Shown one piece after another: positions 1 to 56,209 of a stretch of DNA of 56,209 nucleotides. Source of the DNA: Clostridium brassicae (lineage in GTDB: Bacteria; Bacillota; Clostridia; Clostridiales; Clostridiaceae); contig NZ_JAPQFJ010000012.1 in the NCBI RefSeq assembly GCF_026738875.1, forward strand, positions 1 to 56,209, given 5' to 3'. The notes under the pieces are model-generated. The model did no database searches. It had not been told where the DNA came from and saw only the letters and a list, made by a program, of their open reading frames with translations. The position numbers and the translations under genes are program-made. The number at the start of each line of letters is the position of its first letter. Within the stretch, counting starts at the first letter, position 1.

Positions 1-126
1 AAGAGCAAATAAATCATATGGATTCATCTTTGACTCTACACCATCTCTTATTAAAACTCCTGTAACAGGATCTACCTGCACATTTGAACTTCCTGGCACT
101 TGTTTAATACATACTATCATTTCCAT
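1..126 (-). CDS. etfB: Electron transfer flavoprotein beta subunit (N-terminal part, cut by window edge)
   Basis: Only the first 42 codons are present; the gene continues beyond the left edge. The peptide begins [20 protein letters not shown] and continues with a DG-x6-NPYDLFAL stretch, the typical N-terminus of EtfB, which binds AMP/FAD and pairs with EtfA. A strong Shine-Dalgarno AGGAGGA lies at 136-142, about ten bases before the ATG. It follows the lactate permease on the same strand, the arrangement of clostridial and acetogen lactate operons in which EtfAB works with an FAD-dependent lactate dehydrogenase (electron-confurcating LctBCD). The pairing with that dehydrogenase is inferred, since etfA and the dehydrogenase are not in view. 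Confidence 0.85.
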
Positions 127-200
127 AATAATTCATCCTCCTAATTTTACATTTTACTTTTCTAATTTTTACAGTGGTCATACCAGTAATCTATTTTTTG

Positions 201-220
201 AGAAGGACTTTCGTCCTTCT
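201..220 (-). other. Small GAAA-tetraloop hairpin between lctP and etfB
   Basis: On the minus strand this is AGAAGGAC-GAAA-GTCCTTCT, an 8-bp stem closed by a GNRA tetraloop. No U-tract follows it in the direction of transcription, so it is not a good terminator. It is more likely an intercistronic RNA hairpin that affects mRNA processing or stability between lctP and etfB. Confidence 0.5.
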
Positions 221-306
221 TAAAGTCATTGTAACATTTTAGCAAATCTTAATTCTACTAATTATTACGTTAATTCACAAATTTTTAATTTTTTCTAGTG
301 TTCTCT

Positions 307-1833
307 TTACATTTTAATAATTAAACTTCCTATATAAACTACAACTCCTAAGAGAACAACATATCCTATACAGAATTTTATTGTTTTATTTAGTATCTTT
401 CCTTCTGCTCCTGCAAGTCCTGTAGCAGCTGTAGCTACTGCAATACTTTGAGGTGATATCATTTTTCCAGCTGTAGCTCCTGTTGCACTTCCTGCAGCAA
501 GCCATGTAGCATTTACTCCTATTGAATTAGCTACATCCACTTGTAACTTTCCGAAAAGTACATTAGATGATGTATCACTTCCAGTTACAAATGTTCCAAG
601 TGCTCCTATTATTGGCGCTATGAATGGGTAGAAAGAACCTGTAACAATTGCTAATACTGTAGCTATAGAATTTATCATTCCACTGTACCCCATAACTTTT
701 GCTAAAGCCACTATTGATATAACTGTTATTGCTGATTTAGTCATTTGCTTTATAGTCTTGAAAAGAATATTTACAATTTCACCAAATTTAGCCCCTTGAA
801 CCATTCCCCCTATAAATGCTGCAATAATTATAAGCGTACCCGGTGTTGCTATCCATTTAAACACATAAGGTTCTGCACCTTCACCAGTATATATTTTAAA
901 ACTTGTTTTTATTGTTGAAAGTGCATGATTTATACTAGGGAACAATTTACTACTAAAAATCATAAATATAAATATTAATATATATGGTAGCCATGCTTTA
1001 AAAGCTTGGCTTGAACTAACTATACCTTCTGATTTTCCCGCTGTATCTTTATAAAAAATCTTAGTTACTATTATTGTTGCAGCCATACTACAGACACTAC
1101 CAATTAAAGATGGAAGTTCTGCTCCCATGTATTTTGCTGATAGCAATTCTGGTACAGCGAAAGCAACACCTGATATTAAAGTTACTCCAAATACCCCTTT
1201 TATTCCTTTTACACTTCTAGTTGTTAAAACTACTAATATAAATGTTATAAGTATTATAAAAGGGAACAACTGTACTCCTGCATAATAGCTCAATACGTTT
1301 ACATCTAATCCAGTAAGCTTTGCCATAGTAGATATTGGTATTCCTATAGCTCCAAAGGCTGTTGGAACTGTATTTGCAATCAAACAAATAATTGCTGCAA
1401 ATAATGGTTCAAATCCCATAGCTGCTAATATACTTGCTGGTATTGCCACTGCTGTACCATACCCGGCAACCGCCTCTAAGAATCCTCCAAAACCCCAAGC
1501 TATTATTAATACCAAAATTCTTTTATCTGTAGTTATATTTGATAACATCTTTTTTATTATGTCCATGCTCTTGGTGTGTAGTGATAAATTATAAGTAAAA
1601 ACTGCTGCAATGATTACTATCATTATTGGCCACAGTGCTAAAGCAACTCCCTCTAATGCTGCTGACACTGCATGAAGTACTGGCATTTTCCATACCATAA
1701 TTGCTAATATTATTGTCAATACCAAAGTTGCTGAACAAGTCTTATGTGCTGGCATTTTTAAAACCCCAAGAGATACTATAAGCCACACGATAGGAATAAG
1801 TGCAATAAAGAAAAGTGCATACATGTTCATCAT
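307..1833 (-). CDS. lctP: L-lactate permease (LctP/LldP family)
   Basis: An integral membrane protein of about 508 residues with some 12-14 hydrophobic segments, the usual size of the lactate permease family, which imports lactate with protons. Family-like stretches include GGFLEAVAGYGTAVAIP near the N-terminus and the C-terminal GTFVTGSDTSSN and GKMISPQSIAVA segments. The reading frame is open to 1866, but the Shine-Dalgarno GGGAGGG sits 4-7 bases before two adjacent ATGs at 1833 and 1830, so the start is placed there. Next on the same strand is etfB. A promoter and a FadR/LldR-type operator lie upstream, so lactate induction is likely. Confidence 0.92.
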   Translation of the reverse strand: MMNMYALFFIALIPIVWLIVSLGVLKMPAHKTCSATLVLTIILAIMVWKMPVLHAVSAALEGVALALWPIMIVIIAAVFTYNLSLHTKSMDIIKKMLSNITTDKRILVLIIAWGFGGFLEAVAGYGTAVAIPASILAAMGFEPLFAAIICLIANTVPTAFGAIGIPISTMAKLTGLDVNVLSYYAGVQLFPFIILITFILVVLTTRSVKGIKGVFGVTLISGVAFAVPELLSAKYMGAELPSLIGSVCSMAATIIVTKIFYKDTAGKSEGIVSSSQAFKAWLPYILIFIFMIFSSKLFPSINHALSTIKTSFKIYTGEGAEPYVFKWIATPGTLIIIAAFIGGMVQGAKFGEIVNILFKTIKQMTKSAITVISIVALAKVMGYSGMINSIATVLAIVTGSFYPFIAPIIGALGTFVTGSDTSSNVLFGKLQVDVANSIGVNATWLAAGSATGATAGKMISPQSIAVATAATGLAGAEGKILNKTIKFCIGYVVLLGVVVYIGSLIIKM

Positions 1834-1885
1834 CTTCCCTCCCCAAACTCTTCGAAAATATTTCAAGATTGGTATTATGGCCTGG

Positions 1886-1946
1886 TGGTACGACCAATTT
1901 CTTTTCTTGCATACATATTATCATAATTTTAAGACTATTTCTACAA
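1886..1946 (-). promoter_or_regulatory. lctP promoter with LldR/FadR-type operator
   Basis: On the minus strand a -35-like TTGTAG (1941-1946) and a -10-like GATAAT (1917-1922) are 18 bases apart. Downstream at 1886-1896 is a perfect palindrome, TGGT-CGT-ACCA, inside ATTGGTCGTACCACC. This matches the TGGT-N3-ACCA core bound by FadR-subfamily GntR regulators such as LldR, PdhR and FadR. It lies about 15-25 bases after the predicted transcription start, where a bound repressor would block transcription. No gntR gene is in the window. An extended -10 (TGGTATAAT) near 2021-2028 may be a second promoter. Confidence 0.75.
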
Positions 1947-2134
1947 TTGTTTATTAATTAACAAAATTACCTTAACTATGTAATATACTACTTTCCTTTG
2001 TTGTAACCGTTTACTAAGGTATTATACCATAAAATTTTTTTCTATATTTTTAAATTGCTCTTTTATTTTAAACAATTCTGTTAAAAACTTAACCAAACTT
2101 TTTTCCACATCACCTAAACCCTAACATCTAGTTC

Positions 2135-2875
2135 CTATATCAAGTACCACATAATTATTTTCTGGCCATAAATCATTGATATAAATGCCCCTATAGCTAT
2201 ATATGGACCAAATGGAATATAATCTTTTCTGCTTTTTTTCTTAGTAATTATAAGTAAAATACCAATTATAGCTCCTAATACTACAGCTAAAAATATCATC
2301 AAAATTGTCTTTTGCCATCCTAAATACAAACCACATAGTAGGCATATTTCAGCGTCTCCCCACCCCATACCTTTAGTTATAAGTATAATTAGAGCTATAA
2401 ATCCTCCTCCAATTAATCCACCTATAATATATGTACTTACATAATATCCTCTAATATAATTTATTAAAATAAAAATTATTCCTACTATTATTCCACTTAT
2501 TGTTGTTTTAAAATATATGTCTGTAGTATCCATGTCTATTATAGCTACTACTATTAAAAAACATGAAAATAGTAAAAACTTCACAAATTCTAATGTAAAT
2601 CCATAAAAACTATATAATATTACAAAAATAAATCCCGTAAAAATCTCCATTATTGGATATCTAATGCTTATTTTCTCCCCACAATAACCGCACTTTCCTT
2701 TTAAAAATATATAACTTATTACAGGAATCAAATGATAAAATTTTAATCTATTGCCACAGCTTGTACAATGAGATGGTGGATATGCTATAGATTCTTCTCT
2801 CGGTATTCTATATATACATACATTTAAAAAACTTCCTATAACAATCCCTAGTATAAATATAAAAATATAGTCCAT
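2135..2875 (-). CDS. pilD: Prepilin leader peptidase / N-methyltransferase
   Basis: A polytopic membrane enzyme of 246 residues that cleaves prepilin leaders after Gly and methylates the new N-terminus. Visible features are the N-terminal GSFLNVCIYRIPRE block, two CxxC pairs (HCTSCG near residue 37 and KCGYCGEK near residue 61), the first catalytic Asp in AIIDMDTTDIYF and the second in the GMGWGDAEI motif, the GxGD signature of this aspartyl protease family. It is the last gene of the pilus operon and would process all four pilin-like proteins encoded upstream. Confidence 0.95.
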   Translation of the reverse strand: MDYIFIFILGIVIGSFLNVCIYRIPREESIAYPPSHCTSCGNRLKFYHLIPVISYIFLKGKCGYCGEKISIRYPIMEIFTGFIFVILYSFYGFTLEFVKFLLFSCFLIVVAIIDMDTTDIYFKTTISGIIVGIIFILINYIRGYYVSTYIIGGLIGGGFIALIILITKGMGWGDAEICLLCGLYLGWQKTILMIFLAVVLGAIIGILLIITKKKSRKDYIPFGPYIAIGAFISMIYGQKIIMWYLI

Positions 2876-3005
2876 TATAACTACTCCCTTTATTATATTA
2901 AAAGTTAGGAGAACTTTGATATATTTTCAAAATTCTCCTTATGATTTAATTTACTACTTTTTTTATAACATAAAATCCTATTTATTGTGAATCGGAATTA
3001 AAAAT

Positions 3006-5057
3006 TCAATCTAATTTCGGCATTGCCTTCACATTTATTCTTAATATTTCTACAACTTTATTATCTATTTTCATAGAATTATTTATAATTGTATCTTTAT
3101 TTTTAGGAAGAATTGTATATGTTATTATAAAATTTTCTTCCTTATCATCAATAAAATTTTGTATATTATCATTTATTTCTTCTAAGGTACAATTCAAACT
3201 AAATGTATTTTTCTTATCTATTATGCCATCCTTTAATACTTTATATATTATCAATCTAGTGGTCTGTTTTTTGTATTCTGAACTTATATCAATAGCCATC
3301 TTTGATCTACTTCTATTGGCATTAATCAATACCCCTATAGTTTGTCTCATGTTCTCTACAGCATCAATATCATTATAGGTAATATTATCTGATCCTATAA
3401 TTTTTTTTCCTTCCTTTATACACTTTGAAACATCATTATTAGGAATAAACACACCTATTTTTGTTATAATAGGAGCTAAGCTATCTATTGTAAATTTATT
3501 TGAGTCAATTTTAACTGTTTGAATCTTATCATTAACTTTATATTTAACAGTTCCTTCTTTTAACTCATATTGCTTAGGTTTAACTCCAAATAAACTTATA
3601 GAAAAATCAATTGGTGAGGCTATATACTCTCCTTTTTCATTTTTAGTATAGCTTACTTTTAAAACTCCACTTAGTTTTCTAGAATTTTTATCGTAGTTTA
3701 TCCACTGAGGAAGGTCATCTAATACAACTTCCACACCTTCTGGAATAGACTCCTCAAAATATACTTCTCCAGTAATATCTGATTGTACTATATTTCCAAT
3801 ATGCTTATAAATTTCTTCTACTGTATTCATATTTTTAGCATAATACCTAGAAGCACCTGTATTTCTTGCTATCTCCGTAAGATTATAAGGATTCACTTCT
3901 TGACTTAGCCCAACAATAAAACTTTGAATATTCTTATCTTTATTAATAACTCTCCCTATCAAATTTGCATAACCAAGACTTAATCCACTTCTATCATTTT
4001 CTCCATAGTTTATTACATAAGTCACCTCACCATTATTATCCTCTTCATACCTACATCTAAGTATATTTCTAAACCCTATTTTACGCCAATTAATTATAGG
4101 TTCGTTTTGTTTTCCATATAATACATAGCCATTATTCCCTTCAGTAAAACTCACCGATTCTTTTTGTGCTGTAAAAGCAGTAGGATTTCCATCTGTCATT
4201 AAAATTATATATTTATCTTTATCTGCTTTACTCAATGAATAATAAGCTTTTCTAAGTCCATCTCCTATATTGGTTCCTCCTTCTGAAAGAATCAAATCAT
4301 ATATAGTTTTTACTGGTCTATATCCATACCAATGCCCTTCAGAATAATTAAAATACTCTCTTAAATTTTTATCTCTTATGTAAAACTGTTTTTTATCTTT
4401 ATTTCTATAGTATTCACTTTCTCCACATAATTGTACATCATATATCTTACCTGTAGACATATTTTTATAAGCATGCCTATACCTATCCCATAAAAAAAAT
4501 TCATTTTCATAATAATAACTACTGTATATTTCATTTCTATCAATATTTAATAAATTACAAGCTTCTTTTATATTTTTCTCATTAATAGTTAAATATTTGT
4601 TCAATTCCTTAACATCACACTGGAAATTTACATAACTACTATATCCTATAAGTTTTATCTTTACCTTACCACTTTCTATATCTTCTTTATTAAATTTTGA
4701 GATAAATTGTTTTAGCGTACTTTTCATTTTATCTAATCTGGTTTCATTAGAATTTTGAGAAATTTTATTATTCATACTACCAGAAGTATCTAAGACTAAA
4801 ACTATTTCTTTATCTTTGTTTTCATGATTTTCATCAATAATAGGCTTAGGACTTATTTTATAATTCACATTGAATTTTTCTCCTGAATCAAATCTATCTC
4901 CACTCAAATTTCTTTTAACTTCTATCAAATTTTCTTGTGATTTATATAAATTTTTAATTGTTACCTTATTATTTAATGCAAATACTTTAGTTGTTCCAAT
5001 TTCAGCTATAATAAAAATAGCCATAATAAAAAACACTAATAGTCTTTTTTTCCTCAT
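3006..5057 (-). CDS. Secreted von Willebrand factor A domain protein of the pilus operon
   Basis: The protein has 683 residues from the ATG at 5057, chosen because GAGGGG lies six bases upstream; the frame is open further, to 5078. The N-terminus is MRKKRLLVFFIMAIFIIAEI, a Sec-type signal peptide, not a prepilin leader. A VWA domain follows with a complete-looking MIDAS: DTSGS near residues 90-94, a Thr in GGTNIGDGL and an Asp in LMTDGNPT. A large insertion rich in Tyr and charged residues sits inside the VWA domain. After it come beta-rich segments and no LPxTG or other sorting signal, so how it is retained is unclear. Its position between the minor pilins and pilD suggests a pilus-associated adhesin, comparable in role to PilY1 or VWA-bearing pilus tip proteins. 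That role is inferred. Confidence 0.8.
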   Translation of the reverse strand: MRKKRLLVFFIMAIFIIAEIGTTKVFALNNKVTIKNLYKSQENLIEVKRNLSGDRFDSGEKFNVNYKISPKPIIDENHENKDKEIVLVLDTSGSMNNKISQNSNETRLDKMKSTLKQFISKFNKEDIESGKVKIKLIGYSSYVNFQCDVKELNKYLTINEKNIKEACNLLNIDRNEIYSSYYYENEFFLWDRYRHAYKNMSTGKIYDVQLCGESEYYRNKDKKQFYIRDKNLREYFNYSEGHWYGYRPVKTIYDLILSEGGTNIGDGLRKAYYSLSKADKDKYIILMTDGNPTAFTAQKESVSFTEGNNGYVLYGKQNEPIINWRKIGFRNILRCRYEEDNNGEVTYVINYGENDRSGLSLGYANLIGRVINKDKNIQSFIVGLSQEVNPYNLTEIARNTGASRYYAKNMNTVEEIYKHIGNIVQSDITGEVYFEESIPEGVEVVLDDLPQWINYDKNSRKLSGVLKVSYTKNEKGEYIASPIDFSISLFGVKPKQYELKEGTVKYKVNDKIQTVKIDSNKFTIDSLAPIITKIGVFIPNNDVSKCIKEGKKIIGSDNITYNDIDAVENMRQTIGVLINANRSRSKMAIDISSEYKKQTTRLIIYKVLKDGIIDKKNTFSLNCTLEEINDNIQNFIDDKEENFIITYTILPKNKDTIINNSMKIDNKVVEILRINVKAMPKLD

Positions 5058-5207
5058 AACAATCCCCTCAGATTTCAAACCTTTCTTTGTAATTTTACAT
5101 AAATTAAAGCTATTACAGTAAAACTTTAGACCTTTTACTCTTTATCCCATGTCTAACCATCCTAATACTTTCAGATGTATCAAAAACCATATCCAAAGTC
5201 AAAAATC

Positions 5208-5741
5208 TTATTTATTTCTAAAATAAACCTTGCTCTCCACAACAGATTTTACATCTTTGTAACTAAGATTTATTACTAAATAAATCCCCTCTGCTTCTTT
5301 TAAATTTTTAGTTTCCTCTACATTTATAGAAGATATATTCTCTCCTATGACCTTTCCCATTTTAGTAGCATCTAAATCTTTTTCCCCTCTTACATACCAA
5401 AGTTTATTATCTATAAGTTGAAAAACATCATAATCTTCCTCTTCAGAAGATGCACTGCTATTTTTTAATACAATTCTATCAATACTAGTACATTTTTTTT
5501 GTAAATTCAATTCTTCATTGTTTCTTTTTATAGATTGAATTCCTGATGACATCATACTTATTTTCACAAATTTCTCAAGAGCTTTTTCTCCTTGAGATTG
5601 TAACTCTATTTCTTTATCAACTTTATGTAAGTTACTATAGCTCGTTAAAAAAAAGTTAGAAATAGGTATTAAAATAATACCTATTAAAGCTATTACTATA
5701 ATTAATTCTATTAGTGTAATTCCTTTTTTTGTGTCCTTCAT
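5208..5741 (-). CDS. Minor type IV pilin with class III signal
   Basis: The protein has 177 residues from the ATG at 5741 and begins MKDTKKG|ITLIELIIVIALIG: a short basic leader, Gly before the cleavage site, Glu at mature position 5 and a hydrophobic helix. Ile replaces the usual Phe at +1. An ATG at 5789 is also in frame with its own AAGGAAG, but it would give a 23-residue leader and overlap the upstream gene by 19 bases. I prefer 5741, which has AAAGGTG eight bases upstream. The globular part resembles PilW/PilJ-like minor pilins only in general form. Operon position: after the giant pilin and before the VWA gene. Confidence 0.8.
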   Translation of the reverse strand: MKDTKKGITLIELIIVIALIGIILIPISNFFLTSYSNLHKVDKEIELQSQGEKALEKFVKISMMSSGIQSIKRNNEELNLQKKCTSIDRIVLKNSSASSEEEDYDVFQLIDNKLWYVRGEKDLDATKMGKVIGENISSINVEETKNLKEAEGIYLVINLSYKDVKSVVESKVYFRNK

Positions 5742-5770
5742 TTTTTGAACACCTTTTCTAATTTTATTTT

Positions 5771-8038
5771 TTATTTTAATATTTTCCATGACTTCCTTTT
5801 TATTAATTTTTCCCTTACAACATCTGTTTTTGTATTTTCATCTAAGTTTACAGTAATATCTGTTTCTACTTCAAAAAACTTATCTCTTATATTATCATTA
5901 AACACTTTCTGAAAATCTGAGTAATTATATGCTATTAATCTTTTCACATAATCCTCATCATAATTTATTTCTTTAAAACTGTTTCCTAGAAATTTTATAT
6001 CTCCTCCACAAATTATGCTGCCTTTAAACTTTAAATTTCCACAAAAACAAACATCTCCATTAGTTAAAATAATTCCTCCAAATTCTCCATTACCTTTGTT
6101 TTTATTAATTTTTATTAATTCTTTGTCCCCACCTATAGGAATATCCTTATCTCCTTCACAATAAAAAACATAAGATTTATTAGGATTATTATTTAATAAT
6201 ATAAAATTAGAATTACAATCCACACTACCATCTGCATTTCTTCCTTTAATTGTATTAGTCATTTTATTAAAATCTACTTTGTCACTTACCATCTTTACAA
6301 CTCTAGTAGTGTTATTAACATATTCTTTCTCTATAGGTAAATCTCCCATATAAAATATATTTCTTTTTAAATCATTAGCTTTATCTAAAAGCTCACTATA
6401 TTTTCCTAAGCTATAATTACTACCTTCTACTTTGTTTCCTAAACTATTTGATAGCACATCACCTATATTAAAATTTATTTTATTTATTTTTACCCCTTCA
6501 CCTCCAAGACTTAATTTATAGTCTTCATCATTATTATATGCCTCGTCTTCAAAGTAAGCTTTGAAATAGTCACTTTTATCAAAAACATTCATATCTACCC
6601 CATCAGCAAACTTAGTAACTAGGGTAAGCGGGGCCTTATATTCAAACTCTACATTATCTTCTATTAAACTTTTCCCACCCTTATGAGTTACAGGTTTACC
6701 ACTTATAAGTGGCATAGTATACGCTTTATAATTTCCTTTAATAGAAACCGATTCTCCTGTTTGATATTCTTCATTATAAAGCTTTATATATGAAGAACCA
6801 GCAATTAAAACCTCATCCTTTTTCCCTTTAGATTGTATGTTTATTGCCGAGCCCTTTCCTATATCTTCAGAATTAATTACTATAGAACTAGATTGATTAC
6901 TTTCCTTTGAATCTTTTCCATCACTAACACCGTAAAAACCACCTTCTATATTTATATGAGATTTTTCTCCATTTAGTTCTAAGTCATCCATAGTATAAAG
7001 GCTTCCTGTAAAATTACTTTCTTTATTCACATTCATTTGACATTGTTCTGATTGTGAATCTATAATTGCATTTTTAACATAAGCATCTCCATTAATATTA
7101 AATTTATTGTTTTCTCCGCTCAAAAGTATATTCTGAGCTGAAGATACGTTACCTAAAATAGATACTTTTGAATTATTTCCTTTTACTATAATTCCACTTT
7201 CAGTATTTTTTTTATCAATAACTTGTCCATCTTCTCCTACATTTTTTCCTTTTACGAATACATCACCTTTTACTTTAACATCAGTAGAATCCGCTATCAT
7301 GTCACCATCCACAGCTAACCCTTTTAGGAAAATTAGGTTTTCTGGAAGTTTCATAACTTTATTTTCTATGTAATAAACAGATTTGTAATCTGGAACACTT
7401 ATCTGATACTGACATGCTACCTTTCTTTCTAATTTTTTATGTAAAAATGTAGATGTAATTCCAACCTTCAATTTATTATCCTGTGAAAATTTCCACCCTA
7501 TATCATCATTATCCTCTGTAGAAAAACTTATTTTTGGTTTTGTTCCTTCACTATTAAATTTTTCTTTATCACCATTTTCATCAAATTCATAGTTGTCATT
7601 ATTGGTAAGTTCTTTACAAATATTATCTTCTATATACTTTTTATAAGAAGTTCCAAAAATATTGTTTTCAAACCTCTTTATTTCTTCTTCATTTATAGAA
7701 CCATCCCTATTAAAATAAGGGCTCTCATAGTTCTTATCAGAGATACGTTTTAGTCTCTCCTTTTCTATAATTTTTTGAAGCTTTTCTTGAGCTTTTTTCA
7801 CTTCTTCATTACCAGTATTTATAGCTTCATCTACCACTTTTCCCATAATTCCATAAGCTTTATCTACCCCCGCTTCTGAAGCATAAAGATTAGTATTTAG
7901 ATTTCCATTCATTGTTCTCATCTTATAGCTAGACATTGTTAAAGAAAGAATTGCACATCCTAAAATACTTAATATGCTTAAAACTCCTAGTACCATAACA
8001 AGTGAAAAACCTTTTTTAACTTTAAATTTATTTTTCAT
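5771..8038 (-). CDS. Giant minor pilin (PilX/GspK-like N-terminus, repetitive beta-rich body)
   Basis: 755 residues, several times the size of an ordinary pilin. The N-terminus MKNKFKVKKG|FSLVMVLGVL is a class III signal, but mature residue 5 is Met, not Glu. Lack of Glu5 is a known feature of GspK, the tip-capping pseudopilin. ASEAGVDKAYG after the helix resembles PilX-N proteins. Residues about 240-480 are a run of short strands rich in V, I, N and G (for example VKGDVFVKGKN, VSILGNVSSAQNILLSG, INGDAYVKNAIID), like a bactofilin or other beta-solenoid. A similar patch, GGIILTNGDVCFCGNLKFKG, lies near residue 660. It corresponds in position and size class to the large minor pilin PilK of C. 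difficile. The Shine-Dalgarno is GGAAGG, six bases before the ATG. Confidence 0.75.
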   Translation of the reverse strand: MKNKFKVKKGFSLVMVLGVLSILSILGCAILSLTMSSYKMRTMNGNLNTNLYASEAGVDKAYGIMGKVVDEAINTGNEEVKKAQEKLQKIIEKERLKRISDKNYESPYFNRDGSINEEEIKRFENNIFGTSYKKYIEDNICKELTNNDNYEFDENGDKEKFNSEGTKPKISFSTEDNDDIGWKFSQDNKLKVGITSTFLHKKLERKVACQYQISVPDYKSVYYIENKVMKLPENLIFLKGLAVDGDMIADSTDVKVKGDVFVKGKNVGEDGQVIDKKNTESGIIVKGNNSKVSILGNVSSAQNILLSGENNKFNINGDAYVKNAIIDSQSEQCQMNVNKESNFTGSLYTMDDLELNGEKSHINIEGGFYGVSDGKDSKESNQSSSIVINSEDIGKGSAINIQSKGKKDEVLIAGSSYIKLYNEEYQTGESVSIKGNYKAYTMPLISGKPVTHKGGKSLIEDNVEFEYKAPLTLVTKFADGVDMNVFDKSDYFKAYFEDEAYNNDEDYKLSLGGEGVKINKINFNIGDVLSNSLGNKVEGSNYSLGKYSELLDKANDLKRNIFYMGDLPIEKEYVNNTTRVVKMVSDKVDFNKMTNTIKGRNADGSVDCNSNFILLNNNPNKSYVFYCEGDKDIPIGGDKELIKINKNKGNGEFGGIILTNGDVCFCGNLKFKGSIICGGDIKFLGNSFKEINYDEDYVKRLIAYNYSDFQKVFNDNIRDKFFEVETDITVNLDENTKTDVVREKLIKRKSWKILK

Positions 8039-8049
8039 ATTATCCTTCC

Positions 8050-8904
8050 TTATTTCAAAAACGTTTTATAACCTTTATATACAATTAAAGATTCACCTGT
8101 TTTTTTGTTTTGTACTTCTACGGTAATTTTATAAATTCTATTATTTGTAGCGTTTTCACTACTTGAATCATCTTCAACTTTTAAAATCTCCTTATACTGC
8201 CTTGTTACTCCACTATGACTTATAACTTTAACTTCTGGATCTTTTTCTATAGTACTAAACTTAACAAAGTACAATTCTAATATGCTTCCAGTTTCATTAC
8301 TCGTATCAATTATAACTTTTTCTTTAAGCTCTCTATAAATATTAAACCTTATCTTTATTTTGTTTTCTTTTTCATCAATATTTTTACTTACTGTTACACT
8401 TTGTTTTTCTTCATCTCCATCTTTTAATGTAAAATCTATATTATACTTTTCTACGTTACTATTTTGGATATTAATACCTATATATGGTTTGGTAATATTC
8501 TGTGGTGAAAATATTATCCTATTATCTAATCTATTAAGTGAATTGATAATTAGACTGTTCTTCGGAAATGTAAATTCATAATCACAAATTATACTGTCAC
8601 TTCCATTTGATCCATTAATTAATGATTGTTTAAATTCGTACCCTTTTACAGGTTTTACAGAACAATTAACCCAAAACCTTCCTTCATCATACTTAGCTTC
8701 TTCATCTTTTATTACTGTTACATCTCCGCCTTTTATTTGCTCTATATACTTTTGTGCCAAATTAGTAGCTTTTTGTTTATCTTCTGAAGCTTTTGCAGTT
8801 TTAACTGAAGTAAAAACTAAATTTGATATGGGAGCAATTATTATTCCTAATATAGCAAGAGTTATAACAATTTCAAGAAGAGTAAAACCTTTTTTCTTTT
8901 TCAT
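8050..8904 (-). CDS. pilV: Minor type IV pilin, PilV-like
   Basis: 284 residues from the ATG at 8904, which has GGAGGAG five bases upstream; another in-frame ATG lies four codons earlier at 8916. The N-terminus MKKKKG|FTLLEIVITLAILG is a canonical class III prepilin signal with Glu at +5. The length and the EDKQKATNLAQKYIEQIK segment after the helix resemble PilV/PilJ-type minor pilins. The body is beta-rich with no recognised domain. It lies directly after pilO, with 15 bases between them. The symbol is by position in the clostridial pilus cluster and is tentative. Confidence 0.75.
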   Translation of the reverse strand: MKKKKGFTLLEIVITLAILGIIIAPISNLVFTSVKTAKASEDKQKATNLAQKYIEQIKGGDVTVIKDEEAKYDEGRFWVNCSVKPVKGYEFKQSLINGSNGSDSIICDYEFTFPKNSLIINSLNRLDNRIIFSPQNITKPYIGINIQNSNVEKYNIDFTLKDGDEEKQSVTVSKNIDEKENKIKIRFNIYRELKEKVIIDTSNETGSILELYFVKFSTIEKDPEVKVISHSGVTRQYKEILKVEDDSSSENATNNRIYKITVEVQNKKTGESLIVYKGYKTFLK

Positions 8905-8919
8905 TTTCTCCTCCATTTA

Positions 8920-10191
8920 CTACTTCCTGTTTACTGTAACTTTTCCACTTTCCTTAAAAACACTTATTCTATTTTTTTTATTATCATCATACTTTATGTC
9001 TACTACAACCTCTTTATCTGTTTCATTGTATATTTTTAAATTAGCTCCTGTATTATCTTCAGTAGAGTTTCTATTACATGAAAGAACAGATATATTTATT
9101 GTATCTCCTATTGTGACAAATTCTTCCCCTGTTCCATTAAAATTTCCTGGGTAATATTCTCTGCTATTTTTATATTTATAATAATATTTTTCATCTTTTT
9201 TAGTAAAATAAATCTCTATATTTTCAATACCTGGTGAATCTGAAATTATATAAGATTTTTTAGAACCGTCCCCCATTTTCCCCATAATTGTTGTAGGTAA
9301 ATCAGAACTTATAGGTACTACATTAACTCCAAAATCGTACTCTTTTTTAGATAAACTTTGTTTTGACGTTTTCTCATTGCTATCTGTATTATTTTTTGTT
9401 TTTAAAATACCATTATCAAAGAAAGGATTTGTTTTTCCATATTGATTTTTAAAATCCCAATTTAAATATTCACCGTCACCTTCTACAGAAAATTTAGGTA
9501 CAGAATAGAATTGAAGAGTTAAATTTCCAGCAAGCTTATCTCCATCAGCAGCAATACCTACGTTTTTTATTATTATTCTTTTATCGTATTCTGTTATATT
9601 GTCAATAAAATCCATGACATTTGTAAATGTGCCTTTGTAATTAATATTAATAACCATTTTTTCAGCTTGTATATCTATCTTTTTAGTTTTATCATTTTTG
9701 TCTTTTTCATTGACTTTACTATCTTTTTTATTATTTAAAGGGGTATCTTTACTTTCTTTATTTGTATCTATCTTAGAATATTCATCTACAATATCTTTTA
9801 ATATAAATTTAGTACTATTATTCTTCTTAGATTCTTGTTTCAATTTTACAACTTCTGGTTTAGCCATTGTAATAGAATTACACTCTATACCAGCTTTTTC
9901 TATCATATCATTCAATATAACTATAATTTTTTCTTCTTTTATTGAAGGAAATAACTCTACAACACTTCCATATATCTTAGCATTTATAATTGCTATATCT
10001 TTATTAATTTTCTTTTCATTCACTGCATTACTTTTTAATTTTTCTATTTCCTCATAATTCTTATTTACACTTTTCTTTAATTCACTTATTTTATGGTATC
10101 TAGGACTTAATAAAAATTTATAAATTCCAAGAAGCAGTATAACAACAAGAAAAATTATGATTAAAATCTTTTCTCTATTACTTAGTTTCAT
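8920..10191 (-). CDS. pilO: Type IV pilus inner-membrane alignment protein PilO
   Basis: 423 residues: a short cytoplasmic N-terminus, one membrane helix (KILIIIFLVVILLLGIYKFL), a coiled coil (about residues 30-75) and an extracytoplasmic domain. A Lys/Asp-rich linker at about residues 130-170 separates the coil from a PilO-like ferredoxin fold (NINYKGTFTNVMDFIDNI is typical). The remaining ~200 residues extend beyond ordinary PilO. It overlaps pilN by 14 bases, with an AGGAGG in the end of pilN, so the two are probably translationally coupled. PilO and PilN form the dimer that links the cytoplasmic PilM ring to the cell envelope. Confidence 0.85.
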   Translation of the reverse strand: MKLSNREKILIIIFLVVILLLGIYKFLLSPRYHKISELKKSVNKNYEEIEKLKSNAVNEKKINKDIAIINAKIYGSVVELFPSIKEEKIIVILNDMIEKAGIECNSITMAKPEVVKLKQESKKNNSTKFILKDIVDEYSKIDTNKESKDTPLNNKKDSKVNEKDKNDKTKKIDIQAEKMVININYKGTFTNVMDFIDNITEYDKRIIIKNVGIAADGDKLAGNLTLQFYSVPKFSVEGDGEYLNWDFKNQYGKTNPFFDNGILKTKNNTDSNEKTSKQSLSKKEYDFGVNVVPISSDLPTTIMGKMGDGSKKSYIISDSPGIENIEIYFTKKDEKYYYKYKNSREYYPGNFNGTGEEFVTIGDTINISVLSCNRNSTEDNTGANLKIYNETDKEVVVDIKYDDNKKNRISVFKESGKVTVNRK

Positions 10192-10744
10192 TATTGTTCT
10201 CCTCCTTAAAGGAACATATTATGTTAAAAGTATAACCCGCTCCTTCTTCTTTAGCTATTATGTTAGCTATATGTACTTCTTTAAACATGTCAGTCTTTTT
10301 AAGATTAAACTCAAATTCACCAATAGAATCTCTATCCTGAGATGACCCTTGTATATTAACAGTATCGCTTATATTCATAACTTGAAAAGTAACTTTCTGT
10401 GGAACTTCATTAGATATATTTTTTATAAAATTAGTATCTATTTTATCCTCTTTTTGGACAGACTTGTCCACTTTTTCAACTACATTATAATAATTATTCA
10501 ATAAATTCAGTCTTTTCTGTTTAATACTTAATTTTTGTGAAGCTTCTTTAAGTTCCTTAGAAGCTAACACATCTTTTTGTCTTGCAAGGTTATTATCTAA
10601 AGAATTTATCTTAAAGACAGTGTATAAATAAGCTGCTGATATTAATAATACAATAAATGATATAGAAATAATCACATAAGTAAATTTAAGGTTTAACTTC
10701 TTTTTTTCTTCAAAAAAAGGCTCAAAAAAATTAAAATCATTCAT
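10178..10744 (-). CDS. pilN: Type IV pilus assembly protein PilN
   Basis: 188 residues: a short cytoplasmic start (MNDFNFFEPFFEEKKK), one membrane helix (about residues 22-46), a coiled coil, and a small C-terminal domain with the PilN-like pattern VTFQVMNISDTVNIQGSSQD. It begins 12 bases after pilM and overlaps pilO. PilN's N-terminus normally docks into a groove of PilM; the conserved NxxP-type docking motif is only loosely present here (NFFEPFF). Confidence 0.85.
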   Translation of the reverse strand: MNDFNFFEPFFEEKKKLNLKFTYVIISISFIVLLISAAYLYTVFKINSLDNNLARQKDVLASKELKEASQKLSIKQKRLNLLNNYYNVVEKVDKSVQKEDKIDTNFIKNISNEVPQKVTFQVMNISDTVNIQGSSQDRDSIGEFEFNLKKTDMFKEVHIANIIAKEEGAGYTFNIICSFKEENNNETK

Positions 10745-10755
10745 ATTCTCACCTA

Positions 10756-11823
10756 CTATAATCTAATAATAGTTCCAATAGCATTTAAAATCATTTTTAT
10801 ATCTATATCATCATTATCCATGGCAATACTGTTTATTTGATTTATGACTTCTACAGGTATATGTAAAATATTCTCTAAAAATCTATCTATTCCTTTTATA
10901 TTGCTACTCCCTCCATAAATATATATTTTACTTATAGTCTTATCTTTATTTTTATTTTTAAAATAATCTAGCATCCTTTCTATATCTCTTACCCATCTTT
11001 CTACTACTATCTTGGCACAGTATCTTATCATTTCAGCCTCTGGATAATTTAAGTTACTCTCCTCATTTAAATCACATAATTGTATTTTTTTTTCTTCGGC
11101 ATCATTTTCTTCTATAAAAAGTTGACTTGCTATATTAGCATCAAGATAGCCTCCCCCTCCCTGGAGAATTTTTGTAAAGAGAAGTTTGCCTCCTGAAATT
11201 ATGCTTAATTCAATAAAATCATGTCCTAAATCTATAACTGCAGCAGTTTCTTCTAATCTATAATTCTTCTTATTTATTACTGTATCTGGACTATATGTTA
11301 AAAGCTTTGCAATACAGTTAAAACTAACATCTAAGGCCATAGGATCTAATTTTAATTCCTTCATAAGATTCCAATACCCTTTTGCAGTATTCTTCGGGTA
11401 TACTGTAACGCTAATACTACACATTTTTTCATCTAATGCTTCAAAATCTTCTATTTTTTTATATTTAACAATATATTCATCTAAATTTATAGGAAGATAT
11501 TGTTCTATTTCATATTTTGCTAATTCTTCTAACTCTTTATCCTTTGCTAGGGGAAGCGTAATAATTCTATTAATAACAGCTGTACTCTTAGAAACACAAA
11601 ATGCCTTTTTAGCTTTAATATCATCTTTTCTCAAAGTAGAATCAATAACCTCTTTTATAGTATCAATATCACTTATTTTTCCATCTTTAAAAGAATTTTC
11701 AGGAGTATCAATAAGCACAGCTTTATCAACTATAATCTTCTTACTCTTCCCCATTAATCTTGCTTCAATTATTTTTATATTTTTAGTACCAATATCAAAA
11801 GACACAAACTTATTATCAAACAT
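10756..11823 (-). CDS. pilM: Type IV pilus assembly ATPase-fold protein PilM
   Basis: 355 residues from the ATG at 11823; GAGGTG lies six bases before it, and an apparent GTG start three codons earlier lies inside that ribosome site. PilM is an actin/FtsA-like cytoplasmic protein that binds PilN. Visible features are FDIGTKNIKIIEA at the N-terminus (phosphate-1 loop), AAVIDLGHDFIELSIISGG (phosphate-2 loop) and KIYIYGGSSNIKGIDRFLE (adenosine motif). It is the first gene after the pilA-pilM intergenic hairpin and starts a tight pilM-pilN-pilO block. Confidence 0.92.
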   Translation of the reverse strand: MFDNKFVSFDIGTKNIKIIEARLMGKSKKIIVDKAVLIDTPENSFKDGKISDIDTIKEVIDSTLRKDDIKAKKAFCVSKSTAVINRIITLPLAKDKELEELAKYEIEQYLPINLDEYIVKYKKIEDFEALDEKMCSISVTVYPKNTAKGYWNLMKELKLDPMALDVSFNCIAKLLTYSPDTVINKKNYRLEETAAVIDLGHDFIELSIISGGKLLFTKILQGGGGYLDANIASQLFIEENDAEEKKIQLCDLNEESNLNYPEAEMIRYCAKIVVERWVRDIERMLDYFKNKNKDKTISKIYIYGGSSNIKGIDRFLENILHIPVEVINQINSIAMDNDDIDIKMILNAIGTIIRL

Positions 11824-11857
11824 ATTGTGCACCTCGTTTTTCTATAAGTAAATCTTA

Positions 11858-11887
11858 CACAGTAGTAATATAAAAATCACTACTGTG
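11858..11887 (-). other. Stem-loop between pilA and pilM
   Basis: On the minus strand CACAGTAGT and ACTACTGTG form a perfect 9-bp stem around a 12-base loop, with more possible pairing outside (TATAAG/CTTATA). No U-tract follows. In the operon it sits after the major pilin and before pilM. A hairpin here could protect the upstream pilA message or attenuate readthrough, so that pilin is made in excess over assembly proteins. Confidence 0.6.
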
Positions 11888-12018
11888 CTTATATAGGATA
11901 CTTTATTTTATACTGCCCTTATTTCCATCTTGTACTTTCATATAAATTTAAAGCAGCCATACTTATTTATATACAAATAGTAAATAAAAAACTCATGTTA
12001 AATTTTATTATTAGAAAT

Positions 12019-12486
12019 TTAGGGGTTGGTCTCCTGTTTGGGATATACTTGCTTATACTCTAAGCTCCCTTTTTTTTCATTTACAGATACAATTATTTTA
12101 CCATTTTCATCTATTTTTATATAAAAATCTCCATCACTTGTATTAGCTTTAGGCACTGAATCCAGTTGTTCTGTTATTTCAGTAGCCTCAGCTACTTTTG
12201 GTCCTGGTCCGTTTTTTTCTTCTGGGGTATACTGTATGTTTTCTCCCTTAGTTCCAACATACTTTTTGTCTTTAAATTCAATTGTATCTTTTGTAATTGC
12301 CATTGCAGCGGCATCTGCTATTATCTTACCATTTGTTTGATCCGCAGAATCTTTAGCATCATCCTTATGTCCCTTAAAATTAGGGACTACAATAAATGCC
12401 AATATCCCCAAAATAGCTATTACAATAATAAGCTCAATAAGAGTAAACCCTTTTTTCTTTTTAGAAATTCTTCTTGATTCTCTCAT
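12019..12486 (-). CDS. pilA: Major type IV pilin PilA
   Basis: 155 residues from the ATG at 12486, which has GGGAGG nine bases upstream; the frame stays open 13 codons further. MRESRRISKKKKG|FTLIELIIVIAILG is a canonical prepilin signal with a 13-residue basic leader, Phe at +1 and Glu at +5. The mature pilin is about 142 residues, rich in Lys, Asp and Glu, with no cysteine, so it has no disulfide-bonded loop, as in other clostridial pilins. It is flanked by larger gaps than the other pilus genes (about 257 bases upstream, 195 downstream), consistent with extra control of the major subunit. Confidence 0.93.
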   Translation of the reverse strand: MRESRRISKKKKGFTLIELIIVIAILGILAFIVVPNFKGHKDDAKDSADQTNGKIIADAAAMAITKDTIEFKDKKYVGTKGENIQYTPEEKNGPGPKVAEATEITEQLDSVPKANTSDGDFYIKIDENGKIIVSVNEKKGSLEYKQVYPKQETNP

Positions 12487-12742
12487 AAAATTGATCCTCC
12501 CTTTTGATAAATAATATTTAAACAAAAGTTAAAACTTTATTTTAACATTTTATTTTAAATCAATTTTTAAAATTTTCTAACATTTAATTTTATTAAATGG
12601 CTCACTTGTTTAATTACATGTTAATTATTCCACTTTTCCTCAACTACTTGTACTTTATATATTAATATGTCAACAAACCCATTTACTTAAATAAATTGTA
12701 TAATAATGAAATTTGCATGTAACTGTTATGTAAATTCCTTAA

Positions 12743-13948
12743 CTATATAGCATTATACATATCAAACATAGGCATAACCATTGCTATTACTATGAAACCT
12801 ATTATTAATCCCATGATTAAAATTAAAATTGGCTCTATTATGGCTGTCATTTTGGTTAGAGCTTGCTCAACTTCTTCTTCATAAAAATCAGCTGTTTTAT
12901 CTAAAACCTCATCTAAAGCACCAGATTCTTCTCCTATTTTTATCATAGCATTTACCATTGGTGGCAAACTTTCTATATTTCCTATAGCCTCTCCTAAAGT
13001 TATGCCTTTAACCACCTTTTCCCTAGAATTCATAAGCTGTTTCTCAACTAAAGAATTCCCTAATATTTTAGAGACTATTTCAATAGCACTTATCATTGTA
13101 ATACCACTACTTAAAACAGTAGCAAGTCCTCTTGTAAACCTAGCTGAAATAATTTTAATAAATGTATTTCCTATAAGAGGCATTTTTAACTTTATACTAT
13201 CAAACTTAATCTTTCCATTCTCTCTTTTTAATAAAGATCTAATGATTAAAATAATAATTATTATAAATAATAATATTAGATACCAATATAATTTTATTCC
13301 ATTACTCATAGCTATTATTACTTTTGTAGGGCCAGGAAGTTCTACATTGTTTCCCTCAAACATACTTATAAAGGTTGGCATTACATAGGTTAATAAAAAA
13401 GTAACTACAGTTATGCTAGCAATTATTAATATTATTGGATAAACTAATGCTATTTTTAGCTTATTATTTATCTTATTTTCTCTTTCATAGTGCTTGGACA
13501 TTCTTTCTATAATAACATCTAGTCTTCCTGTTTCCTCTCCCGCCTCTATCATATTAATAAGAAGAGGTGGATATACATCTTCAAACTTCTTTAATGACTG
13601 GGATAATGAAACCCCTTTTTGAATCTCTTCATATACAACTTGAAGACTTTTTCTCATTTTACTGTTTTCTGTTTGTTTCTTTAGTACATTTATAGAATTT
13701 AATATATCCATTCCTGCTTGTAAAAGTGTACAAAGCTGCCTACAAAATATAGCTAGATCTTTTGCTTTTACTTTTTTTAATTTAAGAGAAAATTCGATTT
13801 CTTTTTTAGAACTTTTTTCTTGAACTAAAATAGGATAATAATTGTTTTCTCTTATCATTGCCAAAACTTCACTTTTATTATTAGCTATAAACTCTCCATG
13901 TATTTTTTCCCCTTTTTTATTCATTGCTTCATATTTAAATAAAGGCAT
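12743..13948 (-). CDS. pilC: Type IV pilus inner-membrane platform protein PilC
   Basis: 401 residues with two tandem T2SSF domains, the usual size. Each half has the cytoplasmic motif followed by membrane helices: FCRQLCTLLQAGMDILNSIN near residue 68 and FTRGLATVLSSGITMISAIE near residue 271, plus EAGEETGRLD and KIGEESGALD repeats that align with each other. It is the membrane platform on which PilB acts. It starts 60 bases after pilB and is the second gene of the operon. Confidence 0.95.
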   Translation of the reverse strand: MPLFKYEAMNKKGEKIHGEFIANNKSEVLAMIRENNYYPILVQEKSSKKEIEFSLKLKKVKAKDLAIFCRQLCTLLQAGMDILNSINVLKKQTENSKMRKSLQVVYEEIQKGVSLSQSLKKFEDVYPPLLINMIEAGEETGRLDVIIERMSKHYERENKINNKLKIALVYPIILIIASITVVTFLLTYVMPTFISMFEGNNVELPGPTKVIIAMSNGIKLYWYLILLFIIIIILIIRSLLKRENGKIKFDSIKLKMPLIGNTFIKIISARFTRGLATVLSSGITMISAIEIVSKILGNSLVEKQLMNSREKVVKGITLGEAIGNIESLPPMVNAMIKIGEESGALDEVLDKTADFYEEEVEQALTKMTAIIEPILILIMGLIIGFIVIAMVMPMFDMYNAI

Positions 13949-14008
13949 TTTATCACCTCTTTGTAGTTAACAAAATATTAGCTAATTAAACAATCCATCA
14001 AATAAGAA

Positions 14009-15694
14009 TTACTCTTTCAAAAACGCTACTTTTGCCAATTCCTCCATAGTTGTTTCCCCTGCAAGTACTAGCCTTACACAAGCATCTTTTAAATTTTTAA
14101 TACCTAACTCCTGGTTAATTTCTCTAATTTCATCTCCACTTTTTTTGTTTTGAATTAATTCTCTATGTTTTCTTGTAATCTCCATTATTTCATATACTCC
14201 AATTCTCCCTAAATATCCTGTATTATTGCAATAAACACATCCTTTACCTTTATATAATTTTATGTTTTCTTCATCTTTTACCCCTAAAGCAATTCTTTCA
14301 TAATTTAAAGGAATATATTCTTCTTTACATTTAGGGCATATTTTTTTAACTAATCTTTGAGCAATAATACCAGATAATGACGTAGCTATAAGATAAGGTT
14401 CTATTCCCATATCTTCTAACCTCATAACCGCAGAAGCAGCATCATTTGTATGTATAGTACTTAAAACTAAATGTCCTGTTATAGCTGCACTTACAGCTAT
14501 TTCTGCCGTTTCATTATCTCTTATCTCTCCTACCATTATTATGTCAGGATCTTGCCTTAATATAGCCCTTAGTCCTGAAGCAAAAGTAAGTCCTGCTTTA
14601 GGATTTATATTTATCTGATTAACTCCTTCCATCATATACTCAACAGGATCTTCTATAGTAATTATGTTTGTACTTGTATTGTTAAGCTCTTTTAAAAGAG
14701 TATATAATGTAGTAGATTTACCACTTCCTGTTGGCCCTGTAACAAGAACAATTCCGTAAGGACTTTTTATTATTTTTGAAGATTTTTCAATATCTTCCTT
14801 AGTCATTCCTAGTTGTTCCTTGCTAAGCAAGAAATTATCTCTATGAAGAAGTCTTATAACTACTTTTTCCCCATGTATTGTAGGCATAATAGATACTCTC
14901 ATATCCACCACTTTATTATCCACATTAGTTATAATTCTTCCATCCTGAGGAAGCCTTTTTTCGGATATATCTAAATTAGAAAGTATTTTTATTCTTGTTA
15001 CAAGCGAACTTAAATTCTCTTTAGATATTCTTAAAACTTCCCTGAGCATTCCATCTATTCTATATCTTATCTTTACATACCTCTCAAAAGGCTCTATATG
15101 TATATCACTTGCTTTTGCTTTTACAGCATTATTTATAATAGAATCTATTAGCTTTACTACTGGAGCATTTTTAATATCATATAAATCCTCAATTTCTTTT
15201 TCCTTAATTTGAGGAATTTGAGATTTTGAAAGTTCTTCTGCTGCCTTTTCAACATATTCTGAAGAATAGTACTTATCTATAGCTTGTTCGATATTTTTTT
15301 TAGCAGACATTACAGGTATTACTTCTTTTCCTGTTGCTATGCTAACATCATCTACTGCAAATACATTTAAAGGATCTGCCATAGCAACTTTGATTTTATT
15401 ATCCTCATATTCAACAGCTATAAGTATATATTTTAAAGCTAGACTTTCAGGTATAGATCTTACTGCATTCTTATCTAATTCCATCATATCAAGATATACT
15501 CTTTCTATTCCCAACTGCATTTCAAGCACATCTAGTATATCATCCTCAGTTAATATTTTATCTTGAACTATTAGTTCTCCCAATTTTATACCTGTACTTC
15601 TCTGTTTCGCCAATTCGTTTTTTAGCTGTTCTTTTGTGATTTTACCTGCTTGTACCAGCAGATCCCCTAATCTTTTTTTATTATTATTTATCAT
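14009..15694 (-). CDS. pilB: Type IV pilus extension ATPase PilB
   Basis: 561 residues, full length. The N-terminal GspE/PilB domain (RLGDLLVQAGKITKEQLKNE) is followed by the hexameric ATPase with Walker A GPTGSGKST (about residue 322), an Asp box, Walker B DPDIIMVGEIRD and the His box TGHLVLSTIHT. A four-Cys zinc site is visible as CPKC and CVYC near residues 460-490. It powers pilus extension. The start has AAGGAG eight bases upstream. It is the first gene of the operon, about 84 bases after the riboswitch terminator. No pilT retraction ATPase is in this window. Confidence 0.96.
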   Translation of the reverse strand: MINNNKKRLGDLLVQAGKITKEQLKNELAKQRSTGIKLGELIVQDKILTEDDILDVLEMQLGIERVYLDMMELDKNAVRSIPESLALKYILIAVEYEDNKIKVAMADPLNVFAVDDVSIATGKEVIPVMSAKKNIEQAIDKYYSSEYVEKAAEELSKSQIPQIKEKEIEDLYDIKNAPVVKLIDSIINNAVKAKASDIHIEPFERYVKIRYRIDGMLREVLRISKENLSSLVTRIKILSNLDISEKRLPQDGRIITNVDNKVVDMRVSIMPTIHGEKVVIRLLHRDNFLLSKEQLGMTKEDIEKSSKIIKSPYGIVLVTGPTGSGKSTTLYTLLKELNNTSTNIITIEDPVEYMMEGVNQININPKAGLTFASGLRAILRQDPDIIMVGEIRDNETAEIAVSAAITGHLVLSTIHTNDAASAVMRLEDMGIEPYLIATSLSGIIAQRLVKKICPKCKEEYIPLNYERIALGVKDEENIKLYKGKGCVYCNNTGYLGRIGVYEIMEITRKHRELIQNKKSGDEIREINQELGIKNLKDACVRLVLAGETTMEELAKVAFLKE

Positions 15695-15777
15695 TATGTT
15701 TTCTCCTTAAAAGCTTAGTATTAGAAAACACCTACTCCAATATATTTCATTATTTGAATTTTTTTCTATTGAAATGT

Positions 15778-15813
15778 AAAAAAAAACCGACCACTTCTCG
15801 GAAATGGTGGGTT
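15778..15813 (-). terminator. Riboswitch-controlled intrinsic terminator before pilB
   Basis: On the minus strand AACC-C-ACCATTT pairs with AAGTGGT-C-GGTT (11 pairs, one C-C mismatch) around CCGAG and is followed by nine U residues. The 5' arm (AACCCACC) is also the 3' end of the c-di-GMP-II aptamer, so the aptamer and the terminator cannot form together. Ligand binding should favour readthrough into pilB, an ON switch. Confidence 0.85.
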
Positions 15814-15874
15814 GGACTACTAGGTTCTATATGCAAACGTCCAAATAAAGCATATAGTTTATCGTCTTCCCATC
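15806..15874 (-). ncRNA. c-di-GMP-II riboswitch aptamer upstream of the pilus operon
   Basis: On the minus strand: P1 GATGGG/CCCACC with one A-C mismatch; the joining segment AAGACGATAAA; P2 CTATATGC/GCATATAG (8 bp, perfect); and in the P2 loop TTGGAC, which pairs across P2 with GTCCAA, making a pseudoknot. The 3' strand CCTAGTAGTCCAACCCACC follows the class II pattern TTAGTAGTGCAACCGACC of the C. acetobutylicum aptamer almost base for base, with covariation in the pseudoknot (GC to CC, matched on the other arm). The order P1-P2-pseudoknot-AGUA-AACC is that of the GEMM-II/c-di-GMP-II class. C. difficile uses the same class in front of its main pilus operon. Identification is by motif reading, without a covariance-model search. 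Confidence 0.85.
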
Positions 15875-15948
15875 CTAAAACCCCAATTTTTAATTTGGAA
15901 ATTAAGGACGACTACATCTCTAAATAACGTATTATTATTTACTCTTTA

Positions 15949-15977
15949 ATTATACAAGATTTTAATTTCATATTAAA
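15949..15977 (-). promoter_or_regulatory. Candidate promoter of the pilus operon
   Basis: On the minus strand a perfect -10 TATAAT (15949-15954) is 17 bases from a weak -35 TTTAAT (15972-15977). Transcription would start near 15942 and run through about 70 bases of leader into the c-di-GMP-II aptamer. Confidence 0.6.
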
Positions 15978-16021
15978 GCTTAATTTGAAATTAATTGTAA
16001 AATTGTGCAAAATCTTTCTTG

Positions 16022-16699
16022 TTATTTATCTATATTTACTACTTCTTCATCTTTATTTAAAAATTTACTCCAATTTACATATATTTGAAATAAACTTGCT
16101 ACATCTTGTTCATTATATAAAAGTATCCTTTGTTTTTTCTCCTCAGGCATTCTATTCATATAATCAAAATCCTTCATAACCTTGCAGAAAGTCTTAGATA
16201 AGTTAGAACCACTTATAAGTTCACTTTCCCTTTGTATGTCAAATTTCTTTTCAAGGTTTTTAAGCCCTATATTTTCTCCTATTAATTTTTCATATTCTCT
16301 TTGCAAATCTATCTTTTCATAGCAATCATCTATGTTAAATCCTATCTTATTTTTATCAAATAAATAATCTATTACACCATAATCATTATTGCCAGAAAAA
16401 GTAACAATATATTTTTTATTATATTTTTCATGCATTTCAATAAAATATTCTTTAGCTAAATTCAAAATTGGAATTGCATCCTTCTTTCCTTCTATCATGT
16501 ACTGAGTTACTATTAACTCTTCAGAATTACTATCATAATAACAACATCCAAAAACTCCTATACAAATAGGCTTTTTATATAAATAATGCTCTAAATCAAA
16601 AAATAGTGCTTCCTTAAATAGGTCTTTCTTTCCATTAATGTCTAAGGCAAAATCCTCACAAAGCTCTTTTACCTTTATTCTGTTTTCTCTTTTAATCAC
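16022..16699 (-). CDS. RNase H-fold protein related to YprB (small, predicted 3'-5' exonuclease domain)
   Basis: 225 residues. FFDLEHY near residue 33 corresponds to the DxE metal motif of DEDD-type exonucleases, GNNDYGVIDYLF to the second Asp motif, and YNEQDVASLFQIY to the last Asp motif of the YprB RNase H-like family. It is similar in outline to the protein at 19218-20015, but shorter and more diverged, so the pair may be distant paralogues. It is transcribed away from the feo operon. The substrate is unknown; an exonuclease activity on nucleic acid is inferred from the fold and the retained acidic residues. Confidence 0.65.
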   Translation of the reverse strand: MIKRENRIKVKELCEDFALDINGKKDLFKEALFFDLEHYLYKKPICIGVFGCCYYDSNSEELIVTQYMIEGKKDAIPILNLAKEYFIEMHEKYNKKYIVTFSGNNDYGVIDYLFDKNKIGFNIDDCYEKIDLQREYEKLIGENIGLKNLEKKFDIQRESELISGSNLSKTFCKVMKDFDYMNRMPEEKKQRILLYNEQDVASLFQIYVNWSKFLNKDEEVVNIDK

Positions 16700-16779
16700 C
16701 TTATCACTCTTTTCTAGATAAATACAATCGTTATTTTTATTATCTCATATTTTATTCTATTTGTGAACCATAAACACAA

Positions 16780-16828
16780 TTGACTTTTTGCTCTTTTAAT
16801 GATATATTTTAATTGAGAATGATTTTCA
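16780..16828 (+). promoter_or_regulatory. feo promoter with Fur box
   Basis: The -35 TTGACT (16780-16785) and -10 TATATT (16803-16808) are 17 bases apart. At 16814-16828, over the expected start site, is TGAGAAT-G-ATTTTCA, which fits the 7-1-7 Fur consensus TGATAAT-N-ATTATCA with two differences. Iron-loaded Fur would repress the operon, as expected for ferrous iron uptake genes. Confidence 0.85.
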
Positions 16829-16852
16829 CACTTACAAAGGAGGATTGCACAT

Positions 16853-17077
16853 ATGAGTATAGTAGATTTAACACCTGGTGAAAATGGATATATATACAAT
16901 ATAAAATGTGATGATAAACTTTCTAAACGACTATTAGCATTAGGATGCATAGAGGGAACTAAAGTTACATTTAAAGCCTCAGCTCCTCTAGGTGACCCTG
17001 TTATTATAAATATAAGAGGATTTGATTTAGCCATAAGAAAAAAAGACGCTAAAAACATCCACATCAAGGAGGCTTAA
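16853..17077 (+). CDS. feoA: FeoA, ferrous iron transport accessory protein
   Basis: 74 residues, the normal size of the SH3-like FeoA. Typical positions are LSKRLLALGCIEGTKVTF and GDPVIINIRGFDLAIRKKDA. FeoA is a small cytosolic protein needed for FeoB activity. AAAGGAGG lies at 16836-16843 before the ATG. It is followed after three bases by feoB, whose ribosome site lies in the feoA end, so the two are co-translated. A Fur box lies upstream. Confidence 0.95.
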   Translation: MSIVDLTPGENGYIYNIKCDDKLSKRLLALGCIEGTKVTFKASAPLGDPVIINIRGFDLAIRKKDAKNIHIKEA

Positions 17078-17080
17078 TGT

Positions 17081-18847
17081 ATGTTAACAGCAGCACTGGT
17101 GGGAAACCCCAATGTGGGAAAGACTACTCTGTTTAATTATCTTACAGGCTCAAATCAATATGTTGGAAACTGGGCTGGAGTTACTGTTGAAAAAAAAGAA
17201 GGCTATACACCAGAAAAAATTAAAATCGTTGACCTTCCTGGGATATATGCCATGGATACTTTCTCCAATGAAGAAAAAGTAGCAAAAGATTTTTTATTAC
17301 AAGAGGAAACAGATGTAATAATAAATATTGTAGATGCCTCAAACTTAGATAGAAATTTATATCTAACAACACAACTTAAACAATTTAAAAAGCCAATAAT
17401 TCTTGTATTAAATATGATTGACGTAGCAGAAGCTAAAGGTATGAAAATTAATTTTCATAAACTTTCAAAAGAACTAGGAGTTACAGTTATTCCTATCATA
17501 GCTTCAAAAGGAAAAGGACTTGACGAAATCAAAACTGTAATTTTACAAGAAACTTTTTCTAATGACTTTGTTAATTTAGCTTTAAATTTTAAAAATGAAA
17601 AAGAAACTTACACATACATTGAAAACATGTTAAACAAATGTGTATTTTACAGTGAACAAAAGGGAATAAGTATTACTGAAAAAATAGACAAGATACTCTT
17701 AAATAAATTAGCAGCTTACCCTATATTTTTAGGAATATTATTTTTGATTTTTCAATTTACTTTTAGTTGGGTAGGACAACCTTTAGCTGATTTTTTAGAA
17801 TATCTACTGAACAATAATTTTATACCTTATGTAGAAAGCTCAATGTCTGGAAGCAGTGCCTGGTTCCAGTCCATGATGATTGAAGGAATAATAGGAGGGG
17901 TTGGCTCAGTTATTGTTTTCTTACCTGTCATCCTTACTCTATTTTTAGGAATATCTTTTCTTGAGGATAGTGGATATATGGCAAGAGCTGCATTTATCAT
18001 GGACAAACTCATGAGGAAGATGGGGCTTTCTGGTAAAGCTTTTATACCTTTAATAGTTGGTTTTGGCTGTTCTGTTCCTGGGATAATGTCTGCTAGAACC
18101 CTTGAAAGCGAAAAAGACAGAAAGCTTACAGCTTTACTTGTACCACTTATGTCTTGTAATGCTAGACTTCCTGTATATGCTTTATTTGCATCTATATTCT
18201 TTGAAAAGAATAAATCTTTAATTGTTTTCTCACTTTATTTAATTGGAATACTGGTAGCTTTTATTATGGGACTATTTTTTAAAAATACTATATTTAAAAA
18301 TGAAGAAGAACCTTTTATAATTGAGCTTCCTCAATATAAATTACCTGAACCTAAAAATTTATTAATTCACACTTGGGATAAAGGTAAAGGCTTCTTGAAA
18401 AAAGCAGGAACTATAATTTTTGCTATATCTATAGTTACATGGTTCTTAACTAAGTTTAACTTTTCTGGAATGACAGATATAAATAATAGTTTTCTTGCAT
18501 ATATAGGAAAATTTCTTGCCCCTTTGTTTAAGCCTTTAGGCTTTGGTTCTTGGAAACCATCAGTAGCTCTTCTTACTGGACTTATGGCAAAAGAAGTTAT
18601 CGTTGGCACTTTAGGAGTTATATTTGGTGGAAACCTATCAGCTGTACTTCCACAATATTTCACCCCATTATCAGCTTTTAGTTTTTTAGTTTTCGTGCTT
18701 TTATATACTCCTTGTATATCAACTGTTATAGTAATGAAAAAAGAATATGGAACTAAACTTATGATTTTCTCAATAATATATCAAATACTACTAGCATGGA
18801 CTTTTTCACTTATTGTGTATAATGTGGGTATATTATTGATAAGATAA
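17081..18847 (+). CDS. feoB: FeoB, ferrous iron transporter
   Basis: 588 residues. The N-terminal G domain has G1 GNPNVGKTTLFN (about residue 8), G3 DLPGIYAM, G4 LNMIDVAEAKG and the switch region QYVGNWAGVTVEKKEG. The membrane part contains two Gate motifs, with GFGCSVPGIMSART and the second around CISTVIVMKKEYG. Fe(II) crosses the membrane and the G domain controls it. The protein is at the short end for the family, with little beyond the last helix. It is followed by a small Cys-rich FeoB-associated protein. Confidence 0.95.
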   Translation: MLTAALVGNPNVGKTTLFNYLTGSNQYVGNWAGVTVEKKEGYTPEKIKIVDLPGIYAMDTFSNEEKVAKDFLLQEETDVIINIVDASNLDRNLYLTTQLKQFKKPIILVLNMIDVAEAKGMKINFHKLSKELGVTVIPIIASKGKGLDEIKTVILQETFSNDFVNLALNFKNEKETYTYIENMLNKCVFYSEQKGISITEKIDKILLNKLAAYPIFLGILFLIFQFTFSWVGQPLADFLEYLLNNNFIPYVESSMSGSSAWFQSMMIEGIIGGVGSVIVFLPVILTLFLGISFLEDSGYMARAAFIMDKLMRKMGLSGKAFIPLIVGFGCSVPGIMSARTLESEKDRKLTALLVPLMSCNARLPVYALFASIFFEKNKSLIVFSLYLIGILVAFIMGLFFKNTIFKNEEEPFIIELPQYKLPEPKNLLIHTWDKGKGFLKKAGTIIFAISIVTWFLTKFNFSGMTDINNSFLAYIGKFLAPLFKPLGFGSWKPSVALLTGLMAKEVIVGTLGVIFGGNLSAVLPQYFTPLSAFSFLVFVLLYTPCISTVIVMKKEYGTKLMIFSIIYQILLAWTFSLIVYNVGILLIR

Positions 18848-18929
18848 ATCTTATACGATGCTTATTAACAATAAGTTTTAACCAGCTTATGTTACAAAAG
18901 CTAAATTACTTAAATTAGAGGTGATTTTA

Positions 18930-19094
18930 TTGGTAAAAGAATTTATTATAGCTAGTCTACTTGGAATAGCAGCTTTATTCATAATAATAAAAAACTTAAA
19001 AAATAGTGCACAAGGAAAATGTAATTGTGGAAGTTGTTCTTCTAATTGTCCTATGAATAATAAAAATAAAGAAAACCAGAAAAACAGTAAGTAA
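18930..19094 (+). CDS. FeoB-associated Cys-rich membrane protein
   Basis: A 54-residue protein starting at TTG 18930 with GAGGTG seven bases upstream. One membrane helix (EFIIASLLGIAALFIIIKN) is followed by CNCGSCSSNCPMNNK, five cysteines in 11 residues, and a Lys/Asn tail. This is the layout of the FeoB_associated family, found after feoB in many Firmicutes. It lies 82 bases after feoB and probably belongs to the same Fur-regulated operon. A role in accepting or guiding iron at FeoB is suggested by its position but not proven. Confidence 0.85.
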   Translation: MVKEFIIASLLGIAALFIIIKNLKNSAQGKCNCGSCSSNCPMNNKNKENQKNSK

Positions 19095-19172
19095 CTATAA
19101 ATATTATTTCATAGTATTAAAACCTCAGCTTATTTGATTGTATATTATAGTATAAATTGTTAACAAAAATAA

Positions 19173-19208
19173 AAAAAGTATTAAGACATTGACTTCTTAA
19201 TACTTTTT
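19173..19208. terminator. Bidirectional terminator between the feo operon and the YprB-like gene
   Basis: AAAAAGTATTAAGA pairs perfectly with TCTTAATACTTTTT around an eight-base loop. The stem has A-rich and U-rich ends on both strands, so it can end the feo operon on plus and the convergent gene on minus. Confidence 0.85.
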
Positions 19209-19217
19209 ATTTTTTAA

Positions 19218-20015
19218 CTAATAGCTATTTTTAATTATATGTTGAAACTTTGATTCATTTATTTCTCCTTTAAGTATAGAATATATAATCCTAGAAGCTG
19301 CTTTCTTAGATATTCTATCTAAATCTCCTTCTATGTTTATCTGATTCTTTCTCAGCAAACTCTTTAAATATTTTAACTGTTTCTCAGTTATACAATCTTC
19401 TCTTCTTAATTCTTCATTATGATCTATGTTATAAACAACTCTAAAAATTTTAGGTAAATTTAATACATCTTCATAATTATGTAACATTATAGCCTCTGTA
19501 AGATCATAGTCTTCACTTTGAAGAAATTCATTATAAAGTTCTACGCTTATTCCTCCATCTATAGTATCTTCTCTTCCAATACCAAGAAACTTCTCTACGC
19601 CCTTTAAGCTACATCTTTCCATACCTAATTGTTTATGATAAGGCCTTATTATTCTATATAGATCTATATGTTTAGAAGGCAATGTAAAATCAACGTTATT
19701 TATCTCCATTCTTCTTTTAATAAAAGGCTCATCAAAAGCAATGCCATTATAAGAACACCAAACTTTATAATCAGTTAATGCTTTTCCAAAATTACACAAT
19801 ATTTTTTTCTCTTCACCTAGATTTTCTCCAAAATATTGTCTTATTATAAATTTGTTTTTTTCACTAAAATGACCACAAGAAATCAAAATAACATTATTCT
19901 TTATCTTATCAAATCCTGTTGTTTCTATATCAAAAAAAAGTATTTTATCTAATGCATAATGTCTAAATATTTTTTCGGGAACTTCTATATCTATTAAATG
20001 CTGTTTTAATAACAT
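19218..20015 (-). CDS. YprB-like ribonuclease H-fold domain protein (predicted exonuclease)
   Basis: 265 residues from the ATG at 20015, which has GGAGG five bases upstream; a TTG four codons earlier overlaps that site. Metal-binding motifs of a DEDD exonuclease are complete: LFFDIETTGF (about residue 25), WCSYNGIAFDEPFIKRR, and the final LHNYEDVLNLPKI. SKHIDLYRIIRPYHKQLGMERCSLKGVEKFLG is typical of the YprB C-terminal family. The last ~60 residues resemble the helical tail of YprB. Probably cytosolic; substrate unknown. Confidence 0.85.
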   Translation of the reverse strand: MLLKQHLIDIEVPEKIFRHYALDKILFFDIETTGFDKIKNNVILISCGHFSEKNKFIIRQYFGENLGEEKKILCNFGKALTDYKVWCSYNGIAFDEPFIKRRMEINNVDFTLPSKHIDLYRIIRPYHKQLGMERCSLKGVEKFLGIGREDTIDGGISVELYNEFLQSEDYDLTEAIMLHNYEDVLNLPKIFRVVYNIDHNEELRREDCITEKQLKYLKSLLRKNQINIEGDLDRISKKAASRIIYSILKGEINESKFQHIIKNSY

Positions 20016-20088
20016 CTTTACCTCCAAAACAAAATCATAGTTATAAACAGATTTCTTATCTTATTAACAAATTCTTAGGAATTTTACT

Positions 20089-20184
20089 CCTTAGAAGTCG
20101 TTATTCTTTAGTAAAATCGTTATCCAGGAACATAGCCGCTCTTTATTCACACTTTGAAGAATATATGGGTACTAGAGTGGATAG
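20089..20184 (+). ncRNA. Structured RNA-like element, copy 1
   Basis: This segment shares with 26090-26171 the pattern TTAGAagtCGTTAT, ATCCAGG-N5-GCC, TCTTTATT, hairpin, AGAgtGGATAG. An outer stem is possible between TATCCA and TGGATA, then CGCTCT/AGAGTG, then an inner stem TATTCACA/TATATGGGTA. Upstream, ATTTTACT and AGTAAAAT (20081-20118) form a further hairpin. It is followed on plus by two terminator-like hairpins and has no gene of its own. I cannot name the family. It could be a small RNA, a leader left behind, or a palindromic repeat of a mobile element. The gap around it holds no supported gene. Confidence 0.45.
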
Positions 20185-20273
20185 TTATAGTTATTAGATA
20201 AAAAATTATTACCTAAAGTATATTTTAATACAAAATCATTAGATTAACAAATTTAATAACTTTATAAATAGCT

Positions 20274-20308
20274 AATAAACCCACATTTTTCTTGTGGGTT
20301 TATTTTTA
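20274..20308. terminator. Terminator-like hairpin
   Basis: AATAAACCCACA and TGTGGGTTTATT form a perfect 12-bp stem around an eight-base loop, followed on plus by TTTATT. It has the form of an intrinsic terminator, apparently for a transcript from the RNA-like element at 20089. Confidence 0.7.
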
Positions 20309-20408
20309 TTTAATCATATATTTTATTTAATAAGTTTACATTAGAATTTAAAAGGCCGATAAATTCCTTCTATTAAAACTTAATAATAAAATAAAAAACA
20401 TAAAAAAT

Positions 20409-20448
20409 AAAAACGCTAGTAAAAATTTCCGTTTTTACTAGCGTTTTT
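20409..20448. terminator. Strong symmetric terminator hairpin
   Basis: AAAAACGCTAGTAAAAA pairs perfectly with its complement (17 bp) around a six-base loop, giving U-tracts on both strands. It closes off the region between the RNA-like element and the 81-bp repeat array, and could also end argS transcription that passes through the array. Confidence 0.8.
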
Positions 20449-20508
20449 AATTATATCAAGAAACTATATTTTTATATTTTTCTTTAGTTTAAGAGAACTT
20501 TGGAAGAT

Positions 20509-21006
20509 AGTAGATTTAGTCTAAGCCAGTGCCGTCGCCATTCGGCTATTCTCAACTCATGAACCTAAGTCGCCCTCCTTTACGGAGGGCAGTAGGTTTA
20601 AGCTGAGCGAGTGCCATCGCCGTTAGCTATTCTCAACTTATGAACCTAAGTCGCCCTCCTTCTCGGAGGGCAGTAGGTTTAAGCTAAGCGAGTGCCATCG
20701 CCGTTAGCTATTCTCAACTTATGAACCTAAGTCGCCCTCCTTCTCGGAGGGCAGTAGGTTTAGGCTGAGCGAGTGCCGTCGCCGTTGGCTATTCTCAACT
20801 TATGAACCTAAGTCGCCCTCCTTTACGGAGGGCAGTAGGTTTAGGCTGAGCCAGTGCCGTCGCCGTTGGCTATTCTCAACTCATGAACCTAAGTCGCCCT
20901 CCTTCTCGGAGGGCAGTAGGTTTAGGCTGAGCGAGTGCCGTCGCCGTTGGCTATTCTCAACTCATGAACCTAAGTCGCCCTCCTTTATGGAGGACAGTAG
21001 GTTTAA
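20509..21006. repeat. 81-bp tandem repeat array downstream of argS
   Basis: Just over six units with exact 81-base spacing: the anchor GAACCTAAGTCGCCCTCC begins at 20561, 20642, 20723, 20804, 20885 and 20966, with a partial unit before the first. Each unit holds a hairpin with arms AACCTA/TAGGTT outside and GCCCTCC/GGAGGGC inside; loops vary (TTTAC, TTCTC, TTTAT) while stems are kept. The rest of the unit (CTGAGCGAGTGCCGTCGCC, then GGCTATTCTCAACT) is also conserved. The array is far more GC-rich than its surroundings. It ends three bases before the argS stop codon. There are no unique spacers, so it is not CRISPR. Confidence 0.95.
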
Positions 21007-21009
21007 TGT

Positions 21010-22701
21010 TTACATTTTTTCTACTACTTCTATTGATAATAGGGATAGAGCATTTTTTATTACTTGGCAAGTTGCTTCTACCATTTTTAATCTTGCATTT
21101 TTAACTGATTGTTCTTCTGTAGCCATTATATTGTGAGCATTGTAGAATTTATTAAATGCTTTAGCTACATCTATTACATATCTTGTAACTATTGAAGGTT
21201 CTAGCTTATCTATACCATCTAAAATTTCTTCATTAAAGTTTCCAAGAACCTTTATAAGTTCAAATTCTTCTGTAGAAGATAGTTTGCTGAAATCAGCTTC
21301 TCCAGTTGATTCTCCTGCACGTCTTAATATACTCTTACCTCTTGCATAAGTATATTGAACATATGGCCCTGTTTCCCCTTCAAAGTTTAACATTTCATCC
21401 CATTTAAATACTATGTCTTTCTCTCTTCTATTTTTTAAATAAGTAAATATAACTGCTCCTATACCTACTTTTTGAGCAACTTCTTCTTTATTTTCAAGTT
21501 GAGGATTTTTTTCTTCTATTACTTCTTTAGTTTTAGCTACTGCTTCATTTAATAATTCCTCAAGGAAAATAACTTGACCTTTCCTTGTTGATAATTTTCT
21601 ATCTGCAAATCTTACAAGTCCAAATGCAACATGTTTGCAGTCATTAGCCCAATCATATCCCATTTTTTCTATAACTTTAAAAACTTGCTTAAAGTGAAGT
21701 GATTGATCTGAACCAACTACATATATACTCTTATAGAAGTCATAATTATTTTTTCTATAAAAAGCTGCTGCTAAATCACGAGTTGCATAGATAGTTGCTC
21801 CATCTGCTTTTTTTATTATGCATGGAGGCATATTTTCTTCTTCCATCATTACAACTTGTGCACCATTGCTTTCTACAAGTAAATTTTTACTTTTAATTTC
21901 TTCAATTACAGCATCCATCTTATCATTATAGAAACTTTCTCCAGCATAAGAATCAAATTTAACTCCCAAAACCTCATAAACTTTTTCAAATTCTTTTAAG
22001 CTTAAATCCTTAAATCTCTTCCAAAGTTCTACTTCTTCTTGGCATCCATCTTCTAATTTTTTAAAGTACATCCTTCCTTCGTCTTCTAAAGAAGGATCTT
22101 TTTCAGCTTCATCATGAAATTTAACATATATTCTTAAAAGTTCTTTTATTGGTTCTTTTTCAAGAGCATCTTCATCTACCCATCTCTTATAAGCAGATAT
22201 TAATTTACCAAATTGTGTTCCCCAATCTCCAAGATGATTTATACCTATACAATTATATCCTTCAAAGCTTAACATTTTGTATAATGAATTGCCTATAGAT
22301 GTACTAAATAAATGTCCTACATGGAAAGGCTTTGCTATATTAGGTGATGAAAAATCTATAGTTACACTCTTTCCTTTCCCTACTTCTGAAGAACCATATT
22401 TATCTTTTTCATTTAATATTTTTTCTATAGTATTTTGAGCAAATACACCTTTATCCATAAAGAAATTTACATATGGTCCTGCAGTTTCAATTTTTTCAAA
22501 ACCTTCTTTATTTAGTTTGGTCACTAGTTCCTCTGCAATCATATTTGGAGCTTTTCTAAAAGTTTTAGCTAATTGGAAACAAGGGAATGCATAGTCCCCC
22601 ATTTCTGGTTTAGGTGGATTTTCTATAAATTTTTCTATAACTTCTAATTCTAGTTCTATATGTTCTTTTAATCTTTCTGCAATAATTTTTTTGTAATCCA
22701 A
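21010..22701 (-). CDS. argS: Arginyl-tRNA synthetase
   Basis: 563 residues, a complete class Ia enzyme that charges tRNA-Arg. The N-terminal Add-1 domain is followed by the HIGH-type motif [17 protein letters not shown] (about residue 120), the KMSKS-like LSTRKGQVI and the C-terminal anticodon-binding DALR domain, ending LSIEVVEKM. The start codon is TTG at 22701, with GGGAGG about eight bases upstream; no ATG fits. A T-box leader lies upstream. The stop codon directly abuts the 81-bp repeat array. Confidence 0.97.
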
Positions 22702-22877
22702 AGTTAATTCCTCCCTTAGTAATTTTTATTACCTTTATATGTTAATTTAAATTATATTCTATTTAAAAAATTTTAATCATAATGATTTGTTTTAAAAAAA
22801 TATCGATTTTTAAACACTTTTTTAAATTTCATTTAGTGTCTCTAATGCTATATTCAAATTATTTAATTTATTATAAT

Positions 22878-23133
22878 AAAAAAACCGTCTCTGAAATAAC
22901 AGAGACGGAAATATCCGCGGTACCACTCTTGTTGACTTAAACAAGTCCCCTCAAAACTTTAACGCAGTTAACGGCTTACCTAATTATATATGCGAAGCAA
23001 ATATAATTTTAGTAGCTTCTCTAAGGTTCTCTTCTTCTAATAAAATCTTACAGAGCTTCCACCTTCCTCTGCTCGCTTAAAGTTTTTATAAGAATACTCT
23101 CCTCTTCATAGAATATCTATTTTAAATCATATA
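22878..23133 (-). ncRNA. T-box leader of argS
   Basis: On the minus strand AAGAGTGGTACCGCGG (22915-22930) is the classical T-box/antiterminator sequence. It is followed by the terminator CCGTCTCTG/CAGAGACGG with a six-base loop and a seven-base U-tract (22878-22908). Upstream are Stem I features, including GAGCAGAGGAAGGTGG near 23060-23080 and GAAGAAGAGAACC near 23020-23035, where an AGA (Arg) specifier is likely. Uncharged tRNA-Arg would stabilise the antiterminator and switch argS on. The specifier assignment is inferred; the T-box itself is clear. Confidence 0.93.
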
Positions 23134-23139
23134 CATTTA

Positions 23140-23169
23140 ATTATATATTCTACATTTTTCATTTGTCAA
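23140..23169 (-). promoter_or_regulatory. argS promoter
   Basis: On the minus strand the -35 TTGACA (23164-23169) and -10 TATAAT (23140-23145) are both consensus, with an 18-base spacer. Transcription would start near 23133, at the 5' end of the T-box leader. Confidence 0.8.
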
Positions 23170-23186
23170 CACTCAGGAGAATATTT

Positions 23187-25262
23187 TTAAGTTAGTACAG
23201 GCTCTTTTTCCTTAATTGCATCTAAAGCTTTACTCATATCTGTAATTGGTTCCTTACATGAGAAATTCTTACAAATATATACTGTATTTTTTTCATTTAC
23301 TTTTTTGTTATCTTTAAGATATGGCATTATCTCTAATAAATCTTTTTCCTCGTTATTTAAAACTAATGTTGAAAAAGGCATAAACTGAGAATTTCTTTCT
23401 TTTATTAAGTTTTTAACTTCAGAATCTTCTTTAGAGGCACAAATTATTACTTCTTTTCCTCCAGCACCTCCATACATTACAGAAATCATAAAATGAGCAT
23501 AAGCAGCAGGCATATTTTGAACCTTTCCTCCAAAGGCCGTAAATATCCTACTTGCCATTTTTTCTAATTCCATATCCCTAGTTAACTTTGCTAGCCTTAA
23601 AGTGTTTAAAGTTGCCACAGAGTTTCCTGATGGAATTGCTCCATCATAAATTTCTTTAGGTCTCCATATAAGCTCTTCTCCATCTTTTCCGTATAAGAAA
23701 AGCCCACCTTCTTCTTCATCCCAAAAATATTTTTTCATATCTTTAGTTAAATCTATAGCTTTTTTCAGATATTCCACATCAAAAGTAGCTTCATATAATT
23801 CAATAAGTCCCCAGCATAAAAAAGCATAGTCATCCAGGTATGCTAGATGTTTAACTTCTCCTTTTCTATATCTAGCCATAAGCCTTCCATCACTATTAAA
23901 CAGTTTATTATAAATAAACTGTACTGATTTTTTAGCATTTTCTATATAATCATTATTTTCAAGTATTCTTCCACAATAAGAAAGTGCTGCTATCATAAGT
24001 CCATTCCATGAAGTAAGTACTTTATCATCTTTATGTGGATGAACTCTTTTTTCTCTTACCACAAAAAGTTTTTCAGTCATTTCTTTTATTCTATCTTTTA
24101 TTTCTTTATCTTCGTATAAATTTTCTATATTGGTTTCAATTAAATTAGGAATATTATTACCCTCAAAGTTTCCATTTTTAGTTATCCCATAATATTTACA
24201 AAATAACTCACTATCCTTTTCTCCTAGTATATCTACTATTTCATCATAGTTCCATACATAAAATTTTCCCTCTTCTCCTTCTGAATCCGCATCCTCTGCA
24301 CTATAAAATCCACCTTCATTATGCATCATATCTCTAAGTATGTATGCAAATATTTTTTCTGTAACTTCCTTATACAGTTTTTTACCTGTAACTAAATAAG
24401 CCTCTGAATAAGCAATAGCTAAAAGTGCATTATCATAAAGCATTTTTTCAAAGTGAGGTACAAGCCATTTATTATCTGTGGAATATCTTGAAAATCCATA
24501 TCCAATATGATCAAAAATTCCACCCTTATACATAGAATCCAAAGTTTTAGTTACCATAGTTAATGCATTTTGTGAATTTGCAAGTTTATAATATCTTAAA
24601 AGAAAAAATAAATTAGATGGTGAAGGAAATTTAGGCCTTTCACTAAAACCTCCATAATATGATTCATAGCTATAACTTAATTCTTTAAAGGCTCTATCTA
24701 CACTTCTCCTATCTACAATTTCAGGACTATTTACATTCATACTTTTTATATGATTTATTATTTCCTCACTATGTTTGTCAATCTCATCTCTATTGTCTTT
24801 CCAAACTCTAATTATATGATTTAGTATATCTTTAAACCCGCTAATTCCATAATTGCTTTCTTTAGGAAAGTAAGTTCCAGCAAAAAATGGCTTTTTATCT
24901 CCAGTCATAAATATAGTAAGAGGCCACCCTCCTGAGCCCGTTAATGCCTGGCATACATTCATATAAACACTGTCTACATCTGGTCTTTCCTCCCTGTCTA
25001 CCTTTATGGCAATAAAATTATTATTTAATATATTTGCTATTTCTTCATCTTCAAAAGACTCTCTTTCCATAACATGACACCAATGGCATGTAGAATAACC
25101 TATACTTAAAAATATAGGTTTATTTTCAGATCCTGCTTTTTGAAATGCTTCTTCACCCCAAGGATACCAATCTACCGGATTATGTGCATGTTGAAGTAAA
25201 TATGGAGATTTTTCATTTATAAGTTTATTAGTTTTTTTATTAGCTATATCACTCTCGTGCAT
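23187..25262 (-). CDS. Thioredoxin-fold DUF255 protein (YyaL / SSP411-like)
   Basis: 691 residues, typical for this widespread family. The N-terminal thioredoxin-like domain has [13 protein letters not shown] and the motif STCHWCHVM with Cys59 and Cys62, then [15 protein letters not shown] and [11 protein letters not shown]. The rest is an (alpha/alpha)6 barrel like N-acylglucosamine epimerases and glycoside hydrolases, with [17 protein letters not shown]-type sequence ([12 protein letters not shown]). The biological reaction of the family is not established. The ATG has GGTGA five bases upstream. It stands alone between argS and the tetR gene on the same strand. Confidence 0.9.
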
Positions 25263-25346
25263 AAAATCACCATCTTTCGTATTTTGATAAAATTAGGTTT
25301 TACTTTAACGCCTAACCTTATACATAAATATAATAAAACAAGATAT

Positions 25347-25937
25347 TTATATGTTTTTAAATTCACTCATTATATTTCTTAAATTTAAAGCTTTCGTTTG
25401 GTAAAAATTCAAAATTATATTTGTCATTTCTTCTGGAGTTTTTTCCGTACCATCTTCGATCCACCTCTTTAATGCAAACCATAGTCCCCCAGCTGAAAAA
25501 TTATTAAAATACTTATTATTTGATATAAAAGTTAATTTTTCAAATTTTTTATTTGTTGCCATAGAATTTATATATTTTAAATGTAAGTCGAGTAATGTTA
25601 AATATACATTATTATCTATCAATTTTTTCACAAATTCTCTATTTTTGTACCAATATTCAAAATATGTAATAAGCAAATCATATAATGTTATATTACTTTT
25701 AGCTGAAATTATTTTTATAAAATCATTGTAAAATCCATCTACATAATATTCTAAAATGGCTTCCTTTGTAGAAAAATTTCTATAGAGCGTCTGCCTAGTT
25801 AAATCTGCATTTTCTGAAATTTCTTTTAATGTAATCTTACTATAAGGTTTTTTATCCATTAATTGAATTAATGATTTTGCAATCCAACTTTTCGACCTTA
25901 AAGTTATGGGATTAACTTTTTTTTCGCTTTGACTCAT
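25347..25937 (-). CDS. TetR/AcrR-family transcriptional regulator
   Basis: 196 residues. The N-terminal helix-turn-helix is clear: ITLKEISENADLTRQTLYRNFSTKEAILEYY (residues about 34-65, LTRQTLYRNF being the recognition helix). The C-terminal half resembles the DhaS/TetR_C group of clostridial regulators; its ligand is unknown. It is divergent from degV at 26199, and a near-perfect 26-bp palindrome lies between them, so it probably represses itself and perhaps degV. AAGGAG lies 11 bases before the ATG, somewhat far. Confidence 0.9.
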   Translation of the reverse strand: MSQSEKKVNPITLRSKSWIAKSLIQLMDKKPYSKITLKEISENADLTRQTLYRNFSTKEAILEYYVDGFYNDFIKIISAKSNITLYDLLITYFEYWYKNREFVKKLIDNNVYLTLLDLHLKYINSMATNKKFEKLTFISNNKYFNNFSAGGLWFALKRWIEDGTEKTPEEMTNIILNFYQTKALNLRNIMSEFKNI

Positions 25938-26014
25938 TTGTAACTTTTCTCCTTATTTGTATCATTTATTTTATTTCATTGACTTCATACTTTACAGTAT
26001 TATATGATAAACAT

Positions 26015-26040
26015 ATAAATGTTACAAGTGTATCATTTAT
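26015..26040. promoter_or_regulatory. Candidate TetR operator between tetR and degV
   Basis: ATAAATGTTACA and TGTATCATTTAT form an inverted repeat matching at 11 of 12 positions around a two-base AG spacer. A further copy of the right arm, TGTATCATTTAT, occurs at 25958-25969 close to the tetR start. Symmetry, length and position between divergent genes all fit a TetR-family dimer site. Confidence 0.7.
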
Positions 26041-26046
26041 AACATA

Positions 26047-26172
26047 AACAAGGTTCTTTGTTTCAGGTGGAGTTTTTATTCCATCTAAAAGTTAGAGACC
26101 GTTATCCAAGGTTGTACCATTCTTTATTTCCACCAAAAAAGATGGGAATATTAGAAGGGTTAGACATTGGAC
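26047..26172 (+). ncRNA. Structured RNA-like element, copy 2, in the degV leader
   Basis: Hairpins in order: AAACAA/TTGTTT at 26047; AGGTGGA/TCCATCT at 26065-26086; then an outer stem TTATCCAA/TTGGACAA (one mismatch), CC-A-TTCT/AGAA-G-GG, and an inner stem TATTTCCA/TGGGAATA. The core TTAGA-N2-CCGTTATCC-AGG-N5-CC-N-TTCTTTATT is shared with copy 1 at 20089. It ends about 27 bases before the degV ATG, so it would be the 5' leader of degV. No U-rich terminator is seen; any control would more likely be at translation. I cannot match it to a known riboswitch class. Confidence 0.5.
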
Positions 26173-26198
26173 AAATTACATTTTACGAGGTGAACTAG

Positions 26199-27041
26199 AT
26201 GGATAAAATAGCTGTTGTTGTTGATAGTACTGCTGTAATTGACACCAAATCATTTGAAAATAATACCAATTTATATTCTCTACCACTACATCTAATAATC
26301 GATGGAAAATCTTTTAGAGATGGATTAGATATAACTCCAAGTGAATTTTGTTTTAAAATGAATGAATCTTTGCATCTTCCAACTACTTCTCAACCACCTG
26401 TTGGAGATGTTCTTAAACTTTTTGAAGAACTATTAAAGCAATATGATTACATTATATATATTACAATCAGCTCTGGATTAAGTGGTACATTTCAAACAGG
26501 AATGTTAGTTAGAAATGAACTTTCAAAAGATAGAATAATTGTGTTTGATTCCACTTTTACATCTACTATTCAAAAACAGATGGCAATTAAAAGTTTGGAA
26601 TTAATAAAAATTGGAAGTTCTATTGAAAATATTATTAAAAATCTTGAATATATAAGATCAAATTCAAAAATATATTTAGTTGTAGATGATTTAAAGCACC
26701 TACACCGTACAGGAAGAATATCCTTATGTGCCTCATCTTTTGGAAATTTAATGAATATAAAACCAATTTTATCTTTTGAAAAAGGTAAAATATTAGCCAA
26801 AAATAAAGTAAGAACTATGAATAAAATATATAATAATTTAGTTGAACTGATTACAAATGAAAAGCTATCTAAAGATTCCAAAATCATTATAGCGCATGCA
26901 AATGCTTACGATTATGCTTTAAAATTAAAAGAAAGGGTATTAGAAGTTTATCCTGAACATATAATCAACATTGAAGAACTATCTCCTGTAATAAGTGTAC
27001 ATACTGGCGAAAAAAGTTTTGGAATATCATGGATATATTAA
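26199..27041 (+). CDS. DegV-family fatty-acid-binding protein
   Basis: 280 residues, full length for DegV. MDKIAVVVDSTAVID at the start, then YSLPLHLIIDGKSFRDGLDI, TTSQPPVGDVLKLFEELL, the TISSGLSGTFQTG loop and DLKHLHRTGRISLCASSFGNLMNIKPIL are all family landmarks. DegV proteins (FakB-like) bind a fatty acid and can hand it to a FakA kinase; no FakA is in the window. The ATG has GAGGTG eight bases upstream. It follows an RNA-like leader and is divergent from the TetR regulator, so it may be that regulator's target. Confidence 0.92.
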   Translation: MDKIAVVVDSTAVIDTKSFENNTNLYSLPLHLIIDGKSFRDGLDITPSEFCFKMNESLHLPTTSQPPVGDVLKLFEELLKQYDYIIYITISSGLSGTFQTGMLVRNELSKDRIIVFDSTFTSTIQKQMAIKSLELIKIGSSIENIIKNLEYIRSNSKIYLVVDDLKHLHRTGRISLCASSFGNLMNIKPILSFEKGKILAKNKVRTMNKIYNNLVELITNEKLSKDSKIIIAHANAYDYALKLKERVLEVYPEHIINIEELSPVISVHTGEKSFGISWIY

Positions 27042-27248
27042 AAACTTATATCAATATTTTATATATTGTATTTTAAATATAGGCTATTAATATATTGTTT
27101 GTAAATTCATTTTTAGGAAAAGTTATTGAAAGAACCATATTTAAAGTATACCCTTATGGATTATACTATATGTAAACAAAATTTTAATCATTATATTAAA
27201 ATAGGCCTATAAATATTTATTATACTATAAAAGTATGGATGTGATAAT

Positions 27249-28040
27249 TTGATTCATAATAAAGGAAAAAATGTATTAATAACAGGAGCATCTTCTGGAA
27301 TAGGATATGAACTTGCTAAAGTATTTGCTAAAAACAACTATAATCTAATACTTGTAGCTAGGAGACTAAGTAGATTAGAAAAGTTAAAAGAAATTTTATG
27401 CAAAAAACATGCTATAAAGGTAAATATAATAGGGTTAGATTTAACAAAACCTAATGCAGTAGAAGAAGTATTTGAGCAAATTAAAAATTGGAATATTAAT
27501 ATAGACATTTTAGTCAATAATGCAGGTGTTGGAACTTGTGGTTTTTTTAATGAAACTGATTTAAAAAAAGATCTAGATACAATAGAACTCAACATAAGCA
27601 CATTAACTAAATGTACAAAATATGTAGTAAATAATATGTTTAAAAAAAGAAATGGTAAAATATTAAATGTAGCTTCTACAGGAGCTTATCAGCCAGGCCC
27701 TTTAATTTCAGTGTATTATGCAACAAAAGCATATGTAGTTTCTTTTTCTGAAGCACTTTATAATGAGCTTAAGCCACATAATATAACTGTATCAGTACTT
27801 TGTCCTGGAACTACAAGTACTGAGTTCTCACAAAATGCTGGTAAAGGAACCTTAAAAAATGCTATGAGTGCTAAAAAAGTTGCAGAAATAGCTTATGAAG
27901 GTCTTATGAAGAATAAAAGAATCATTATACCTGGAACTTTAAATAAATTCTTAGTATTTATGTCTAAAATAATTCCAAGAAGTTTATTAGCAAATATAGT
28001 AAGAAAAATTCAATCTAAAGCCATGAAAGAAATAGCCTAA
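27249..28040 (+). CDS. Short-chain dehydrogenase/reductase
   Basis: 263 residues of the classical SDR fold. The cofactor motif is TGASSGIGYELAKVF (residues 11-25); Arg residues just after the second strand (ARRLSRLEKL) suggest NADP(H). NNAG appears in LVNNAGVGTCGFF; the catalytic Ser is in NVASTGAYQPG and the YxxxK motif is YYATKAYV. The C-terminus ends with a hydrophobic segment and a basic tail, as in the DltE/YqjQ-like group. The start codon is TTG at 27249 with a weak GGATGTGA site. Substrate unknown. It stands alone. Confidence 0.9.
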   Translation: MIHNKGKNVLITGASSGIGYELAKVFAKNNYNLILVARRLSRLEKLKEILCKKHAIKVNIIGLDLTKPNAVEEVFEQIKNWNINIDILVNNAGVGTCGFFNETDLKKDLDTIELNISTLTKCTKYVVNNMFKKRNGKILNVASTGAYQPGPLISVYYATKAYVVSFSEALYNELKPHNITVSVLCPGTTSTEFSQNAGKGTLKNAMSAKKVAEIAYEGLMKNKRIIIPGTLNKFLVFMSKIIPRSLLANIVRKIQSKAMKEIA

Positions 28041-28347
28041 TTTTCTTAACTCCTAAAATATTTGGACAATTAATTTTTAATTAAGTATAATAAAAAAGCC
28101 CCTCATGAGTACAAATAATTACCTATACTTATACAAAATTTAAGCTAGTATATAAATTGTAAAAATTCAAAAATAACCTTGAATAAATAATATATTTTTT
28201 GAATGATTAATCCCCCTATACCTTATATTGATTCAACATATAATATAATGTAATTATCATATAACACATTATTAATTAGATATTTTTGATAATAAAGGGA
28301 TTAATCTAGATTTATCATTTACATATCATCTTCTTAAAATTTATACT
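28041..28347. other. Intergenic region between SDR and lipase genes, with a long-arm inverted repeat
   Basis: No gene is supported here. GATTAATCCC (28205-28214) and GGGATTAATC (28297-28306) are perfect 10-base inverted arms 82 bases apart. AAAAAAGCCCCTCATGAG near 28093-28110 looks like one half of a terminator stem without its partner. The region lies between two convergent genes. Confidence 0.5.
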
Positions 28348-29724
28348 TTATTTTTGTAAATTACTTAAGAATTTTCCATAATCAATATACCAATCTTTAA
28401 CATTGCCAAATGTACCTATTACATCCATATGATCTGTATTGATTATTATAGGCATCACATTCCATTGTCCAATCTTAGCTTGTCCATTGTATTGTTCTAT
28501 AATATCATTTGAACCTAATTTAGGTCCATTTTGACTATAAGAATTTACAACGCCATCATTTGGGAACCATTTTTTATCAATAATAGGAAGGTTTTTATCA
28601 TTACGTGTATATTTACCCATTTTCCTTGCTGTTCCATAGAATAAAGGATTCATTGGACCAATTTGTGGTAAAGAATGATCACTAATTAAGGATTCCCTAG
28701 TTGCTTGAGTTATCCAAGAAAAATAATAAACATCCGGTTGAGCTTTTACCCATTGATTGAGTTCCTTGGCACCTTGTGTTGACAAGTCATAACTTGATAT
28801 GTCTTTTGTTCTATTCCAAATATTACTTTGTAAAACTCTTTTATTATATTGGAATTGAGATTCTCCTTTTTCCTTTTTAAGTCCCCATTGATCTAATTTA
28901 AAATCATAAAATGAACTTAAAAGTCCACTTTGACCTGTTATTTTTCCTACTAATCCAAATGCTGAACTCAAAAATTCTCCTGCTGGAATAGAGTCTGATA
29001 AAGTTGTACCATTATTAGGTGTTGATATTGTAGTCACACTATGTATCCAGTGCTTTCCACCTTCAAATAATGGTGATAAATTTTTTTGTTTACAATTTTT
29101 TTCATCTTCACTACCTTCACTTAACAATTGTGTAAGTGTACGTATAGTTTGTCCACCCATACTGTGACCTATTAAATGTATTTTATTTTTATCACTTACC
29201 TTTTTGTATAATCCTGGATATGTTCTACCATATCTATTATGTCCAAACTTTTTAGCATGAGCTTCACCATAATCTACTGTTCCACCTACTATATAAGCAT
29301 AAAGTTCACACGCTCTGTCCCAATTACTAGATACTGGTCCTACTGTTGCTGTATACGTTTTATACCCTAATTTATTTAATGTTTCTTGAACATCTACTAA
29401 ACCACCCCAATATTTATATCCTAATAACTCATCTCTTCCAAATCCCATAAAGCCATGCACTAGGACAATTGGATAATCATTATTTTTTATTATACTCCTA
29501 GTATTAAGTTGTGGAAATTTTAAGTCAACTTTTTCGTTAACATTATCCTCTTCTGTAATTTCATTCTCACCTAAGTATATTTTACTATTAATTTTTCCTG
29601 TCTCTACAGTTTTAGGTGTTTGTGTTCCTCGGTCAATTGCTTTAACGCTTGTTGGAAAACTTGCTAAAGATATAAAAACAGCTAGTGCTACAGAACTTAC
29701 TATTTTCTTTAAAGACTTGTTCAT
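28348..29724 (-). CDS. Secreted triacylglycerol lipase, family I.5-like
   Basis: 458 residues. A Sec signal peptide (MNKSLKKIVSSVALAVFISL, probable cleavage after VKA near residue 29) and a short propeptide-like segment precede the alpha/beta hydrolase. Landmarks: PIVLVHGFMGFGRDELLG (oxyanion strand, residues 85-102), the nucleophile Ser188 in GHSMGGQ, the acid in PNDGVVNSYS (Asp390) and His432 in NTDHMDVIG. These match Geobacillus/Staphylococcus-type lipases, which use a lid and bind Ca and Zn. It hydrolyses lipids outside the cell; C. botulinum and C. novyi are known lipase producers. AAGGGGG lies six bases before the ATG. Confidence 0.93.
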   Translation of the reverse strand: MNKSLKKIVSSVALAVFISLASFPTSVKAIDRGTQTPKTVETGKINSKIYLGENEITEEDNVNEKVDLKFPQLNTRSIIKNNDYPIVLVHGFMGFGRDELLGYKYWGGLVDVQETLNKLGYKTYTATVGPVSSNWDRACELYAYIVGGTVDYGEAHAKKFGHNRYGRTYPGLYKKVSDKNKIHLIGHSMGGQTIRTLTQLLSEGSEDEKNCKQKNLSPLFEGGKHWIHSVTTISTPNNGTTLSDSIPAGEFLSSAFGLVGKITGQSGLLSSFYDFKLDQWGLKKEKGESQFQYNKRVLQSNIWNRTKDISSYDLSTQGAKELNQWVKAQPDVYYFSWITQATRESLISDHSLPQIGPMNPLFYGTARKMGKYTRNDKNLPIIDKKWFPNDGVVNSYSQNGPKLGSNDIIEQYNGQAKIGQWNVMPIIINTDHMDVIGTFGNVKDWYIDYGKFLSNLQK

Positions 29725-30140
29725 ATTTATCCCCCTTACATTATGTAATTAAATATTCAACAAAAATATATCTATTTCTTAATAACTATTGATGTTTGTC
29801 ATTGAGAAAAACGTTTACATTTTAGTGAGCTACCTCTTTGGTATTAAATATTTTTTGTATTAATCACCTCTTTTCCATTAAATTAATCACTATTTATGTC
29901 TTATTCTCTATAAAACACCTCCTATTACATTATTCAAATAGTAATTATATACAATTATAGCTTGATTTGTATTAATATTCAATATTTTCTCCATATTAAT
30001 TTTACTTTTTTGTATTTTTATTACTAAAATATATAAATTTATAAAAACCTTTCTAATTATTTATTGCATTTTAAATTACTTAATTTAATAACTTAATAAT
30101 CCTAAACTATAAATTTCCTATAAGTATTATTAAATAAAAA
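29725..30140. other. Intergenic region upstream of the lipase gene
   Basis: Very AT-rich; no gene is supported. On minus there are several Shine-Dalgarno-like stretches (AGGAGGTG near 29925, AGAGGTG near 29870, AGAGGTA near 29835) that are not followed by open frames. They may be traces of decayed small genes or chance. The lipase promoter must lie here, but I cannot place it with confidence. Confidence 0.4.
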
Positions 30141-30185
30141 ATTCTAAGCCCTAATTGGATTTTAATTCCTTCTTAGACTTAGAAT
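30141..30185. repeat. Imperfect hairpin
   Basis: ATTCTAAG (30141-30148) and CTTAGAAT (30178-30185) are perfect inverted arms, with further partial pairing inside (CTAA/TTAG, AATT). Flanking T-runs are weak, so a terminator role is uncertain. Confidence 0.45.
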
Positions 30186-30303
30186 CATGTGATATTTATT
30201 TTATTTATGATTACCAACTAACAATAAAGTATATTTTGTAACCATTTATAATTAAAAGAATAACATATTAATAGTTAAATTTATATATGACGATGTTTTA
30301 AAA

Positions 30304-30394
30304 AATTGTTTGTACACTATATTTTTAAAAACAATTCTAAATCTAGTTTAAATAATACAGGTGAAATTTCACACCTCATATGCTACAAACAATT
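30304..30394. repeat. 91-bp element with perfect 11-bp inverted ends, upstream of ytaF
   Basis: AATTGTTTGTA (30304-30314) and TACAAACAATT (30384-30394) are exact inverted repeats. Inside lies a second hairpin, AGGTG-AAATTTCA-CACCT (30359-30376). The element ends about 56 bases before the ytaF start, so it may be part of the ytaF leader. It could be a structured leader or a small inverted-repeat mobile remnant. It does not match the yybP-ykoY manganese riboswitch as I know it. Confidence 0.5.
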
Positions 30395-30450
30395 ATAAAT
30401 AAGTGTATTACATTTCTATATTAGATATTACCTAGGTAAGGAGTGGTATA

Positions 30451-31071
30451 ATGTTAGAATCCTTATTATTAGTATCAGTATTGTCCTTGGATGCATTTGT
30501 AGCTAGTGTTGCTTATGGGACAAACAAAATAAAAATTCCTTTTATTTCTGCAACCATAATTAATATTATTTCTTCATCTTTTCTTGCCCTATCTCTTGCT
30601 TTAGGTTCTGTAATTAAAAAAGTGGTTCCTCTTAATATTACTTCAATAATAAGCTTTATAGTATTACTTTTATTTGGGATATACTACTTAGCTGAAAGTA
30701 TTATTAAAACTTACGTAAGCAAACATTCTAATTCAAAGAAAGTAAAACTTAAATTTTGTGATTTGAATTTTATAATAGACATATATATTGATGAAACCAA
30801 AGCAGATATCGATCATTCGAAAAATCTTAATCCCAAAGAAGCTCTGTATCTTGCAATTGCTCTTTCTTTGGACTCTTTGGCAGTAGGCTTTGGAAGTAGT
30901 TTAGGTAATATAAATTATATACAAATAATATTATTATCTTTAGTTATGAATATGGTTGCCATATATGGTGGAATGCTGATAGGTAAAAAATTCGTTGAAA
31001 AATCAAAACTTAATTTGTCTTGGCTCTCAGGAGTAATTTTAATTGTTTTAGCTACTATGAGGATATTGTAA
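30451..31071 (+). CDS. ytaF: Sporulation-type membrane protein YtaF (MntP-like)
   Basis: 206 residues with six membrane segments in two homologous halves: LLLVSVLSLDAFVASVAYGTN at the start and YLAIALSLDSLAVGFGSSLG in the second half. Both contain the SLDxxxVG-type motif with an Asp inside the membrane that defines the MntP/YtaF superfamily. The central hydrophilic loop (about residues 85-130) is typical of YtaF. YtaF is associated with spore-formers; its substrate is not proven. AAGGAG lies before the ATG. A terminator follows at 31125. Confidence 0.88.
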   Translation: MLESLLLVSVLSLDAFVASVAYGTNKIKIPFISATIINIISSSFLALSLALGSVIKKVVPLNITSIISFIVLLLFGIYYLAESIIKTYVSKHSNSKKVKLKFCDLNFIIDIYIDETKADIDHSKNLNPKEALYLAIALSLDSLAVGFGSSLGNINYIQIILLSLVMNMVAIYGGMLIGKKFVEKSKLNLSWLSGVILIVLATMRIL

Positions 31072-31124
31072 AATTATGCTATATTTTAGTGTTAAGCCAC
31101 CATGACAGTTTTATAATATAAATT

Positions 31125-31154
31125 AAAGTACCATCAAAAATGATAGGTACTTTT
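31125..31154. terminator. Terminator after ytaF
   Basis: AAAGTACC and GGTACTTT form an 8-bp stem, with ATCA/TGAT extending it inside, followed on plus by TTTTTATTTT. On minus the upstream A-run gives a U-tract after the stem too, so it may also serve the convergent kinase-like gene. Confidence 0.8.
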
Positions 31155-31190
31155 TATTTTGATTGTGCTTAAAATAAATATTAATCTTCA

Positions 31191-31778
31191 TTACTTAATT
31201 CCTTTTTCTAAATACTGTTTAATCCTAAAATTCCACAATTTATAGTTCTCAGGAGACTCTTCTTTTACTACAGCCAAAAATTGCTCCAATACTCCTAGTT
31301 TATTTAATCCTTTCATTAAATGTCTAGGATATAAAACTTCTTTAGAATAGTTATTTTTAGGATCTATTACCATTAAAGAATTCTTCTTCCCAACATAGAT
31401 ATCTTTACATCTTATATCTAATTTTTTAAAGCGGAGTTTTTTAAATTCTTTGATAAGTTTGATAAGATTATGACATATTGCCTTATTCAATTTTTTATTT
31501 TTTATATATTCATCTAGTCGTTCTCCTCTTACATAATCCCTAATAATATAATATTCTCCTCTATTATATGTTCTAGGGAAATATCTACTTTTATTTGTTC
31601 TCTTTAAAATATTATATTCTTTTTCACACACATTTTTATCTTTAAAAATTTTAATTGCTTTATTGTTAGGAAGTAAATATACCACTCCATTATGACCACT
31701 TCCTAAAAGTTCAGATTTCCAAAGAAGTTTTTCAACTTTTCTATCTAATTGAATGTAAGAATTAATATCTGTATTCAT
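31191..31778 (-). CDS. Small protein-kinase-like protein
   Basis: 195 residues. It keeps the outline of a eukaryotic-like kinase fold: a Gly-rich loop LGSGHNGVVYLL (residues 21-32), a lysine in KAIKIFKD, hinge-like YYIIRDYVRGERLDEYIK, a catalytic-loop equivalent LDIRCKDIYV and a metal motif VIDPKN where DFG would be. In the catalytic loop the usual Asn is replaced by Asp (DIRCKDIYV against D-x-K-x-x-N-I). The C-lobe is very short and there is no sensor or PASTA region. Similar small kinases occur in clostridia; the substrate is unknown, and reduced or absent activity is possible. Confidence 0.7.
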   Translation of the reverse strand: MNTDINSYIQLDRKVEKLLWKSELLGSGHNGVVYLLPNNKAIKIFKDKNVCEKEYNILKRTNKSRYFPRTYNRGEYYIIRDYVRGERLDEYIKNKKLNKAICHNLIKLIKEFKKLRFKKLDIRCKDIYVGKKNSLMVIDPKNNYSKEVLYPRHLMKGLNKLGVLEQFLAVVKEESPENYKLWNFRIKQYLEKGIK

Positions 31779-31934
31779 AATACCCTCTTTTTTATAATAA
31801 TATTAATACATTATATTATTAAAGTTTTAAAAGTATGAATTTCTATAATTGAAACTATAAAATTTTAGAGAAATATTATGTACCGTCCTATTTTTTATAA
31901 TTTTTATTTACTCATTTAAGTAATCACTTATAAA

Positions 31935-32174
31935 TTAAGCTATTTTTTTATTAACTCCTTCTTGTGAACTATCTTTATCCTTAATTTGAATTACGGCTAC
32001 TGAAATTAATACAACTAACATACCTATAAGCTGTGGAACCTCTAAAGACTCTTTATAAATAATGTAGCCTAAAAATGCTGCAACTATTGGCTCTACACTA
32101 CATACTATACTTGCCTTACTAGATTCAACATGTTCTAAAGCTTTTACAAAAAATCCATCTAAATATAAAAATCC
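31935..32174 (-). pseudogene. C-terminal remnant of an EamA/DMT-family transporter
   Basis: On minus an open stretch reads GFLYLDGFFVKALEHVESSK, continues ASIVCSVEPIVAAFLGYIIY, KESLEVPQLIGMLVVLISVA, then a charged tail and stop at 31935. This is the final pair of membrane helices of the EamA drug/metabolite transporter fold (the family has ten helices in about 300 residues), including the typical VEPIVAAFLGY pattern. There is no start codon or ribosome site: the fragment joins directly onto the terminator of a T-box-like leader. About three quarters of the gene has been deleted. Confidence 0.8.
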
Positions 32175-32340
32175 CTTAGATAAATTTAATTTTTATCTAA
32201 GGGACGAATTTGGCTTCGTGTTATCACCCATTAATATAGAAACATTAGTATACAAAATTTCAACCAATACTACACTATATTGTTTTTATTACGTTGTATT
32301 TTTCAGTAACTAATATATAACTTTTTTTTCACTTTGTCAA
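32172..32340 (-). promoter_or_regulatory. Promoter and truncated T-box leader of the lost EamA transporter
   Basis: On minus a consensus promoter, TTGACA (32335-32340), 17 bases, TATATT (32312-32317), is followed by about 80 bases of leader. Then GGGTGATAACACGAAGCC and AATTCGTCCC (32201-32229) resemble the T-box antiterminator GGGTGGTACCRCG...TTCGTCCC with one base off, and TCCCTTAGATAAA/TTTATCTAAGGGA (32172-32204) with TTTTTATATTT is the terminator. The leader is too short for a full Stem I, so it appears truncated. The amino acid cannot be read. Confidence 0.65.
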
Positions 32341-32433
32341 ATTAGTTATAAATTAAGGGGTAACTTTTAGGAACAGTTCTAACTTTACTTAAAGTTTTTA
32401 TTGGATTCAGTCCTTGCTCTTAACTTAATCTTA

Positions 32434-34971
32434 CTACTTTACTCTCAATACTCTCATAGAATTCATAACTGCAAGCAAAGCAACTCCAACATCTGCAAAT
32501 ACAGCTAACCACATTGAAGCTATACCTAAAACAGCAAGAATTAATATAATGAATTTAGTTCCTAAAGCAAATATTATATTTAAATCTACTATTTTTTTAG
32601 TTGCTTTAGCTATTTTTATAGCATGAGCTAGCTTGGATGGTTCATCATTCATTATAACTACATCTGCCGCTTCTATTGCAGCATCTGAACCTACCCCCCC
32701 CATAGCTACTCCTACATCTGCTCTTGCAAGTACAGGTGCATCATTTATACCATCTCCAACAAATACTAAACCTTTGCCATTATCTTTATTATTATACATT
32801 TCTTCAACTTTTTCTACTTTTTCATGAGGAAGTAACTCTGAATAAACATTATCTATATTTAATTCCTTTCCTACAGATTCTGCTGTAATTTTTCTATCTC
32901 CTGTAAGCATAACTACTTCACTTATACCAAACCCTTTTAACTTTTTAATAGCTTCTTTAGAATCTTGTTTTATCTGGTCTTTTATTACAATACATCCAGC
33001 ATATTTATTATTTATAGCAACATAAACCACAGTGCCAGCATAAGGTACAGTTCTAAATTTTATACTTTTGTCTTCCATAATATTTTTATTTCCAACACAT
33101 ATATTTTTTTCATCAATCAATGCCTCAGCACCTTTACCTGCTATCTCTCTAAATTCCTTTATATCCGCCTTATTAACTTCAAAGCTATATTCATTTACTA
33201 TTGACAGTGCTATCGGATGATTAGAAAAACTTTCTACATAAGCTGCATATTTTAAAAGTTCCTCTTTGCTTATCCCATTTTCTGCTTCTATTAAATCAAC
33301 TTTAAATTCACCTTTTGTGAGTGTTCCTGTTTTATCAAAAACAACCTTGTCTATATTAGTTAAAGCTTCTAGATAATTTCCCCCCTTAATTAATATACCA
33401 TTTCTTGATGAAGCTCCAAGCCCTGCAAAATATGCCATTGGAACTGATATTACTAAAGCACATGGGCAAGAAATAACTAAAAATGAAGCTGCTCTATATA
33501 TCCAAGTATGAAAACTTTGATTTTCCATAAATATAGGAGGCAGCAGAGCAGTCAATAATGCTAATAAAACTACTGTTGGCGTATAGTATCTAGCGAATTT
33601 AGTTATTCTCATCTCTGCCTTTGCCTTTTTTGAACTAGCATTTTGAACTAAATCAAGAATTTTTGAAACTGCAGAGTCTTTAAATGACTTAGAAACCCTA
33701 ATTGTTAATAATCCAGTTATATTAATAAAACCACTTGTTATATCTTGCCCTTCTCCTACATCTCGTGGTACAGATTCTCCAGTAAGAGCAGAAGTATCAA
33801 CAGAAGAATTCCCCTCAATTACTACTCCATCTAAAGGCACTTTTTCTCCTGGTTTTACTACAATTACATCTCCAACTTTAATTTGCTTTGGTGATACTCT
33901 TTTTATATCTTTTCCATCTTTTATATTTGCATAATCAGGTCTAATATCCATTAAATCAGAAATAGATTTTCTAGAAGCTTCTACAGCTTTCCCTTGAAAA
34001 TATTCTCCTATTTCGTATAAAAGAACTACCATAACAGCTTCAGGATACTCCCCCACTAACAATGCTGCCACAGTTGCTAGTGTCATCAAAAAATTCTCAT
34101 CAAAAATTTCTCTTCTCAATATATTTCTTATAGATTTTAAAATTATATCTGTACCTATAACTATATAACTTGCTATAAATAATGGGGTGCTGTAAACTTG
34201 TCCTTTTAACGATGATTTGCATATAAATGCTACAATAAATAAAAGAACTCCAATTCCCATTTTAAATACTTTTTTCACATCTATTTTTTCAGAACCGTGA
34301 TTATGATTCCCATGACTTACATGATTACTTTCTATTACTTCATCGCAATCTTCCATTGTATCTTTATCTATAACTCTAACATCAGGTTCTAAAGCTGTTA
34401 CTATATAATTTATCTTCTCAAACAACTCATCTTCTATATTACCAGATAAAGGTTTCACCTTTAAAGTGCTTGTTGCAAAAGCAAGATCAGCATTTTCTAC
34501 TTCAGATAGTTTTCTTACTCTATCTTCTATCTTTGCTGCACACCCTGCACATCCAAGCCCTTTCAGAAAATATTCCTTAACAGTATCATCATCTTTTTCA
34601 TACCTGTTTCTAATTTCTTGTACATGCTCTTCATCTTTTGTATATTTTTCTTCCTCATCAACACAACAACAGCATTCTGCATCATGTTTATGAAGATGGG
34701 TATGCTCTACTTCGTCATCATTATCTTCCCCGCATTCTTTATGGCCTTGGCAATTACCTTCCTCATGTTCATGACAATTACATTCTGTGTTTTCAACATA
34801 ATTATTATTGTTATCAAATTGCTTGTCTTCTTGACAAGTACATATAGTGTTTTTTTCGTGATGATCATGACAACCGCAACTACAATGATTATCACTGTTC
34901 ACATGAATATGATTGTGTCCATCCCTTTTAAAGTTATTTATTTTAAACTTGTTTATCATTTTTTTACTCAT
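32434..34971 (-). CDS. Heavy-metal P1B-type ATPase (ZntA/CadA-like) with His/Cys-rich N-terminal tail
   Basis: 845 residues from the ATG at 34971 (GGGGAGG seven bases upstream; an ATG two codons earlier directly abuts that site). The first ~115 residues are exceptionally rich in His, Cys and acidic residues, with several HxH, CxC and CCCC groups. Next comes an HMA domain with LGCAGCAAKIE (CxxC), then the P1B core: the membrane metal site SCPCALVIS, phosphorylation site DKTGTLTKG, SNHPIALS, and hinge GDGINDAPVLA. CPC, the HMA type and the His tail point to Zn/Cd/Pb export. An ArsR/SmtB-like operator lies upstream. Confidence 0.93.
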   Translation of the reverse strand: MSKKMINKFKINNFKRDGHNHIHVNSDNHCSCGCHDHHEKNTICTCQEDKQFDNNNNYVENTECNCHEHEEGNCQGHKECGEDNDDEVEHTHLHKHDAECCCCVDEEEKYTKDEEHVQEIRNRYEKDDDTVKEYFLKGLGCAGCAAKIEDRVRKLSEVENADLAFATSTLKVKPLSGNIEDELFEKINYIVTALEPDVRVIDKDTMEDCDEVIESNHVSHGNHNHGSEKIDVKKVFKMGIGVLLFIVAFICKSSLKGQVYSTPLFIASYIVIGTDIILKSIRNILRREIFDENFLMTLATVAALLVGEYPEAVMVVLLYEIGEYFQGKAVEASRKSISDLMDIRPDYANIKDGKDIKRVSPKQIKVGDVIVVKPGEKVPLDGVVIEGNSSVDTSALTGESVPRDVGEGQDITSGFINITGLLTIRVSKSFKDSAVSKILDLVQNASSKKAKAEMRITKFARYYTPTVVLLALLTALLPPIFMENQSFHTWIYRAASFLVISCPCALVISVPMAYFAGLGASSRNGILIKGGNYLEALTNIDKVVFDKTGTLTKGEFKVDLIEAENGISKEELLKYAAYVESFSNHPIALSIVNEYSFEVNKADIKEFREIAGKGAEALIDEKNICVGNKNIMEDKSIKFRTVPYAGTVVYVAINNKYAGCIVIKDQIKQDSKEAIKKLKGFGISEVVMLTGDRKITAESVGKELNIDNVYSELLPHEKVEKVEEMYNNKDNGKGLVFVGDGINDAPVLARADVGVAMGGVGSDAAIEAADVVIMNDEPSKLAHAIKIAKATKKIVDLNIIFALGTKFIILILAVLGIASMWLAVFADVGVALLAVMNSMRVLRVK

Positions 34972-35002
34972 AAACATCCCTCCCCTAATTAATATATGTT
35001 AT

Positions 35003-35060
35003 ATATGAATATTTGTTCATATGTTTATTTAAGTATATCTCCTTTTTCTGATATTGTCAA
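35003..35060 (-). promoter_or_regulatory. Metal ATPase promoter with ArsR/SmtB-type operator
   Basis: On minus a consensus -35 TTGACA (35055-35060) and -10 TATACT (35032-35037) have a 17-base spacer. ATATGAA-N6-TTCATAT (35003-35022) follows just after the expected start. TGAAC...ATTCA with flanking AT is the typical half-site pattern of SmtB/CzrA/CadC repressors, which release DNA on binding Zn or Cd. No arsR-type gene is in the window, so the regulator acts from elsewhere. Confidence 0.8.
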
Positions 35061-35193
35061 TAAAAGTTCATGTATCTATAAATACATTTTTGTTTATCTC
35101 TAACTAATAATTTATTGTATGTTTTTTGAATATAATCTATATTATACTAGTGTCATAATATTATTAAATAATATTTTATAAGGAGTGTATTTA

Positions 35194-36300
35194 ATGGCTG
35201 GATTGATTTTAAAAAATATCGAAAAAGTATATCCAAATGGCTTCCATGCTGTTCATGATTTCACCCTTACTATTGAAGATAAAGAATTTATAGTATTTGT
35301 TGGTCCTTCTGGATGTGGGAAGTCTACTACTTTAAGAATGATAGCTGGACTTGAAGAAATATCTTCTGGTGAATTATATATAGGAGAAAATCTTGTAAAT
35401 GACGTAGCACCTAAAGATAGAGATATAGCTATGGTATTTCAAAACTATGCTTTATATCCTCATATGACTGTATACGATAATATGGCTTTTGGTCTAAAAC
35501 TTAGAAAGCTTCCAAAAGAAGAAATTAAAAAAAAGGTTACTGAAGCTGCTAAAATACTTGGTATAGAAGACTTGCTTAATAGAAAACCAAAGCAGCTTTC
35601 AGGAGGGCAAAGACAAAGAGTTGCTCTTGGACGTTCTATTGTAAGAAATCCTAAAGTATTTTTAATGGACGAACCTTTATCAAACTTAGATGCCAAACTA
35701 AGAGTTCAAATGAGAGCTGAGATAAGTAAACTACATCAGCAACTAAAAACAACTTTTATTTATGTCACTCATGATCAAACAGAAGCTATGACAATGGGTA
35801 CAAGAATTGTAGTAATGAAAGATGGCATTATCCAACAAGTATCAGATCCTCAAAGTATATATAAGCATCCTAATAACATATTCGTTGCTTCCTTTATAGG
35901 TTCCCCTCAAATGAATTTTATTGAATGTACTATAAAAGAAAATGAGAATGATTTATATGCTGAATTCAAAGGAAATTTAGTAAAATTTTCGGACAAACAT
36001 TCAAAAATTCTAAGAGATCTGGAATATATTAATGAAGAGGTTATATTAGGTATAAGACCTGAAAATATATTTGTCCAGCCTGAAATTCCTGAAAGTAAAG
36101 AAAATGTTATTGAAACAATGGTTCAAGTGAAAGAAATGCTTGGCTCAGAAACATATTTATATTTAGAAATGTATGATAAAAATTTAATAGCTAGAGTTGA
36201 TCCTAATATTGAAACTGAAATAGGCAAAAGTATAAATATTGGTTTTAAAACAGATAAAATACACATATTTAACAAAGAGACAGAAGAAGCTATATTTTAA
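35194..36300 (+). CDS. Sugar ABC transporter ATPase (MsmX/UgpC/MalK type), without permease genes
   Basis: 368 residues from the ATG at 35194 (AAGGAG eight bases upstream; an in-frame GTG at 35185 lies in the spacer). Walker A GPSGCGKST, Q-loop VFQNYALYPHMTVYDN, signature LSGGQRQR, Walker B VFLMDEPLSNLDAK and the switch His in YVTHDQTEAMTMG are intact. The C-terminal third carries the OB/TOBE regulatory domain (GIRPENIFV). This is the group whose single ATPase can serve several carbohydrate importers. No permease or binding protein lies next to it, so it is probably a shared ATPase like MsmX. Confidence 0.92.
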   Translation: MAGLILKNIEKVYPNGFHAVHDFTLTIEDKEFIVFVGPSGCGKSTTLRMIAGLEEISSGELYIGENLVNDVAPKDRDIAMVFQNYALYPHMTVYDNMAFGLKLRKLPKEEIKKKVTEAAKILGIEDLLNRKPKQLSGGQRQRVALGRSIVRNPKVFLMDEPLSNLDAKLRVQMRAEISKLHQQLKTTFIYVTHDQTEAMTMGTRIVVMKDGIIQQVSDPQSIYKHPNNIFVASFIGSPQMNFIECTIKENENDLYAEFKGNLVKFSDKHSKILRDLEYINEEVILGIRPENIFVQPEIPESKENVIETMVQVKEMLGSETYLYLEMYDKNLIARVDPNIETEIGKSINIGFKTDKIHIFNKETEEAIF

Positions 36301-36357
36301 ATAAACATAGCTTTTCTAAATCTTAAAGGTATATATACTATTAATCTCAAAAAATTT

Positions 36358-36406
36358 AGGGACGGTTCTCCAATTTTTATAAAATAAAAATTGGAGAACC
36401 GTCCCT
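36358..36406. terminator. Long perfect palindrome with GGGACGGTTCT ends (terminator / dispersed repeat, copy A)
   Basis: A 23-bp perfect stem with a three-base loop; the arms begin AGGGACGGTTCT and end AGAACCGTCCCT. The inner part is A/T-rich. It lies between the ends of the plus-strand ABC gene and the minus-strand rnfB, seven bases past the rnfB stop, and can act as a terminator on either strand. The same arm ends recur at 41997, 50251 and 53126, and in altered form at 43172. Confidence 0.9.
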
Positions 36407-36412
36407 TATGCT

Positions 36413-37228
36413 TTATGCTTTTGGTTCTGGTTTTTTACGGAAATTTAATATAGCTTTAGTTGGACATTTTTGAGCACAAAGTCCACAATTCACACATTTA
36501 CTATAGTCAATTACTGATAAATTGTTTACCATTGTGATAGCATCTTTAGGACATGCTTTTGCACAAAGTCCGCATCCGATACATCCAACAGAGCAAGCAT
36601 TTTTAACGTCTAATCCTCTGTCTTTTGAATTACATGAAACAAAAACTAATTGTTTTTGTGGTACTAATTCTATTATATCTTTAGGACAAGCTTTTACACA
36701 TGCTCCACAAGCTACACAATTATCCTTGTTTACTTTTGCTACTCCATCTTCTATAGATAAAGCATCAAACGCACATGCCTTTACACAGCTTCCTAATCCT
36801 AAACATCCAAAGTCACAAGCTTTAGATCCAGCTCCTGGAACATTTACAGCTTCTTGACAATCTTTTAATCCATAATATTGATACTTTTCTTTAGCCACAC
36901 CACAAGTACCTTGACATTTTACATAAGCTATTTGTGGTTCGGAATCTCCTGCTTCTAATCCCATTATTCCTGCTATTTTTTGAGATGCTGCGGCTCCTCC
37001 AATAGGACAAGCATTTGGAGCAGCACCAGAAGTAACAACTGCTTCTGCATAAGCGTCACATCCTGCAAATCCACATCCACCACAATTTGCTCCTGGAAGA
37101 CATTCTCTAACTTGTGGTATCTTTGGATCAACTTCTACAGCAAATTTCTTAGATGAATATCCTAAAACTAATCCAAATAATAATGCTAATCCACCTAAGG
37201 CAAGTACAGGAAATAATAATTCATTCAT
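36413..37228 (-). CDS. rnfB: Rnf complex subunit B (ferredoxin-type iron-sulfur protein)
   Basis: 271 residues. One N-terminal membrane helix is followed by the Fe-S domain CLPGANCGGCGFAGCDAYAEAV, a second Cys group (CQGTCGVAKEKYQYYG, ACDFGCLGLGSCVKAC) and paired 4Fe-4S clusters CVACGACVKACP, CIGCGLCAKACP and CVNCGLCAQKCP. RnfB receives electrons from reduced ferredoxin and passes them into the complex. It is the last gene of rnfCDGEAB, with the GGGACGGTTCT palindrome just behind it. Confidence 0.97.
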   Translation of the reverse strand: MNELLFPVLALGGLALLFGLVLGYSSKKFAVEVDPKIPQVRECLPGANCGGCGFAGCDAYAEAVVTSGAAPNACPIGGAAASQKIAGIMGLEAGDSEPQIAYVKCQGTCGVAKEKYQYYGLKDCQEAVNVPGAGSKACDFGCLGLGSCVKACAFDALSIEDGVAKVNKDNCVACGACVKACPKDIIELVPQKQLVFVSCNSKDRGLDVKNACSVGCIGCGLCAKACPKDAITMVNNLSVIDYSKCVNCGLCAQKCPTKAILNFRKKPEPKA

Positions 37229-37241
37229 GCTTTCCCCTCCC

Positions 37242-37820
37242 TTACACTAAACCAGTGAATCCAAGGAATGCTATAGCCATTAATCCAGCTGTGATTAAGG
37301 CAATTGGAGTTCCTTGCAATGCTTCTGGCATTTTATCGCATGCTTCCATTCTTTCTCTCAAACCTGCAAGTAACATTATACTTAACATAAATCCAAGACC
37401 TGAAGCAACACTAAATATTAATGTTTCTAATAAATTAAATTTTTCGTTCATGTTTATTATAACTGCACCAAGAATTGCACAGTTAGTTGTAATAAGTGGT
37501 AAATATATACCCAATGCTTTATATAGCTCTGGCATAGTCTTCTTCATAACTGTTTCAACAAATTGAACTAATGATGCAATAACTAGTATGAATGCTATTG
37601 TATATAAATACTCTATTCCTAATGGTACAAGTATAAATTGATAAACCATATATGAAATAACTGCTGCTAGTCCCATAACGAAAGTAACTGCTGCACCCAT
37701 TCCTTTTGCAGTCTCTATTTTCTTTGAAACTCCAAGGAAAGGACAGATACCTAAAAATCTAGATAGTATCATGTTATTAACTAACAATGCAGAAATTATC
37801 AAAACAAATATCTTCATCAT
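37242..37820 (-). CDS. rnfA: Rnf complex subunit A (membrane)
   Basis: 192 residues with six membrane segments. LVNNMILSRFLGICPFLGVSKK near the N-terminus and LITTNCAILGAVI in the middle are the two Cys-containing motifs, related by inverted symmetry to those of RnfE, that hold a cluster in the membrane between RnfA and RnfE. The start may be either of two adjacent ATGs; GGTGA and AGGAAGG precede them. It lies 26 bases after rnfE and 13 before rnfB. Confidence 0.97.
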   Translation of the reverse strand: MMKIFVLIISALLVNNMILSRFLGICPFLGVSKKIETAKGMGAAVTFVMGLAAVISYMVYQFILVPLGIEYLYTIAFILVIASLVQFVETVMKKTMPELYKALGIYLPLITTNCAILGAVIINMNEKFNLLETLIFSVASGLGFMLSIMLLAGLRERMEACDKMPEALQGTPIALITAGLMAIAFLGFTGLV

Positions 37821-37846
37821 TCACCCAACCTTCCTTATAGGTATTG

Positions 37847-38452
37847 TTAGTTTGCATTTCTTGCTTTCTTTAATTTTCTATTATTGATTATACCCATTAA
37901 TATACCAAGAGTTATAAATGCTCCTGGTGCAAGTATAAATATTAGAGCTGGGAACTCTTTAGGTAATACTTGCCATTGTATAAATTTACCAGTTCCTAAC
38001 ACTTCTCTTATCATTCCTATAACTGACAATGATAATGTAAATCCTAATCCTTGTCCTATAGCATCAAAAATAGAACTTATTGGACCATTTTTTGAAGCAT
38101 ATGATTCTGCACGTCCAAGGATTAAACAGTTAACAACTATAAGTGGTATAAATATACCTAATGATTTATTTAATGCTGGTACATATGCTGCCAATAAAAA
38201 TTGAAGCAATGTAACCATTGATGCAATAACAACTATAAACGCTGGAATACGAACTTTGTCTGGTATAAAATTTCTTAATAAAGATACTACAAAGTTAGCA
38301 CCTATAAGAACTACTGTAGTGGAGAGTCCCATACCAAAACCATTTTGGGCACTTGAAGTTACTGCCAAAGTAGGACACATTGCTAAAACTTGTACGAATG
38401 TTACATTTTCGTTAAATATACCATTTTTTATTCTTTCCCAAGCAACACCCAT
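37847..38452 (-). CDS. rnfE: Rnf complex subunit E (membrane)
   Basis: 201 residues with six membrane helices. Conserved patches are NENVTFVQVLAMCPTLAVT and FIPLIVVNCLILGRAESYA, the counterparts of the RnfA Cys motifs. It shares one base with the end of rnfG, indicating translational coupling. It forms the membrane core of Rnf together with RnfA and RnfD. Confidence 0.96.
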   Translation of the reverse strand: MGVAWERIKNGIFNENVTFVQVLAMCPTLAVTSSAQNGFGMGLSTTVVLIGANFVVSLLRNFIPDKVRIPAFIVVIASMVTLLQFLLAAYVPALNKSLGIFIPLIVVNCLILGRAESYASKNGPISSIFDAIGQGLGFTLSLSVIGMIREVLGTGKFIQWQVLPKEFPALIFILAPGAFITLGILMGIINNRKLKKARNAN

Positions 38453-39036
38453 TATTTTTGTCCTCCTTTCAATTCCTTATTATAAAAATCTATTGCTGCA
38501 TTAACTCCTGTAGTTACAGCTTTTGATGTAATAGTAGCTCCTGTTATAGCTTTTATTTCATTATCCTTTGATGGTTCAGCTTTAACTACATCAAGTGGTT
38601 TATCAGTTGGTTTTCCTTTGTATTGGCCTGAAAATTCTGGCTCTGGTGCTTTAGCTCCAAGGCCTGGTGTTTCAGCATGAGTAAGTATCTTTATTCCTTC
38701 AACTTTACCTTCATTTGAAATACCAACCATCATTTCAATTAATCCACCATAACCTTTTGGTGCAACTTTTATAGCATATCCTGATACATCACTACCTGTT
38801 TTTCCTGAATTAACTTCTTTAACAGGATTTGTTTCCTCAAGTTTAACATCCTGCTTTTCAAAAGACTCAGCCTTTGGTAAAACTTCCTTCATAGCTGCAT
38901 CATTTTCTTTCTTTTGTTGTATAGCGATAGGTTCTGCAGTAATTTTATGTGCTCCACCTAATATAAGTCCTGCAACGGCTGTAATTATGAATAATATTAT
39001 ACCTAAGCTTATTATCTCTTTTGTACTTTTATCCAT
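38452..39036 (-). CDS. rnfG: Rnf complex subunit G (covalent FMN protein)
   Basis: 194 residues. One N-terminal membrane helix (IISLGIILFIITAVAGLILGG) anchors an FMN-binding domain. The flavinylation site is in KAITGATITSKAVTTGVN, where the second Thr of S/T-GAT is the expected FMN attachment residue; HAETPGLGAKAPEPEFSGQY is the other typical block. It overlaps rnfE by one base and begins one base after the rnfD stop. An ApbE flavin transferase is needed for maturation; none is in the window. Confidence 0.96.
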   Translation of the reverse strand: MDKSTKEIISLGIILFIITAVAGLILGGAHKITAEPIAIQQKKENDAAMKEVLPKAESFEKQDVKLEETNPVKEVNSGKTGSDVSGYAIKVAPKGYGGLIEMMVGISNEGKVEGIKILTHAETPGLGAKAPEPEFSGQYKGKPTDKPLDVVKAEPSKDNEIKAITGATITSKAVTTGVNAAIDFYNKELKGGQK

Positions 39037-39037
39037 T

Positions 39038-39991
39038 TTACTTCACCTCCCCAGTTCCAAATACTCTTGGTTTCACGTATTTATCTATAAGAGGTACAAA
39101 TAAGTTCATTATAAGAATTGAATAAGAACATCCTTCTGGATATCCACCAAATCTACGAATAATCATAGCTAAAAATCCTGCTAAAACTGCATAAATAATT
39201 TGTCCCTTTTTAGTCATTGGAGATGTAGTATAATCAGTAGCCATAAAAATACCACCTAGCATTACACCACCAACCATGATTTCATAAATACCAGCACTCG
39301 CTCCTAAATTTCCTCTTCCGAAAATTGTACCAAGTACTGCTATTGTTCCAAGATAAAATACTGGAATATGCCATGTTATTACTCTTCTGTATAGAAGATA
39401 AGCAAACCCTATAAGCAACGCAAGAGCTGAAGTTTCTCCTATACATCCTCCAACTTGTCCTATGAAAGCTTGAGCCAAGCTAGGTAATTGTCCGCCACCA
39501 GCTTCCACTCCTTTTAAAATTGCAAGTGGAGTTGCACCTGTTGCTCCATCTACAGGGTTTGTCCAGGTTGTCATAGCAACTGGATAAGAAGCAAGTAAAA
39601 ATGCACGTCCTGCAAGTGCTGGGTTAACTATATTTTGTCCAATTCCACCAAATAAACATTTAACAATTATAACAGTAAATATTGAACCAATAACAACCAT
39701 CCATATTGGAAGTGATGGTGGAACGTTAAATGCAAGTAACAGACCTGTTACAACCGCACTTAAATCTTTTGATGTATCTTGTTGTTTTGTAAGCTTACAC
39801 CATACCATTTCTGAAAGAACACATGATATAACTGCTGCTAATATTACTAATACTGCTTTTAATTTAAAAAAGTATATTCCTGCTATTGTAGCTGGAAGTA
39901 ATGCAATAATAACATCTCTCATAATAGATTGCACTGAACTATTATCACGAATATGAGGAGATGAAGACACTGTAAACATTGTCTCAGCCAT
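39038..39991 (-). CDS. rnfD: Rnf complex subunit D (membrane, covalent FMN)
   Basis: 317 residues with about nine membrane segments. VDGATGATPLAILK holds the FMN-accepting Thr of the SGAT-type motif. FNVPPSLPIWMVVIGSIFTVIIVKCLFGGIGQNIVNPALAGRAFL is the NqrB/RnfD landmark region, partly visible as NIVNPALAGRAFLLAS. RnfD is thought to take part in ion translocation. It lies between rnfC (16 bases) and rnfG (one base). Confidence 0.96.
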   Translation of the reverse strand: MAETMFTVSSSPHIRDNSSVQSIMRDVIIALLPATIAGIYFFKLKAVLVILAAVISCVLSEMVWCKLTKQQDTSKDLSAVVTGLLLAFNVPPSLPIWMVVIGSIFTVIIVKCLFGGIGQNIVNPALAGRAFLLASYPVAMTTWTNPVDGATGATPLAILKGVEAGGGQLPSLAQAFIGQVGGCIGETSALALLIGFAYLLYRRVITWHIPVFYLGTIAVLGTIFGRGNLGASAGIYEIMVGGVMLGGIFMATDYTTSPMTKKGQIIYAVLAGFLAMIIRRFGGYPEGCSYSILIMNLFVPLIDKYVKPRVFGTGEVK

Positions 39992-40007
39992 TATGATTCC
40001 TCCTTAC

Positions 40008-41327
40008 CTATTTTTTTCTCTTATTTGCTAATACTGTTCTTTTTGAAGTACGGATTGATTGAATTAAGTGACGTTTTGCTGGACATACGAATGTACAAGA
40101 ACCACATTCTATACAATCTAATCCATTGCCTTCTTCAAAAGCTTCGTAGTCTTTTCTTCTTCCTACTGAATCAAGTGCTGAAGGTATTAAGAACATTGGA
40201 CATGCTTGAACACATCTTCCACATCTAATACAACTTGACTCTTGTGGTAATACAGCTTGTTTTGAAGTTAAGCAAAGAATTCCTGACGATCCTTTCATAA
40301 CTGGTACATCTAAAGAAGATATAGCCATACCCATCATTGGGCCTCCTGAAATTACTTTAATAGGATCTTCTTTAAATCCTCCACAAGCTTCTACTAATTC
40401 TTTAAATGACATACCATTTCTAACCCTTAAATTCTTTGGATCATTAACAGCTTCACCAGTAATTGTAACAACTCTTGTCATAGATGGTCTTCCAAGTACC
40501 ACTGCCTGATAAATTTCATGAAGAGTTGTAATGTTTTGAACTATACATCCTGCATCTGCTGGAAGTTTTCCTGATGGAACTTCTCTGTTAGTTATAGCAT
40601 AAATTAATTGTTTTTCAGCTCCTTGTGGATATTTAGTTTTAAGAGCTTTAACTGATATATTAGGAATATCTTTAACTGCCTTTTCCATTGCTTGTATAGC
40701 ATCTGGTTTGTTATCTTCTATTCCTATATATCCTTTTGCTTGTGGGTGCATGTGAAGTATAATTTTAAGACCTTCAACGATCTTTTCAGTTTCTTCTAGC
40801 ATTAATCTGTGGTCACATGTTAAATAAGGTTCACACTCTGCACCATTAATAACAATAGAATCAATGTTCTTATCTGGTGGTGGAATAAGTTTTACATTAG
40901 TTGGGAAACATGCTCCCCCCATACCAACTACTCCAGCCTCTTTGATAATTTCTGCAATTTCTTCTTTTGACATTTCATTGTAATTTTTTGGCTTAGTAAA
41001 TTCAATTTCTTCATATTGCCCATCATTTTCAACTATTACTGCTAATGACTTTGTTCCACCGGCTGTTAATACTGGTTTAACATCTTTAACAGTACCTGAA
41101 ACACTACTGTGGATATTTGCAGAAATGAACCCACTAGCTTGACCTATTTTTTGTCCAACTAATACCCTGTCGCCTTTTTTTACAAGACACTCAGCAGGGG
41201 CTCCTATATGTTGGGACATAGGAAATACTAAAAGATCTTTTGGCTGTAAATCCTCTATTGGCTTCTTTTCAGTAAGGTATTTGCCATGAGGTGGATGTAC
41301 GCCTCTTTTAAATGTTAAAGTTTCCAT
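40008..41327 (-). CDS. rnfC: Rnf complex subunit C (NADH-binding iron-sulfur protein)
   Basis: 439 residues from the ATG at 41327, which has AGGAGG six bases upstream; the frame is open 13 codons further. The N-terminus FKRGVHPPHGKYLTEKKPI is diagnostic. It contains the NADH/FMN Rossmann region GVVGMGGACFPTNVKL and INGAECEPYLTCDHRLM, an SLBB segment, and two 4Fe-4S motifs, CIRCGRCVQACP and CIECGSCTFVCP. RnfC exchanges electrons with NAD at the cytoplasmic face. It is the first gene of the operon. The complex couples ferredoxin oxidation to Na+ or H+ export. Confidence 0.97.
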   Translation of the reverse strand: METLTFKRGVHPPHGKYLTEKKPIEDLQPKDLLVFPMSQHIGAPAECLVKKGDRVLVGQKIGQASGFISANIHSSVSGTVKDVKPVLTAGGTKSLAVIVENDGQYEEIEFTKPKNYNEMSKEEIAEIIKEAGVVGMGGACFPTNVKLIPPPDKNIDSIVINGAECEPYLTCDHRLMLEETEKIVEGLKIILHMHPQAKGYIGIEDNKPDAIQAMEKAVKDIPNISVKALKTKYPQGAEKQLIYAITNREVPSGKLPADAGCIVQNITTLHEIYQAVVLGRPSMTRVVTITGEAVNDPKNLRVRNGMSFKELVEACGGFKEDPIKVISGGPMMGMAISSLDVPVMKGSSGILCLTSKQAVLPQESSCIRCGRCVQACPMFLIPSALDSVGRRKDYEAFEEGNGLDCIECGSCTFVCPAKRHLIQSIRTSKRTVLANKRKK

Positions 41328-41996
41328 GTTTATCCTCCTATCCTTAAATGTTAAATATGCGCGCAACTATAATTACGCACAGAAAATAAAATGCGTAGGA
41401 AATTGTACATTATAAATTTTATAGTAAAATATATAATATGCAAGATTTATATTGTGTAAAGTTACATGTTTTAATATAAAAATGTAAAATATTTCCTCTG
41501 TTTGATACACTTAAATGATACATTCCCTCTACCTTATCATTATAATACTTTTGTATACAATTACAATACCATACAATTGAAAGTTTATATTAAATATCAA
41601 TACTATAATATCACAAGAAGTTACATTTGTGTGTAATTATTTAGCGATTAAATGATATTTTTGAACATTTTTTTAAATTATTTTACATATATCGCTATTA
41701 TTTTTCTATAAAGTCTTTATTTATTGTACTACATCATATCAATAAATATACCTATATTGTATGTTTTTGTTCAATAGCATATTCTTTAAATTGTATTAAA
41801 ACATTTCACCTATTGTATAATAACATATTCCTTTATGAAATCATAAATTAACACAATTTTAAAATTTATCAGAATTATCGCATATATACAAAACATATAG
41901 GGGATAGTCCTAGTATATAATTGGTTAAGTATTAAAAATATAATTTATTGCATTTAGACTTTAGCTATAATTTAATCATTAAATTAATTTATTTTA
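41328..41996. other. rnf leader and upstream intergenic region
   Basis: No gene is supported. In the rnf leader TACGCA (41374-41379) and TGCGTA (41392-41397) form an inverted repeat 47 bases before the rnfC start, a possible operator or leader hairpin. A second inverted pair, TAGCGAT (41642-41648) and ATCGCTA (41691-41697), lies further up. TTGCAT and TATAAA near 41420-41445 on minus could be promoter elements but with poor spacing. No Rex-type TTGTTAA palindrome is visible. Confidence 0.4.
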
Positions 41997-42013
41997 AGGG
42001 ACGGTTCTTAGGA
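41997..42013 (+). repeat. Unpaired half of the GGGACGGTTCT element (copy B)
   Basis: AAGGGACGGTTCTTAGG matches the left arm of the palindrome at 36358. No complementary right arm follows within about 200 bases, so this is a solo or decayed copy. Confidence 0.6.
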
Positions 42014-42223
42014 TTGTTCACAAACACTTTAATTTTTTATTAGTTGTAGCTTATATCAAGGCTTTTTATTTCCGAATTGTCTTTAAAATGAATTTATTCT
42101 TACATTACATTTCAAGCATGCATAATTAACGAGCATTTCAAATGAATATATCCTTATTTAACACTAACCTTATCTGTTGACTACTACCGCCTTAAAACTT
42201 AACTAAACATAGAAAATCCAACT

Positions 42224-42252
42224 TTGAGTGTTCATATTATTTATGATACTAT
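42224..42252 (+). promoter_or_regulatory. Promoter of the YitT-like gene
   Basis: TTGAGT (42224-42229), a 17-base spacer, then TACTAT (42247-42252), followed about 60 bases later by GAGGAG and the ATG at 42314. Confidence 0.6.
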
Positions 42253-42313
42253 AAAGGCAAATTCAGTATATTTTAAATTTAGTATTCTAATATGTTTCAA
42301 TGAGGAGAATATC

Positions 42314-43162
42314 ATGAAAAAATCAATTAAAGAAATTTTATTTTTATCGATAGGTTGTTTACTTTTTTCTCTTTATATTTGTATGTTCTTAATTCCGAAT
42401 AATATTGGCACGGGAGGCTTAACAGGAATTGCATTAGGCTTAAACTATTTGTTTAAAATCCCAGTAGGTTTTTCTACCATAATATTAAATATACCTCTTT
42501 TTATTTTTGGATATAATCTTCTAGGAAAAAAATTTGCATTTAAAAGTGGTTTAATAGTCATTATATCATCTTTTATTATAGATTTTTTAAATTCACATCT
42601 CTCTTTTACTCCTTTAGGCGATGTATTAACGGCTACTATATTTTGTGGAGTACTTTCTGGTATAGCTATGGCTTTATTGTTTATGGCTGGAGCATCAACT
42701 GGCGGTCTAGACATATCAGGAAAAATCATCAAAAATAAAAATCCTAATTTATCACTCTCCAAAATTTTACTTGTTCAAGATTTTGTTGTCTACCTTTTTT
42801 TATCTTTAACTTTAGGTCCTCGTTCGGTTATGTATGCTCTTATTATGAGTTTCATTAGATCTAAAACCATAGATGCTGTTCAAGAAGGATTTGCATCTTC
42901 AAGGCAATGTATAATAATATGTCAAAATCCTGATCTTATAATTAACGCTATAAAACTACAACTTGGCAGAGGCGTAACTTTATTAAATGCAGAAGGCTGT
43001 TATTCTCACACTAATAAAAAATTTATATATGTAGTAATTCAAAAATTTCAATTAACTACTTTAAAAAATATAATTAATGATATTGATCCAACTGCGTTTG
43101 TTGCCGTATCTTCTGTTAATGATATTCAAGGCAATTTTAAACAAAAATCTTTTTCGATATAA
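42314..43162 (+). CDS. YitT-family membrane protein (DUF161/DUF2179)
   Basis: 282 residues from the ATG at 42314, with GAGGAG six bases upstream. The frame is open 30 codons further, but a promoter lies inside that part. About five membrane segments (residues 10-170) include the family motif NNIGTGGLTGIALGLNYLF and GASTGGLDISGKIIKNKNP. The cytoplasmic C-terminal DUF2179 domain has GRGVTLLNAEGCYSHTNKKFIYVVI and IDPTAFVAVSSVNDIQG. The function of the family is not established. It stands alone and is followed by a hairpin terminator. Confidence 0.9.
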   Translation: MKKSIKEILFLSIGCLLFSLYICMFLIPNNIGTGGLTGIALGLNYLFKIPVGFSTIILNIPLFIFGYNLLGKKFAFKSGLIVIISSFIIDFLNSHLSFTPLGDVLTATIFCGVLSGIAMALLFMAGASTGGLDISGKIIKNKNPNLSLSKILLVQDFVVYLFLSLTLGPRSVMYALIMSFIRSKTIDAVQEGFASSRQCIIICQNPDLIINAIKLQLGRGVTLLNAEGCYSHTNKKFIYVVIQKFQLTTLKNIINDIDPTAFVAVSSVNDIQGNFKQKSFSI

Positions 43163-43171
43163 AAACAAAAC

Positions 43172-43210
43172 TAGGGATGGTTTTGGGTTTATGCTTTAGT
43201 ACCATCCCTA
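43172..43210. terminator. Hairpin between the YitT-like and YdcF-like genes (altered GGGACGG-type element)
   Basis: TAGGGATGGT (43172-43181) and ACCATCCCTA (43201-43210) form a 10-bp stem around a 19-base loop. The arms resemble AGGGACGGTT of the dispersed palindrome family with one change on each arm that keeps pairing. It lies between two convergent genes and probably terminates both. Confidence 0.65.
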
Positions 43211-43216
43211 TTGATT

Positions 43217-43984
43217 TTATAGCAATTGATTTAAAATACAGGAATTAATTACTGCAAAATATTCTCTTACATAATAATTTGGAATTAAAATAAAATTCAT
43301 TTTTGCTGGAACTGCATAACTTTCAATTCCTGCCTTTTTAGCTAAAAATTGAGCTCTATACATATGAAAATTCGTGGTAACCATAGATATATTTAAATTA
43401 GATTGATCACTAAACTTATTAAACATTTCTTTGGTATATTTTAAGTTCTCATATGTATTTGTAGATTTATCTTCTTTTATAATATTTTTTTCATCAACAC
43501 CATTAACTACTAAAAATCTTTTCATAGCCTCAGCTTCGCTAATACTTTCCCCATTCCCTTTTCCTCCAGAAACTATAATTTTTACATTTGGATATTTTCT
43601 TATATATTCTAAACTTTTATACATTCTATCTCTCAAGGTTTGAGACATTCTTTCCCCTTTTACACCAGCTCCTAAAACTAGTAGATATTTAGTTTCCCTC
43701 ATTTCCTGATTAATTCCATGTTTTATAATTAATCCTTCTATAACCATAAAAGATATCAACCACATAAAAGCAATTACATATAAAATACCTTTCATTAAAT
43801 TGTTTAATTTTGGCATTTTATAATTATATTTAGACTTAACTAAGCCATAAAAAATTAAACTTCCTCCAATAAGCAACCAAAACTTAGAAAAACTAACTTG
43901 TCCACCATATAAAATTAAAGAAATATAATATATAACACATAATACTCCTAGCATTTGTAAACTTTTATTCTTAAACAATTTCAT
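43217..43984 (-). CDS. YdcF-family protein (DUF218 domain, SanA/ElyC-like)
   Basis: 255 residues. Three N-terminal hydrophobic segments (about residues 8-95) precede a DUF218 domain: YLLVLGAGVKGERMSQTLRDR, PNVKIIVSGGKGNGESISEAEAM, KEDKSTNTYENLKYTKEMF and VTTNFHMYRAQFLAKKAG. This order (LGAxV...SGG...SEA...E...T..N) is diagnostic. Family members affect cell-envelope integrity (SanA, ElyC), but the reaction is not known. It stands alone, facing away from a long gap. Confidence 0.88.
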   Translation of the reverse strand: MKLFKNKSLQMLGVLCVIYYISLILYGGQVSFSKFWLLIGGSLIFYGLVKSKYNYKMPKLNNLMKGILYVIAFMWLISFMVIEGLIIKHGINQEMRETKYLLVLGAGVKGERMSQTLRDRMYKSLEYIRKYPNVKIIVSGGKGNGESISEAEAMKRFLVVNGVDEKNIIKEDKSTNTYENLKYTKEMFNKFSDQSNLNISMVTTNFHMYRAQFLAKKAGIESYAVPAKMNFILIPNYYVREYFAVINSCILNQLL

Positions 43985-44435
43985 AAACAGTTCCTCCTAT
44001 AAATATACAATTTATATTTTATTATTAATTCAAAAAAGAAATGTATCAATTTGGTAACATTCTTTATCAATGATTTGCTATTATATCAAATTTTATAGAA
44101 CTATACCTTATATTTTTATATTTTTCTCCATTTTTTAATTTTATATCTTCACTGGCAATTAATTTAAAATAATATAGATAGGACAAATATCTACAATAAA
44201 AACTACAATTACTCTAGTTTGGGAATTTACATTTACATAAGAAAGTAAAAAGTGATATGCTCTTATATATAAAAATAGTACATACAACAATATTTTAAAC
44301 TTAAGATGTGCTAAATACTAACTTTAATCATATGCTTTGCTAACTCTTACAAAAGCGTTAAATATACTCAAATTAATGGTTTTTATAAATATTTCATAGG
44401 ATAATAAGTAAGTTATTACAAGAATGTATAAAGTC
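43985..44435. other. Intergenic region upstream of the YdcF-like gene
   Basis: AT-rich; no open frame with a ribosome site, no clear promoter that I can place with confidence and no recognisable RNA gene. Confidence 0.4.
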
Positions 44436-44496
44436 CACTATAATTAAACACTATTAAGTGGATTTTTTTATATAGTGTTTAATTATAGTGTTTTTT
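44436..44496 (+). terminator. Nested inverted repeats with two T-tracts
   Basis: CACTATAATTAAACACTAT (44436-44454) and its exact complement at 44472-44490 form a 19-bp stem followed by TTTTTT. Overlapping it, TCCACT (44434-44439) and AGTGGA (44457-44462) form a shorter stem followed by TTTTTTT. The two stems share bases and cannot form together. No plus-strand gene lies just upstream, so they may end an unannotated plus transcript, or the whole may be a small mobile remnant. Confidence 0.55.
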
Positions 44497-44553
44497 AACC
44501 ATCAGGTCCTACAGCTGTCGGAAATACTGCCATTATAACCGTTTCTAATATAC

Positions 44554-46227
44554 CTAATATAAAAGTTTAAAGCCAGAAATTTTTATAGATTCATTGACTT
44601 TACCTTCTTCAATTTTTTTAATTATGGATTTAATGTTTTCTAAATTATCTTTAATTACCTTTTTTGTATATTCACTAGTATTTGAATTAACACCTGCTAG
44701 TGCTTGTTTTAAATCATAGTATCCCTTATTAAAATCATTCGTGTACATAATATAATAACAAGCAGTATTATTTAAATTTAAAATATCATCTTTATCTAAT
44801 TTAGAAGCTTTTCCCATTTCAATTATAGCTTCATTTTGTTTCCCCGACGATAAATAAACAGCTCCTAATGTTCTATGATACTTAACTGAATTACCATCTA
44901 ATTCAATACATTCTTTTAGTATATTTTCTGCTTCCTTACTTTTTTCTGAATTAAAATAAATTAATGCCATATTATATTTTATTTCAGAATCTAAAGGTTT
45001 AATTATGGATGATATCTTTAAAAATTTCAAAGCATCTTTAGGCTTTGAAGCAATATTCAAATAATAATTTGACATGTTGTTTATAATACTAATATTATAT
45101 GATTCTTTCGAAAGAGCTTTTCTATAATATGCAGGTAATCCAATAGTTTTATCTTTTTTCTTTAAAATTTCAGGCATTAGAAATGCGTAGTTATCAACAT
45201 ATTTTTTATTTTTATTTATAGAACTTATACAATATCTTTCAGCTTCATCTAATTGATTTTTGTATAAATAAAACCATCCTGCAGTGTGTAAAACTCTATA
45301 ATCATTCTCATTATTTCTTACCATTTCATTAATAATATATTCAGCTTCATTTTGATTATTTAGCTTTTGGAGAGTCATGGCTTGTATTAAATTCAATTGT
45401 ATGTTACCAACATCTTCATTTTTTAATTTCCTAATTAATTCTTCAGCTTTTTTACAACTTTCTTCATTTAAAGAATATATTTTAGCCATCCACATCATAG
45501 GTGCTATATTAGTGAGATTGTTTTTTTGAAATTTTTTTATACTATTTATAATAACTTCATTATCATATATTGAAGCTTGAGCCAAAACATCATAAATTTT
45601 ATATTCATCTTTATCTAAATCCCATGCTTCCCCAAGATACGACATAGCTTCATCTATTTTTCCTATAGTTATAAGCATACCCGCATATTGAGCCATATCA
45701 TATGAAGATGATTTATCTACTTTATATAGCCCTATAATTTTTATAGCTTCATCTTTCTTGTTATTAGCCATATAAATAATTATCATATTTTTTATTAATT
45801 CTTTATTATATTTACTATCTTTTAAAGCTGTCTCCCCAAAAGTTAATGCTTCTTCGAATTTTCCATTCATAAATTGATTAAATATTATAGCATTTAAAAC
45901 TTCTATATCTCTATTTTTAGTATCCTTGGCATACTCTATATATTTTTGTGAATTTTCAACATCCCCTTTTAAAGAATAACTTTCTGCTAACTTTAAATTT
46001 TTAAGTGCTAATGCTTTATTATCATCTCTCAAATTGCTTGTTCTTATTTTTTTATACTCCTCTATTGCTTTATCATATTCGCCTAAATAAAGATAAGATT
46101 GTCCCTTAGCATCTATTTTTAAATTCTTATTTAAAATAATTTTTTTACTATTTAAAAGGAACAAAAAAATAACAACTCCACAAAGAAAAATTAAAACCGT
46201 CCCCATAACTTTATTATCAATTTTCAT
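44554..46227 (-). CDS. Membrane-anchored TPR-repeat protein
   Basis: 557 residues. An N-terminal membrane helix (VMGTVLIFLCGVVIFLFLL, residues 7-25) is followed by about twelve tetratricopeptide repeats through the rest, for example SYLYLGEYDKAIEEYKKI, NKKDEAIKIIGLYKVD, KNQLDEAERYCISSINKN and SGKQNEAIIEMGKASKLDKD. It is a scaffold or partner-binding protein on the outer or cytoplasmic face, depending on orientation; no enzymatic domain is seen. It is divergent from the capA-like gene 240 bases away, and the two may act together in the envelope, which is only suggested by position. AGGTGGAG precedes the ATG. Confidence 0.85.
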   Translation of the reverse strand: MKIDNKVMGTVLIFLCGVVIFLFLLNSKKIILNKNLKIDAKGQSYLYLGEYDKAIEEYKKIRTSNLRDDNKALALKNLKLAESYSLKGDVENSQKYIEYAKDTKNRDIEVLNAIIFNQFMNGKFEEALTFGETALKDSKYNKELIKNMIIIYMANNKKDEAIKIIGLYKVDKSSSYDMAQYAGMLITIGKIDEAMSYLGEAWDLDKDEYKIYDVLAQASIYDNEVIINSIKKFQKNNLTNIAPMMWMAKIYSLNEESCKKAEELIRKLKNEDVGNIQLNLIQAMTLQKLNNQNEAEYIINEMVRNNENDYRVLHTAGWFYLYKNQLDEAERYCISSINKNKKYVDNYAFLMPEILKKKDKTIGLPAYYRKALSKESYNISIINNMSNYYLNIASKPKDALKFLKISSIIKPLDSEIKYNMALIYFNSEKSKEAENILKECIELDGNSVKYHRTLGAVYLSSGKQNEAIIEMGKASKLDKDDILNLNNTACYYIMYTNDFNKGYYDLKQALAGVNSNTSEYTKKVIKDNLENIKSIIKKIEEGKVNESIKISGFKLLY

Positions 46228-46469
46228 ACTTATTCACTCCACCTTTAAATAAGTTTTATTTACTATTTTACCAAATTTTTCATATTAACGCTACTAGCTT
46301 ATAAATTTAACCTTCTTGTTAACATTTTTTATATTACATATATTATAATTTAATAAATAGGATATTCATCTTAACTTAGGATATTTATCCACTATTTTAT
46401 AAATAAATTTTCAATGGCTTATCATTGTCAAAATTAATTATATAGAAAACTAAAAAGGGTGAGGAAAAT

Positions 46470-47669
46470 TTGAGTAGTAAACATAAAAAGAAAAAAATAA
46501 AAATCAAAGACAAACATCGCTTTATCTCTATACTTTCTTTAATTTTAATAGTAATTATATGTTTATTAGGTATAAACAATTTCAACTTCAAAAATAAAGA
46601 ATATCCTTCTAGCACAAAGATAACTAAGTCTGAAAATGTAAAGTCCCCTATTTCTAACACTCCACCTTCTTCTAAAGCAAGTTCAGAAAAACTAGAAAAT
46701 AAGTCTGCACAAAGCACCAATACTTCTATTTTATTAACTTCCGTTGGTGACTGTACTTTAGGTAGAGATGATAAATACTCTTACGAAGGTTCTCTTCCAC
46801 ATATACTAAAGAAAAATAATAATGATTATTCTTATTTCTTTAAAAACGTATATAATATATTTAAAAATGATGACATAACTACTGCTAACTTAGAGGGTAC
46901 TTTTACAAATTCAAATCAAAAAGCTACTAAGTCATTTACTTTTAAAGCCCCTAAAGAATATACTAATATATTGACTAAAGGAAGCATTGAAGGTGTAAAT
47001 ATATCAAATAATCACATATACGATTACCTTGAAAAAGGTTTTGAAGATACTAAAAAAGCTTTAAACGATGCTAATATACCTTTCTTTGGAGAAGGTACTG
47101 TATGGAAAACAGAAAAGAAAGGTATCAAGTTAGCCTTTTTGGGATACAGAGGATTCTATAGTAATGCTGCTTTTTTAAATAAAGTCTCTGAAGACATAAA
47201 GAATTTAAAAAAAGATAACTATACTATAATTATCAATTTTCATTGGGGTCAAGAAGGCTCATACTATCCAGTAGAGTCTCAAAAAAAGATAGCTCATCAT
47301 GCAATTGATAATGGTGCAGATTTGATTATAGGACATCATCCTCATGTTGTTCAAGGTATTGAGAAATATAAAAATAAAATTATTTGCTACAGTTTAGGCA
47401 ATTTTTCATTTGGTGGAAATAAAAATCCCTCTGACAAAAATACTATGATAGTACAAACTAAATTTAATTTTTCTAACGCTCAACTATTATCTTATGATTT
47501 TAAAATAATACCTTGCAGCATTTCTTCTGTAGATTACACTAATGATTACTGTCCAACTCCCTTAAGAGGTGACAAAAAAAATTCTTTACTAAGAAAACTT
47601 AATAAAATATCTTATAACTTAGATTTCAAAATAGATGGTGAATTTCAAAACATAAATTTTAAAATGTAA
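46470..47669 (+). CDS. CapA-family protein (metallophosphatase fold, poly-gamma-glutamate type)
   Basis: 399 residues. The N-terminus is cytoplasmic and Lys-rich, followed by a membrane helix (FISILSLILIVIICLLGI) and a Ser-rich linker. The CapA domain has SVGDCTLGRDDKYSYEGSLP, TTANLEGTFTNS, NISNNHIYDYLEKGFEDTKK, NFHWGQEGSYYPVESQK, GADLIIGHHPHVVQGIE and YSLGNFSFGG, the metal-binding Asp/Asn/His set of the family. CapA members anchor or polymerise polyglutamate, but many clostridial ones have no known substrate, and no capB/C is present here. Start TTG at 46470 with GTGAGG upstream. The stop codon lies within a perfect hairpin. Confidence 0.88.
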   Translation: MSSKHKKKKIKIKDKHRFISILSLILIVIICLLGINNFNFKNKEYPSSTKITKSENVKSPISNTPPSSKASSEKLENKSAQSTNTSILLTSVGDCTLGRDDKYSYEGSLPHILKKNNNDYSYFFKNVYNIFKNDDITTANLEGTFTNSNQKATKSFTFKAPKEYTNILTKGSIEGVNISNNHIYDYLEKGFEDTKKALNDANIPFFGEGTVWKTEKKGIKLAFLGYRGFYSNAAFLNKVSEDIKNLKKDNYTIIINFHWGQEGSYYPVESQKKIAHHAIDNGADLIIGHHPHVVQGIEKYKNKIICYSLGNFSFGGNKNPSDKNTMIVQTKFNFSNAQLLSYDFKIIPCSISSVDYTNDYCPTPLRGDKKNSLLRKLNKISYNLDFKIDGEFQNINFKM

Positions 47670-47705
47670 TAGTTGCTTATAATTTGTTATAAGCAACTAT
47701 TACAT
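47664..47705. other. Perfect 19-bp hairpin spanning the capA-like stop codon
   Basis: ATGTAATAGTTGCTTATAA and its exact complement flank a four-base TTTG loop. The last codons and TAA of the capA-like gene are inside the 5' arm. There is no U-tract afterwards, only a weak T-rich stretch, so it is more likely to stabilise the message 3' end than to terminate by itself. Confidence 0.7.
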
Positions 47706-47941
47706 CAATTTAAAAATCTCGAGTAATTAAATAAAATAAATTATTATATTCATATTAATTTATTTTATTCAAAAAACTTAACGTCAAATAAATATATAAA
47801 AAGTCAAGATTCTAATCATTGTTTAAGGAACTTTTTAAAGAATCTATGGCTTTTTTGTTTTTTTTAAATAAATAATGATAAAAAATAAGTAAAAATGTAC
47901 AATATTAATTTATAGTAAAATATTTCCATTTAAGTGGATGC

Positions 47942-49372
47942 ATGATAAAATCATATTATGCCATTAGTATAAATTTCGTAAAATTAGTACATAATTACTT
48001 TATAGGATGGAGGTGCTTAAAGATTAATATAAAATCCTTATTAGGCATATTTATCTCAAAACTTATAATTTATATATCAAAAATAACATTTAAAGGTGGA
48101 ACAAATTTCCCTGGAAAAGTAGCTTTAAAATTTGATAAAAATATTTTAAATAAGATAGCTAAAAATTATGATGTTATATTAGTTACTGGAACAAATGGTA
48201 AAACAACAACTACTAATATGATATATAGTATACTAAATAACAATGGTAATGATGTAATAACTAATGAAACTGGTGCTAATATGTTTACAGGTGTAGTATC
48301 ATGTTTTGTTAAATACTATAAGTTTAAATTAAAACACCCAAAGAAATATGCAGTAATTGAAGTTGACGAAGCTAATGTAAAATATGTTACAGAATATATA
48401 AAACCTAAGATAATTATAATAACTAACTTATTTAGAGATCAATTAGACAGATTTGGTGAAGTTTACTCTACACTTGATAAAATTTTAGAAGGTATCGAAA
48501 AATCACCTGATTCTACTTTAATTTTAAATGGAGACGAATCTCTATTGGGAAATCTCAATCTAAAAAACAATATAATTTATTATGGTTTTAGCGTTCCTAT
48601 TAATGAAAATACTAAACTTTCTACAAATGCAGATGCAAAATTTTGCAAATTATGTAAACATCCCTATGATTATAATTTTATAACATATAATCATCTTGGT
48701 GATTACTATTGTAAAAATTGTGGATATAAAAGACCTAAGCTTAAATTTTTTATAAATAAAATAATTAATCTAAATTCTAATTATTCTGTTGTAGAAATAA
48801 ACAATAAAGTCTACAACATAAATCAAGCTGGTACTTATAATATATATAATGCTTTATGTGCATACAGCACAGCAATGACTTTAAATATTTGTGAATCTAT
48901 AGTATATGATTGTCTAAAAAATATTAACTGTAGCTTTGGACGTCAAGAAGTAGTAAAAATAAGAGATAAAAATTTAAAAATAATTTTAGTGAAAAATCCT
49001 GCTGGGTTTGATGAAGCTTTAAATTCTATAAATTTAGATGATAAAAATAAAAGTATAGCATTACTATTAAATGATAACTATGCAGATGGAAAAGATGTCT
49101 CTTGGATATGGGACGTAAACTTTGAAACTCTAAACCAAATGCAAATAGATAGCATTATTGTATCAGGGATTCGTCTTTATGATATGGGAATACGTCTAAA
49201 AGTAGCTGGGATAAATGAAAATCTATTTTCACTGTGTGAAAATTATGAAACTCTTTTAAGACAAATAGAGAATTCTCATGACTCTATGATATACCTTCTG
49301 GCCACATATACAGCCATGACAGGCTTTAGAAAATTTTTAAACAATAAGGGCTATATAAAAAAATTGTGGTAA
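47942..49372 (+). CDS. murT: MurT, Mur-ligase-like subunit of lipid II isoglutaminyl synthase
   Basis: Up to 476 residues. With GatD it amidates D-Glu of lipid II to isoglutamine. The ATP site is VTGTNGKTTTTNMIYSIL (about residues 81-98), then VIEVDEANVKYV and NLFRDQLDRFGEVYST. An inserted zinc ribbon has CKLCKHPYDY and YYCKNCGYKRP, and a DUF1727 C-terminal domain includes KNPAGFDEALN and LLNDNYADGKDVSWIWDV. The start is uncertain: the ATG at 47942 has a poor ribosome site, while GGAGG at 48009-48013 lies nine bases before an ATT at 48023, where the family N-terminus is expected (KINIKSLLGIFISKLI). No ATG, GTG or TTG occurs in frame there. Confidence 0.92.
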   Translation: MIKSYYAISINFVKLVHNYFIGWRCLKINIKSLLGIFISKLIIYISKITFKGGTNFPGKVALKFDKNILNKIAKNYDVILVTGTNGKTTTTNMIYSILNNNGNDVITNETGANMFTGVVSCFVKYYKFKLKHPKKYAVIEVDEANVKYVTEYIKPKIIIITNLFRDQLDRFGEVYSTLDKILEGIEKSPDSTLILNGDESLLGNLNLKNNIIYYGFSVPINENTKLSTNADAKFCKLCKHPYDYNFITYNHLGDYYCKNCGYKRPKLKFFINKIINLNSNYSVVEINNKVYNINQAGTYNIYNALCAYSTAMTLNICESIVYDCLKNINCSFGRQEVVKIRDKNLKIILVKNPAGFDEALNSINLDDKNKSIALLLNDNYADGKDVSWIWDVNFETLNQMQIDSIIVSGIRLYDMGIRLKVAGINENLFSLCENYETLLRQIENSHDSMIYLLATYTAMTGFRKFLNNKGYIKKLW

Positions 49373-49419
49373 CTCATACTACAATTTATATTAACTATTA
49401 TTAATATAGGGGTGATACT

Positions 49420-50145
49420 ATGGAGCTTAATATATGTCACATGTATCCTGATCTTTTGAATGTTTATGGAGATATAGGCAATATTTTAATATTAAAATAT
49501 AGGGCTGAACAACGTGGTATTAAAACTAATGTATTTAATGTGTCTATAGATGATACTTTTGATTCTTCAAAATATGATATTGTATTCTTTGGTGGTGGTC
49601 AAGATTATGAACAATCTATTGTATCAAAGGATTTAAAACAAAATAAGAAAAATGAGATAATAAAATATATTGAAAGCAACAAAGTATTTTTATCAATTTG
49701 TGGAGGATATCAGCTTCTTGGGAAATACTACGTAACTCCTTCTGGAGAAGAGCTCGAGGGACTAAGTGCTCTAAATATATATACAGAGCCTGGCAATAAA
49801 AGGTTTATCGGAAATACTGTAATTTTTAATAAAGATTATAATGAAATCTATGTAGGTTTTGAAAACCATTCAGGTAAAACATATATAGGGGATTTAAATC
49901 CTTTAGGCACTGTTTTAACAGGTTACGGAAACAATGGAGAGGATGGATATGAAGGATGTATTTATAAAAATACATATTGTACATATTTTCATGGTTCCTT
50001 ATTATCCAAAAATCCCGAATTAGCAGATAGATTACTTTTATCCGCACTTGAAAATAAATATGGTGACTTTATACTTCCGAATTTAGATGATACCTATGAA
50101 TTAAAAGCAAAACAATTCATAATTAAAAGGGAAATGGTACAATAG
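49420..50145 (+). CDS. gatD: GatD, glutamine amidotransferase subunit of lipid II isoglutaminyl synthase
   Basis: 241 residues. A class I glutaminase: MELNICHMYPDLLNVYGDIGNI at the N-terminus, FFGGGQDYEQSIV, the nucleophile Cys in FLSICGGYQLLGKYY, FENHSGKTYIGD and the catalytic His in YFHGSLLSKNPELADRLL. It supplies ammonia to MurT. It lies 47 bases after murT in the order seen in staphylococci and clostridia, with its own GGGGTG site. A GGGACGG-type hairpin follows. Confidence 0.95.
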   Translation: MELNICHMYPDLLNVYGDIGNILILKYRAEQRGIKTNVFNVSIDDTFDSSKYDIVFFGGGQDYEQSIVSKDLKQNKKNEIIKYIESNKVFLSICGGYQLLGKYYVTPSGEELEGLSALNIYTEPGNKRFIGNTVIFNKDYNEIYVGFENHSGKTYIGDLNPLGTVLTGYGNNGEDGYEGCIYKNTYCTYFHGSLLSKNPELADRLLLSALENKYGDFILPNLDDTYELKAKQFIIKREMVQ

Positions 50146-50250
50146 TATAATACACCGTAATTAGAGTTATTTTTCTTATTCTAATTACTTGGTTGTTTTT
50201 CATTACATTTTAGAATAAGTTGGTTTCATATAGTTTAGGTCAAATTTATA

Positions 50251-50286
50251 GGAACGGTTCTAAATTTTAAAATCTAGAACCGTTCC
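50251..50286. terminator. Hairpin with GGAACGGTTCT ends (dispersed repeat, copy C)
   Basis: GGAACGGTTCTA and TAGAACCGTTCC are perfect 12-base inverted arms around AT-rich sequence. They differ from copy A by A for G at the third base, with the matching T for C change on the other arm, so pairing is kept. It lies between the convergent gatD and clpB genes, five bases after the clpB stop, and likely terminates both. Confidence 0.8.
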
Positions 50287-50290
50287 CATT

Positions 50291-52891
50291 CTATTTTACT
50301 TCTAATTTTAAGTCTCCATCCTCTAAAATCACATCAACCATTGACCCATCATGAACCTCACCTTTAATTATACACTTAGCTATCTTTGTTTCTAACGTTC
50401 TAGCTATATACCTTTTTAAAGGTCTTGCTCCATAGATTGGATCATATCCTTCCTTAGCCAAAACTTCTTTAGCTTCTTTACTAATTTTTAATCCTATATT
50501 CTTATCACTTAATCTTTCTCTAATTTCTTCTACAAATATATCTATTATTTTTTCTATCTCATCCTCTGTAAGTGGTTTAAACATTATAATATCATCTAGT
50601 CTATTCAAAAATTCTGGTTTAAACCTTCTTTTTAATGATTCCATAACCTTTTTTCTAATACTTTCATCTATATATGAAGACTTATTATTATCCAAAAGAT
50701 AACTACTTCCTATATTAGAAGTCATGATTATTATACAATTTTTAAAATCTACAGTCTTTCCTTTATTATCTGTTAATCTTCCATCATCTAAAATTTGAAG
50801 AAAAATATTAAACACATCATCATGAGCTTTTTCTATTTCATCAAATAAAATAACACTATACGGATTTCTTCTAACAGCTTCAGTTAATTGTCCCCCTTCA
50901 TCATATCCTATATATCCTGGAGGAGCGCCTATCAATCTAGATACGGAATATTTCTCCATATACTCTGACATATCAATTCTTATTATATTTTCTTCGCTAT
51001 CAAATAAAACTCTAGCAAGAGTTTTTGCCAGTTCTGTTTTACCCACCCCTGTTGGTCCTAAGAATATAAATGAACCAATAGGCCTATTAATAGCTTTCAA
51101 ACCCGCTCTTGCCCTTATAACTGCATCTGCAGTAGCTGTAACAGCTTCTTCTTGACCAATTACTCTTTTGTGTAACTCATCTTCAAGTCTTAAAAGTTTT
51201 TCTCTCTCAGCTTCTACAAGCCTTGAAACTGGTATTCCTGTCCATTTTGAAACTATTTCAGATATTTCATCTTCTGTAACTTCTTCTTTTAATAAAGCTC
51301 CATCTCCATTTTCCCTTAGCTTATTTTCATTCTCCTTAATTTTTTTCTCTATTTCGGGAATAATTCCATACTTTAATTCTGCAACCTTATTTAAATCATA
51401 TTCTCTTTCTGCCTTTTCTAATTTTCCTCTTGCATTATCAAGCCTTTCTTTTAAATCTCTCACTCCAGTAATCTCTGACTTTTCCCGCTCATATTTAGCT
51501 GTCATTTCTTTTTCATTCTCTTTTAAATTTCCTAACTCCTTTTCTAAGTTAAGTAATCTTTCTTTAGAAGCCTTGTCCTTTTCCTTTGACAATGCCTCTT
51601 TCTCTATCTCTAATTGAAAAACTCTTCTTTTAACTTCATCTAATTCAAATGGTAAGCTATCTATCTCCGTTCTTATCATTGAGCCAGCCTCATCAATTAG
51701 GTCTATAGCCTTATCAGGAAGAAATCTATCAGTTATATATCTATCTGATAGTTTAGCAGCAGCCACTATAGCTGAATCGTGAATTCTAACACCATGATGT
51801 ATTTCAAACCTTTCCTTTAATCCCCTTAATATAGAGATGCTATCTTCTACTGTAGGCTCATTTACAATAACAGGTTGAAATCGTCTTTCAAGTGCCTTAT
51901 CTTTTTCAATATACTTTCTATATTCATCAAAAGTCGTGGCACCTATGCAATGAAGTTCTCCTCTTGCTAGCATAGGCTTTATTATATTACCTGCATCCAT
52001 AGCTCCCTCTGTCTTTCCTGCTCCCACAATAGTGTGTATTTCATCAATGAATAATACAATCTTCCCCTCACTTTTTTCTACTTCTTTTAATACTGCCTTT
52101 AACCTTTCTTCAAATTCCCCTCTATATTTAGCTCCTGCAATTAAAGATCCCATATCTAAAGAAAAAATCACTTTATCCTTAATACCATCTGGTACATCTC
52201 CTCTAACTATTCTCTCAGCAAGTCCCTCTACAATAGCAGTTTTACCAACACCAGGTTCTCCTATTAACACAGGATTATTTTTAGTTCTTCTTGAAAGTAT
52301 TCTAACAACTCTTCTTATCTCTTCATCTCTTCCTATTACTGGATCTAACTTATGCCTTTGAGCTTCCTCGACTAAATTTCGTCCATATCTTTTTAAAGCA
52401 TCATAAGTTCCTTCCGGATCTTGGGTCTCAACTCTTTGATTACCCCTTACTTGAGAAAGAACAGATAAAAAACTATTCTTATCTATGTTAAATGTTCTTA
52501 ATATCTTTCCTACAACACCCTTGGACTCCACATCCATAATTGAAAGCATAATATGTTCAACACTTATATATAAATCTTTAAATTTTTCAGCATACTTTTC
52601 TCCTTGTAAAAAAACTTCTTCAAGCCTTCTTACTGCATATATCCCAGCACTTTGTGCCCCCTCACCTAATACCTTTGGCATTTTATCTAGCTCAGTATGA
52701 ACTGAATCTTTAAGTTTCTTTATATCAACTCCCATTTTGCCAAATATATTAGGAATCAATCCATCCTCTTGAGATATTAATGCCATAAATAAATGTATAA
52801 CGTCTATTTGTTGATGATTATATTTGACAGCTATTAATTGAGAATCATTCAACGCTTGTTGAACTTTCGTAGTCATTTTTTCTATATTCAC
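50291..52891 (-). CDS. clpB: ATP-dependent disaggregase ClpB
   Basis: 866 residues from the GTG at 52891, chosen because AAGGGTG lies six bases upstream and the family N-terminus ([17 protein letters not shown]) starts there; another GTG lies three codons earlier. N domain repeats are followed by AAA+ module 1 with Walker A GEPGVGKT and Walker [10 protein letters not shown], the coiled-coil middle domain (about residues 405-525) that separates ClpB from ClpC/ClpA, and AAA+ module 2 with GPTGVGKT and [11 protein letters not shown]. There is no ClpP-docking loop expected for ClpB. It rescues aggregated proteins with DnaK. No CtsR or CIRCE element is obvious upstream. Confidence 0.97.
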
Positions 52892-53125
52892 AGCTATCAC
52901 CCTTTCTTTATACTGTAATGTTATCTATTAATATTATTAACATTATTATAACCTTCCATTATATAATAATAAATATCTGGGATGTAATTTATAGAACTAT
53001 CCCCCATTTTATTAAATATAAATCATATTTAGTTTTTAAATTTAACAACCGCTCCTATTATTTTTTATGAAATTTCTTTAATTCATAACTAATTTGATTA
53101 ATTTTTATTTTTTAGTCACAAAAAT

Positions 53126-53174
53126 AGAACCGTCCCCAAAAATCCTTAAAATTGGATTTTCGAGAACCGTCCCT
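53126..53174. repeat. Dispersed element, copy D (AGAACCGTCCC in direct repeat)
   Basis: AGAACCGTCCC occurs at 53126-53136 and again at 53163-53173 in the same orientation, flanking a small hairpin AAAATCC/GGATTTT. Other copies carry this sequence once, as the right arm of a palindrome. It abuts the end of the HTH-TPR gene (stop at 53176) and probably serves as its terminator or lies beside it. Confidence 0.7.
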
Positions 53175-53175
53175 A

Positions 53176-54435
53176 TTAAAGTTTCTTTTGCATTGCCATA
53201 GCTAGTGAAAAATATCTTATTGAATCACTAGTATACTTCATATCATAATACATTTTTCCCATTTCCATATATCTTTCACAAATTTGTTTTTTGGTTCCAA
53301 ATTTATTGAGCGCATCAAGAGAAAGACTCATATACATTTCTGCTGTTATTAAACTATTTTGCTCTATTAACACCTTTGCTTTTAAATAATAAGCTTTTTC
53401 AACAAATCTCACATTATCTATTTTAATAGAAAGATTTAAAGCTTCATCACTAAGTTCAGAAACAAAGTCCATATCTTTGTTATTCACTAATTCTTCGGTA
53501 CATTTAAGTATAAAATCTACTAGCTTCTCATCGTTTTCTCTTGGATATAGATCTATAGCTTTTTTTATATATTCTTGAGCCATGTCTCTTAAATCCGCTT
53601 CAAACATAACTGATGCAAAACTATACATAGCCATAGCTTTATTTTCTATATCATCTCCATACATTTCATATGCCTTAGTTTCATACTTTTTAAATTGGCT
53701 TTTATCTAATTTTAAGTATATAATAGCCATCATATGATAAACATTTGCTTTTTTTAAGCTTTCGTCTATATGATTAAGCAATTCATTTAATTTTAATGAA
53801 ATTTGATAAGCCTCTTCATACTTACCTATCTTTAAATAAGCTGATGCTTCAAAATACATAGCATCCAGTATAAAGTTATGATCTTCACTTTTATTACACG
53901 TTACATTTTTTGTAACGTTCTTGAAATAATTAATAGATTGATAATATTCTTTATTTTTATAAAAGTACTTTCCTACATCCATATAATACATATTTTTTCT
54001 ATACTTAAAAGAAGCTTTATTACTCAAATCATAATATCTTCCTATAAGTCTTTGTGCCTCTTTTAACTTATGCTTTTCCAAATTATGCTCAAATATCATA
54101 TGCATAATTTCTAACCCGATATCATAATAACCATATCTTTCGGCTAAGTCTAAATTATATTGAAGATCGTCATTATAGCTTCCTTTGTTCATACTTTCCA
54201 ATATTTTTTTTATATTAATATTTATTTGTTCGTCTACACTCTGCTTTAAATACTCAAAATCCATTTCCAGCTTTTGTGCTATATATTCCAAAATCCAACA
54301 CTCTGCTTCTACTTTTCCGTTTTCGATACAGCTTAGCTTAGATACAGAAATTTCTTCTCCGCAGACATCTTTGAGTGTATACCCCTTATATATTCTTGCT
54401 CTTTTTATCTTTTCACCAACAGATAATACTTCCAT
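53176..54435 (-). CDS. HTH-XRE regulator with TPR repeats (downstream paralogue)
   Basis: 419 residues from the ATG at 54435 (AGGTG six bases upstream; a GTG three codons earlier overlaps that site). The N-terminal XRE HTH is VGEKIKRARIYKGYTLKDVC, then ISVSKLSCIENGKVEAECWI; about nine TPR units follow, such as YYQSINYFKNVTKN, GKYEEAYQISLKLNELL and YYDMKYTSDSIRYFSLAMAM. This is the layout of RRNPP-type peptide-responsive regulators and of sporulation or virulence regulators in clostridia. It lies 24 bases after its paralogue and is probably co-transcribed. Its HTH departs from the upstream copy (Cys in DVCGEEISVSKLSCIENG). No peptide gene is visible beside it. Confidence 0.85.
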   Translation of the reverse strand: MEVLSVGEKIKRARIYKGYTLKDVCGEEISVSKLSCIENGKVEAECWILEYIAQKLEMDFEYLKQSVDEQININIKKILESMNKGSYNDDLQYNLDLAERYGYYDIGLEIMHMIFEHNLEKHKLKEAQRLIGRYYDLSNKASFKYRKNMYYMDVGKYFYKNKEYYQSINYFKNVTKNVTCNKSEDHNFILDAMYFEASAYLKIGKYEEAYQISLKLNELLNHIDESLKKANVYHMMAIIYLKLDKSQFKKYETKAYEMYGDDIENKAMAMYSFASVMFEADLRDMAQEYIKKAIDLYPRENDEKLVDFILKCTEELVNNKDMDFVSELSDEALNLSIKIDNVRFVEKAYYLKAKVLIEQNSLITAEMYMSLSLDALNKFGTKKQICERYMEMGKMYYDMKYTSDSIRYFSLAMAMQKKL

Positions 54436-54459
54436 TCCAATCACCTATCCATCATTACC

Positions 54460-55758
54460 CTATTTCAAAACTCCTAATTTTTTAAAGGCTTCCACACCTT
54501 CACTTAAATATTTTGCCGCTTCTTTATCTTTTCCATTATCTATGTAAAATTTACCAATTAATACTGCAATTTCTGCATATTCATCTGTAAGTTCCATAGT
54601 TTTAGCATATTCTAGGGCAAGAACTAAAGTATTCTCAGCTTCTATTAAATTTCCTTCGATTATGTCTATCCTATGTTTCAATAAATAATAATTTAAAAGT
54701 GCTTGTCTTCCTCCACATTCAATATTGTCCATTATGTCTGACAAAATTTTTCTAGAATTCTGTATATCTTTCAACTTAATATAATTTTCACAGATATTTA
54801 TTAATGTTTCAACATACTTTGAATCCTTATATTTTTCCCTCATTTTTTTAGCTTTATTGTAATGTACAAAAGATTCTTCTAAATTATCGAATTCATAAAA
54901 TAATTTTCCTAAATTATTCTCAATTTGAGCAATATATTTAGAATCATTTATTTGCTTGTACAACTCTAATGTCTTATTTGAATATTTTATTGCATTATCA
55001 ACATCACCTTTTTTGCTATACTGTTCTGAAAGTAATAAAAGGGACTTTGCATATTCTTCTTTATTATCAATTTTTTTGAAGGTTTCATTAGCTAAATATG
55101 AATAACTTATAGCTTTTTCAATATCATCCAATTTAAAATAAGTATTTGCTATATAATAGTAAATTTGCCCTATTAGTAATTCATTTTGCAAATCATTATC
55201 AATATATACTTTTTCTGCTTGTTGAAAATAACTACACGCAGCATGATAAGCCTGAGTATCTAGTGTTATAATTCCAAGTTTTAAAAAGGTATTAATTATA
55301 TCCTCAAATTTATTCTTTTTTATAAATATTACATTGGCTGACAAATAGTACTGCTGAGCGAGTCCAATATTTCCCCTTAATGAACACATATCTCCCCTTA
55401 AATACAGTATCTTAGCTTTTCTATGTTCTAAATTATATTTTTCTGCATAGTATAAAGCACTTTCTATATACTGTTCTCCCAAATTTAACTCATCATTTAA
55501 AATATGAGACTGAGCGATATTTTCAAAATAAATGGCTATCTTCTCAGCTTGAGTTTCCTCTGATTCCATTAAATATTCTACAGAAATATTAAGGGCATTT
55601 GCCAAATATTCTAATAGATCCATACTAGGATTAGACTTACCTGATTCAACAAGACTTATTTGTCCCGGAGTTATTCTATCACCAGCTAGATCCTTCAATG
55701 TCATATTTAATTCTTTTCTTCTTCTCTTAATTTTTTCTCCTAAAGACAATATTTCCAT
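54460..55758 (-). CDS. HTH-XRE regulator with TPR repeats (upstream paralogue)
   Basis: 432 residues. The HTH is LGEKIKRRRKELNMTLKDLA, then ITPGQISLVESGKSNPSMDLLEYLANAL. About ten TPR units follow, including LNLGEQYIESALYYAEKYNL, DDIEKAISYSYLANETF, GDVDNAIKYSNKTLELY and LIEAENTLVLALEYAKTM. It is clearly homologous to the next gene (MEILSLGEKIKR against MEVLSVGEKIKR), a tandem duplication. AAGGAAG lies before the ATG. Four 10-bp direct repeats lie between the promoter and the start, a possible autoregulatory site. Confidence 0.88.
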   Translation of the reverse strand: MEILSLGEKIKRRRKELNMTLKDLAGDRITPGQISLVESGKSNPSMDLLEYLANALNISVEYLMESEETQAEKIAIYFENIAQSHILNDELNLGEQYIESALYYAEKYNLEHRKAKILYLRGDMCSLRGNIGLAQQYYLSANVIFIKKNKFEDIINTFLKLGIITLDTQAYHAACSYFQQAEKVYIDNDLQNELLIGQIYYYIANTYFKLDDIEKAISYSYLANETFKKIDNKEEYAKSLLLLSEQYSKKGDVDNAIKYSNKTLELYKQINDSKYIAQIENNLGKLFYEFDNLEESFVHYNKAKKMREKYKDSKYVETLINICENYIKLKDIQNSRKILSDIMDNIECGGRQALLNYYLLKHRIDIIEGNLIEAENTLVLALEYAKTMELTDEYAEIAVLIGKFYIDNGKDKEAAKYLSEGVEAFKKLGVLK

Positions 55759-55783
55759 AAATACATCTTCCTTTGCCTGAATC

Positions 55784-55871
55784 TAGTTAATACTAGTTAA
55801 TACTATTTAATACCATTTAATAATTTAGTAAATCTTATTTTATTATATCATAATACAGTTATATTCTGCAA
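55784..55871 (-). promoter_or_regulatory. Promoter and four 10-bp direct repeats upstream of the HTH-TPR pair
   Basis: On minus the -35 TTGCAG (55866-55871) and -10 TATAAT (55842-55847) have an 18-base spacer. Downstream, at 55784-55823 on plus, are TAGTTAATAC, TAGTTAATAC, TATTTAATAC and CATTTAATAA, head to tail at exactly one helical turn. The phasing would place a bound protein on one face of the DNA, just after the start site. Confidence 0.65.
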
Positions 55872-55910
55872 AAAAATCGCCATATTTTCCATAATAATTT
55901 TAAAAAAAGA

Positions 55911-55946
55911 AAGAAATTCAAGATATTCAACAATCTTGAATTTCTT
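55911..55946. terminator. Terminator after the YtxH-like gene
   Basis: AAGAAATTCAAGAT and ATCTTGAATTTCTT form a perfect 14-bp stem around an eight-base loop, with T/A-rich flanks on both strands. It starts seven bases past the stop codon of the YtxH-like gene on minus. Confidence 0.85.
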
Positions 55947-55952
55947 TTTGTA

Positions 55953-56129
55953 CTATCTTGCCCAATCCATAATAGTGTCGTACATTCCTTCAACTGTATG
56001 AATCATATTTCTTCCATTTCTTCTTAATCTCTTCCTTGTACCTCTATTCATCTGAGGTACCAATAACATACCTGCAGTCACACCAAGAACTGCTCCAGCG
56101 GTCATACCTCTTACAAATTTTGCACGCAT
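55953..56129 (-). CDS. YtxH-like small membrane-associated protein
   Basis: A 58-residue protein: MRAKFVRGMTAGAVLGVTAG, then MLLVPQMNRGTRKRLRRNGR and a C-terminus ending DTIMDWAR. A short Gly/Ala-rich hydrophobic segment with G-x3-G spacing is followed by a basic stretch, as in YtxH-domain proteins (GxxxGxxxGxLLxP). It probably sits at the membrane; its function is unknown. The ATG has GGGGTG six bases upstream, and a terminator follows. Confidence 0.75.
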   Translation of the reverse strand: MRAKFVRGMTAGAVLGVTAGMLLVPQMNRGTRKRLRRNGRNMIHTVEGMYDTIMDWAR

Positions 56130-56173
56130 AATTTACACCCCTTATAATAAGTTTGCAGCCTAGCTTTAAGTAT

Positions 56174-56209
56174 TTATCCGATGTCTACTTCTTCTAATAT
56201 TCTCATTTT
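56174..56209 (-). CDS. C-terminal end of an unidentified gene (cut by window edge)
   Basis: On minus an open frame enters from the right edge and reads KMRILEEVDIG before TAA at 56174-56176. Only 11 residues are present, too few to identify. It lies 44 bases before the YtxH-like gene on the same strand and could be co-transcribed with it. It might also be a chance open stretch. Confidence 0.35.
   Translation of the reverse strand, partial: KMRILEEVDIG

Follow-up and report, generated by a model that had tools for sequence, protein, structure and literature searches.

Does the RNA leader of a clostridial type IV pilus operon still answer to c-di-GMP? The window, that is, the whole 56,209-nucleotide stretch of DNA analyzed here, is contig C4 of the 4.1-Mb genome of Clostridium brassicae (G000). 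An initial annotation had proposed that the leader before pilB shows the full c-di-GMP-II layout and acts as an ON switch for 11 pilus genes. Control of a pilus operon by a c-di-GMP-II switch is already known: PMC11477304 describes class II switches as transcriptional ON switches, one of which controls a C. difficile pilin operon (CD3513), the precedent invoked by the annotation. The C. difficile switch resembles the window leader in aptamer class and in kind of target; it is listed there as class II without remark, whereas the window copy has diverged, and the two are likened by description, not by sequence. Among the literature matches listed for prior reports, no title pointed to a rewired class II element in the leader of pilB, and the c-di-GMP part of PMC3764141 concerns class I.

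The pilus cluster lies on the minus strand and comprises 11 genes, from pilB to pilD. The first of them, pilB (14009..15694), encodes an assembly ATPase with an MshEN domain (T2SSE 472 bits, MshEN 57.6 bits; NF053729 57.4 bits, cut-off 38); because the PilB and GspE equivalog models both give high scores that fall below their cut-offs, its name rests on domains and context. It is followed by pilC (12743..13948, T2SSF), a pilin gene with profile matches (12019..12525), pilM (10756..11832) and pilN (10178..10744), both assigned by Pfam, and a PilO-like gene named from gene order (8920..10191), which has no Pfam match and a weak, implausible NCBIfam match of 19 bits. Two minor pilin genes with N_methyl matches (8050..8916 and 5208..5789) flank one for a large pilus-cluster protein without a Pfam match, which may be PilX-like to judge by its position (5771..8038). 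The last two genes encode a VWA-domain protein, perhaps a tip adhesin, although that role is a guess (3006..5078), and the prepilin peptidase PilD (2135..2875). A 13-bp hairpin with a poor U tract, a candidate terminator (2907..2939, minus strand; -16.3 kcal/mol, z -5.8), sits between these two genes, so pilD may be uncoupled from the operon. The annotation had counted the genes correctly, whereas its statement that all 11 are turned on may not extend to pilD. No further riboswitch was found inside the operon (1800-15740, E <=0.5). Upstream of the leader, two genes of the RNase_H_2 superfamily (16022-16699 and 19218-20027, minus strand) lie on either side of a feoA/feoB pair; in several relatives the former has, as judged by eye, stayed in its place upstream of pilB.

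The diverged leader occupies 15786-15879 on the minus strand, between this RNase_H_2 gene and pilB, both of which are also on the minus strand, in the place that the annotation had given it. The 15778-15977 range assigned to it fits the leader together with a promoter-like site, TTAATA-16-TATAAT (15949..15976, minus strand; 10/12 matches), of which TATAAT is retained in the sister species described below; with six such sites observed in the region and 4.6 expected by chance, their number matches chance and the site is weak evidence for a promoter. Infernal aligned the whole length of RF01786 (positions 1-84) to 15797-15879 (minus strand) with 28.8 bits, corresponding to an E value of 2.4e-4 when 281 bases were compared with 4227 families and of 8.2e-4 for the whole genome. 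With a model derived from 50 aptamers of the family, the same copy scored 36.0 bits (E 4.5e-9, 136,664 bases); this was the lowest score among 50 matches, whose 49 sources include weak ones chosen deliberately. The match expected from the c-di-GMP-II model is significant, but both the window copy and that of the sister species (32.1 bits) miss the Rfam gathering cut-off of 53.5 bits. At gathering level, an Rfam scan of the whole window listed no c-di-GMP-II element; its sole entry was a T-box leader (22898-23118, minus strand; 114 bits) upstream of the arginyl-tRNA synthetase gene (21010-22701).

A comparison within the genus bears on the descent of the leader. In another species (G003), whose PilB is 68% identical to that of the window, a canonical class II copy of 73 bits (L013, L119) precedes the orthologous pilB. 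The two leaders share their place, 79% identity across 94 bases (blastn) and an identical terminator 3' arm, GAAGUGGUCGG; the G003 leader differs in being canonical, with a GCAC/GUGC pseudoknot, the sequence GGAG and a fully paired terminator. By these alignments, the leader is genuinely related to the c-di-GMP-II riboswitch by descent and lies below Rfam's own membership standard. With RF01786 it has in common the end-to-end alignment, P2, a possible loop pseudoknot, AGUAG, AACC and a terminator drawn from the 3' end of the aptamer. It departs from the family in its score (28.8 versus 53.5 bits), the absence of the kink-turn G.A pairs, a pseudoknot that would be slid and continuous, the loss of the P3 closing pair and a C.C mismatch in the terminator.

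For the core of the aptamer, we compared the window copy with other class II loci. Removing L132 and L159 from 113 loci left 111, namely, 2 variant copies and 109 others; since the latter combine the best part of a longer list, the genus loci and weak loci sought deliberately, counts over them do not describe a random sample. Sixty-five distinct relatives were obtained from 66 gapless 84-mers, with the aberrant L164 and L168 set aside, and 50 of the 66 form alignment A1. Near-invariant positions, 27 in all, were defined from 50 of the 100 aligned rows. Eight of the 27 are broken in the window copy, two of them as gaps, and nine in that of the sister species, compared with none in 60 of the 100 rows.

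Several class II loci depart from the canonical form in ways of their own. Genome G005 holds three near-identical class II aptamers (L012, L014 and L015:1501-1583): L012 and L014 have an ACGC/GCGU pseudoknot and a P3 closed by A-U instead of C-G, one base change breaks a pseudoknot pair in L015, and the downstream flanks of L012 and L015 also look alike, as would those of a repeated element. Another six loci (L159, L161, L162, L163, L165, and L166) form a subtype with U39-A67 (UCAC/GUGA) and 45.8 to 58.8 bits, straddling the Rfam cut-off. L168:1501-1584 of genome G145 looks like a decayed class II copy, with 33.3 bits, 8/27 near-invariant positions broken and two of four canonical pseudoknot pairs.

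What is kept in the window copy includes P2, whose 5' strand CUAUAUGC (15850..15857, minus strand) pairs with GCAUAUAG (15827..15834) at all eight positions; relative to G003, one of these pairs is G-C in place of A-U, a two-sided difference. AGUAG and AACC are present, and the near-invariant A68, A69, C70, and C71 are all retained. The neighboring change of G72 to C (AACCG to AACCC) was considered as a diagnostic feature and rejected, as 3 of the 65 relatives have C and 8 have U at this position. P1 has several mismatches. The losses are concentrated at G19, A20, G55, A56, and G57, which are found in 64, 65, 63, 65, and 65 of the 65 relatives, respectively. We read these letters as the kink-turn and the closing position of P3; PMC4316175 tabulates a kink-turn for structure 3Q3Z, and the assignment of letters is our own. 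At 15858..15863 (minus strand), the window copy has GAUAAA where relatives have NNNGAN, which changes G19 of one kink-turn strand to A, and at 15824..15826 it has AAC where relatives have GAG, on the strand that includes the P3 closing G. The five positions read A, A, A, C, gap in the family alignment and A, A, gap, A, C in the Rfam alignment, where A56 is kept; the placement of the gap at 55-57 varies between alignments. The kink-turn G.A pairs (G19 A20/G55 A56) and the P3 closing G57 are lost in the window copy.

The pseudoknot is altered as well. Every one of the 50 rows of A1 has its canonical register (columns 39-42 with 64-67) paired. In the window copy, only one of the four pairs of this GCAC/GUGC register can form, and in the sister species, two. 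The loop strand reads GGAC, compared with GGGCAC in G003, and the 3' strand carries a G-to-C change. A slid pairing is available in its place: UUGGAC in the loop (15839..15844, minus strand) is the 6-bp complement of GUCCAA (15812..15817, minus strand) and takes in two adenines 3' of the pseudoknot strand. As we read it, the pseudoknot of the relatives consists of two halves, GG/CC and GCAC/GUGC, flanking two adenines at which c-di-GMP sits in the class II crystal structure. A run of at least six Watson-Crick pairs between loop and 3' strand arose in 0.4% of shuffled loops and occurs at 1 of the 109 other loci. Conversely, the arrangement of UGG-NNNN in the loop, followed downstream by the complement and AACC, is found at 94 of the 109 and in neither variant copy. 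The slid pseudoknot is a possible pairing that may not form. When the aptamer was folded without the terminator and without P0, a 5' hairpin, the 3' strand was placed with a probability of >0.9 in a nested structure, GAC/GUC plus GGG/CCC, in which both G66 to C and G72 to C also form pairs; the 3'-strand changes are therefore not unique evidence for the pseudoknot. Covariation counts between the two species (alignment A3) gave no two-sided change and an invariant pseudoknot, so this comparison supports nothing by itself.

The intrinsic terminator, AACCCACCAUUUC-CGA-GAAGUGGUCGGUU (15786..15813, minus strand; U tract 15778-15786), is the single terminator-like site on either strand of 15500-16300 (0.2 expected from shuffles), where it was placed at 15808-15790 (minus strand). 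Its 5' arm, AACCCACCAUUUC, coincides with the aptamer's 3' end, just as the annotation had described. Because of this overlap, aptamer folding and termination should be mutually exclusive, a geometry in which the folded aptamer would be the ON state. ON polarity fits this geometry and the C. difficile precedent. The terminator has a C.C mismatch in its arm and a predicted strength of -12.2 kcal/mol, compared with -18.0 kcal/mol for the G003 terminator, which has no mismatch, and -15.0 and -16.1 kcal/mol at two other loci. The 3' arm of P0 (15871..15910, minus strand; -11.7 kcal/mol) overlaps the 5' strand of P1, and the sister species has a similar architecture (-10.2 kcal/mol). We gave P0 little weight as a special feature, since comparable upstream hairpins occur at 17 of the 109 other loci. 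When the leader is folded in full, the structure of lowest energy comprises P0 and the terminator, i.e., the OFF state, in both species.

These results bear directly on the view that the leader still works as a c-di-GMP ON switch, being a very diverged class II aptamer in which ligand binding blocks termination. Such a switch would agree with the whole-length covariance match, the retention of P2, AGUAG, and AACC, the terminator overlap and the C. difficile precedent, as well as with the nine GGDEF matches per species and the MshEN domain of PilB. AACCC alone is no argument against it either, because G72 is found in 54 of the 65 relatives and is not invariant. We nevertheless regard this view as unlikely in light of the score under the Rfam cut-off, the loss of both the kink-turn G.A pairs and the pair closing P3, the mostly unpaired canonical register and a slid pairing that would occupy the adenines. 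Of the ON switch originally proposed, geometry, ancestry, and position stand; control by c-di-GMP finds no support in a sequence with these changes in kink-turn and pseudoknot register, pairable adenines and a C.C mismatch, and it is ancestry alone that speaks for sensing by the window copy. The full layout likewise reduces to P2, AGUAG, AACC, and a possible 6-bp loop pseudoknot, set against the missing kink-turn pairs, the lost register and the eight broken positions. The annotation thus picked out a genuine element, correctly placed and with the right geometry, and over-read both its layout and its response.

The diverged version is narrowly distributed. G006 is a sister species with a 97% identical PilB and the same version of the leader. 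When a variant model made from these two copies was run on 225 genomes of the order, G000 and G006 scored 111.3 and 116.9 bits; the next score, 54.6 bits, belonged to the G003 leader, which ranks directly below the two variant species. No third carrier was found in this search, in which at most the best 20 candidates per genome were judged by score under strict filters. Searching 206 genomes of the family at the DNA level (best 4 candidates per genome) gave the same two carriers only, and a plasmid search gave no match to the variant leader. Genome-wide searches with RF01786 and RF01051 (E <=0.01, at most the best 150 candidates per genome) found no c-di-GMP-I and no second class II riboswitch in either species. 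The genus set has 8 genomes. Four of them (G001, G002, G003, and G005) have 3 to 6 class I switches and 13 to 30 GGDEF matches; G004, whose pilB leader looks by eye like that of C. homopropionicum, is without class I or II switches and has 31 GGDEF matches, and G007 has no such switches and 6 GGDEF matches. No class II match was found within 1.5 kb upstream of the orthologous pilB in G001, G002, G004, and G005. G002 also has a variant riboswitch of the c-di-GMP-I-GGC type (RF03167, 64.2 bits; L005:2711-2798), with a class II aptamer some 1.1 kb away.

The leader might then be a decaying relic whose use was lost as the lineage dropped c-di-GMP riboswitches, with transcription passing through or around it. 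The terminator weaker than that of G003, the failure to find another c-di-GMP-I or -II switch among the candidates scored in G000 and G006, and the class II matches missing upstream of pilB in the four genomes above would all suit decay. It is harder to reconcile with a P2 retained through a two-sided difference from G003, with the perfect pair of slid strands and with the pattern of change between the two species: their differences leave the P2, P3, and terminator pairs intact, and the U tract and terminator 3' arm are identical. Within the aptamer and terminator, 5 of 93 aligned sites differ, with 2 gap columns, a lower proportion than in pilB, where 32 of 181 four-fold sites do (p 0.005). 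Elsewhere in the 5' UTR, change is slow too, at 7 of 85 sites, and constraint on the aptamer itself is therefore not cleanly shown. On balance, we consider a relic improbable.

A variant class for a new ligand, either another dinucleotide or an unrelated metabolite, is more improbable still. Several core positions are altered together and in common to the two species, and Rfam has variant families of c-di-GMP aptamers, as named in PMC9943018; one of them is the RF03167 element matched in G002. A new class would have to be reconciled, however, with one locus per genome in two species, a gene context that suggests no other ligand, and no further carrier among the 225 order genomes (at most the best 20 candidates per genome).

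Our preferred reading, to which we give slightly less than even confidence, is that the leader is a remodeled antiterminator derived from c-di-GMP-II, with little or altered ligand control. According to this model, an attenuator descended from a c-di-GMP-II riboswitch would have had its sensing core rewired in the common ancestor of the two sister species. The slid loop strand and the G-to-C change in the 3' strand would create one continuous six-pair helix, UUGGAC/GUCCAA, in which the pseudoknot halves merge and the adenines are consumed by pairing with U. With the kink-turn pairs gone and the terminator weaker, antitermination would most likely now require little or no c-di-GMP, or depend on another trigger, and the operon would be ON by default; AACCCACCAUUUC would still be contested between the aptamer helices and the terminator. 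The canonical G003 copy with its identical terminator 3' arm, the core breaks shared by both species, the lost arrangement of loop and 3' strand, the rarity of a six-pair run elsewhere and the weaker terminator favor the remodeled antiterminator. So do the lower divergence of aptamer plus terminator relative to four-fold sites of pilB and the failure to find another c-di-GMP-I or -II switch among the candidates scored in G000 and G006. Against it are the OFF minimum-energy fold, the competing nested pairing, the retention of the adenines and AACC, the very close relationship of the two species, which together represent one evolutionary event, and the fact that L168 breaks equally many near-invariant positions. 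The more specific proposition that a riboswitch was made ligand-free, or was given a new ligand, by collapse of its ligand-binding bulge into a continuous pseudoknot helix, with a canonical copy in the genus to set against two rewired sisters, is possible but rather doubtful.

Even without control by the RNA, c-di-GMP may still act on the pilus machine through PilB, since its MshEN domain is of a c-di-GMP-binding type and the pilus may respond via the protein. The MshEN domain binds c-di-GMP via two 24-residue motifs, RLGxx..LxxxLxxQ (PMC5013675). The strict published pattern has no exact match in the window PilB; by eye, a single hydrophobic site is off in motif I, whereas in motif II an R and a G are each replaced by K and an L by I.

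Elsewhere in the genus, pilB and a pilC-like gene are separated by a canonical c-di-GMP-I riboswitch that scores 79.2 bits (G001, L120:3185-3268). Like the window leader, it is a c-di-GMP aptamer beside an orthologous pilB, but it differs in belonging to an unrelated aptamer class and in its position. Because an unrelated aptamer adjoins pilB in this species, riboswitch control of these pili has changed more than once in the genus. A leader without the pseudoknot register and kink-turn letters of its family, but with the strands that compete against a terminator retained, would show how a ligand switch can be disarmed or retuned in few steps, and with a canonical copy at the same gene in the same genus available for comparison, the locus would offer a natural test case for the change or death of a switch.
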